Of a stretch of 35,208 bases of DNA, positions 1 through 35,208 are shown in pieces. How positions within the stretch are numbered: position 1 is the first letter of the stretch; each line of letters begins with the position of its first letter. The notes below the pieces were generated by a model. The model was not told the DNA's origin. It was given only the letters and a program-made list of their open reading frames with translations, and searched no databases. Made by a program: the position numbers and the translations under genes. The DNA is from an uncultured Solirubrobacteraceae bacterium (GTDB lineage: Bacteria; Actinomycetota; Thermoleophilia; Solirubrobacterales; Solirubrobacteraceae): NCBI GenBank assembly GCA_902806205.1, contig CADCVR010000020.1, positions 1 to 35,208 of the forward strand. Direction: 5' to 3'.

Positions 1-1010
1 GCGGGAGCGGCCACGGCGACCCGCGGGCGCTCTGCCTCCACGCGGCCGGGCTCCGGGCCCTCGGTCAGCGCGCCGACCCCGCCGACGCCGACCATCGCCG
101 CCGAGGCGCAGACCGCCGCGCACTTGGCCGCCGAGGAGGCCCCGAGACCGAAGGCAAGTCCTCCCCCGGCCGCACCGCCGCCCGCTGCACCACCGCCGGT
201 GAACAGCGCGAAGGCGAGGGCGGGGCCGGCGGGCACGAGGATCCGCAGGTCCTGGCGGCGCCGCCGGATCTGCCGGGCGAAGCCCGCGCACGGAGCACAC
301 CCCGCGAGGTGCGCCCGGACCCCGCGGCCGCGCAGCACGCGCCGATCGTCGTCGGAGATCGTCCGGCGGACGGCCGCGCACGCGGCGGCCCGCCCGCCGC
401 CCATGTCCTGCAGCCCGGCGCGCGCGTCGCAGACGGCCTGCCGCGCCGCTCCCTCGGAGGTGCCCAGGGCGGCGGCGATCTCGTCGTAGGCCAGGCCGCT
501 GAGCTCGCGCATCAGCAGGGCGCCCCGTTGGCGTTCGGGCAGGACACGGAGGTCGGCGACGAGCTCGTGGAGACGCTCGCGCACCGGGTCGTCGGCGGCG
601 GCCTGCACCCCGACACGCTCGAGCACGTCGCCCACCGGGACGCTGTTCGCGTCGGCGGAGCGCGCACGCAGGAGCGTCATCGCCTCGTTGTGCGCGATCT
701 TGAACAGCCAGGCCTTCACCACCACGGGCTGGGGCCCGGTCCCCCCGAGCGCGCGCAGCGCCGCGGCGAACGCGCTCTGCGCCGCGTCCTGCGCCGCGTC
801 GGCGTCGAGCAGCAGCGAGCGGCAGTAGCGCAGCAGCGCCGGATGGTGACGCGAGAAGAGTGCTTCGAAGGCGGACCGGTCGCCGCGGGCGGCTGCGCGG
901 GCCAGAACGTCGTCGTTGGCCAACCGCCACGCCCCTGGGGAGCGTCGACGGGGCAGCTGCGATTCGGCGAGGGCCATGCCGCCCGTATCGGCGGACTGAC
1001 ATCCGTCCAT
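1..1010 (-). CDS. ECF sigma factor with C-terminal zinc-binding anti-sigma-like extension (3' end outside window)
   Basis: Reading from the ATG at 1010, the frame stays open to the window edge, giving at least 336 residues. Sigma region 2 lies at about 35-115 (AFEALFSRHHPALLRYCRSL, then WLFKIAHNEAM) and region 4 at about 140-200 (LPERQRGALLMRELSGLAYD, then an HTH in EIAAALGTSEGAARQ). A core ECF sigma would end near residue 200. Here it continues with C211 and an H234-x3-C238-x2-C241 motif, the zinc-binding ZAS signature of anti-sigma factors, followed by a glycine/alanine-rich hydrophobic stretch at 256-315 that may be membrane-associated. An AAAGG ribosome site sits about 5 bases before the ATG; an in-frame ATG at 977 is the alternative start. 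The fused zinc module suggests the sigma is self-inhibited or membrane-tethered (inference). The sigma call is firm; the role of the tail is not. Confidence 0.85.
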   Translation of the reverse strand, partial: MDGCQSADTGGMALAESQLPRRRSPGAWRLANDDVLARAAARGDRSAFEALFSRHHPALLRYCRSLLLDADAAQDAAQSAFAAALRALGGTGPQPVVVKAWLFKIAHNEAMTLLRARSADANSVPVGDVLERVGVQAAADDPVRERLHELVADLRVLPERQRGALLMRELSGLAYDEIAAALGTSEGAARQAVCDARAGLQDMGGGRAAACAAVRRTISDDDRRVLRGRGVRAHLAGCAPCAGFARQIRRRRQDLRILVPAGPALAFALFTGGGAAGGGAAGGGLAFGLGASSAAKCAAVCASAAMVGVGGVGALTEGPEPGRVEAERPRVAVAAP

Positions 1011-1211
1011 GAGCCCTTTCGATCCTCACGGAGCGCGACACCGGCGCCACCGAGCTGGGGCGACGGCGAGCCGGCCGAGGGCCTGCTCGAGCGCCGCGAG
1101 CAGCGCGGAGTCGAGCGCGTCGTGAACTCGGGCCGCGCGAGGCGCTGCACCTCGATCCCGGCGTCGACACGCTCGCACTCCAGGGGGATCATCGCCCGGG
1201 GCTTCTATACG

Positions 1212-1496
1212 ATGGAGATGATGCTCCGCCTCCTGACCGCCCTGCCCGCCGTCCTGCTGACCCTTGCGCTGGTCGCCCCGATGGCCCTGGCCGGCCCGCA
1301 CGACGGCGGCGAGGGCCTGATCGGCGAGACCGACGACCTGATGGTCACGAAGGCGGGCTTCCTGCTGATCGCGTTCTTCCCCGGCTTCATCCTCTTCATG
1401 AGCATCCTGCAGTGGCGGCTCGACAAGCGGAAGTACGCGCGCAAGGCTGCCGCGGAGGTGCGTTCGAAGGACGCGGCCGCCAAGGGCGGGTGGTAG
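1212..1496 (+). CDS. Small membrane protein with signal peptide, unknown function
   Basis: A 94-residue protein. The N-terminus is a typical export signal (LLTALPAVLLTLALVAPMALAG, cleavage plausible after ALA near residue 27). A short acidic exported segment follows, then one transmembrane helix at about 48-65 (AGFLLIAFFPGFILFMSIL) and a basic cytoplasmic tail (RLDKRKYARKAAAEVRSK). In-frame ATGs at 1212, 1218 and 1221 are all possible. A CTATAC box at 1205-1210 lies so close that the transcript may start at or next to one of these ATGs, that is, be leaderless. It is followed 18 bases later by the GntR gene. I do not recognise a named family. The longer open frame upstream of 1212 is antisense noise over the sigma gene. 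Confidence 0.7.
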   Translation: MEMMLRLLTALPAVLLTLALVAPMALAGPHDGGEGLIGETDDLMVTKAGFLLIAFFPGFILFMSILQWRLDKRKYARKAAAEVRSKDAAAKGGW

Positions 1497-1514
1497 GGGC
1501 TTGGGGTCGGCGCG

Positions 1515-2273
1515 GTGAGCGCCGACGCCTCTGACGCGTGGTCCCCGGAGCGGCCGGGAAGCGGGCGGCTGTCCCACGGCGTACGCGAAGCGCTGTTGAA
1601 GGCGATGCGCGAGGGCGGCTTTCCCGGCGGCAAGCTGCCGCCCGAGGAGCGCCTGGCCCGCGACATGGGCGTGAGCCGCGCGACGATCCGCGCCGCGCTG
1701 CAGAGCCTGGCCGAGGACGGGATCGTCTCCCGGCGCCGGCGCCACGGGACGGTCATCAACGAGCAGGTCCTGCGCGGCAGCGTGGCGCTCAACCGCTTCG
1801 CCTCGTTCCGGGACCTCGTCGAGCAGTCGGGCTTCGCCTGCACGGTGGAGCCGATCGGGCGGGACATCGCGGCGCCGGGCGCCGAGGTGGCCGCGCTGAT
1901 CGGCCTGGAAACCGACGAGGAGTGCCTCCTGATCGAACGGCTGCTGCGCGCCGACGGCGAGCCGGTGGTGACGGTGGCCGACGCCGTCCCCGCGCCGCTG
2001 CTGCGCGGGGACCTCGAAGCGCTCAGCGACGAGGAGTCGACCTTCGCCTTCATCGCGCGCAACACGGACACGGCGGTCGACCACTCCGTGCTGGAGATCG
2101 TGCCGAGCGTGGCGACCGACGACCGGCCGCGGCACCTCGGCCTGCCCGGCGGCACGCCGTACGCCGAACTGCGCGAGGTGCTCTTCTCGCCGGGAGGCGA
2201 CGCGGTGGCGTTCTCGCGCATCGCCGTCGACGTGCGGCGCATCCGGCTGACGCTCGCCCGCCGCGAGGCCTGA
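1515..2273 (+). CDS. GntR family transcriptional regulator, HutC/UTRA type
   Basis: A 252-residue protein starting at a GTG. The winged helix-turn-helix occupies about residues 16-82, with the recognition helix in VSRATIRAALQSLAEDGIV and a wing SRRRRHGTVIN. A UTRA ligand-binding domain covers about 90-245 (FRDLVEQSGF; ECLLIERLLRADGEPVVTVAD; PYAELREVLFSPGGDAVAFSR). Length and domain order match HutC-type effector-responsive repressors. It lies 82 bases upstream of the permease that opens the allophanate operon and in the same direction, so it is the likely regulator of that operon. The effector is unknown; guanidine, biuret, urea or a derivative are guesses from context. Confidence 0.85.
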   Translation: MSADASDAWSPERPGSGRLSHGVREALLKAMREGGFPGGKLPPEERLARDMGVSRATIRAALQSLAEDGIVSRRRRHGTVINEQVLRGSVALNRFASFRDLVEQSGFACTVEPIGRDIAAPGAEVAALIGLETDEECLLIERLLRADGEPVVTVADAVPAPLLRGDLEALSDEESTFAFIARNTDTAVDHSVLEIVPSVATDDRPRHLGLPGGTPYAELREVLFSPGGDAVAFSRIAVDVRRIRLTLARREA

Positions 2274-2303
2274 CCGCCGGCTTCGACCGACTGCACAACC
2301 GCG

Positions 2304-2321
2304 TTGGGACACCCGTCCAAA
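2304..2321. promoter_or_regulatory. Candidate operator upstream of the permease gene
   Basis: An imperfect inverted repeat, TTGGGAC-ACCC-GTCCAAA, lies between the GntR gene and the permease ATG, 35 bases before the start. Position and symmetry suit a GntR dimer site, but it does not match a HutC-family operator I know. No guanidine riboswitch fits in this 82-base gap. Confidence 0.25.
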
Positions 2322-2355
2322 GACGCGAGGCCGGCGTGCCGCAAAGGTCTGACCT

Positions 2356-3792
2356 ATGTCCGACCCACCTGCCCCGGCGGCCGCCGGCCAACTCAAGCGG
2401 GAGTTCACCTTCCGCTCGACGTTCTCGCTGGCCTTCGCGTTCATCTCGCCGATCATCGGCCTCTACACGATCTTCGCCCTCGCCCTCGGGGCCGCGGGTC
2501 CCGCGTTCTGGCTCGGCTTCTCGATCGTCCTGGCCGGCCAGCTCCTCGTCGCCCTCGTCCTCGCCGAGCTCGCCTCGGTCTGGCCGCTCACGGGCGGCCT
2601 GTACAAGTGGACGCAGAAGCTCGCCGGCCCACGCGTCGGCTGGGCCGCGGGCTGGGCCTACGTGTGGACGCTCATCGTCCTGGTCACCGCGCAGTGCTAC
2701 GCCGCCGCGCCGTTCCTCACGGGCCTGATCGGCATCGACGAACCGAGCAAGAGCCTGCTGCTGGTCCTGGCCGGCGTGATCCTCCTGCTGGCCACCGTGG
2801 TCAACGTCCTCGGGCCGCGCGCCCTCAAGGCCTTCGTGGCCGTCTCGATCACCGCCGAGCTGTTCGGCAGCGTCGTGATCGGGACCATCCTGCTGCTCTT
2901 CTTCCGCGAGCAGCCGTTCTCGGCGATCTTCGACGGACCCGGCGGAAACGGGGTGGCGCTCGCCCCGATGCTCGCGGCGGTCGCCCTGATCGGGTGGAGC
3001 TTCATCGGCTTCGAGAGCGCCGGCGACATCGCCGAGGAGGTCGAGGACCCGGGGCGCCAGGTGCCCAAGGCGCTCGTGCTGTCGCTGATCGTCGTGGCCG
3101 GCATCGTCATGTACGCCGCGCTCGGGCTGATCCTCGCCGTCCCCGATCTCGGCGCCGCCATCGCCGGCGACGTCGCCGACCCCATCGCCGCCACGGTCAC
3201 CGCGCAGCTCGGATCCGGGCTGGCCAAGCCGCTGTTCGCGCTGGTGGTCCTGGCCTTCGTCGCCGGCATCGCCGCCGTGCAGGCCGCGGTCTCGCGGGTG
3301 CTGTTCGCCCTCGCCCGGGACCGCGAGCTGCCGGGCGCGGCGTGGCTCGGCGAGCTGTCCGGGCCCGACCGGCTGCCGCGCAACGCCATCGGCTCCAGCG
3401 CCGTCGCCGCCGCGGTCCTCCTGCTGATCGCCCTCTCGGACAACGCCTACGCGACGCTCATCTCGATGGCTACGGTCGGGTTCTACATCGCATTCGCGTT
3501 CCCGGTCTTCGCCTGCCTGCGCGCCCGCCTGACGGGCCGCTGGGAGCCCGGAAGCTGGACCGTCGGCCGCTGGGGCCTGGCCGTCAACCTCGTCGCGGCG
3601 GCCTGGCTGTCCTTCGAGATCGTCAACATCGCCTGGCCGCGCCTGCCCGGCACCCCCTGGTACGTCAACTACGGGGCGCTGGCCATGGTGGTCGTCGTCG
3701 GGCTCGGCGGCGTGGTGGTCAGGGCTCTGATGCAGGCCCGCGAGAGGGCCGTTCCCGCTCCGGCTCCCGCCGTCGAACGGGCCGCGTCGTGA
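2356..3792 (+). CDS. APC superfamily amino-acid/amine permease
   Basis: A 478-residue inner-membrane protein with about 12 hydrophobic helices, the usual size for an APC permease. Helix 1 carries the substrate-contact region (FAFISPIIGLYTIFALALGA), followed by the PLTGGLYKW loop and helix 3. The sixth-helix region has GWSFIGFESAGDIAEEVEDP, the conserved F-G-E-x-D signature of this superfamily. It is the first gene of a coupled operon: its TGA overlaps the GTG of the first DUF1989 gene. Permeases of this type are common beside UAAP/urea-carboxylase genes, so the substrate is probably a small cationic or amide nitrogen compound such as guanidine or urea (inference). The ATG has a weak AGGTC ribosome site. 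Confidence 0.88.
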   Translation: MSDPPAPAAAGQLKREFTFRSTFSLAFAFISPIIGLYTIFALALGAAGPAFWLGFSIVLAGQLLVALVLAELASVWPLTGGLYKWTQKLAGPRVGWAAGWAYVWTLIVLVTAQCYAAAPFLTGLIGIDEPSKSLLLVLAGVILLLATVVNVLGPRALKAFVAVSITAELFGSVVIGTILLLFFREQPFSAIFDGPGGNGVALAPMLAAVALIGWSFIGFESAGDIAEEVEDPGRQVPKALVLSLIVVAGIVMYAALGLILAVPDLGAAIAGDVADPIAATVTAQLGSGLAKPLFALVVLAFVAGIAAVQAAVSRVLFALARDRELPGAAWLGELSGPDRLPRNAIGSSAVAAAVLLLIALSDNAYATLISMATVGFYIAFAFPVFACLRARLTGRWEPGSWTVGRWGLAVNLVAAAWLSFEIVNIAWPRLPGTPWYVNYGALAMVVVVGLGGVVVRALMQARERAVPAPAPAVERAAS

Positions 3793-4505
3793 GCGAGCTC
3801 TTGGCCCTCCCGCGCGTCCTGCCGGGCGCGGCCACCTGGTCTGGCGTCCTGCGCCGCGGGACCGCCCTCGAGCTGGAGGACCTCGAGGGCGGCGCGAACG
3901 TCGCGCTGCTGCTGCTCGACGCCCACCGGCCGACCGAGCGCCTCAACGTGCCGGACTCCCTGAAGGCCCAGCACGTCGCGCGGATCACTTCCGGGGTGGC
4001 GCTGTACTCGGACATGGGACGCGTCATGGCGTCGGTGATCGAGGACACCTGCGGGTGGCACGACCCGCTCGCCGGCCACGGGCGGCTCGAGGAGCTCGAA
4101 GAGCGGTTCGGCCCGTCGACCTACGCAGCAGAGCGCAACGCCGCCCGGCGCGGCGCCCGCGAGGAGCTCGTGCTCGAGCTGGCCAAGCACGGGCTGGGCG
4201 CCCGGGACCTGGCCGCCACGGTCAACCTCTTCAGCAAGGTCACCGTCGACGCGGCCGGGCGGCTGGCGTTCTGCCCCGGCAGCTCGCCCGCCGGCGCGCG
4301 CGTCGTGATGCGTGCCGACGCCGATCTGCTCGTGCTGCTCAACACGGCACCCCACCCGCTGGATCCCGCGCTGAGCTGGCGCCCGAAGCCGGTGGCGCGA
4401 TCGGTGCGGGAGGTCGGCGTCGCCGCGCCCGACGACCCGGTGCGCACCGCCTGCCCCGAGAACGAGCGTGGCTTCGCCGCCACCGACGCCTGGACGGAGC
4501 GCTGA
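3789..4505 (+). CDS. DUF1989 protein, urea-amidolyase-associated protein 1 type; probable carboxyguanidine deiminase subunit
   Basis: A 238-residue DUF1989 protein; the GTG at 3789 overlaps the permease stop. The hallmark metal/catalytic segment is VIEDTCGWHD (C88, H91), followed by the ARDLAATVNLFSKVTVDAAG segment and ADADLLVLLNTAPHPLDP near the C-terminus. Paired DUF1989 proteins next to urea-carboxylase genes were annotated UAAP1/UAAP2. In Pseudomonas syringae such a pair was shown to be the carboxyguanidine deiminase CgdAB, which turns carboxyguanidine into allophanate. The gene order here is the same. This one resembles UAAP1, being the less cysteine-rich member. Guanidine use is inferred from family and context. 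Confidence 0.82.
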   Translation: MSELLALPRVLPGAATWSGVLRRGTALELEDLEGGANVALLLLDAHRPTERLNVPDSLKAQHVARITSGVALYSDMGRVMASVIEDTCGWHDPLAGHGRLEELEERFGPSTYAAERNAARRGAREELVLELAKHGLGARDLAATVNLFSKVTVDAAGRLAFCPGSSPAGARVVMRADADLLVLLNTAPHPLDPALSWRPKPVARSVREVGVAAPDDPVRTACPENERGFAATDAWTER

Positions 4506-5164
4506 TGAGCACGATCGAACTGACCGCGAGCCCGTTGGATCCCGCCGACGCGATCATCGACGACGTCGTGCAGGCCGGCGACGGCTGGACGGGCGTCGTG
4601 CGTGCCGGCCAGGCGCTCCGGATCGTCGACCTGCACGGCAACCAGGCCGTCGACACGCTGCTCTACGACGCGCACGATCAGGCCGAGCGCTACAGCGCCC
4701 AGGACACCATCCGGGCGCAGCAGGGGATCTACCTGACGACGGGCTCGCGGCTGCTGACGGGCTCGGGGAGGGAGCTCGCGACGATCGTCGCCGACACGTG
4801 CGGGCGCCACGACACGCTCGGCGGCGCCTGCTCCCAGGAGAGCAACGCCGTCCGCTACGGGGAGCACACCCGGCACATGCACGCCTGCCGCCAGACGTTC
4901 CTCAGCGCGGCGCTGGCCTACGGGCACGGGCTGGAGAAGCGCGACCTCACGCACAACATCAACTTCTTCATGAACGTGCCGGTGACGCCGGAGGGCGGCC
5001 TGCGGTTCGAGGACGGCGTATCGGCGCCGGGCAAGTACGTCGAGCTGCTCGCCCACGTCGACACGCTGGTGCTGATCTCGAACTGCCCGCAGCTCAACAA
5101 CCCCTGCAACGCCTACGACCCGACGCCCGTCCGGCTGCTGGTCTGGGACGCGGAAGCCGCCTGA
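4505..5164 (+). CDS. DUF1989 protein, urea-amidolyase-associated protein 2 type; probable carboxyguanidine deiminase partner subunit
   Basis: A 219-residue DUF1989 protein. Its ATG shares one base with the preceding TGA. Conserved features are TCGRHDTLGGACSQESN (C99, H102, C109), HMHACRQTFL, NINFFMNVPVTPEGGLRFED and ISNCPQLNNPCNAYDPTPVR (C194). These match the UAAP2 branch, which forms a hetero-oligomer with UAAP1 in the characterised carboxyguanidine deiminase. Both subunits are intact, so the deiminase step looks functional even though the carboxylase next door is incomplete. The product would be allophanate, used by the hydrolase two genes downstream. Confidence 0.84.
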   Translation: MSTIELTASPLDPADAIIDDVVQAGDGWTGVVRAGQALRIVDLHGNQAVDTLLYDAHDQAERYSAQDTIRAQQGIYLTTGSRLLTGSGRELATIVADTCGRHDTLGGACSQESNAVRYGEHTRHMHACRQTFLSAALAYGHGLEKRDLTHNINFFMNVPVTPEGGLRFEDGVSAPGKYVELLAHVDTLVLISNCPQLNNPCNAYDPTPVRLLVWDAEAA

Positions 5165-5165
5165 G

Positions 5166-7124
5166 ATGCTCGAGGTGCTGGCCGCCGGGCCGATGACCAC
5201 CGTCCAGGAGTACCCGGGCCGCCGGGGGCTCTGGCCGGTCGGCGTCCCGCCGTCGGGCCCGATGGACAGCCTCTCCTTCCGCCTGGCCAACCGCATGGCC
5301 GGCAACCCCTCGGGGACCGCGGCGCTCGAGGTCACCGTCGGCGGGCTGCGGGCGCGGTTCACCGAGCCGGCGACCATCGCGCTCGGGGGCGCCGACCTCG
5401 ATGCGCGCCTGGACGGCACGACCATCCCGCGCTGGGCGCCCGTGCCGGTCGCGGCGGGCGCCGAGCTCGTCCTGGGCTGGGCGCGCGGCGCCGGTCTCCG
5501 CGGCTACGTCGCGATCTCGGGCGGGTTGCTCGTCCCCGACGTCCTGGGCAGCCGGGCGACGTTCCCGCTCGGCCACTTCGGCGGGTACGAGGGCCGGGCC
5601 CTGGCGCCGGGCGACCGGCTGGCCTACGCCCCGGGCGTCCGCGGCCCGCGCCGCGCGCTCAACGTGCCGGTGCGCCCTGTTCTGCGCCACGACTGGCAGC
5701 TCCGCGTCCGGCGCGGTCCCCACGACGACCTCGAGTTCTTCACCGAGACCGACCTCGAGGCGCTCTTCGGCCAGGTCTGGACGATCGGCGCCCAGTCCGA
5801 CCGAACCGGCGTGCGCCTCGAGGGGCGGACCCCCACGTGGGCGCGCCTCGACGGCGACGACGCCGGCCTGCACCCCTCCAACCTCCACGACAACGCCTAC
5901 GTCGTGGGTTCGCTGATCTTCACGGGCGACGCCCCGGTGCTCCTCGGCCCCGACGGCCCGAGCCTCGGCGGCTTCGTCTCCCCCTGCGTCGTCGTCCGTG
6001 CGGACCTCTGGAAGATGGGCCAGCTGCGGGCGGGCGATCGCGTGCGGCTCGTGGCCGTCGACGCCGGCGAGGCCGCCGCGCTCGACGAACGCCAGGAGCG
6101 CTGGCTCGAGCCCCGCGCGCGGCCGTGGCGGCGACCGCGGCCCGTCGAGTCGTCGGTCGTCCCCGCTCGCGGGGTCAACGCGACAACCCGACACGGCGGT
6201 GGCGTGCTGGTCCGTCCGTGCGGCGACGCCGCGCTGCTGGTCGAGTTCGGGCCCAACACGCTCGACCTCGAGCTGCGCCTGCGCGCCCACGCGCTGCAGC
6301 TGCGCCTCGAGGACGCGGCGCTGACCGGCGTCGGCGACCTCACGGCGGGGATCCGGTCGCTGCAGGTCCAGTTCGACCCGTGCGAGGTCGCGGTCGAAGA
6401 CCTCGTCGCACGGGTCGAGGCGCTGGCGACCGACCTCGGCGACGTCACCGGCCTCGAGGTCCCGGGACGGATCGTGCACCTGCCCCTGTCCTGGGACGAC
6501 CCCTCCGCGCGCGAGGCGATGGAGCGCTACATGCGCCTGGTCCGCCCCGACGCGCCGTGGTGCCCGGACAACATCGAGTTCATCCGCCGCGTCAACGGAC
6601 TGAACGACCGCGACGAGGTTCGCGAGATCGTCTTCGACGCGAGCTACCTCGTGCTGGGGCTGGGAGACGTCTACCTCGGCGCGCCGGTCGCCGTGCCGCT
6701 GGATCCGCGCCACCGGCTCGTGACCACGAAGTACAACCCGGCCCGCACGTGGACTCCCGAGAACGCGGTCGGGATCGGCGGGGCGTACATGTGCGTCTAC
6801 GGCATGGAGGGCCCCGGCGGCTACCAGCTCGTCGGTCGCACGACCCAGGTCTGGAACCCTGGGAAGATCGCCGCCGGACGGCCGTGGCTGCTGCGGCCGT
6901 TCGACCGGCTGCGCTTCCACCCGGTCAGCACCGAGGAGCTCGATCGCCAGCGCGCGGCGCTGCTGGCCGGGGAGCTCGAGCTCCAGACGGAGGAGTGCCC
7001 CTTCCAGCTGGCCGGTCACGCGGGCTTCGTCGGCGAGCACGCCGGGTCCATCGGGACGTTTCGCCGTCGCCAGCAGGCGGCGTTCGCCGTCGAGCGCGAC
7101 GCCTGGCGGGCGGCGGCGGCGTGA
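5166..7124 (+). CDS. KipA-KipI (AHS2-AHS1) carboxyltransferase fusion: urea/guanidine carboxylase lacking biotin carboxylase and biotin carrier domains
   Basis: A 652-residue protein whose first residues already belong to the AHS2/KipA domain (VLAAGPMTTVQEYPGRRG; PPSGPMDSLSFRLANRM), about 1-310. The AHS1/KipI domain follows at about 345-565 (VRPCGDAALLVEFG; LPLSWDD; GVGDLTAGIRSLQV; GPGGYQLVGRT). Urea and guanidine carboxylases are about 1200 residues in the order biotin carboxylase, AHS2, AHS1, biotin carrier. The last residues (IGTFRRRQQAAFAVERDAWR) are the linker that normally precedes the biotin carrier, after which the gene stops. No MKM biotinylation motif or ATP-grasp domain occurs anywhere in the window. 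Spacing is one base from the upstream stop, and the end overlaps the allophanate hydrolase start, so truncation by recent damage is unlikely. Either a carboxylase/carrier is supplied in trans, or the protein does something else, as PxpBC does in oxoprolinase. Confidence 0.85.
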   Translation: MLEVLAAGPMTTVQEYPGRRGLWPVGVPPSGPMDSLSFRLANRMAGNPSGTAALEVTVGGLRARFTEPATIALGGADLDARLDGTTIPRWAPVPVAAGAELVLGWARGAGLRGYVAISGGLLVPDVLGSRATFPLGHFGGYEGRALAPGDRLAYAPGVRGPRRALNVPVRPVLRHDWQLRVRRGPHDDLEFFTETDLEALFGQVWTIGAQSDRTGVRLEGRTPTWARLDGDDAGLHPSNLHDNAYVVGSLIFTGDAPVLLGPDGPSLGGFVSPCVVVRADLWKMGQLRAGDRVRLVAVDAGEAAALDERQERWLEPRARPWRRPRPVESSVVPARGVNATTRHGGGVLVRPCGDAALLVEFGPNTLDLELRLRAHALQLRLEDAALTGVGDLTAGIRSLQVQFDPCEVAVEDLVARVEALATDLGDVTGLEVPGRIVHLPLSWDDPSAREAMERYMRLVRPDAPWCPDNIEFIRRVNGLNDRDEVREIVFDASYLVLGLGDVYLGAPVAVPLDPRHRLVTTKYNPARTWTPENAVGIGGAYMCVYGMEGPGGYQLVGRTTQVWNPGKIAAGRPWLLRPFDRLRFHPVSTEELDRQRAALLAGELELQTEECPFQLAGHAGFVGEHAGSIGTFRRRQQAAFAVERDAWRAAAA

Positions 7125-8827
7125 ACGGCGTCGTCGCCCTCGCCGCCGCGCACCGCCGCGGCGAGCGCGACGTCACGGAAACCGTCGAGGCGCTGATCGT
7201 CGCGCTCGACGCGCCGGGCGACCCGGCGACCTGGATCTCGCGCGTGCCCGCCGACGCGCTGCGCGCCCGCGCGGCCGAGCTGGCCCGCGGCCCGCAGGAC
7301 CTTCCGCTGCTCGGCGTGCCGTTCGCCGTCAAGGACAACATCGACGCGCACGGCCTCCCGACGACCGCGGGCTGCCCGAGCTTCGCCTACGCGCCCGCGC
7401 GCTCGGCCCACGTCGTCGCGCGGCTGACGGACGCCGGCGCGATCCTCGCCGGCAAGACGAACCTCGATCAGTTCGCCACCGGACTGGTCGGCACGCGCTC
7501 GCCCTACGGCGCCTGCGCGAGCGTCGCGGGCGCCACCCACGTCTCGGGTGGCTCGAGCTCGGGCTCGGCCGTGGCGGTCGCCCGCGGCCTCGTCGCGTTC
7601 GCGCTCGGGACCGACACCGCCGGCTCCGGGCGCGTCCCGGCGGCCTTCAACGGGATCGTCGGGCTGAAGCCGACCCTCGGGCGCCTGAGCACCGGCGGTG
7701 TGGTCCCGGCCTGCCGGACGCTCGACTGCGTCTCGATCTTCGCGCGCGACGCCGCCGACGCCGCCGCCGTGCTCGCGGTGGCCGAGGGCTTCGACGCCGG
7801 CGACCCGTTCTCGCGCCGCCCGCAGGCCGGGCCGGCGGGGCGTCCGGCCGTCCTGGGCGTCCCCCGCGCCGCCGACCTCACCGCACTCGGGGAGGGGCCG
7901 GTGCGCCGCGCGTGGGAGGCCGCGCTCACCCGCGCGGCCGGCGTCGCGCAGCTCGCGGGGATCGACCTCTCGCCGTTCATGGCCGCCGCGCAACTGCTCT
8001 ACACCGGCCCCTGGGTCGCCGAGCGATACGCCGCGGTCGGCGCCTTCCTCGAGCAGGGAAGCCCCGACCTCGACCCCACGGTGCGCCGGATCGTGCTCGG
8101 CGGGGCCGCGCCCTCGGCCGCCGACGCCTTCCGCGGGGCCTACCGGCTCGCCGAGCTGCGCCGCCTCACCGACGCCGTCTGGACCAGGGTCGACGCCCTG
8201 CTCGTCCCGACGGCACCGCGCCATCCCACCCATACCGAGGTGGCCGCCGACCCGGTCGGCGTCAACGCCCAGCTCGGGATCTGGACGAACTTCGTCAACC
8301 TCCTCGACCTGGCCGCCGTCGCCGTCCCGGCCGCCCCTCGCGACGACGGCCTGCCGTTCGGCGTGAGCCTCGTCGCGCCGGCCTGGGCGGACGCCGCCCT
8401 GCTGCGCCTGGCCGGGGCGTGGGAACGCAGCGACGGGCCCACCGTCGACGTCGCCGTCGTCGGCGCCCACCTCTCCGGGATGCCCCGCAACCACGAGCTC
8501 GTCGGCCTCGGCGCCCGGCTCGTCCGGGCCACGCGAACGGCGCCGGCCTACCGGCTCTTCGACCTCGGGGACGGGACCGGCCGCCCCGGCCTGCTCCGCG
8601 ACCGCGCCGCGGGAGCGCCCATCGAGCTGGAGGTCTGGCGGCTCGGCGTCGCGGCCTTCGGCCGCCTCGTCGACGCGGTCGCCGCGCCGCTGGCGATCGG
8701 CAGCGTCGAGCTGCGAGACGGGACGACGGTCAAGGGCTTCCTGTGCGAAGCGCACGCGGTGGCCGGAGCCGAGGAGGTGACCGTGAGCGGCGGCTGGCGG
8801 GCGCACCTCTCCGCCGCCTGCTCATGA
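7121..8827 (+). CDS. atzF: Allophanate hydrolase (amidase signature family)
   Basis: A 568-residue cytoplasmic enzyme that hydrolyses allophanate to two ammonia and two carbon dioxide. The amidase core contains the full Ser-cisSer-Lys triad: K71 in FAVKDNID, the cis-serine in GGSSSGSA (about S146) and the nucleophile S169 in GTDTAGSGR. The C-terminal 130 residues, after about 440, form the extra domain typical of AtzF (VAVVGAHLSGMPRNHEL; TAPAYRLFDLGDGTGRPGL; FLCEAHAV). The GTG start overlaps the previous stop by four bases. It takes allophanate from the DUF1989 pair and possibly also from biuret through the next gene. Length and motifs are normal. Confidence 0.93.
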   Translation: MNGVVALAAAHRRGERDVTETVEALIVALDAPGDPATWISRVPADALRARAAELARGPQDLPLLGVPFAVKDNIDAHGLPTTAGCPSFAYAPARSAHVVARLTDAGAILAGKTNLDQFATGLVGTRSPYGACASVAGATHVSGGSSSGSAVAVARGLVAFALGTDTAGSGRVPAAFNGIVGLKPTLGRLSTGGVVPACRTLDCVSIFARDAADAAAVLAVAEGFDAGDPFSRRPQAGPAGRPAVLGVPRAADLTALGEGPVRRAWEAALTRAAGVAQLAGIDLSPFMAAAQLLYTGPWVAERYAAVGAFLEQGSPDLDPTVRRIVLGGAAPSAADAFRGAYRLAELRRLTDAVWTRVDALLVPTAPRHPTHTEVAADPVGVNAQLGIWTNFVNLLDLAAVAVPAAPRDDGLPFGVSLVAPAWADAALLRLAGAWERSDGPTVDVAVVGAHLSGMPRNHELVGLGARLVRATRTAPAYRLFDLGDGTGRPGLLRDRAAGAPIELEVWRLGVAAFGRLVDAVAAPLAIGSVELRDGTTVKGFLCEAHAVAGAEEVTVSGGWRAHLSAACS

Positions 8828-9423
8828 GCCGCCCGGCGCTGCTGGTCATCGACCCGCAGATCGACTTCCTCGGACTGGTCGAGGCGGGCGGCCCGCACGG
8901 CTGCGACGCCGCCGCGGCGCTCGCGGGGATGGAACGGCTCGTCGCCGCGGCGCGCTCCGGGGGCGCACCCGTCGTCGTCACCCAGGAGCTGCACCGGCCG
9001 GGCCGGGTGGATTTCGGTCGCGAGCTCGACGGCGACGAGCCGGTGCACTGCGTCGAGGGGACGCCGGGAGCCGAGCTGGTTGCGGCGCTGCGGCCGCGAC
9101 CGTCCGAGCACCTGGTGCGCAAGCGCCGCTACAGCGCGTTCTTCGCCACCGACCTCGGGCTGCTGCTGCGCGGTCTGGAAGTCGACACCGTGGTGGCCTG
9201 CGGCCTGCTCAGCGACGTGTGCGTCCACTACACCTGCGTCGACGCCCACCAGCTCGATCTTCGGGTGCACGTCGTCCCGGAGGCGTGCGCCGGGTCGAGC
9301 CCAGCGGCCGCGCTGGCCTCCTTCGCGGCCGTCGAATACCTGCAGCGGGGCGCGGTCCTGCCCTTGGACGGCGCCTCGCGCCTGCTGCGGTCAGCGGGGG
9401 CCGAGCGACCGTGCGGGAGGTAG
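8824..9423 (+). CDS. Isochorismatase-like cysteine hydrolase, possible biuret hydrolase
   Basis: A 199-residue protein; ATG overlaps the stop of atzF (ATGA). The Asp-Lys-Cys triad of the cysteine hydrolase superfamily is visible: D10 in LLVIDPQIDF, K100 in LVRKRRYSAFFATDL and C133 in GLLSDVCVHYTCVDA. Relatives include N-carbamoylsarcosine amidase, ureidoacrylate amidase and biuret hydrolase BiuH. Biuret hydrolase makes allophanate, so coupling to an allophanate hydrolase makes biuret the most attractive substrate. The sequence alone does not separate it from other amidases of the family. Last gene of the operon. Confidence 0.8.
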   Translation: MSRPALLVIDPQIDFLGLVEAGGPHGCDAAAALAGMERLVAAARSGGAPVVVTQELHRPGRVDFGRELDGDEPVHCVEGTPGAELVAALRPRPSEHLVRKRRYSAFFATDLGLLLRGLEVDTVVACGLLSDVCVHYTCVDAHQLDLRVHVVPEACAGSSPAAALASFAAVEYLQRGAVLPLDGASRLLRSAGAERPCGR

Positions 9424-9465
9424 TGCTGCCCGGAGCCGGCGAGCCCCGATGCAGGAGAGAACCGC

Positions 9466-9670
9466 ATGACGTACTTCGTGACCGGCGCGACCGGCTTCAT
9501 CGGCCGCCACCTCCTCGAGGCGCTGCCGGCGCGCGACGGCGCGACCCCCGCGATCCACGCCCTCGACCGCGAGGACTCCGGGAGCGCCCGGACGACCTGA
9601 TCGCGGGCTCGGGAGCTGTCGCACCCCGGCGCCGTCGAGCGCGTCAAGAAGGTCGTCGGTCGAGGTCGAG
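9466..9670 (+). pseudogene. Decayed 5' fragment of the fatty acyl-CoA reductase gene at 10543
   Basis: The first 48 bases (9466-9513), including the ATG and the GATGFIG nucleotide-binding motif, are identical to 10543-10590. After that the match is interrupted and resumes around 9595-9662 (GATCGCGGGCT, GTCAAG, GGTCGTCGG) against about 10668-10730, with at least one indel. The frame hits a stop at 9598-9600, after about 44 codons, and the remaining 600 codons are absent. This is a partial tandem duplication or a recombination remnant of the intact gene 1.1 kb downstream. Bases 9671-9782 hold no gene I can support. Confidence 0.85.
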
Positions 9671-9782
9671 GTCCGCTGCCTTGTCGCCTTCTCGCTGTGG
9701 AGCGGCAACCACTTCCTCGCCGCCGGCCACGGCGCGCGCAGCCGCGCAGACGTGCTGGAGCTGCCCTCAGGCGGCTCGCGGC

Positions 9783-10379
9783 CTAACGGCCGTGACGGCG
9801 CGTTGCATCGGCTCCGGGAGGCTCCGGCGAAGCCGGCCCGCGGCCGCGCGTGGACTCCGTCGACCTGCGCAACGAGGTGGAGACGATCGCGATCAGGCTC
9901 ACCACCGCGGTGGCGACGAGGTCCGGCAGCGGCTGCACGCCGGAGCCGCCCGCCCACACGCGGCGGACCCTCCCGGGCGGCTGGGTCTCCGGGCGGACAT
10001 CGAGCAGCGGCATCGCCATCAGCATCGAGGCCAGCGTGAGCGGCATGAAGAGGACAACCAGGGACCACCAGAACGGGGCGAACGCGCTGTCTTCGCCCGC
10101 TCCCAGCAAGAGCAGGACGAGCGTGAGCGCCGGGGCGACGATCGCCAGCGCGAGCAGCGGACGGTGCTCGGATCCTCCCTCCTCCGCCCGGGCGAGCAGC
10201 ACGAGAAGGACGAGCCCGGTCGCGCCGAGGCAGCCGACTATCCGGATCAGCAGCACTATCTCCTCGGCCCCGCCGACCCCGAAGGCCAGCGACACGCCGA
10301 CGAACACCACCCCGAGGTAGCGCAGCGCGATCACGGCGTCGTCGGCGCCGAGGGCCTCCCGCAAGCGGCGCGAGCTCAC
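9783..10379 (-). CDS. Five-helix membrane protein, unknown function
   Basis: About 198 residues from the GTG at 10379. Five hydrophobic helices are clear: AVIALRYLGVVFVGVSLAFG, IVLLIRIVGCLGATGLVLLV, LLALAIVAPALTLVLLLLGA, WWSLVVLFMPLTLASMLMAM and LPDLVATAVVSLIAIVSTS, with a basic C-terminal tail. The frame stays open upstream to an ATG at 10544, but that start would overlap the reductase start codon and give a proline-rich leader, so a start at 10379 or 10385 is preferred; a GGAG lies nearby. It is divergent from the reductase gene and sits between that gene and its decayed copy. I do not recognise the family. Confidence 0.6.
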   Translation of the reverse strand: MSSRRLREALGADDAVIALRYLGVVFVGVSLAFGVGGAEEIVLLIRIVGCLGATGLVLLVLLARAEEGGSEHRPLLALAIVAPALTLVLLLLGAGEDSAFAPFWWSLVVLFMPLTLASMLMAMPLLDVRPETQPPGRVRRVWAGGSGVQPLPDLVATAVVSLIAIVSTSLRRSTESTRGRGPASPEPPGADATRRHGR

Positions 10380-10483
10380 CGGCACCGGCTCCGGGCGCCC
10401 GGGCGGACGTGCGAGCGGAGGATGCGGCGCAGGATAATCCGGGGCGCGCGGACGGATCTGGTCGGGTTGTGGTGACGTTGAGC

Positions 10484-10508
10484 CGGCAAGCGGCAGATAG
10501 GCTTGCCG
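10484..10508. promoter_or_regulatory. Perfect 8-bp inverted repeat, candidate operator of the acyl-CoA reductase gene
   Basis: CGGCAAGC at 10484-10491 and GCTTGCCG at 10501-10508 are perfect inverted copies around a 9-base spacer, 35 bases upstream of the reductase ATG. The spacer contains AGATAG and the right arm overlaps a possible TAGGCT -10 box (10498-10503). TTGAGC (10478-10483) is a possible -35 box, though its spacing is short. The geometry is that of a dimeric repressor site such as TetR. No repressor gene is adjacent. Confidence 0.4.
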
Positions 10509-10542
10509 CGGTCGGAGACCAGCCAAGGGAAAGACACAAAGC

Positions 10543-12537
10543 ATGACGTACTTCGTGACCGGCGCGACCGGCTTCATCGGCCGCCACCTCGTCGAGGAGC
10601 TGCTCGAGAGGCAGGGCGACGTGCACGTCCTCGTCCGCGACGGGTCGCAGGCGCGGCTGGACGAGCTCGTCGCGGGCTGGGAGCTGTCCCACGCGGGCGC
10701 CGCCGACCGGATCAAGCGGGTCGTCGGCGACCTGCAGCTCGACCAGCTCGGAGTCGATCCGGGCTGGGTCGACGCGCACGGGGGCCAGGTCGACCACTTC
10801 TTCCACCTCGCCGCGATCTACGACATGACCGCGGGCGACGAGGTCAACGAGCGGATGAACGTCACGGGCACCCGCCACGCCGTCGCCCTGGCCAACGCGC
10901 TCGGTGCCGGCTGCCTGCACCACGTGTCGTCCATCGCGGTCGCCGGCGACTACAAGGGCCTCTTCCGCGAGGACATGTTCGCCGAGGGGCAGAAGCTCCC
11001 CTCGGCCTACCACCGCACGAAGTACGAGTCCGAGGCGCTCGTCCGCAGCGACGCCGACGTGCCGTGGCGCGTCTACCGCCCCGCCGTCGTCGTCGGCCAC
11101 TCCGAGACGGGCGCGATGGACAAGACCGACGGCCCCTACTACTTCTTCAAGGCGATCCAGAAGCTGCGCGACGCGCTGCCGCAGTGGGTCCCGCTGATCG
11201 GCCCCGAGCTGGGCTGGACGAACATCGTCCCCGTCGACTACGTCGCCCGCGCGCTGGACCACATCGCCCATCAGCCCGGCCTCGACGGCGAGGCCTTCCA
11301 CCTCGCCCACCCGAAGGGCATGCGCTCCGGGGAGGTGCTCAACGCCTTCGCCGCCGCGGCGCACGCGCCGCGGATGGCGCTGCGCATCGACAAGAAGCTC
11401 ACCGACGCGCTGCCCAAGGGCGCGCTCTCCATGCTGCTGCGCCTTCCGCAGCTCAAGGGCGTACGCGACTCCGTGCTCGGCGAGATCGGTATCCCCGGCG
11501 AGATCATCGAGCACGTCGGCTTCCCGACGAGGTTCGACACGCGCGACACCGAGCGCGCGCTGCACGGCACGGACATCCGGGTGCCCGAGCTCGACGAGTA
11601 CGCCGAAGCCCTGTGGGACTACTGGGAGCGCAACCTCGATCCCGACCTCTTCAAGGACCGCTCCTTCGGCGCGGCGATCAACGGCAGGACCGTCGTCATC
11701 ACGGGGGCGTCCTCGGGCATCGGCCGGGCCGCCGCGATGAAGATCGCAGCGGCGGGCGGCATCCCGATCCTCGTCGCCCGCGGCATGGAGAAGCTCGAGG
11801 CCGTCAAGGCGGAGATCGAGGCGGCCGGCGGCACCGCCTACGTCTACTCCTGCGACCTGTCGAGCACGGAGGCCATCGGCGAGCTCTGCGCCACGCTGCT
11901 CGACGAGCACGCGGCGATCGACATGCTCGTCAACAACGCCGGGCGCTCCATCCGGCGTTCGATGACGCTCTCCCACGACCGCTTCCACGACTACGAGCGC
12001 ACGATGCAGCTCAACTACTTCGGCACGATCAAGCTGATCATGGGCCTGGTCGAACACATGAAGGAGCGCGGCTCCGGCCACATCGTGAACGTCTCCTCCA
12101 TCGGCGTGCAGACGTCGCCGCCGCGCTTCAGCGCCTATGTCGCCTCGAAGGCCGCGCTGGACGCGTGGACGCGGTGCGTCTCCTCCGAGGTGATCGGCCG
12201 CGGCGTGACGTTCACCACGATCCACATGCCGCTGGTCAAGACGCCGATGATCGCCCCGACGAAGATCTACGACGCGTTCCCGACGCTCTCTCCCGACGAG
12301 GCGGGCGACATCGTCTGCGAGGCGCTGCGGGCCAAGCCCAAGGAGATCAACACGCGGCTCGGGACCTTCGGGGCGGTCGCCTACTCGCTCATGCCGAAGG
12401 CCGTCGACCAGATCCTGCACCTGGCCTACAAGGTGTTCCCGGACTCCGCGGCGGCCAAGGGGCAGAAGGACCCCGACGAGAAGGCCTCGATGGAGCAGCT
12501 CGCGATGGCCAACCTCATGAAGGGCGTCCACTGGTAG
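10543..12537 (+). CDS. Two-domain fatty acyl-CoA reductase (extended SDR fused to classical SDR)
   Basis: A 664-residue protein. The N-terminal extended SDR domain has GATGFIG (7-13) for NADP binding and a Y156-x3-K160 catalytic pair. The C-terminal classical SDR domain, from about 381, has TGASSGIG (387-394), NNAG (464-467), serines at 518-519 and Y532-x3-K536. This order is that of bacterial acyl-CoA reductases of the Marinobacter FAR and mycobacterial FcrA/AcrA1 type, which reduce acyl-CoA to aldehyde and alcohol for wax esters or related lipids. Both active sites look intact. A GGGAAAG ribosome site lies upstream of the ATG. A decayed copy of its 5' end lies at 9466. The lipoprotein gene starts 2 bases after its stop. 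Confidence 0.88.
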   Translation: MTYFVTGATGFIGRHLVEELLERQGDVHVLVRDGSQARLDELVAGWELSHAGAADRIKRVVGDLQLDQLGVDPGWVDAHGGQVDHFFHLAAIYDMTAGDEVNERMNVTGTRHAVALANALGAGCLHHVSSIAVAGDYKGLFREDMFAEGQKLPSAYHRTKYESEALVRSDADVPWRVYRPAVVVGHSETGAMDKTDGPYYFFKAIQKLRDALPQWVPLIGPELGWTNIVPVDYVARALDHIAHQPGLDGEAFHLAHPKGMRSGEVLNAFAAAAHAPRMALRIDKKLTDALPKGALSMLLRLPQLKGVRDSVLGEIGIPGEIIEHVGFPTRFDTRDTERALHGTDIRVPELDEYAEALWDYWERNLDPDLFKDRSFGAAINGRTVVITGASSGIGRAAAMKIAAAGGIPILVARGMEKLEAVKAEIEAAGGTAYVYSCDLSSTEAIGELCATLLDEHAAIDMLVNNAGRSIRRSMTLSHDRFHDYERTMQLNYFGTIKLIMGLVEHMKERGSGHIVNVSSIGVQTSPPRFSAYVASKAALDAWTRCVSSEVIGRGVTFTTIHMPLVKTPMIAPTKIYDAFPTLSPDEAGDIVCEALRAKPKEINTRLGTFGAVAYSLMPKAVDQILHLAYKVFPDSAAAKGQKDPDEKASMEQLAMANLMKGVHW

Positions 12538-12539
12538 GG

Positions 12540-13028
12540 ATGCTGCGTACCGCCGCGGCCCTCGGGGCATCGCTCCTCCTGACGGGCTGCGGCGGCGAGG
12601 ACGGGCCGACCCGGGAGGCATTCGCGCGCGAGGCCGACGCGGTCTGCCGGCCCGCCCTCGCGCAGCTGCGGGCGGTGAAGAAGCGCATCGACGCCGCCGC
12701 CGCGGGCGCCGATCCCGATGTCGTCTTCGCCCGGTCGGCCGCACTGCTCCGGGAGGGCGCGGCGATCTCGCGAGCGACCCTCGACCGCATCGAGGCGCTC
12801 GAGGAGCCCTCCGCGATGCGCGACGCCGTCGGCGCTTGGGTGGCGGCCAACCGACGCCAGGCGGCGCTCACCGATGAGCTCGCCGCGGCCTTCGACGCCC
12901 AGGACGAGACGCGGATCGCGCAGCTCTCCGGAAGGGTCGACGAGCTCGAGGACACCAACAACGCCACGGCGCGGGGCTTCGGGATGCGCAGCTGCGCCGA
13001 GCGCGTGGACGCGTCACCGCAAGGCTGA
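12540..13028 (+). CDS. Small secreted lipoprotein, unknown function
   Basis: A 162-residue protein with a lipoprotein signal: MLRTAAALGASLLLTGC, lipobox LLTGC with the modified cysteine at 17, followed by GGEDG. The mature part is almost entirely helical, rich in alanine, arginine and glutamate, and has two further cysteines (in AVCRPAL and RSCAERV) that could form a disulphide. The start is two bases after the reductase stop, so the two are probably co-transcribed. It resembles the short helical lipoproteins common in actinobacteria, without a named family that I recognise. Confidence 0.75.
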   Translation: MLRTAAALGASLLLTGCGGEDGPTREAFAREADAVCRPALAQLRAVKKRIDAAAAGADPDVVFARSAALLREGAAISRATLDRIEALEEPSAMRDAVGAWVAANRRQAALTDELAAAFDAQDETRIAQLSGRVDELEDTNNATARGFGMRSCAERVDASPQG

Positions 13029-13077
13029 GTGCTCAGCGGCCTCAGGGGGTCGGCCCATGGGCTCTTCGAGTTGCTTT

Positions 13078-15228
13078 CTACTCGTCGGCTCGGACCTCGG
13101 CCGCCCGCGCCGCGTGGCGGGCCATGAGCTCGCGTTGCGCCGAGCGCGGCGCTTCGCCTGCCGGGCTGCGGCGCGTCCACGAGCCGTCCCGGTGCAGCTC
13201 CCACGCCGTCTCGTCGTCGGCGAGGAGTCGGTCCAGCGCGTCGAGCAGGTCGTCGCGCAGCGCCGCGTCCTCCACGGGCGTGACGAGCTCCACGCGGGTG
13301 TCGAGGTTGCGCGGCATGAGATCGGCCGAGCCGATGAACACGCGCTGCTCGTCCCCGCGGTCGAAGGCGAAGATCCGCGAGTGCTCGAGGAAGCGGCCGA
13401 CCACCGAGACGATGCGGATGTTCTCGCTGACCCCAGGGACCCCCGGCACCAGGCAGCAGATCCCGCGGAGGTTGAGCTCCACGGGCACGCCGGCCTGCGA
13501 GGCGCGGTAGAGCGCACGGATGCAGCGCTGGTCGACCAGCGCGTTCATCTTCATCCGGATGCGGGCGGGCTCTCCGCGCTCGGCCGCCCTGACCGTCTCC
13601 TCGATCTCCCGGATGACCCCCTCGCGCAGGCGCGCCGGCGCGACGAGCACCTTGCGGTACCCCTCGGGCCGCGCGAAGCCCGTCAGGAAGTTGAACATGT
13701 CCGCGACGTCGGCGCCGATCTGCTCATCGCAGGTGAAGAGCCCGAAGTCGGTGTACAGCCGGGCCGTCTTGGCGTGGTAGTTGCCCGTCCCGACGTGGAC
13801 GTAATGGCGCACCCCGTCACCCTCGCGGCGGATGACCAGGACGCACTTGGTGTGCGTCTTGAGTGCCGGGTGGCCGTAGACGACGTGGACACCCGACTCC
13901 TCCAGCACCCGGGCCCAGCCGATGTTCGCCCGCTCGTCGAAGCGCGCCTTGAGCTCCACGAGACACACGGCCTGCTTGCCGCGCTCGGTCGCACGGATGA
14001 GCGCCGGGACCAGCGGCGAGTCGTCGCCCGTCCGGTACACGGTCATCTTGACCGCCAGCACGTCCGGGTCCGAGACCGCCTGCTCGACGAAGCGCTCGAC
14101 GGAGCTCTTGAAGGAGTCGTAGGGGTGGTGGACGAGGATGTCCCCGCGGCGCATCTCGCCGAGGACGTCCGGTCCGTCCTCACCCTGGAGCCGCGGCTGG
14201 GTGACCGGTGACCATGGCGGGTCGCGCAGCTCCCCGAAGCCCGGCAGCTTGACGACCTGCCAGAGGTCGTTGAGGTCGAGCATCCCGTCGACGGCGTAGA
14301 GCTGACGCGGCTCGAGCTCGAGCGCCTGGGTCAGCGCGTCGCGCAGCGCGCCCGGCATGGCCGAGTTGACCTCGACGCGCACGACCTCTCCGAAACGCCG
14401 TCGCCGCAGCTCGGCCTCGACGGCCTGCAGGAGGTCGTCGGCTTCGTCGGAGACCTCGAAGTCCGCGTCGCGCGTCACGCGAAAGACGCCGGTGTCGAGG
14501 ATCTCCATGCCCGGGAAGAGGGCGTCGAGGTTCGCCGCGATGATCTCCTCGAGCGGCACGAGCGTGACCGTTCCCGGCTCCCCGTCGACCTCGACGAAGC
14601 GCGGAAGCATCTCCTTGGGGACCTTCACCCGTGCGAACGTCGTCGCGCCGCCGGCCGGGTCGCGGACGAGCACCGCGAGGGAGAGCGAGAGGTTGGAGAT
14701 GTACGGGAACGGGCGCCCGACCCCGACCGCCAGCGGGGTCAGGACGGGGAAGATCTGGCGCCGGTAGCGCTCGACGAGCTCCGCGCGCTGCTCCGGGGCG
14801 GCCTGCGCCCAGGAGATGATCCTTACCCCGTGCTCGGCCAGGGCGGGGCGCAGCTCGCCGTCGACGAGGCGGCTCTGACGCGCGGAGAGCGCGACCACCC
14901 GGTCCTGGATCTCGTCGAGCACCTCGGCGGGGGCGCGGCCGTCGGCGCCGCGCTTCTGCACGCCGGCCTCGACCTGGTCGTGGACTCCCGCGACCCGGAT
15001 CATGAAGAACTCGTCGAGGTTCGACGTGAAGATCGCCGCGAACTTGGTGCGCTCCAGGAGCGGCTGCGCGGGATCTTCGGCGAGCTCGAGCACGCGCTGG
15101 TTGAACGCGAGCCAGCTCAGCTCCCGGTTCTCGTAGAGCGCCGGGTCCTTGAGATCCTGCGGGACCGCCGCGGGCACCGGCGGGGTCCCGACGGCGCTGA
15201 TGGGCTCCTGGGTCGGCTGCCCGGTCAT
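13078..15228 (-). CDS. ppk1: Polyphosphate kinase 1
   Basis: A 716-residue enzyme that reversibly makes polyphosphate from ATP. The N-terminal domain opens with LYENRELSWLAFNQRVLELA and FTSNLDEFFMIRVAG. The catalytic half shows HHPYDSF, KMTVYRTGDDSPLV, LVELKARFDERANI, the autophosphorylated histidine in THTKCVLVIRR, VGTGNYHAKTARLYTDFGL, and the second conserved histidine in EHSRIFAF, then GSADLMPRNLDTRVE. Length and motif order are normal for PPK1. Its ATG overlaps the stop of the upstream CHAD ORF (ATGA), and it is the last gene of a minus-strand operon with ppx and CHAD genes. It faces the lipoprotein gene with about 50 bases between them. Confidence 0.96.
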   Translation of the reverse strand: MTGQPTQEPISAVGTPPVPAAVPQDLKDPALYENRELSWLAFNQRVLELAEDPAQPLLERTKFAAIFTSNLDEFFMIRVAGVHDQVEAGVQKRGADGRAPAEVLDEIQDRVVALSARQSRLVDGELRPALAEHGVRIISWAQAAPEQRAELVERYRRQIFPVLTPLAVGVGRPFPYISNLSLSLAVLVRDPAGGATTFARVKVPKEMLPRFVEVDGEPGTVTLVPLEEIIAANLDALFPGMEILDTGVFRVTRDADFEVSDEADDLLQAVEAELRRRRFGEVVRVEVNSAMPGALRDALTQALELEPRQLYAVDGMLDLNDLWQVVKLPGFGELRDPPWSPVTQPRLQGEDGPDVLGEMRRGDILVHHPYDSFKSSVERFVEQAVSDPDVLAVKMTVYRTGDDSPLVPALIRATERGKQAVCLVELKARFDERANIGWARVLEESGVHVVYGHPALKTHTKCVLVIRREGDGVRHYVHVGTGNYHAKTARLYTDFGLFTCDEQIGADVADMFNFLTGFARPEGYRKVLVAPARLREGVIREIEETVRAAERGEPARIRMKMNALVDQRCIRALYRASQAGVPVELNLRGICCLVPGVPGVSENIRIVSVVGRFLEHSRIFAFDRGDEQRVFIGSADLMPRNLDTRVELVTPVEDAALRDDLLDALDRLLADDETAWELHRDGSWTRRSPAGEAPRSAQRELMARHAARAAEVRADE

Positions 15229-15848
15229 GGCGTCGACAGCGCCGACCGTAGGCCGGGCTCCCCGGCGCGGCCGTTGCCGTCGGCTGAAGGCTCCGGCCCG
15301 CCCGGTCGCTCGGCGGCCGCGTACTCCAGGCGGGCGCGGAACCCCTCGCGCTGCAGGGCCTCCCAGAAGACGAGGAAGCGATCGAAGAGCAGCTCACGGC
15401 GTGCCCGGTAGTACGTCGCCAGGGCTGCCAGCCCGCGGTAGGCCTGCGCGTTCGGGCCGCCGCTGGCGAGCTTCGGCTCCAGGTCCTTCGCCGCGCCCGC
15501 CTTCGTGCGTGCGGTCTCCACGTCCTCCGCCCGGGCGCGCCCGGTGAGCGCGAGCACCCGCGGCAGCGTCACGTCGCAGTCGTGGATCTCACCGAGCAGG
15601 TCCTGCAGCTCCTTGGTCCGCTTGGAGGCGGTGGCCGCGTAGGGCCCGAAGCTCTCCTCGGCGATCTCGAGGATGTAGCGCAGGCGCTTGGCCGCGATGC
15701 GCATGTCGTGCAGGTGGGCGACCTCATCGGGTTCGCCGGCGCGGGGCATGAATGCGAAGAGCTCAGCGGTCCGCACGCGCACGATCCGCTCGAGCTGATC
15801 GCCAAGCGGTCCGTCGGGATCCAGTGCCTTGACCTTGCGCGCCTTCAC
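15225..15848 (-). CDS. CHAD domain protein, C-terminal half-like ORF
   Basis: A 207-residue protein starting at the GTG at 15848, which overlaps the previous stop (GTGA). It carries the second CHAD repeat: HLHDMRIAAKRLRYILEIAE with the conserved histidine and basic residues, then ELQDLLGEIHDCDVTLPRV. The opening ARKVKALDPDGPLGDQLERI is the linker normally found in the middle of a single CHAD protein of about 300 residues. CHAD proteins bind polyphosphate through conserved histidines and basic helices and localise to polyphosphate granules. The N-terminal half is encoded by the upstream overlapping ORF. Either this is a real split gene with translational coupling or one frameshift divides a single gene. 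Confidence 0.85.
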   Translation of the reverse strand: MKARKVKALDPDGPLGDQLERIVRVRTAELFAFMPRAGEPDEVAHLHDMRIAAKRLRYILEIAEESFGPYAATASKRTKELQDLLGEIHDCDVTLPRVLALTGRARAEDVETARTKAGAAKDLEPKLASGGPNAQAYRGLAALATYYRARRELLFDRFLVFWEALQREGFRARLEYAAAERPGGPEPSADGNGRAGEPGLRSALSTP

Positions 15849-16318
15849 GCGGGGTCCTCGAGGAGCCCGAGCAGCCGCGCGTGCAGGTCGGACCGCTCGG
15901 TCTCCGCCAGCGCGACGGCGAGCAGCTCGTTGCCCTGCGCCTGCTCCGCGCGCACCTCGTCGGCGAGCAGGTCGATGCCCGCCAGGTCGGTGCGAGGCAT
16001 CGCGGCGGCCAGGGCGGAGAGGGCGTCGAGCTGCACGTCGGGGTCGCGTCGCGCCCCGAGCGCGTCCGCGAGCGCCTTCACGTCGCGGAGCACCGGCCGG
16101 TAGGCGTCCGCGTCGAAGCACGGCCGGTAGATCTCGAGCACGGCGCGCAGCCGCCGGGTGGCGACGCGCATGGCGTGGACGCGCTCGATGTCCTCCGTGT
16201 CGAGCACGCCCTCCCGCGCGTCGAAGAGCTCTTCGGCGCGGACGCGGACGGTTGCCGCGGCGGCCTCCCGGTAGGACAGCTGCGCGTGGAGCCCGGGAAC
16301 CTCTCTCGCCTTCGCCAT
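15845..16318 (-). CDS. CHAD domain protein, N-terminal half-like ORF
   Basis: A 157-residue protein with the first CHAD repeat: IERVHAMRVATRRLRAVLEIYRP with its conserved histidine and arginines, then DVKALADALGARRDPDVQLDAL. It ends at LLGLLEDPA, where a full-length CHAD protein would run on into the second repeat. A complete CHAD domain needs both repeats to form its basic central channel, so this ORF and the next probably act together. It starts 9 bases after the ppx stop. Co-occurrence with ppx and ppk1 supports a polyphosphate role. Confidence 0.83.
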   Translation of the reverse strand: MAKAREVPGLHAQLSYREAAAATVRVRAEELFDAREGVLDTEDIERVHAMRVATRRLRAVLEIYRPCFDADAYRPVLRDVKALADALGARRDPDVQLDALSALAAAMPRTDLAGIDLLADEVRAEQAQGNELLAVALAETERSDLHARLLGLLEDPA

Positions 16319-16327
16319 CGCGCCATC

Positions 16328-17227
16328 CTACCCGTCGCCGTCGGCCCAGATCGCGAGGATCACGCCCTCGCGCAGGCCGCCGGAGGCGACGCGCAGCGGC
16401 ACCCCGAGCGCCCGCGCCGCCTCGCCCAGCACGACGATCCCGGCCGGAAGCATCCGCACCCGGTCCGGGTGCAGGCCGAGCCCCTCCGCCACGGCGTCGG
16501 CCGGCCCGGAGCAGAGCGCCTCGAGGGCTTGCCCGAGCGACGCCGGGTGCAGCCGGCCGCCCGTGAGGCGCCCGAGCGACGTCGCACTGCCCCCGACGGC
16601 GAAGGCCGCGCGCGGCGAAGGCGCGTCCAGGCCGGCGAGCGTCCGCGCGGCCTCGCCGCGCAGTGCGGTGAGCTCCGCCGCGCTCGGGCAGTCCCCGCGG
16701 ACGTGGCGCTCGGTCAGCACGCCGGAGCCGATCGGGAACGAGCGCACCCAGCTCACCCCCTCGGCCCGCGTGCCGCAGACCAGCTCGGTCGAGCCGCCGC
16801 CCACGTCGACGACCCCGACGCACTCGCCCGGAGGGGGCGAGGCGGCGGCGCTCAGCGTCCCGATCGCGCCGGCGAACGCGAGGCGCGCCTCCTCTTCGGC
16901 GCCGATGATCTCGACCCGCACGCCGGCCCGCCGCTGCACCGCGGCGCAGAGCTCGAGCTGATTCGGTGCGTCGCGGACGGCGGCGGTCGCGACGGCTCGC
17001 AGCCTGCGCGCCCCGGCTGCCCGGGCCTGGGCCGCCTGCGCCGCCACCACTCTCGCGACGGCCGCGATGCGCGACGGGTGGATGCCGCCGTCGGGCGCCC
17101 GGCCCGCGCCGAGCCGCGTGAACACCCGGTCGGCCGTGACGTCGCACAGCACCACGCCGTCGGCGCCGCGCTCGGCGACGAGCAGGCGCGTGGTGTTCGA
17201 TCCGATGTCGATGCAGGCGCATCGCAT
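16328..17227 (-). CDS. ppx: Exopolyphosphatase / Ppx-GppA phosphatase
   Basis: A 299-residue actin-fold phosphatase that removes terminal phosphate from polyphosphate or acts on pppGpp. Motifs in order: CIDIGSNTTRLLVAE near the start, ATAAVRDAPN, EIIGAEEEARLAFAG, GVVDVGGGSTELV and the C-terminal AVGGSATSLGRL. The ATG at 17227 places the phosphate-loop motif at residues 5-20 as usual; the in-frame upstream extension would overlap the divergent ABC gene. The protein is of the short two-domain type, without the C-terminal HD-like domains of enterobacterial Ppx. It is first in the ppx-CHAD-CHAD-ppk1 operon, so synthesis and breakdown are co-expressed. Only 28 bases separate it from the divergent ABC transporter gene. 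Confidence 0.92.
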   Translation of the reverse strand: MRCACIDIGSNTTRLLVAERGADGVVLCDVTADRVFTRLGAGRAPDGGIHPSRIAAVARVVAAQAAQARAAGARRLRAVATAAVRDAPNQLELCAAVQRRAGVRVEIIGAEEEARLAFAGAIGTLSAAASPPPGECVGVVDVGGGSTELVCGTRAEGVSWVRSFPIGSGVLTERHVRGDCPSAAELTALRGEAARTLAGLDAPSPRAAFAVGGSATSLGRLTGGRLHPASLGQALEALCSGPADAVAEGLGLHPDRVRMLPAGIVVLGEAARALGVPLRVASGGLREGVILAIWADGDG

Positions 17228-17255
17228 CAGTCGGAGCTTGCCATGATGAGACGTC

Positions 17256-18149
17256 GTGAGCAGCCCTGCGATCGAGGTGTGCGACCTGCACAAGTCCTAC
17301 GGGACCCACGACGCCGTCCGCGGCATCGACTTCTCGGTCGCCCGCGGGGAGGTCTTCGGCCTGCTGGGACCCAACGGCGCCGGCAAGACCACCACCGTCG
17401 AGATCCTCGAGGGCTACCGCGAACGCACCCGCGGCGAGGTCTCCGTCCTGGGCTTCGACCCGGGGGAGCGCCCGGCTGAGCTGCGCGTCCGGGTCGGGAT
17501 CGTGCTGCAGGCCGGCGGGATGTACCGCTTTATCACCGTGCGCGAGGCCGTCGCCCACTGGGCGCGGCTGTACCCGCACCCGCGCGACGTCGAGGAGGTC
17601 ATCGCCGTCGCCGGCCTCCAGGACAAGGCCGAGACGCGGGTGCGGACGCTCAGCGGCGGCCAGGCGCGGCGCCTGGACCTCGCGCTCGCGCTCGTCGGCG
17701 ACCCCGAGCTGATCTTCCTCGACGAGCCCACCACGGGCTTCGACCCGGCGGCGCGCCGCGCGGCCTGGGAGACGATCCGCTCGCTGCGCGACCTGGGCAA
17801 GACCGTCCTGCTGACCACCCACTACCTCGACGAGGCGCAGGAGCTGTGCGACCGCGTCGCGATCATCAAGGCGGGACGGATCCTCGCCATCGGCCGCCCG
17901 CAGGAGCTCGGGGTGGGCGCGGCCACGCGGGTCCGGGTGAGCTGGCGCGACGAGGAGGGCAGGCTGCAAGAGCGGGAGGTGGAGGATCCGACGGCGCTCG
18001 TCCACGAGCTCACCTCGGCGGCCGTGGCGCGCGGCGCGAGCGTCACCGAGCTCACCGTGGTGCGGCCCTCGCTCGAGGACGTCTACCTCGAGCTGACCGC
18101 GGACGCCGCGGCCTCGGTCACCGCCGACCCGGTACCCGCCCGTGCCTAG
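17256..18149 (+). CDS. ABC exporter ATP-binding subunit
   Basis: A 297-residue ATPase: Walker A GPNGAGKT at 38-45, Q-loop near VLQAGGM, signature TLSGGQARRLDLALAL, Walker B LIFLDEPTTGFDP and H-loop TTHYLDEAQELCDR. A C-terminal extension after about 220 (ATRVRVSWRDEEGRLQEREV; RPSLEDVYLELT) is typical of DrrA/CcmA-like ABC-2 exporters for drugs, lipids or polysaccharides. The start is a GTG; the two nearby ATGs at 17243 and 17246 are out of frame. Its end overlaps the permease start by 8 bases. The substrate cannot be told from sequence. Confidence 0.92.
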   Translation: MSSPAIEVCDLHKSYGTHDAVRGIDFSVARGEVFGLLGPNGAGKTTTVEILEGYRERTRGEVSVLGFDPGERPAELRVRVGIVLQAGGMYRFITVREAVAHWARLYPHPRDVEEVIAVAGLQDKAETRVRTLSGGQARRLDLALALVGDPELIFLDEPTTGFDPAARRAAWETIRSLRDLGKTVLLTTHYLDEAQELCDRVAIIKAGRILAIGRPQELGVGAATRVRVSWRDEEGRLQEREVEDPTALVHELTSAAVARGASVTELTVVRPSLEDVYLELTADAAASVTADPVPARA

Positions 18150-18891
18150 CACGGCCGTCCTGGCCTGGCACCAGTACCGCCTCGAGCGCCGCATGTTCTG
18201 GCGCAACCCTTCCGCGGCGTTCTTCAACTTCGTCCTGCCGCTGCTGTTCTTGTTTCTCATCGGGGCGATCGTGTCGGGCGACCAGGATCAGCTCGACGTC
18301 ATCGTGCCGGGCATCGCGGGGATGAGCGTGCTCTCCACGACGTTCAGCGCGCTGGCGATGAACCTCACGTTCCTGCGCGAGCAGGGCGTCCTGAAGCGCA
18401 TGCGCGGCACGCCGCTGCCGTCGGGCGCCTACCTCAGCGCGCTGGCGGCCAACGCGGTGACCAACGCGGCGATCCAGGTGGTCATCGTCGTCGTCGCCGG
18501 CCGCGTCTTCTTCGGCACGGGGTGGCCCGAGGACTACCTCGAGCTGGTCGTCTTCGTCGCCGCCGGGGTTGCGTGCCTGGCCGCGCTCGGGGTGGCCTAC
18601 TCGCATCTGATCCCGAACTTCGATTCCGCGCCGGCGTTCGTCAACGTCGTCTTCCTGCCGGTGATCTTCGTGTCCGGGGTCTTCTTCGACGCGGAGAACG
18701 CCCCCGCCTTCCTGCGCGACATCGGCCGCGCGCTGCCGCTCACCCACGTCATCGACGGGCTGAGCGGGGCGCTGGTCACGGGCGCCTCGCTGGCCGACAA
18801 CGCCGGCTCGCTCGGGGTGATCGCGCTGTGGGGGATCGGCGGCGCGGTGCTGGCCGTGCGCGGCTTCTCCTGGGAGGCGCGGCGGGGGTAG
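18142..18891 (+). CDS. ABC-2 type transporter permease
   Basis: A 249-residue membrane protein with six hydrophobic helices, starting at a GTG inside the ATPase gene's 3' end. The N-terminal amphipathic segment (RLERRMFWRNPSAAFFNFVL) precedes helix 1 (PLLFLFLIGAIVSG). The ABC-2 signature region (LREQGVLKRMRGTPLPSGAYL) and the C-terminal PLTHVIDGLSGAL loop are present. With the preceding ATPase it forms a DrrAB-like exporter that works as 2+2. The cargo is unknown; the neighbouring polyphosphate operon is divergent and need not be related. Confidence 0.92.
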   Translation: MPSTAVLAWHQYRLERRMFWRNPSAAFFNFVLPLLFLFLIGAIVSGDQDQLDVIVPGIAGMSVLSTTFSALAMNLTFLREQGVLKRMRGTPLPSGAYLSALAANAVTNAAIQVVIVVVAGRVFFGTGWPEDYLELVVFVAAGVACLAALGVAYSHLIPNFDSAPAFVNVVFLPVIFVSGVFFDAENAPAFLRDIGRALPLTHVIDGLSGALVTGASLADNAGSLGVIALWGIGGAVLAVRGFSWEARRG

Positions 18892-18907
18892 CCCAGTACC
18901 GCAACCG

Positions 18908-19721
18908 ATGACATTGCCGACACACGCGTTCTGGATCGGTGGGGCTCCGGGCGCGGGCAAGACGACGGTCGCAACCCGAATCGCGCGCCGCCACGGTCTT
19001 CGCTGGTATGGCGCCGACACGAAGACCTGGACGCACCGTGACCGCGCGCTCGCCGAGGGGTCCGCGGCGGCGCTGCGCTGGGAGACGATGACACCCGCCC
19101 AGCGATGGGAGGGGCTTGCCTCCGACGAGCTGCTCGAGCTGTCGCTTCACACCGAGCGTGGACCGATGGTGATCGACGACCTGCGGCGGCTTCCGACATC
19201 CCCGCTCGTCATCGCCGAAGGCTCGCCGCTGTCGCCGGCCGGCGTCTGCCTTGGTGTCGCCGAGCGCTCCCGCGCGGTGTGGCTCCTTCCCCACGCCAGA
19301 ATTTCAGCGTGCGCGGCTCGAGGAGCGCGAAGTGCCGCGTGGGCCGCGCGCGCTGTATCTGCTCATCGCGGCGCAGATACACCGCGAAGCGACGAAGCAC
19401 GCTGTGCCGATCCTCACGGTGGATGGCTCACGAGACGTCGACGAGACCGTCGCGGCCGTCGAGAGCCTGTTCGCCGAAGCGCTGGTCGAGGGACCTCGCG
19501 CCGAGACACTCGCTGAGCGACGCGCGCTGCTTCGCGAGGCGAACAGGGCGATCGTCTCGCAGGTCCGGGAGGGCCGCTCCCGCCCGTGGGCAGATGGGGG
19601 GGCCGACGTAACCATCCGCGAGTTTCTCTGCGAGTGCGGCGATCGCGCGTGCGCGGCGGGCATCTGGCTCGCCGTCGGCGCTGTCTTCGCGTCGCCCGCG
19701 CTCGCTCCCGGCCACGGCTGA
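18908..19721 (+). pseudogene. P-loop kinase-like protein with C-terminal CECG-type domain, interrupted by one frameshift
   Basis: The first frame from the ATG at 18908 gives a P-loop NTPase start (FWIGGAPGAGKTTVATRIAR, Walker A at 11-20), then VIDDLRRLPTSPLVIAEGS and AVWLLP. The sense then jumps to the +1 frame: TPEFQRARLEEREVPRGPRA, YLLIAAQIHREATKHAVPIL, and a tail with FLCECGDRACAAGIWLAVGA ending LAPGHG. The join falls in the run of four C at 19289-19292; with three C the reading is continuous. The tail resembles the cysteine-bearing CECGD-x2-C domain seen in small actinobacterial proteins, here fused to a kinase-like domain and cut short. Either a sequencing indel or a true pseudogene; the second is favoured by the abrupt C-terminal end and decayed surroundings. 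Confidence 0.72.
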
Positions 19722-19993
19722 CCGTTGCGGCGAAGGCACAACGCGGGCGCGCTTGAGCGGTTGTCACCGTCGAGCCCGGCGTGCGCTGAGATCTCACGTC
19801 ACGATGGACCGAGATCGCCACCATCTCGAGTTCGAGTTCGCGCCGATAGCGCTCGAGCGCGGCGATCTTGGCGCGACGGTCCAGTTCCTCGGACAGGGCG
19901 CCAGAGGCCACGCCCGGGAGACATCGAGTCCTGCGGCTCGAGAGCGTTCGAGTCGGTCATCGGGACCGTGATGTGACCCGGGCATGCGCATCC
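19722..19993. other. Gap with no confident gene; weak minus-strand small-ORF remnant
   Basis: Nothing here is clearly functional. On the minus strand, a GTG at 19911 reads VASGALSEELDRRAKIAALE and then a charged helix, the kind of sequence seen in short actinobacterial helical proteins. In another frame an ATG at about 19962 reads MTDSNALEPQDSMSPG, which would join to it if one base were removed near a GGG. This may be the remains of a small gene, but low confidence is appropriate. Confidence 0.2.
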
Positions 19994-20587
19994 CTATACG
20001 CATCGGGGGAGGAGGCGAAAAGCCGCCGGCACCTCGCCGTCGAGCGTCGCGGCGACGGGATGCGTCCACTCCCCGCGCAGCAGGCTGAAGACCGCGACGT
20101 CCTTGTGCCGCTCGCCGTGGCGGTGGAACGCGCGCAGCACGCCCTCCGGGGAGAAGCCCGCCTTCGCGAGCGCGGCGTGGGAGCGTGCGTTCGCGACGTC
20201 GGCGTAAGCGCCCAGGCGCTCCAGGCCGCAGATATCGAAGGCCAGCAGCGCGACGAGGCGCTTGGCCTCCGCGTTGAGCCCCGTCCCCCACCAGCGCCGC
20301 GCGAACCAGGTGCCGACCACCGCGCGGCGGTCGCGCAGCGACCATTCCGAGAGCTCGGTGATCCCGACGAGCCCCGCCTCGCGATGGACGATCGCCAGCG
20401 CGAGCCCCTCCCCGGCCTCGCGGCGCGCCTCCTGCTCGGCGATCCACGCGCGGGGTTGCTCGATGGCCGCGTACGGGCCCCAGGAGAACCAGCGGGTGAC
20501 CTCCGGATCCCGCCCCAGGGCGAAGAGCGCGGCGGCGTCCTCGGGCTCGGGCGGCCGCAGGGCGAGCGTCGGCCCGGTGAGCAGCAT
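19994..20587 (-). CDS. GNAT family acetyltransferase (RimJ/RimL-like)
   Basis: A 197-residue protein from the ATG at 20587. The fold is recognised by LTGPTLALRPPEPEDAAALF at the N-terminus, the RDPEVTRWFSWGPY strand region, AIVHREAGLVGITELS, the acetyl-CoA-binding area WWGTGLNAEAKRLVALLAF (a variant of the Q/RxxGxG/A loop), LGAYADVANARSHAALAKAG and the closing GFSPEGVLRAFHRHGERHKD. This pattern is that of RimJ/RimL-type N-acetyltransferases acting on proteins or small amines. Its ATG overlaps the stop of the upstream small membrane protein gene. Substrate unknown. Confidence 0.9.
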   Translation of the reverse strand: MLLTGPTLALRPPEPEDAAALFALGRDPEVTRWFSWGPYAAIEQPRAWIAEQEARREAGEGLALAIVHREAGLVGITELSEWSLRDRRAVVGTWFARRWWGTGLNAEAKRLVALLAFDICGLERLGAYADVANARSHAALAKAGFSPEGVLRAFHRHGERHKDVAVFSLLRGEWTHPVAATLDGEVPAAFRLLPRCV

Positions 20588-20787
20588 CACGGTTCGGCGC
20601 TCGCCGCGCCGTCTCCCGCGTCGGGGGCCGGCGCGGCGCGCGTCTCGGCCAGGCGCTCGTGCAGCTTGGCCCGCAGGTCGGCGGGGTCGTACTCCTGCTG
20701 GCCGCGGCGCCGCCGGACCACCACCACCCCCGAGGCGGCGACGCCCGCCACGCCCGCCAGACCGACGATCTTCCACGGAACGCGCAC
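20587..20787 (-). CDS. Small single-helix membrane protein, unknown function
   Basis: A 66-residue protein with one N-terminal transmembrane helix (VGLAGVAGVAASGVVVV) followed by a basic stop (RRRRGQQ), then a short helix (DPADLRAKLHERLAETRA) and an alanine/proline tail. Its stop overlaps the start of the acetyltransferase gene, so it is translationally coupled. Proteins of this layout are common in Solirubrobacterales-type genomes and have no known role. Confidence 0.68.
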   Translation of the reverse strand: MRVPWKIVGLAGVAGVAASGVVVVRRRRGQQEYDPADLRAKLHERLAETRAAPAPDAGDGAASAEP

Positions 20788-20805
20788 GGGCTTAGGCTAC
20801 GGCGC

Positions 20806-21426
20806 GTGCCCGACGCCTCGCTCTCCCTCGACGAGGCCGTCGCCACGGCGGCCACGGGCGACGTCTGGCTCTTTCGGGGCCGCTCGCTCGCCGACGTCGC
20901 GATCCGGACGGTGACGAACAGCCCCGTCAACCACGTCGGGATGGTCGTCGCGCTCGACGACCTGCCGCCGCTGCTGTGGCACGCCGAGCTCGGCCGCTCG
21001 CTTCCCGACGTCTGGACGGGCGAGTTCCACCGCGGCGTCCAGCTGCACCGGCTACGCGACGCGGTCATCATCTGGGAGCAGCGTTACGGCCAGCGTGTGT
21101 GGACCCGCCAGCTCGAAGGAACGGTCGAGCGCCACCACGAGGACCGGCTCATGGAGGTCATCGAGCGCTACGACGGACGCGCCTTCCCGACGACCCCCGG
21201 GCTCGTGCGCCAGTGGCTGACGGGCCGCTACCGGCGTCGCTCCTCGTCGCTGGAGACGGTCTACTGCGCCGAGCTCGTCGCCACGACCTTCCAGGCGATG
21301 GGGCTGCTTCCCGCCCGCCGCCCGGCGAGCTGGTACGACCCGGGGCGCTTCTGGAGCGGCGACCGCATCGAGCTCGTCCGGCCCTTCGCGCTGGCCGGCG
21401 AAGTGCCGGTGCGCTCGCAGTTCTGA
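20806..21426 (+). CDS. Permuted papain-like cysteine hydrolase (YiiX/NlpC-P60 superfamily)
   Basis: A 206-residue protein from the GTG at 20806. It has the circularly permuted arrangement of the NlpC/P60-like family: GDVWLFRGRSLADVAIR, then the catalytic histidine in SPVNHVGMVVALDD, and the nucleophile cysteine far downstream in ETVYCAELVATTFQAMGLLP, ending in WYDPGRFWSGDRIEL. The YiiX/YebB-like (DUF830) branch shares this pattern. Likely an amidase or peptidase; the substrate is unknown. No signal peptide, so it is probably cytoplasmic. TAGGCT at 20792-20797 may be a -10 box, giving an almost leaderless transcript. Confidence 0.8.
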   Translation: MPDASLSLDEAVATAATGDVWLFRGRSLADVAIRTVTNSPVNHVGMVVALDDLPPLLWHAELGRSLPDVWTGEFHRGVQLHRLRDAVIIWEQRYGQRVWTRQLEGTVERHHEDRLMEVIERYDGRAFPTTPGLVRQWLTGRYRRRSSSLETVYCAELVATTFQAMGLLPARRPASWYDPGRFWSGDRIELVRPFALAGEVPVRSQF

Positions 21427-21467
21427 CCGACCGGTTCGGCGGATGGCGGTCGGGGAACACGGAGGCG

Positions 21468-21743
21468 ATGGCACTCACCAGCGACGAGCACGTCACCGAG
21501 ATCGACGGGGTCCGCGTCTCTGTCATGGGCGCCACCGGGCCGGTGCACGCCACCTGGACGCTGCTCGTCGACGGGCAGGAGCAGGACAGCCTCAAGGCGG
21601 CCGGCGACTTCCGCCTGCGCGGTGCACTGCCCGACGGCTCGGAGGTCAGCGCCGAGGTGCACCAGAGCCTCGTCGGCCCGACCGAGGTCATCATCTTCCG
21701 CGCCGGCGAGGAGATCCATCGCTCGGAGGGCTTCGTGGCCTGA
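21468..21743 (+). CDS. Small beta-rich protein, unknown function
   Basis: A 91-residue protein from the ATG at 21468 with an AGGCG-type ribosome site. Alternating hydrophobic residues (EIDGVRVSVMGATGPVHATW; TLLVDGQEQDSL; GDFRLRGALPDGSEVSAEV) suggest a small beta sandwich. It lies 41 bases downstream of the papain-like gene and points the same way. No family recognised; the frame, coding bias and start support a real gene. Confidence 0.6.
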   Translation: MALTSDEHVTEIDGVRVSVMGATGPVHATWTLLVDGQEQDSLKAAGDFRLRGALPDGSEVSAEVHQSLVGPTEVIIFRAGEEIHRSEGFVA

Positions 21744-21820
21744 TGCGGAGAACGTCCTCCCCGGGGCCGAGCCAGCTGAAGCCCGATCTGCCCCAAGCGG
21801 CCGTTGGTAGCGTCGTCTCC

Positions 21821-22369
21821 ATGAACTTCCCCGACGACGCCCCGGAGACGAAGGCTGCTCCGGTCGACGTCGTCGCGAGCGTCGGGGCCCTCGATCCCAC
21901 GGTCCTGCTGCTGCGGGAGTTCCTGCATCGCTCGGGGGCGATCCGCGCGGTTGCCGTCGTCGAGCTCGAGGACGACGTCGCGCTGATCGACGTGGGCCGC
22001 CTGCTTCCCGTCGAGGTGACGATCGGCCGGCGCGTCGTGCACCTGCCGCACGCGCTGCAGCTCGACGCGGCCGCGCTCCTGGTTCCCGAGGTCAAGCACC
22101 TACCGGCCTTCGACGTCGATCCCGCCACGGGTGAGGTCAGCTCGCCGCTCGGCGGCCTGGAGCACTACGCCGTCGCGGTCCGTCAGCTCGCGCAGATCCT
22201 CGGGACCGACAACGTCGCGCTGGCCACCTGGGAGACCACGACGCCCGACTCGCCGCTCTCGATCACCGCGCGCGCCTCCGAAGACGCGCTCGTCCTGGCG
22301 CTGGGTGAGGAGGAGTTCGAGATGGAGCCGGGTTGGCCGCGGGACACCCGCGTGGATCGGATGGGGTGA
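21821..22369 (+). CDS. Hypothetical protein, 182 residues
   Basis: Begins at the ATG 78 bases after the previous gene. It is an acidic soluble protein without membrane segments: a helix around DPTVLLLREFLHRSGAIRAV, beta strands (VVELEDDVALIDVGRLLPVE; GRRVVHLPHALQLDA), then HYAVAVRQLAQILGTDNVAL and a C-terminal LALGEEEFEMEPGWPRD. I do not recognise the family. Strong third-position GC bias and an undamaged frame support a genuine gene. Confidence 0.62.
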   Translation: MNFPDDAPETKAAPVDVVASVGALDPTVLLLREFLHRSGAIRAVAVVELEDDVALIDVGRLLPVEVTIGRRVVHLPHALQLDAAALLVPEVKHLPAFDVDPATGEVSSPLGGLEHYAVAVRQLAQILGTDNVALATWETTTPDSPLSITARASEDALVLALGEEEFEMEPGWPRDTRVDRMG

Positions 22370-22398
22370 ACCGCTGGAGTTTCGGGTATTTTCCGGCA

Positions 22399-22644
22399 AT
22401 GCGGGTCACCCGTCACATACCGGAAGTTCGCGGAGTCGTCACCTTGCACTGCGACGCCGACGGCTGGCGCGCCGAACTCAACCAGGCCGGTGAGACCGAG
22501 CTCGCGCCGCTTCCCTGCCGGTCTGCGGGCGAGGCACTGCACGGGCTCGGCCTGGACGAGGGCGCCGTCTGGGCCACCGAGCTCGCCGCGGCCGCCCGCC
22601 ACCAACAGGCCGCTGCGGCGACCGCTGCTACGCGTCGCGTTTGA
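22399..22644 (+). CDS. Small hypothetical protein, 81 residues
   Basis: Read from the ATG at 22399. A GTG at 22366 overlapping the previous stop (GTGA) is an equally reasonable, translationally coupled start that would add 11 residues. The sequence VRGVVTLHCDADGWRAEL, QAGETELAPLPCRSAGEALH and LDEGAVWATELAAAARH suggests a small alpha/beta protein. The 3' end overlaps the convergent DoxX-like gene by 17 bases. Family unknown. Confidence 0.5.
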   Translation: MRVTRHIPEVRGVVTLHCDADGWRAELNQAGETELAPLPCRSAGEALHGLGLDEGAVWATELAAAARHQQAAAATAATRRV

Positions 22645-22996
22645 GCGTCGCGAGCCACACCAGGTAGATCAGGCCGAGCTGCAGTGGCAACCGGGCCCAG
22701 AGCGCAACCGGCGGGAACTGCGCGAACCGCTCGGGGTGCAACGCCATGTCGACGTTGGCCGGGAAGACGCCGACGAGCGTGGCGATGAGCAACCAGCCAC
22801 CTGCCCGCCGCGTCCGCGGATGCAGCGTCATGAGCGCCGGCACCGACTCCGCGACACCCGAGGCGTACACGAGCTCGCGCTGGGCAGGCAGGTAGGCCGG
22901 CATGATCGACTCGTAGACCCCGGGCGAGACGAAGTGATTGACCCCGGCGACGAACATCACGGGGCCGGCGAAGAACCTCGCGATCTTGAGCAGCAT
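22628..22996 (-). CDS. DoxX-like four-helix membrane protein
   Basis: A 122-residue inner-membrane protein with four hydrophobic helices: KIARFFAGPVMFVAGVNHFV, LVYASGVAESVPALM, GGWLLIATLVGVFPANVDMA and PLQLGLIYLVWLATL. The GVNHF and GVAE motifs and short length fit the DoxX/DoxD-like superfamily of quinone-linked membrane proteins. Its ATG overlaps the stop of the alcohol dehydrogenase gene (ATGA), so the two are co-translated; a shared redox role is possible but not shown. Confidence 0.78.
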   Translation of the reverse strand: MLLKIARFFAGPVMFVAGVNHFVSPGVYESIMPAYLPAQRELVYASGVAESVPALMTLHPRTRRAGGWLLIATLVGVFPANVDMALHPERFAQFPPVALWARLPLQLGLIYLVWLATLKRDA

Positions 22997-24120
22997 CAGG
23001 CCAGCGCGATGATCGAGCGGATGCCGTCCTGGGCGTGCATGAGCTCGAAGCCCCGGTTGACCTCGTCGAGCGAGATGCGGTGCGAGAGGAACGCGTCGAC
23101 GTCGATATCTCCGTCGAGGTAGCGCTGCACGAGCTGTGGCACCTGGTCGCGGCCCTTGACCCCGCCGAAGCTCGACCCGGCGATGCGGCGCCCGGTGATC
23201 AGCCAGCGGGGGATCACGTCGAGCGTCTCGCCCTTGCCTGCGACGCCCGTGACCGTGCACAACCCCCAGCCCATGCGGGCCGCCTCGACGGCCTGGCGCA
23301 TGACCTTGACGCTGCCGGTCGCCTCGAACGTGTAGTCCGCGCCGAAGCCGCCGGTCATCTCGAGGATGCGTTCGACGGCGTCGGCTCCGCCGAGGAACGT
23401 GTCCGTCGCGCCCTGGCCCTTGGCGAGCTCGAGCCGGTCTTCTGAGAGGTCGACGCAGACGATGCGCTCGGCGCCCCTGAGCCGCGCGCCCGCGACCGCG
23501 CCGAGACCGACCATTCCTGCGCCGAAGACGACGCAGAACGAGCCCGGCTCGACCCGCGCGGTGTTCATCGCGGCGCCCAGACCCGTCGACAGGCCGCAGG
23601 CGAACAGGCACGCGCGGTCCAGCGGCGCCTCCGGGTTGATCTTCGCCAGCGCGATCTCAGGCATCACCGTCGCCTCGGCGAACGTGCTCGTGCCCATGAA
23701 GTGACGGATCGGCTCGCTCGTACCGTCGCCGGAACGACGCCGGCTCAGGCGGGTCGTCCCGTCGGGGAGGTACCCGTTGCCCTGCTGGTCGCGGATGCTC
23801 AGGCAGATGTTCGTCTTGTCCGACCGGCAGTGGACGCACTCGCGGCACTGCGGGGAGAAGAGCGTGACGACGTGGTCGCCGACGGCGAGGCTCGTCACGC
23901 CGTCCCCGACGGACTCGACGACCCCGGCGCCCTCGTGGCCCAGGACGGTCGGGGCGTAGCCCGACGGGTCGACGCCGGACGCGGTGTACATGTCGGTGTG
24001 GCACACGCCGCAGGCGTGCAGGCGCACGAGCACCTCCCCGGCCCTGGGCCCCTCGAGGTCGATCTCCTGAACCACCAGGGGAGCGCCGAACTCCTCGAGC
24101 ACCGCAGCGCGGATCTTCAT
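22996..24120 (-). CDS. Zinc-dependent alcohol dehydrogenase, class III-like
   Basis: A 374-residue medium-chain dehydrogenase. Catalytic zinc ligands are in CGVCHTD and the GHEGAGVVESVGDGV segment; the four-cysteine structural zinc loop is CRECVHCRSDKTNIC; the NAD-binding fold is VVFGAGMVGLGAVAGARLRG. Closest families are S-(hydroxymethyl)glutathione or mycothiol-dependent formaldehyde dehydrogenases and related class III enzymes. An aryl- or alkyl-alcohol role is also possible. The start at 24120 gives a normal N-terminus (KIRAAVLEEFGAPLVVQEID). Confidence 0.9.
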   Translation of the reverse strand: MKIRAAVLEEFGAPLVVQEIDLEGPRAGEVLVRLHACGVCHTDMYTASGVDPSGYAPTVLGHEGAGVVESVGDGVTSLAVGDHVVTLFSPQCRECVHCRSDKTNICLSIRDQQGNGYLPDGTTRLSRRRSGDGTSEPIRHFMGTSTFAEATVMPEIALAKINPEAPLDRACLFACGLSTGLGAAMNTARVEPGSFCVVFGAGMVGLGAVAGARLRGAERIVCVDLSEDRLELAKGQGATDTFLGGADAVERILEMTGGFGADYTFEATGSVKVMRQAVEAARMGWGLCTVTGVAGKGETLDVIPRWLITGRRIAGSSFGGVKGRDQVPQLVQRYLDGDIDVDAFLSHRISLDEVNRGFELMHAQDGIRSIIALA

Positions 24121-24630
24121 GGCCGGGACGTTACCCGCGGCACGTCAGCCCAGGTCGCGCCGACATAGTCCACTGCACCATCGAGCTCCCGCAAACGTTG
24201 TGGGAGGTGATGAACCGCGTGGATGGTGCCTCGGGTTGCAGGTTCGAGATGACGGGCCCGCTTCGGGCAACAGACGCATGCTCTCGATGGCGTGGAGGTC
24301 GGGTCCCCCGGACCGCTACGGGTTCCGCTCGGTCGACGTCACGGTGCTCGGCACGGCGTCCAACAACGCACGCGTCGACCTCGACGCCGGTGACGGCACC
24401 CGGGGATGCCTTGGGTTGCGCCGCCGGGGCACAGCCCGCCCCGCGTGGGTCGCAGCGCGCGCCAACCAGAAGGACTACTTCGGGCCCTCGGGCACAACAT
24501 CTACCTTGACCGCGCGGCGCGAGACGCCCTCGAGGCGTCCGAGCGCCTTGATCTCGTCGCCACGCTCAGCGGACGCGACGCCAAGGGTCGCCGGGTGACC
24601 GACCGACTTCGCTTCTTCGTCACCCGCTGA
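24121..24630 (+). pseudogene. Degraded coding stretch, probably remains of a surface/adhesin-like beta-domain gene
   Basis: About 550 bases between the dehydrogenase and the small acidic protein hold no intact gene. Fragments in two different plus frames look protein-like: SVDVTVLGTASNNARVDLDA around 24332-24395 and ERLDLVATLSGRDAKGRRVT ending RLRFFVTR at 24628-24630. They resemble strands of an extracellular beta domain, joined only if a frameshift lies around 24400-24500. The first part of the gap (24121-24240) shows no feature except the dehydrogenase promoter region. Family not identified. Confidence 0.3.
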
Positions 24631-24670
24631 CGACCGCCTCGAAGGCACACGCCATCTCGGCGGGACCGGG

Positions 24671-24850
24671 TCAGCCCTCCTCGCGCTGGGGCTGCTCGGG
24701 CCTGCCCTCCGGCGGCTCGCCGTCGGGCTGGGCCTCGGCCGGGGACTCCTCCGGGTAGCCGCTCTGGCCGACGGCCTCGGTCGGGCCGAACTCCTCGTTG
24801 GACTGCTCGTCCCGGGCCGGGGTCTGCGGTCTGCTCGGTTCGTTGCTCAT
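24671..24850 (-). CDS. Small acidic disordered protein, 59 residues
   Basis: Starts at the ATG at 24850 and ends at TGA 24671-24673. The sequence is low in hydrophobic residues and rich in E, P, Q, G and S (MSNEPSRPQTPARDEQSNEE; FGPTEAVGQSGYPEESPAEA), so it is probably disordered. A GGGTAT box at 24860-24865 on the minus strand, right upstream, matches the -10 of SigB/SigF promoters, but the -35 (GTAGCC) is poor, and the box is so close that the transcript would be nearly leaderless. Frame closure and clean start suggest a real small gene, not proven. Confidence 0.5.
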   Translation of the reverse strand: MSNEPSRPQTPARDEQSNEEFGPTEAVGQSGYPEESPAEAQPDGEPPEGRPEQPQREEG

Positions 24851-24879
24851 CCCCGAGCCATACCCCCGCCGCAGACGGG

Positions 24880-25950
24880 CTACGCGGCGAGCAGCTCCGC
24901 GCCCAGCGCAGCCGCGCCCTCACGACTGTCGATCAGCTCGAGCACCGCGGCCTCCACCCCCTCGGGGTAGGGCCCCTGCGTCGGGTGAGGCGGACCGTCG
25001 GTGCGGGCGAGGGCCTCCCCGAGCGCCGTGCCGATCGTCAAGCCGGAGCGGAAGCGGTCGAACACCCGGGGGTCGATGTAGGACGAGCGCGCGACGGCCG
25101 GCGTGTTGCCGAGATACTGCGCGACCTCCTTGACGGCGCGCACCTCCAGGCGCTTGCGCGCGGTCTGCGACTCGTTCGCGGCGCCCGTCACCGAGAGGGC
25201 GATGGACGCGAGCACCGTGGCGTTCCAGGTGCGGAAGTCCTTGGCGGAGACATCGAGGCCCGTGCGGTCCTTGAGGTAGGCGTTGATGTGCTCGGAGCGC
25301 ACGTCGAGCCACCGGCCGCCCTGCTTGTAGGCCAGGAGCTCGGGGCTGCCGCCGCGGCGCCGCTTCAGCCGGGCGACGACCTCGGCCGAGACCGGGTCGA
25401 CGACGTGCTGCACGCGACGCAGGCCGTGCTTGGCCGGGAAGTCGAAGAGGACCGCGTCCTCGATGACGTGGACGTGCTTCTTGTGCATGGTCGCCAGCCC
25501 GTAGGTGCCGTTCTCGGCGGCGTAGCCCTCCGATCCGATCCGGAAGAACCCGCGGTCGAGGAGCCGCACGGTGACGGCGAGCACCTGCTGCGCGGAGAGC
25601 GGCGGCTGCTCGAGATCCTCGGCGACGCGCTCGCGCAGCACCGGTAGGACGCGCGCGAAGGAGAGCATGTCGTCGAACTTCCGTCGCGCACGCTGGAGGT
25701 GCCAGTCGGGGTGGTAGACGTACTGGCGGCGCCCCCGTGCGTCGGTTCCGGTGGCCTGCACGTGCCCGCGCGGGTCAGGGCAGATCCACACGTGGTTCCA
25801 CGCCGGCGGGATCGCCAGTGCCTTCACGCGGGCGATGGTCTCGGCGTCGGTGACGCGCTCGCCCGCGGGATCGAGCAGTTGCCAGCCCTTGCCGTGGCGG
25901 CGACGCACCAGCCCCGGCGATCCGGGGTCGGCGCGGCGCAGGCGCGGCAA
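24880..25950 (-). CDS. DNA topoisomerase IB, poxvirus-like
   Basis: A 356-residue enzyme that relaxes supercoils through a 3'-phosphotyrosine. The N-terminal DNA-binding part shows ALAIPPAWNHVWICPDPRGH and GTDARGRRQYVYH. The catalytic domain has GFFRIGSEGYAAENGTYGLA (R137), VDVRSEHINAYLKDRTGLDV, KDFRTWNAT (R240) and the nucleophile Y291 in ARSSYIDPRVFDRF. Active-site residues are complete. The start is a TTG at 25950, three bases after the sigma stop at 25954; no ATG or GTG fits better. It therefore shares a transcript with the general-stress-type sigma factor. Length is usual for bacterial topoisomerase IB. Confidence 0.92.
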   Translation of the reverse strand: MPRLRRADPGSPGLVRRRHGKGWQLLDPAGERVTDAETIARVKALAIPPAWNHVWICPDPRGHVQATGTDARGRRQYVYHPDWHLQRARRKFDDMLSFARVLPVLRERVAEDLEQPPLSAQQVLAVTVRLLDRGFFRIGSEGYAAENGTYGLATMHKKHVHVIEDAVLFDFPAKHGLRRVQHVVDPVSAEVVARLKRRRGGSPELLAYKQGGRWLDVRSEHINAYLKDRTGLDVSAKDFRTWNATVLASIALSVTGAANESQTARKRLEVRAVKEVAQYLGNTPAVARSSYIDPRVFDRFRSGLTIGTALGEALARTDGPPHPTQGPYPEGVEAAVLELIDSREGAAALGAELLAA

Positions 25951-25953
25951 GGG

Positions 25954-26760
25954 TCAGGCCGCGCGGAGGCGGCGCGGCGAAGCGGGGACGACGTCGGTGT
26001 CGGCCATCTGCTGGCGCATGTCCTCCAGCGAGCGGCGGATGAGCCGCGAGACGTGCATCTGCGAGATGCCGACGTGCTCGGCGATCTCGCGCTGCGTGAG
26101 CCCTTCGAAGAACCGCAGGCGCATGATCGCCTGCTCACGGTCGGCCAGGATGCGCATGCCGTTGGACAGCAGGACGCGGCGCTCGGCGGTCATGAACTCC
26201 GGATCCTCCTCGCCGAGCAACTCGAGGGCGGTGCGGTTCTCCCCGATCGGCTCCTCGAAGGAGACCGTGGAGTACGACTGGGCGCCCTGGAGCGCGTCGA
26301 GGACGTCTTCCTCGGTCGCCTTCACCGCGATCGCGAGCTCGGCGATCGTCGGCGAGCGCGAGAGCTTGGTGGTCAGGCGGTCGGTCGCCTGCGTGAGCTT
26401 CGCGTTGAGCTCCTGGATGTCCCGCGGGACGCGGATCGACCAGCCCCGATCCCGGAAGTGACGCTTGATCTCGCCCGCGATGTTGGGGGCGGCGAAGGTG
26501 GACAGCTTGACGCCGCGCTCGAGGTCGAAGCGATCGACGGCCTTGATGAGCCCGACGGCGCCGACCTGCGCGAGATCGTCCAGCGGCTCGCCGCGATTGG
26601 CGTAGCGTCGCGCGATGTGGCGTACAAGCGGCATCATGCGCTCGATCAGCATCGTGCGAGCCTGGAGGTCGCCGTCGCGGTGATAGCGCTCCAGCAGCGC
26701 CACTTCGTCAGTGGCGATGGAGGTGCGCGGCTCGACGGCGCGGTTCTCGGTCGTGCTCAT
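25954..26760 (-). CDS. SigB/SigF-type alternative sigma factor
   Basis: A 268-residue sigma-70 family factor without region 1. Region 2 contains LIERMMPLVRHIARRYANRG, LDDLAQVGAVGLIKAVDRFD and LSTFAAPNIAGEIKRHFRD; region 3 has IRVPRDIQELNAKLTQA and the SPTIAELAIAVKATEEDVL segment; region 4 ends in REIAEHVGISQMHVSRLIRR. The IRVPR and SQMHVSRL motifs are diagnostic of the SigB/SigF/SigG group controlled by partner switching. The ATG at 26760 is preceded by GGAGGAACCC, an excellent ribosome site, which decides the start over the in-frame ATG at 26790. Its likely inhibitor (RsbW type) is divergent. Confidence 0.94.
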   Translation of the reverse strand: MSTTENRAVEPRTSIATDEVALLERYHRDGDLQARTMLIERMMPLVRHIARRYANRGEPLDDLAQVGAVGLIKAVDRFDLERGVKLSTFAAPNIAGEIKRHFRDRGWSIRVPRDIQELNAKLTQATDRLTTKLSRSPTIAELAIAVKATEEDVLDALQGAQSYSTVSFEEPIGENRTALELLGEEDPEFMTAERRVLLSNGMRILADREQAIMRLRFFEGLTQREIAEHVGISQMHVSRLIRRSLEDMRQQMADTDVVPASPRRLRAA

Positions 26761-26913
26761 GGGTTCCTCCCTGAATCGTTCAGATGCCATGGCGTCACTT
26801 TCGCCGTCCGCGCGTCGCAGACAAGGCGGTCAAGGGTGGGCAGTGGCCGCTCGGGCCGCCCCAATTCCGTTTGACGAACCGGACAGACCCGGTCACGCGT
26901 CTGATGCTCCGCC

Positions 26914-26938
26914 GTTTGGACCGCGTGCCATCCGGGCA
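26914..26938 (+). promoter_or_regulatory. Possible SigB/SigF-type promoter for the anti-sigma gene
   Basis: GTTTGG at 26914-26919 and GGGCAC at 26934-26939 have 16 bases between GTTT and GGGCA, the right spacing for actinobacterial SigF-type promoters, with one mismatch from GGGTA. It lies 37 bases upstream of the chosen anti-sigma ATG and would put this regulator under its own sigma. Confidence 0.35.
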
Positions 26939-26975
26939 CCGACTCCGGGCGGAGCGCGCCAGCGCCGCGACGCCG

Positions 26976-27392
26976 ATGCCCGCCCCCGATCTCGAGATCT
27001 CCCTCCCCGCTCGCGCGGAGAACGTCGCCGTCATCCGGCATGTCCTCGGAGGAGTCGGCGACGCGCTGGCCCTGCACCCCGAGATCCTCTCCGACGTCAA
27101 GCTCGCGATCAGCGAGGCCTGCGCGAACGCCGTGGTCCACGCGTACGCGGAAGGCGAGCCGGGGCTCCTCGACATGGAGCTCCGCACGGGTCCCGAGGAG
27201 CTCGAGGTCGTCGTGCGAGATCACGGGCGGGGGATGACGCCCCGCGCCGACTCGCCAGGCCTGGGGGTCGGCCTGCCGCTCATGGCCAGCCTCGCCGAGT
27301 CGCTCGAGCTGACCAACCGCGCCGACGGCGGGACCGAAGTGCGCATGTGCTTCGTCACGAGGAACCCGGACCTGCCGGGCGGGCTCTCGTAG
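26976..27392 (+). CDS. RsbW-type anti-sigma serine kinase (HATPase)
   Basis: A 138-residue GHKL ATPase domain. The N box is ILSDVKLAISEACANAVVHA, the G1 box VVVRDHGRGMTP and the G2 region GLGVGLPLMASLAESLEL, closing with GGTEVRMCF. Such kinases bind SigB/SigF-type sigma factors and phosphorylate a STAS antagonist; both partners lie within 1.5 kb. The ATG at 26976 gives the usual short lead (PAPDLEISLPARAENV); an ATG at 26904 would add a poorly conserved basic leader that overlaps the candidate promoter. Translation is coupled to the next ORF (TAGTG). Confidence 0.88.
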   Translation: MPAPDLEISLPARAENVAVIRHVLGGVGDALALHPEILSDVKLAISEACANAVVHAYAEGEPGLLDMELRTGPEELEVVVRDHGRGMTPRADSPGLGVGLPLMASLAESLELTNRADGGTEVRMCFVTRNPDLPGGLS

Positions 27393-27826
27393 TGCGCACG
27401 AGCGACCTGGACACGAGCCAAGCGGTCGACCGCCTCGACCGGACGCGCGTGACGGTCGCTGTCGGACCGCTGGTCGGCCCGGTCCTGGTGCGCGTGGTGG
27501 GCATCCACGCGGCGCGCGCCGACCTTCCCGTCGATCGCCTCAACGATGCCGTTCTGGTCGCCGACGCGATCGCCGCCCACGCGCCGGCCTTCGCCGTCGG
27601 CGATCGGCTTCCGGTCAGCGTGCAGTCCGGCGCCGGGCGCCTGGAGCTCCGCATCGGCCCGCTGCGACCCGGCGGCGGCCGCCTGGTGCTCGAGGGGGCC
27701 GCGCTCCCGGCCGTCGGCTCGGTCATCGAGCGCCTCGCCGATGCCGTTCGTGTCCGGGACGGGGCCGGCGGTGGCGAGTACCTCGTGATCCGCATCGACG
27801 CGGCCGTCGGCGAGGCGGACCGTTGA
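27392..27826 (+). CDS. Degenerate RsbW-like protein lacking ATP-binding motifs
   Basis: A 144-residue protein whose GTG overlaps the stop of the anti-sigma kinase by one base. Its layout follows an anti-sigma HATPase: an initial strand, helix DLPVDRLNDAVLVADAIAAH in the place of the N box, a central strand (LPVSVQSGAGRLELRIGPLR) and a final helix with YLVIRI. The N-box asparagine, the DxGxG box and the GLGLG box are missing, so it should not bind ATP. Perhaps a non-catalytic partner of the kinase or a separate sigma/antagonist-binding module. The assignment rests on position and secondary-structure pattern and is moderate. Confidence 0.6.
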   Translation: MRTSDLDTSQAVDRLDRTRVTVAVGPLVGPVLVRVVGIHAARADLPVDRLNDAVLVADAIAAHAPAFAVGDRLPVSVQSGAGRLELRIGPLRPGGGRLVLEGAALPAVGSVIERLADAVRVRDGAGGGEYLVIRIDAAVGEADR

Positions 27827-28022
27827 GGGGTGCGGACAGCTCCCCCGAGCGCCGCGGCCCGGAGCTCAGCGAGGGCTTCTGCACAGGCGTTCGGCGCCTG
27901 CGGGTGGCCCGGTCGGGGGCTCGCGGATCCGAGCGGCGACGCGTCACGACCACCCAGACCCTTGCCATCCGTCAAGATGGACAGATACTTCGAACCGCCC
28001 CGATGCAGACAGGACCCCCCAG

Positions 28023-28382
28023 ATGACGTTCGACTTCTCGCTGACCGAGGATCGGCCCGCCTCGGGCGCGCACGTCATCGCCGTCGCCGGAGAGGTGGAC
28101 ATCTTCACCGCGCCCGAGCTCAAGCGCGCGATCGGCGGCGCCATCGACGGCGGCGCCCGGGAGCTCGTGGTGGATCTCACGGAGACGCGCTTTCTCGACT
28201 CCACCGCCCTCGGGGTGCTGATCGGCGCCGTCAAGCGCCTGCGGCCGCTGGAGGGCCGGCTCATGATCGTCAACACCGAGCCGAGCACGGCCAAGACCTT
28301 CGAGATCACCGGTCTCGATCAGATCTTCACCATCGTCGAGACGCGCGACGACGCGCTCCTGCTGCTCGCCGCGCGCTCCTGA
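28023..28382 (+). CDS. STAS-domain anti-sigma factor antagonist (SpoIIAA/RsbV type)
   Basis: A 119-residue single-domain STAS protein: VIAVAGEVDIFTAPELKRAI at the N-terminus, LVVDLTETRFLDSTALGVLI with the serine that is phosphorylated by the partner kinase (DST-AL), and EGRLMIVNTEPSTAKTFEIT with the C-terminal helix. When unphosphorylated such proteins capture the anti-sigma kinase and free the sigma. It lies about 200 bases after the degenerate RsbW-like gene and probably has its own promoter in that gap. Completes a sigma / kinase / antagonist partner-switching module. An AGGACC-like ribosome site precedes the ATG. Confidence 0.92.
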   Translation: MTFDFSLTEDRPASGAHVIAVAGEVDIFTAPELKRAIGGAIDGGARELVVDLTETRFLDSTALGVLIGAVKRLRPLEGRLMIVNTEPSTAKTFEITGLDQIFTIVETRDDALLLLAARS

Positions 28383-28391
28383 CGCGACGGG

Positions 28392-28904
28392 TCAGCGCTC
28401 GGGCCCGACGGCGGGCCCGTCCTCACCGTCGCCCGCGTCATGGCCCGCGTTGCGCGAGGTCTGCGGCTCGGGGTGCCGCCCTTCGACCAGCGCCGCAAGC
28501 CGGCGCAGGGCCTCGACGTTGCGGCCGTGCAGGACGAGGTCCATGAGCGGGTTGTAGAAGAGCCGGGCGACCGGGCTCGCCGGGCCCTCGTGCATCGTCA
28601 CGTGGGTGCCGTCGCCCACGGCGGCCAGGTCGAGCTCGACGGTGCCACGACCGAGCGGTCGGGCCTTGACGTGCAGGACCAGGCGGCGCGGCGCATCGGA
28701 CTCGACGACCTCCGTCTCGTCCCTGAGGTCGATGGGGCCGAACGCGAACGTGTGGCCGAAGGAGGCCCCCTCGGCCGGAAACGTCGGGTCGGCGTCGCGG
28801 ACGTCGCGCGAGCCGACCACCCAGTGCGCGTAGTTGTCGGGATCGGCCAGCACGGCCCAGACCCGTTCGGGCGGCGCAGCGATCTGCTTGTGCGTCGTAG
28901 CCAT
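28392..28904 (-). CDS. SRPBCC-fold (polyketide cyclase/START-like) protein
   Basis: A 170-residue protein from the ATG at 28904. It opens with the family pattern KQIAAPPERVWAVLADPDNY, AHWVVGSRDVRD, followed by beta strands and the long C-terminal helix (PLMDLVLHGRNVEALRRLAA), then a disordered acidic tail. SRPBCC proteins bind hydrophobic ligands in a helix-grip pocket. It lies 40 bases downstream of the methyltransferase on the same strand and is probably in the same transcript. Its ligand is unknown. It converges on the STAS gene with only 9 bases between. Confidence 0.85.
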   Translation of the reverse strand: MATTHKQIAAPPERVWAVLADPDNYAHWVVGSRDVRDADPTFPAEGASFGHTFAFGPIDLRDETEVVESDAPRRLVLHVKARPLGRGTVELDLAAVGDGTHVTMHEGPASPVARLFYNPLMDLVLHGRNVEALRRLAALVEGRHPEPQTSRNAGHDAGDGEDGPAVGPER

Positions 28905-28944
28905 GGCTGTCGTATCCCCGGAACGTCCGGAGGTCACCCGCGGG

Positions 28945-29619
28945 TCACGCCGCGACGGCGACGGGCGGGCGGCTCGCCACGACTACGGCCATGAGCTCCT
29001 CGTCGCCACCGGGCCTCAGGACGCCGCGACGCTCGAGGTGCCCGCGACGCGCTTCGGCGATCGGACCCAGCGGGCCGCGATGCTCGACGGGCGCGGCGAG
29101 CTCGAGGCCTGCCCGCTCGAGCGCGGCGACGGTCAGTGGCACCCCGGCAAAGCCCGACTGCACGAGCGCCAGGCACCCGCCCGGATGCAGGCGGGTGGGG
29201 GCCTCGGCGACGATGCGGTCCAGGATCCTGCGGCCGTCGGCGCCCGCGTCCCAGCGCCCGTCGGCGTCCGCCTCCGCCGGGAGGTACGGGGGATTGGCGA
29301 CGATGAGGTCGAAGCGCTCGTGGGGATGCAGCGCTGCGAACAGGTCGCCGTGGCGGACCTCCACCTGGCTCAGGCGGTTCAGGCGGGCGTTGACGCGGGC
29401 GGCGGCGACGGCACGGCCCGAGCGATCCACCGCGACGACTCGCGCCGCGCCGCGCGCCGCCGCGGTGAGGGCCAGCGCGCCGGAGCCCGAGCAGAGTTCG
29501 AGGACGCCGGCGCCGGCGACGTCCGGCATCTGGCCCGCGAGCAGGGCCGTGTCCGAGCGCGGCGCGTAGACGCCCGGCGGCACGAGAAGCCGCAGGCCCG
29601 CGAAGCGGTGCGTGGTCAC
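28945..29619 (-). CDS. MTQ2/HemK2-like methyltransferase (N5-glutamine methyltransferase family)
   Basis: A 224-residue class I S-adenosylmethionine methyltransferase. The N-terminal VYAPRSDTALLA motif, SAM-binding loop VLELCSGSGALAL (39-51), VVAVDRSGRAVAAARVNA and the catalytic NPPY (109-112) in LIVANPPYLPAE are those of HemK2/MTQ2 and PrmC relatives, which methylate the glutamine in GGQ release factors or similar side chains. The RF N-terminal domain of PrmC is absent, as in MTQ2. The GTG at 29619 overlaps the Rieske stop. Being in an operon with a diiron protein, its target may be something other than a release factor (inference). Confidence 0.82.
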   Translation of the reverse strand: MTTHRFAGLRLLVPPGVYAPRSDTALLAGQMPDVAGAGVLELCSGSGALALTAAARGAARVVAVDRSGRAVAAARVNARLNRLSQVEVRHGDLFAALHPHERFDLIVANPPYLPAEADADGRWDAGADGRRILDRIVAEAPTRLHPGGCLALVQSGFAGVPLTVAALERAGLELAAPVEHRGPLGPIAEARRGHLERRGVLRPGGDEELMAVVVASRPPVAVAA

Positions 29620-30002
29620 GCCGCGGACTCCTGCGCCTCGCGGGCGCGGGCGCGCGCCCACAACTCGGAACGCTCCGTCGCTGCGGGCGCCTCGGGGTCG
29701 ACGCGCACCTCGACGACGCCGTCGTGCTCCCTGGCCTCGTGGGTGACCAGGCACTCCGGGGCGCGCATCCGCAAGAGCTCGCCTGTCCGGACGTCCCACT
29801 CCCAGGTGTGCGCGCGGCAGGTCAGCACGTTTCCGGCGAGCCGACCCTCGTGCAGCGGCCAGCGGCGGTGCGGGCAGGCGTCGTCGAAGGCGTGTACCGC
29901 GCCCTCGAGGCGCACGAGGCACACGAACCGGCCGGCGACCTCGACGGCGGTCGGCGTTCGCGCGGGGAGCTCGTCCGCACGCAGAACCGCCAGCCAGGTC
30001 AC
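29616..30002 (-). CDS. Rieske [2Fe-2S] ferredoxin-like protein
   Basis: A 128-residue protein with the Rieske cluster motif C43-x-H45 (DACPHRRWPLHEG) and C62-x2-H65 (NVLTCRAHTWEWD), separated by 16 residues. The opening strand (TWLAVLRADELPARTP) and VAGRFVCLVRLEGAVHAFDD are typical of single-domain Rieske ferredoxins that feed electrons to oxygenases. The GTG overlaps the stop of the diiron-protein gene by four bases, and its own stop overlaps the methyltransferase start. A natural role is electron donor to the upstream enzyme (inference). Confidence 0.88.
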   Translation of the reverse strand: MTWLAVLRADELPARTPTAVEVAGRFVCLVRLEGAVHAFDDACPHRRWPLHEGRLAGNVLTCRAHTWEWDVRTGELLRMRAPECLVTHEAREHDGVVEVRVDPEAPAATERSELWARARAREAQESAA

Positions 30003-31081
30003 CTGGCCGTTCCGCCCGCGCGCAGCGAGGAGCGCCCGGCGCTGAAGCACGCATGCAGATGCGCCGAGAGCAGCGAGTGGACCCAGCGGCCCTCGAGCAC
30101 GCCCCGAGCGACCTCGGCCATCGCAGCGGGCTCTTCGCGCACGACGGGCATCACCACCTCGTTGAGGGCCACGTCGGAGTGGCCCTCGTCGGCGTCGATG
30201 TGCAGTTCGTAGAAGGTGAGCACCTCGGGGTCGTCGATCCCCGCCCGCGCGTAGGCGGCGAGATAGTTCTTCATCGATCCCGGAGAGTCGGCCTCGACCA
30301 GGTAGATGTACCCGTACATCCGCCGGCACAGCCGCCGGTGGCGGGCCAGCATCGCCTGGTAGTTCAGGCCGGCGAGGACCGGCCAGGACGTCTGCTCGAA
30401 GTAGTGGTCGTAGCCGGTCTCGAGGCCGAGCTTGCCCATGAGCACCTCGTAGACCGTCGAGTGCATCTGGTCGAAGCGGCCCCAGCCGTACTCGTCGAGG
30501 ATGAGGTCGATGAGTCCTGCCTTCGCGCGTCCGTGGAGCGAGGGGATGACCATCGTCCACGGGTCCGGCTCCTTGAGGAAGAAGAGCGAGCGTTGCGCGA
30601 CCACCTCGGAGAGCTGCTCGAGGGTTGCGTGCTCGCGGTAGAACTCGCCCATCGACGGCCCTTCGAAGGGCACCGGGCGCTCGAGCGCCAGATGCTCCAG
30701 CCACGGTCCGAAGGACTCGGGATCGGTCGGCAGGTCCTCGGGAAGCGACGCGCTGCGCGCGAGCTGCGCCTCGAAGGCCCGCTCGAGCTCGAGCCGGACC
30801 GCGGCCAGCGTGAGATCATGCTCGTTGTCGCGTTGCGCGCCGACGGGCGACCAGCCCTGCTGAGCGCCGAGGACGTACAGCGCACGGTGGGCGACATCGA
30901 GCGCCGCGGGCTCCTCGAGGACGAACGCGGCCGCGGCGACCTCGCGCGCCCCGGTCACCAACGCGGCGCCGCGACCGGGGTCCGCGGCGAGGACGCCCGC
31001 GAGCCCCGGGGTGGCGAGTGCCTCGGTGAGCAAGTCGTCGAGTCGGGTGGCGGGATCTGCGAGCAACGTCTCTGAAGCCAT
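29999..31081 (-). CDS. Haem-oxygenase-like diiron oxidase (iron-containing redox enzyme family)
   Basis: A 360-residue all-helical protein. The metal ligand set of the HDO superfamily is complete: E197 in ILDEYGWGRFDQMH, H207, E263 in YLVEADSPG, then H294-x3-D298-x2-H301 in FYELHIDADEGHSD. Related HDOs (UndA, BesC, CADD, SznF) use two irons and oxygen to oxidise fatty acids, amino acids or nitrogen groups. The N-terminal 120 residues form a separate helical region. It heads the minus-strand operon with the Rieske and methyltransferase genes, whose starts overlap in series. The substrate is unknown. The start at 31081 is the first ATG of the frame. Confidence 0.85.
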   Translation of the reverse strand: MASETLLADPATRLDDLLTEALATPGLAGVLAADPGRGAALVTGAREVAAAAFVLEEPAALDVAHRALYVLGAQQGWSPVGAQRDNEHDLTLAAVRLELERAFEAQLARSASLPEDLPTDPESFGPWLEHLALERPVPFEGPSMGEFYREHATLEQLSEVVAQRSLFFLKEPDPWTMVIPSLHGRAKAGLIDLILDEYGWGRFDQMHSTVYEVLMGKLGLETGYDHYFEQTSWPVLAGLNYQAMLARHRRLCRRMYGYIYLVEADSPGSMKNYLAAYARAGIDDPEVLTFYELHIDADEGHSDVALNEVVMPVVREEPAAMAEVARGVLEGRWVHSLLSAHLHACFSAGRSSLRAGGTAR

Positions 31082-31182
31082 GCCCTGCGCTTCTCCGGTA
31101 CGCGGCGCCGCCGAAACACGCCGGGCGCGCCCGATCGGCGATCAGGGCTTGCTTCGGGGGCCGTCCGGATATACCCACCTCG

Positions 31183-32355
31183 ATGGCGGCCCGCTCGACT
31201 CCGCGTCTTCCGCGAGCCCCCGCCCGGGGTGGACTGCGCCCCTTCGATGCCCATGAGCGTCCGTTCACCGTCGGTGTCGAGGAGGAGCTGATGCTGCTCG
31301 ACCCCGAGACGCTCGACCTCCTGCCGGCCTGCGGTGAGGCGCTCGAGCGCATCGGCGACCCGCGCTTCAGGCCCGAGCTGCCGGCGGCCCAACTCGAGCT
31401 CGTCACCCCCGTCCTCCCGCACGCCGACGCGCTGGCCGTCGCGCTGCTCGACGCGCGCTGCACCGCCGTCGAACGCCTCGACGGCTTCGCCCGGCTGGCC
31501 GGCGCCGGGGTCCATCCCTTCGCCGCCCCCGAGGGCGCCTCGAGCGCGGGCGCCCGCTACGCCGCTCTGAGCGAGCGCTACCAGTGGGCCGCCCGACGCG
31601 CCATGACCTGCGGCCTCCACGTGCATGTCGCCGTGCCGGGCGGCGACCGGGCGCTCGCGGTCCACGACGCGCTGCGAGCCCATCTCCCCGAGCTTGCCGC
31701 CCTGGCGGGAAACGCGCCGTTTCACGAGGGCCGCGACACCGGCCTGCATTCCGTGCGCCCGAAGCTCTGCGAAGGTCTTCCGCGGCAGGGCATTCCCCCC
31801 GCGCTCGGGAGCTGGGCGGCCTACCGCGAGCTGCTGGCCTGGGGGGCGGCGGGCGACGCCTTCCCCGCTGCGGAGCTCTGGTGGGAGGTGCGCCTGCACC
31901 CGGAGCATGGCACCGTCGAGGTGCGGGTCTGCGACCAGCCCGCCACCGCGGGGGCGTCCGCGGCGCTCGCCGCCGTCGTCCAGGCACTGTGCGCGTGGCT
32001 GTCGGCGCGGCACGACGCCGGAGAGCTCGGGGCACCCGCCCCGACGGTGCGTATTCAGGAGAACCGCTGGCGCGCCCTGCGCCACGGCCTCGATGGCGCC
32101 TTTCTCGACCTGCGCACGGGAAGCCCGGAGCCCGCGCGCGAGCGCGTCGAAACGCTGCTGTGCACGCTCGAGCCGGTCGCGGCCGGGCTCGGCTCCGGCG
32201 GGGCGTTCGCCGTGGCCTGGACTCTGCTCGAGAGCACCGGCAGCACGTGCCAACGCGACATCGCCGGTGAGGCTGGTGGTGACCTGCGCACGGTGGTGGA
32301 AGATCTCGCGGCACGCCTGGAGGACGAGGCGCTGGCCTTGGAGCCGCTGCCGTGA
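31183..32355 (+). CDS. Glutamate-cysteine ligase family 2 (YbdK/EgtA-like carboxylate-amine ligase)
   Basis: A 390-residue enzyme. Conserved features: FTVGVEEELMLLDPETLDLL (substrate/ATP EEE motif), PELPAAQLELVTPV, MTCGLHVHVAVPGGDRALAV (the GxHxH metal motif), WWEVRLHPEHGTVEVRVCDQ and RIQENRWRALRHGLDGAF. These define the GCS2 carboxylate-amine ligase family, which joins glutamate or a related acid to an amine with ATP; YbdK has weak gamma-glutamylcysteine activity, EgtA makes it for ergothioneine. No ergothioneine or mycothiol genes are adjacent. Divergent from the diiron operon with about 100 bases between. Confidence 0.88.
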   Translation: MAARSTPRLPRAPARGGLRPFDAHERPFTVGVEEELMLLDPETLDLLPACGEALERIGDPRFRPELPAAQLELVTPVLPHADALAVALLDARCTAVERLDGFARLAGAGVHPFAAPEGASSAGARYAALSERYQWAARRAMTCGLHVHVAVPGGDRALAVHDALRAHLPELAALAGNAPFHEGRDTGLHSVRPKLCEGLPRQGIPPALGSWAAYRELLAWGAAGDAFPAAELWWEVRLHPEHGTVEVRVCDQPATAGASAALAAVVQALCAWLSARHDAGELGAPAPTVRIQENRWRALRHGLDGAFLDLRTGSPEPARERVETLLCTLEPVAAGLGSGGAFAVAWTLLESTGSTCQRDIAGEAGGDLRTVVEDLAARLEDEALALEPLP

Positions 32356-32359
32356 CTTG

Positions 32360-32420
32360 GAAGCTGTTTCAGAAAGAGCGGTGCGCCGAGGAAACCGTCT
32401 CGCGGCACCGGAACAGCTTC
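32360..32420. terminator. Nested inverted repeat between convergent genes
   Basis: GAAGCTGTTTC (32360-32370) pairs with GGAACAGCTTC (32410-32420), one G-T mismatch, and inside it GGTGC (32380-32384) pairs with GCACC (32405-32409). It sits just after the ligase stop and before the 3' end of the convergent DUF892 gene, so it probably terminates both transcripts. No long U run follows. Confidence 0.6.
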
Positions 32421-32434
32421 TTACGCGGTGACCG

Positions 32435-33397
32435 TCAGAGCTTCGCGAGCTGAGCGTCGACCTTCTTCGAGCGCAAGGCCGCGATGCGATTCAGGACACG
32501 CTTGCGGCCGCGCCCGCCGCGCTCGTACCCGTCGACGGCCGCGAGCTCCTCGGCGGACAGCGTCTTGAGCTTGGGCAAGATCTGCTCCACGGAGAGCGAG
32601 TCGTAGTCGGCGATGGCCAGATCGTCGTCCAGTTCCGCGGTCGCCGGGCGACCCTCGCCGTCGACCTGAGCATCGACCGGGGCCTTGGGCGCCGCGGCGA
32701 CGACCGTGTCGTCGGCGTCCGCGGTGGTCTCCACCGCCATGGCGCCTCCGGCCGCGTGCGTCTGGTCCCCGGCGCTCTCGGTCTGCCCGCGGAGGCTGCG
32801 GGCGGTCGCCGTGACCTTCCGTGCGGCGCCGCGGACCGTGTCCACGGCGCCCGTGGTCATCGGGTCGTAGTGCGGGTGCCCCTCGACTTCGGCGTCGACC
32901 ACGTCGGTGGCCAGGCCGGGGATGAGGTCGCGCAGGTCTGCCAGGAACGTCTCCTCCTGCGTGCGGTGCTCGCGCGCGAGCACCGCGGTCTTCGGGTCGT
33001 CGACGGCCTCGGCGACGGCTTCCAGCGCGTCGTAGCTCGCAATCTCGAGCGCCTCGGAGGCCGCCTCGTCTCTCGCGTTCTTGAGCAGCTTCTCCTCGCC
33101 GCCGGTGCCGCGGATCAGGTTCAAGGGCGCGAGGACGAGCGAGATGCCCTGCCCGATGGCGTCCTGAGCGGTGCCGTAGACGACGTGAAGGAGCGAACTG
33201 GACCGGCCGAGCTCGGTCAGTCGCTGCTCGATGCGCTGCGCCTGGGTACGCGTCTCGTACCGGTGGCGCTCGAGGATGTCGCGGTACGCCGAGCGCGGCG
33301 TCATCGCGATGTGCGCGGTCAGCGTCGAGGCCAGCTGGGTCTCGAGGGCATGGATCTCCTCCAGGTACTGAAGGACCTTGTCGGCAGAAGAGGGCAT
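32435..33397 (-). CDS. DUF892 (YciE-like ferritin-fold) stress protein with C-terminal repeat domain
   Basis: A 320-residue protein. The N-terminal domain is a helical bundle like the YciE/YciF ferritin-like family (VLQYLEEIHALETQLASTLT; ILERHRYETRTQAQRIEQRL; ALEIASYDALEAVAEAVDDP; AREHRTQEETFLADLRDLIP). A disordered acidic middle follows at about 170-250. The end carries LAIADYDSLSVEQILPKLKT, LSAEELAAVDGYERGGRGRK, a short helical domain found at the C-terminus of many actinobacterial envelope or stress proteins. YciF-like proteins are induced by osmotic and general stress. The ATG lies 60 bases from the divergent UvsE gene. Confidence 0.82.
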   Translation of the reverse strand: MPSSADKVLQYLEEIHALETQLASTLTAHIAMTPRSAYRDILERHRYETRTQAQRIEQRLTELGRSSSLLHVVYGTAQDAIGQGISLVLAPLNLIRGTGGEEKLLKNARDEAASEALEIASYDALEAVAEAVDDPKTAVLAREHRTQEETFLADLRDLIPGLATDVVDAEVEGHPHYDPMTTGAVDTVRGAARKVTATARSLRGQTESAGDQTHAAGGAMAVETTADADDTVVAAAPKAPVDAQVDGEGRPATAELDDDLAIADYDSLSVEQILPKLKTLSAEELAAVDGYERGGRGRKRVLNRIAALRSKKVDAQLAKL

Positions 33398-33457
33398 GAG
33401 AAAGCTGTCTCCGCACCACGAGGCGTCAAACGAAGGCGGGCGCGGTATGCGTCACAG

Positions 33458-34465
33458 ATGCGCCTCGGCTTTGCGGTGAAGGTCCTCGGCGCCGGCGGAC
33501 TGCCGTCCCAGGACACCCGGCGCTGGCAGTCGGCGCCCCACCTGCGGGTCTCGATCGAGCGCCTCGGCGCCGTCTTCGCCTACTGCGCCGACGCCGGCAT
33601 CGGGATGTACCGGATGACCGCCTCGCTGGCACCGTATGCCACCCACCCCGACCTCCCGCAGTTCCACGGGCAAGTGGGCGAGAGTCTTGCCGAGCTCGCC
33701 GAACTCGGCGCCACCGCACGCGCCCGGGGCCTGCGGTTGTCCACCCATCCCGGCCAGTACGTCGTGTTGAACTCCCTCGAGGAGCGGGTCGTCGAGGCGG
33801 CCATCCGTTATCTCGAGCTCCAGGCCGAGCTCTTCGACGCGATGGGCCTGGGCCCGGAGGCCGTCGTGAACATCCACGTCGGCGGTGCGCCCGGCGGCAC
33901 CGCGCAAGGCCTCGATCGCTTCCAGCGGGGCTTCGCCCGCCTCTCACCGGAGGCGCAGCGACGCATCGTCGTCGAGAACGACGACCGCACCTACGGCCTC
34001 CGGGACGTCCTGGACCTCTCCGCCAGTATCGGTCGCCCCGTCGTGTGGGACATCCTGCACCACCACTGCCACGATCCTGCCGGGATCCCCGACGCCGAGG
34101 CGCTGCGCCTCGCGCTGGCGACATGGCCCGAGGGGGTGCGACCCAAGATCCACTACTCCTCGCCGCGCACGAACGTGGAGGAGCGCAGGAAGAAGGTCGG
34201 CCGCCGCGTCGAGCGCTCGCTCGTCCTCCCCCAGCTACGTGCCCACGCCGACCTCATCGATCCCATCGCCTTCGAGGAGTTTCTCCTGCGCACCGCCGGC
34301 GACCTCGAGTTCGACGTCATGCTCGAGGCCAAGGCGAAGGATCTGGCCCTGCTGCGCCTGCGCGAGCAACTCGAGGCGCGCGGCCTGCGCCCGGAGCAGG
34401 CCCGCCCGAGCCGCGCCGGGGGGCCCGGGATCCCGAAGGGCCCGGACGACGCGGTGGCGGCATGA
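33458..34465 (+). CDS. uvsE: UV damage endonuclease, UvsE/UVDE family
   Basis: A 335-residue TIM-barrel nuclease that nicks DNA 5' to UV dimers and some other lesions. Metal-binding and core motifs are all present: LGFAVKVLG at the start, GIGMYRMTASLAPYATHPDL, LRLSTHPGQYVVLNS, VNIHVGGAPGG, RRIVVENDDRTYGLRDVL, VVWDILHHHCHDP, RPKIHYSSPRT and EFDVMLEAKAKDLALLRL. The start at 33458 gives the family's usual N-terminus; the frame is open far upstream but that part overlaps the divergent DUF892 gene. Gives light-independent UV repair. Confidence 0.94.
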   Translation: MRLGFAVKVLGAGGLPSQDTRRWQSAPHLRVSIERLGAVFAYCADAGIGMYRMTASLAPYATHPDLPQFHGQVGESLAELAELGATARARGLRLSTHPGQYVVLNSLEERVVEAAIRYLELQAELFDAMGLGPEAVVNIHVGGAPGGTAQGLDRFQRGFARLSPEAQRRIVVENDDRTYGLRDVLDLSASIGRPVVWDILHHHCHDPAGIPDAEALRLALATWPEGVRPKIHYSSPRTNVEERRKKVGRRVERSLVLPQLRAHADLIDPIAFEEFLLRTAGDLEFDVMLEAKAKDLALLRLREQLEARGLRPEQARPSRAGGPGIPKGPDDAVAA

Positions 34466-34530
34466 CCAGGGGGCGTCCCGAGGTCCGACGCGCCAACTCC
34501 TCGGGCTGACCGTGGTGTCCGGGACCGGAC

Positions 34531-34554
34531 GTTTGCTTCGGCGTCGTAGGGGTA
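34531..34554 (+). promoter_or_regulatory. Candidate SigB/SigF-type promoter upstream of a hairpin-ended short transcript
   Basis: GTTTGC at 34531-34536 and GGGTA at 34550-34554 are separated by 15 bases between GTTT and GGGTA, within the SigF-type spacing. Transcription would start near 34562 and run into the strong hairpin at 34632-34668. No protein-coding start is evident in this stretch. Confidence 0.4.
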
Positions 34555-34621
34555 GCCGATACCGAGAGACGCGCCATATTGCGGCCTCCTCCCTGGCCCC
34601 GCGCTCTCATTCCCAAGGACG

Positions 34622-34679
34622 GCAGTACAAACGGTTGCCGGGGCGCCCCCCCAACGCCCCGGCAACCGCCGTCCACTGC
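34622..34679. terminator. Strong GC-rich hairpin in the gap between uvsE and the PRC-barrel gene
   Basis: CGGTTGCCGGGGCG (34632-34645) and CGCCCCGGCAACCG (34655-34668) form a perfect 14-bp stem with a 9-base C-rich loop; flanking GCAGT (34622-34626) and ACTGC (34675-34679) can close an outer stem. It most likely terminates uvsE or a short upstream transcript, though the lack of a U run leaves a structural RNA role open. The remainder of the 34466-34876 gap holds two promoters and no gene. Confidence 0.7.
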
Positions 34680-34765
34680 GGGAACCCACCGACGTGCTGC
34701 GGCCACTTGCAAGTCCGCTTGGTGACACACCGAAAAAGGGCTTATGTCATCCGTCCACCCCTGGG

Positions 34766-34789
34766 GTTTGTGGGGGGCGTGATGGGTAC
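34766..34789 (+). promoter_or_regulatory. SigB/SigF-type promoter of the PRC-barrel gene
   Basis: GTTTGT at 34766-34771 and GGGTAC at 34784-34789 are 12 bases apart, close to the general stress consensus GTTTAA-N12-14-GGGTAT. It is 87 bases before the PRC-barrel ATG. The cognate sigma is encoded in this same window at 25954-26760. Confidence 0.65.
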
Positions 34790-34876
34790 GCGCCATTGCG
34801 TCGGCGGTCTGAGGAAGGCCGGATAACCGATCGCTTTCAAGTCACGAACAACCCACGAAAGGGGCGTGTCAACACG

Positions 34877-35208
34877 ATGCCCACGCTTGCAGACGTCAAG
34901 ACCTGGTCCGGCCAGGAGGCCGTCGACCCGAACGGCGACAAGATCGGATCGCTCGATCACATCTATCTCGATCGCCAGACGGGGGAACCCACCTTCCTCG
35001 CGGTCAAGACGGGCCTCTTGGGCCACAACCTCTCCCTCGTACCGATCGACGGCGCGCACAGCCACGACGGTCACGTGCACCTCGCTCACGACAAGGCGAG
35101 GATCAAGGATGCGCCGGGTGTCGAGGCCGACGGTGAGCTCTCCGAGGCCGAGGAGGCCACCCTCTATGAGTACTACGGGATCGCGGGCTACTCGCAGTAC
35201 GACGGCCC
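34877..35208 (+). CDS. PRC-barrel domain protein (3' end outside window)
   Basis: At least 110 residues from the ATG. The N-terminal PRC barrel is recognised by VKTWSGQEAVDPNGDKIGSL, DHIYLDRQTGEPTFLAVKTG, LLGHNLSLVPIDGAHSHDGH and VHLAHDKARIKDAPGVEADG, continuing with LSEAEEATLYEYYGIAGYSQ. In actinobacteria this layout is often followed by a second domain and belongs to stress-induced proteins. A promoter of the SigB/SigF type precedes it. A GAAAGGGGCG ribosome site lies about 10 bases upstream. Confidence 0.88.
   Translation, partial: MPTLADVKTWSGQEAVDPNGDKIGSLDHIYLDRQTGEPTFLAVKTGLLGHNLSLVPIDGAHSHDGHVHLAHDKARIKDAPGVEADGELSEAEEATLYEYYGIAGYSQYDG

Follow-up and report, generated by a model that had tools for sequence, protein, structure and literature searches.

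A putative Rieske variant of an actinobacterial GCS2-HDO-[2Fe-2S]-methyltransferase module and the N-oxygenase pathway it may encode

Heme-oxygenase-like diiron oxidases (HDOs) number more than 10,000 by prediction and about a dozen by functional validation, and the characterised members act mostly on amino-acid or fatty-acid substrates (PMC13108848). Little is known of the natural electron donors of HDOs outside the mangotoxin pathway, where MboA and MboB, possibly the first characterised case of an HDO paired with its own redox partner (PMC13185094), combine a 3H/3C site in MboA with a flavin and Fe2S2 reductase, MboB. HrmI, the lysine N-oxygenase of hormaomycin, also has a 3H/3C site. In SznF (streptozotocin) and RohS (azomycin) the site is 3H/4C, a further glutamate from auxiliary helix 2 (E189 and E93, respectively) serving as a ligand of Fe1 (PMC11611611), and a dedicated [2Fe-2S] partner for either enzyme was not described in the literature searched. 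Reduction of a diiron oxygenase by a soluble Rieske ferredoxin is known from T4moC, whose specific complex with the toluene 4-monooxygenase diiron hydroxylase places the centres about 12 Å apart (PMC4200526); there, however, the partner is ferritin-like, whereas at the locus described here it would be an HDO.

This locus lies in 35,208 nucleotides of DNA from an uncultured Solirubrobacteraceae bacterium, the whole of which we call the window. Its features are as follows, with TIGR00377 and RsbW/SpoIIAB models cited for the group of three regulators:

25954-26790, minus strand: SigB/SigF-type sigma factor
26976-27392, plus strand: RsbW-like anti-sigma gene
28023-28382, plus strand: STAS anti-sigma antagonist
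28392..28904, minus strand: SRPBCC (polyketide-cyclase-like) gene; Polyketide_cyc2, PF10604, E=8.5e-17
28945..29619, minus strand: NPPY methyltransferase of HemK2/MTQ2 type, 224 aa; TIGR00537, 90.9 bits
29616..30002, minus strand: Rieske [2Fe-2S] ferredoxin, 128 aa; PF00355, E=6.7e-19
29999..31081, minus strand: HDO, 360 aa; PF14518, E=8.5e-34
31082..31182, no strand: intergenic stretch separating the divergently oriented GCS2 and HDO genes, 101 bases between start codons
31183..32355, plus strand: GCS2/YbdK-type carboxylate-amine ligase; PF04107, E=7.2e-45; TIGR02050, 235.9 bits

An earlier sequence-only reading had described the four minus-strand genes from HDO to SRPBCC as three genes overlapping in series by GTGA and a fourth gene 40 bases on, with a complete Rieske motif and an intact NPPY methyltransferase. 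We reproduced all of these coordinates from the window sequence, and the description holds throughout: the HDO stop overlaps the Rieske gene in the GTGA at 29999-30002, the Rieske stop overlaps the methyltransferase gene in the GTGA at 29616-29619, and the methyltransferase stop lies 40 bases before the SRPBCC ATG at 28904, while the Rieske motif reads CPHR...CRAH and the methyltransferase carries NPPY and scores above the TIGR00537 cut-off of 87 bits. Both the GCS2 and the HDO promoters presumably lie inside the intergenic stretch. No ferredoxin reductase gene was found at the locus, and an Rfam search of the whole window returned neither a guanidine riboswitch nor any other Rfam RNA.

The HDO belongs to its superfamily by a PF14518 score of 117.3 bits against a gathering score of 28.9, and its predicted ligands are E171, E197, H207, E263, H294, D298 and H301. 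The last six had already been named with correct numbering; the seventh, E171, is an addition, matched in alignment by E189 of SznF and a Glu of RohS. All seven are invariant in 25/25 aligned HDOs from both of the lineages discussed below and are kept in 58/59 homologues of a larger set, the sole exception (L125) having lost most of its ligands, so the ligand divergence among close homologues that was to count against the earlier reading did not appear. Judged by alignment, the protein is of the 3H/4C (SznF/RohS) type, with E171 as the putative extra Fe1 glutamate, in contrast to MboA and to HrmI, which lacks an equivalent of E171. A diiron 3H/4C site is likewise supported by the predicted fold: an AlphaFold2 model (pLDDT 92, pTM 0.91) found HrmI as its best full-length match (Z 36.6 over 336 residues), then SznF (28.3) and RohS (26.9), and after these 3bjd, FlcD and CADD. 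The top three named matches are all N-oxygenases. Sequence identity is about 21% to HrmI and about 20% to SznF and RohS, and the C-terminal cupin domain of SznF is absent from the window HDO, which gives a single Pfam match. Moreover, HDOs with identical ligands carry out widely differing reactions, and fold likeness is therefore insufficient to show N-oxygenation.

The adjoining partner is a small single-domain Rieske protein whose closest solved relatives in the PDB are soluble ferredoxins of aromatic oxygenases, including T4moC, so it is not a reductase of the MboB type. Its Cys2His2 motif (CxH...CxxH) is present in 7/7 Rieske-type loci, in each of which the HDO, Rieske and methyltransferase genes keep the same order and strand. 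In a sister HDO lineage that is spread over Actinomycetota, a CDGSH protein stands in the place of the Rieske protein in 38/48 loci. Among all 55 HDO loci we thus count seven with Rieske, 38 with CDGSH and none with both, which bears out the suggestion of the sequence-only reading that actinobacteria hold HDO-CDGSH-HemK2 loci into which a Rieske protein had here been exchanged; the gene-neighbourhood comparison it proposed found the trio conserved as well as the exchange. About ten CDGSH-lineage loci of this set have neither [2Fe-2S] gene nearby, and a dedicated donor is therefore not universal. In our class survey (249 genomes, with HDO homologues in 35) the closest relatives carry HDO-Rieske-methyltransferase, and all remaining loci retrieved from it show a CDGSH motif close to the HDO; the one exception, L025, has it in a longer stretch (L053), some 1.2 kb upstream of the HDO and past GCS2. 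Across the phylum, a survey detected HDO family members in 61/396 genomes and 38/237 genera, and in other classes about half of the short HDO loci carry CDGSH no more than 1.5 kb away. The PGAP-annotated loci of Kitasatospora and Streptomyces hold this module with CDGSH where the window has Rieske, annotated as an iron-containing redox enzyme, a CDGSH protein and a HemK2/MTQ2 methyltransferase (with a YbdK ligase also annotated in Kitasatospora), and their HDOs are about 30-37% identical to that of the window; no functional study of such actinobacterial HDO-CDGSH-HemK2 loci was found in the literature searched. The exchange does not reflect an absence of CDGSH from Rieske-type genomes, since two CDGSH genes lie elsewhere in the genome of the window.

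A scan of named genomes found the Rieske trio in two Solirubrobacterales, one Solirubrobacteraceae and one Nitriliruptorales MAGs. Recurrence in seven loci, including another family and, with the Nitriliruptorales MAG, another order, argues that the trio is not a matter of chance. In a tree of the seven Rieske-type and 52 CDGSH-lineage HDOs the two partner groups are separated by one label change; support for the Rieske branch is weak (68/13) and the outgroup branches are long, so this tree does not fix its root or a direction for the swap. The Nitriliruptorales HDO nests among those of Solirubrobacterales (98/93), which suggests a transfer or a misbinned contig.

We considered whether the [2Fe-2S] protein, in place of donating electrons, might deliver iron or clusters to the diiron site or sense redox state. 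CDGSH proteins have been associated with the transfer of clusters. The diiron sites of HDOs are labile (PMC13108848). However, the CDGSH and Rieske folds are unrelated and have mainly one-electron [2Fe-2S] chemistry in common, and a Rieske ferredoxin is already known as the donor of a diiron hydroxylase in T4moC. Two unrelated folds in one genetic slot would favour electron transfer over cluster or iron delivery, and we regard the delivery or sensing role as improbable. That the Rieske protein reduces the HDO is probable.

The methyltransferase is placed in the HemK2/MTQ2 group by TIGR00537, a model of hypothetical-equivalog grade. It is not PrmC, as its TIGR03534 score of 109.6 bits is below the cut-off of 199.1 and the true PrmC is encoded apart, on contig C19. 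It is present in 30/55 HDO loci, and its own tree is mostly unresolved. The GCS2 protein, which the sequence-only reading did not include, is YbdK-type by TIGR02050 (235.9 bits against a cut-off of 176.4), with PF04107 also above its cut-off, and occurs at 16/55 HDO loci, mostly in the window's own class and not near two of the Rieske-type loci. In the class survey the methyltransferase subfamily (P0003, counted at E up to 1e-25) was found in 27/249 genomes, 25 of which also have the HDO, and in 23 of these 25 the two genes are no more than 3 kb apart; the GCS2 subclade (at least 242 bits, a line drawn after the scores were known) was found in 29/249, 26 of them with the HDO, and lies within 3 kb of it in 25 of the 26. 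The hypergeometric p values of 4e-24 and 2e-24, respectively, ignore shared ancestry. On these genomic comparisons the GCS2 ligase is a conserved fourth part of the module, and the four-gene set recurs across many soil bacteria. A dimethylargininase gene sits between GCS2 and HDO at one Kitasatospora locus, and at that locus only, for which reason we rejected it as a general part.

Gene overlap is frequent in high-GC actinobacteria, and the arrangement could in principle be a chance operon of unrelated genes in a compact high-GC genome. For the HDO, the [2Fe-2S] protein, the methyltransferase and GCS2 this is refuted by their recurrence and co-occurrence: with a trio in seven loci, a CDGSH counterpart throughout the phylum and such strong co-occurrence, a chance operon is very improbable indeed. 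The comparisons establish, at the level of predicted genes, a four-gene module of co-occurring parts, with invariant putative 3H/4C ligands and either Rieske or CDGSH, each to the exclusion of the other. For the SRPBCC gene, in contrast, chance placement is likely. It had been proposed as a member of the pathway, which did not stand up, as it is found at 3/55 loci and does not adjoin the other Rieske-type loci, and it probably lies outside the conserved module. Nor is it an Rv0910-type toxin of a toxin-antitoxin pair (NF047960, 35 bits against a cut-off of 100). The proposal of a Rieske-fed diiron oxidase acting together with the methyltransferase therefore keeps its trio, its invariant ligands and its CDGSH/Rieske exchange, but loses its SRPBCC protein.

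A further question is whether the target might be a protein, with the methyltransferase and HDO acting on a side chain and GCS2 adding a residue to the protein. TIGR00537 describes a protein methyltransferase family, of which HemK2/MTQ2 methylates a release-factor glutamine, and PafA, the Pup ligase, belongs to the same carboxylate-amine ligase superfamily as GCS2 (PMC2588565). Against this, PrmC is encoded elsewhere in the genome, neighbourhood clustering gave no conserved gene for a small substrate protein, and most characterised HDOs take amino or fatty acids, as noted above; we consider that protein modification has a low probability.

The surroundings of the module point to stress. Genes for sigma factors of SigB/SigF grade have a density of about 0.9 per Mb in 20 genomes of the class, and such a gene lies within 10 kb of 5/20 HDO loci, where about 0.4 would be expected (p = 3e-5; p = 4e-4 when the window, in which the link first came to notice, is left out). 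One Streptomyces operon of the CDGSH version is flanked by two annotated SigB/F/G genes, and DUF892 and UvsE are among the neighbours in the window. We treat the sigma factor, anti-sigma and STAS genes as context and not as part of the module. The pathway is probably stress-linked, which is compatible with a protective metabolite or with direct protection. In the latter case the HDO itself, fed by the [2Fe-2S] protein, would limit reactive oxygen or iron damage under stress with no dedicated metabolite, similar to DtpC of Acinetobacter baumannii. In the accessible part of its report, DtpC is an HDO-domain protein tied to survival of drying, its predicted metal ligands are required for desiccation tolerance, and it is co-transcribed with a catalase, while [2Fe-2S], methyltransferase and GCS2 partners go unmentioned there (PMC13232832). 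The excess of SigB/SigF genes near HDO loci and the DUF892 and UvsE neighbours are in keeping with such direct protection; however, it gives no account of why a methyltransferase and an amide ligase co-occur so tightly with the HDO, no catalase gene came to notice next to these loci in comparisons that were not directed at catalase, and we find direct protection unlikely, if less so than protein modification.

Taken together, we favour a reading, at a little under an even chance, in which the locus is the Rieske variant of an actinobacterial GCS2-HDO-[2Fe-2S]-methyltransferase module and encodes a Rieske-fed N-oxygenase pathway for a small molecule under stress control. In such a pathway the Rieske ferredoxin would re-reduce the HDO from its diferric state after each turnover, in the manner of T4moC with the toluene 4-monooxygenase hydroxylase, and the HDO would activate O2 by way of a peroxo-diiron(III) species and might then N-oxygenate an amine or guanidine derived from an amino acid, a substrate and chemistry that we put forward as somewhat doubtful. 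An arginine-type substrate is weakly hinted at by the Kitasatospora dimethylargininase, as SznF acts on N-methyl-arginine. The NPPY enzyme may N-methylate the same scaffold and GCS2 may join it through an amide bond, which is a tentative assignment, and the pathway would end in a small metabolite whose production is subject to general stress regulation. Extended to the family, these steps would amount to a widespread, undescribed, stress-linked pathway in which a 3H/4C N-oxygenase, fed by CDGSH or Rieske, yields an N-oxidised and N-methylated metabolite joined in amide linkage by a YbdK-type ligase; we regard so broad a claim as doubtful.

We found no description of an HDO joined with CDGSH, Rieske or YbdK in the literature searched, from which subscription titles were mostly absent, so an earlier description is possible. 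The enzyme superfamily is a known one, placed here in an apparently undescribed module whose exchange of partners is unusual. If the proposed electron transfer is true, this would be, as far as the literature searched shows, the first CDGSH or Rieske protein to act as a dedicated HDO donor. The module represents a large group of Actinomycetota HDOs that is genetically tied to a [2Fe-2S] protein, and this tie, together with the natural swap of two unrelated folds, makes the question of the electron donor directly testable. The fixed co-occurrence of GCS2 and the methyltransferase in turn narrows the pathway enough for a search for its product, and relatives of the module are present in culturable genera such as Streptomyces.

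Loci of the CDGSH type, the sister HDO (heme-oxygenase-like diiron oxidase) lineage in which a CDGSH protein takes the Rieske slot, are found on three plasmids:

3860-7918, complete module, Kitasatospora sp. NBC_00039 plasmid (L157)
1075-7872, MTase-CDGSH-HDO on a single strand, Streptomyces sp. CA-256286 plasmid p65_CHABEC (L160)
5821-7130, HDO and CDGSH genes, Curtobacterium sp. MCPF17_021 plasmid pW21, 62 kb (L162)

On the Streptomyces plasmid the genes are flanked on both sides by annotated SigB/SigF/SigG sigma factor genes, and SpoIIE, STAS, SRPBCC and CsbD genes lie close to the Kitasatospora module. The two Curtobacterium genes overlap by four bases, with neither MTase nor GCS2 at that locus.

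The window's own module is embedded in a stretch of stress genes:

24880-34465, topoisomerase IB-like (called by eye, NCBIfam match absent), SigB/SigF-type sigma factor, RsbW-like, STAS, DUF892, UvsE endonuclease

Elsewhere in the window we observe:

1515-9423, plus strand, GntR-like regulator, permease, UAAP1, UAAP2, urea-carboxylase-like, allophanate hydrolase, isochorismatase-like
20671-20767, minus strand, tRNA-Pro(CGG), sole tRNA gene, at 97 bases above the usual length

Judged by its genes, the former resembles a urea or guanidine breakdown cluster; its urea-carboxylase-like protein matches only model positions 449-1109 of 1201 and is missing the biotin-carboxylase part, and no riboswitch was detected in the window.

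Within the same HDO family, neighbourhood checks at L119-L121, L124, L126-L128 and L132 found no CDGSH, MTase or GCS2 near the HDO. One genome without a detected HDO has the module's GCS2 and MTase adjoining each other (G130:C154:6650-8416), possibly a consequence of fragmented assembly. A further family member has lost most metal ligands:

7107-8063, HDO-family protein in genome G719 (L125)

The aligned changes (E171N, E197D, H207T, E263K, H294R and H301N, window numbering) suggest that it may be a non-metal homologue, or else that its row is misaligned.

Finally, an annotated dimethylargininase sits between the YbdK ligase and HDO of the Kitasatospora plasmid, a possible clue that the module acts on an arginine-type substrate.
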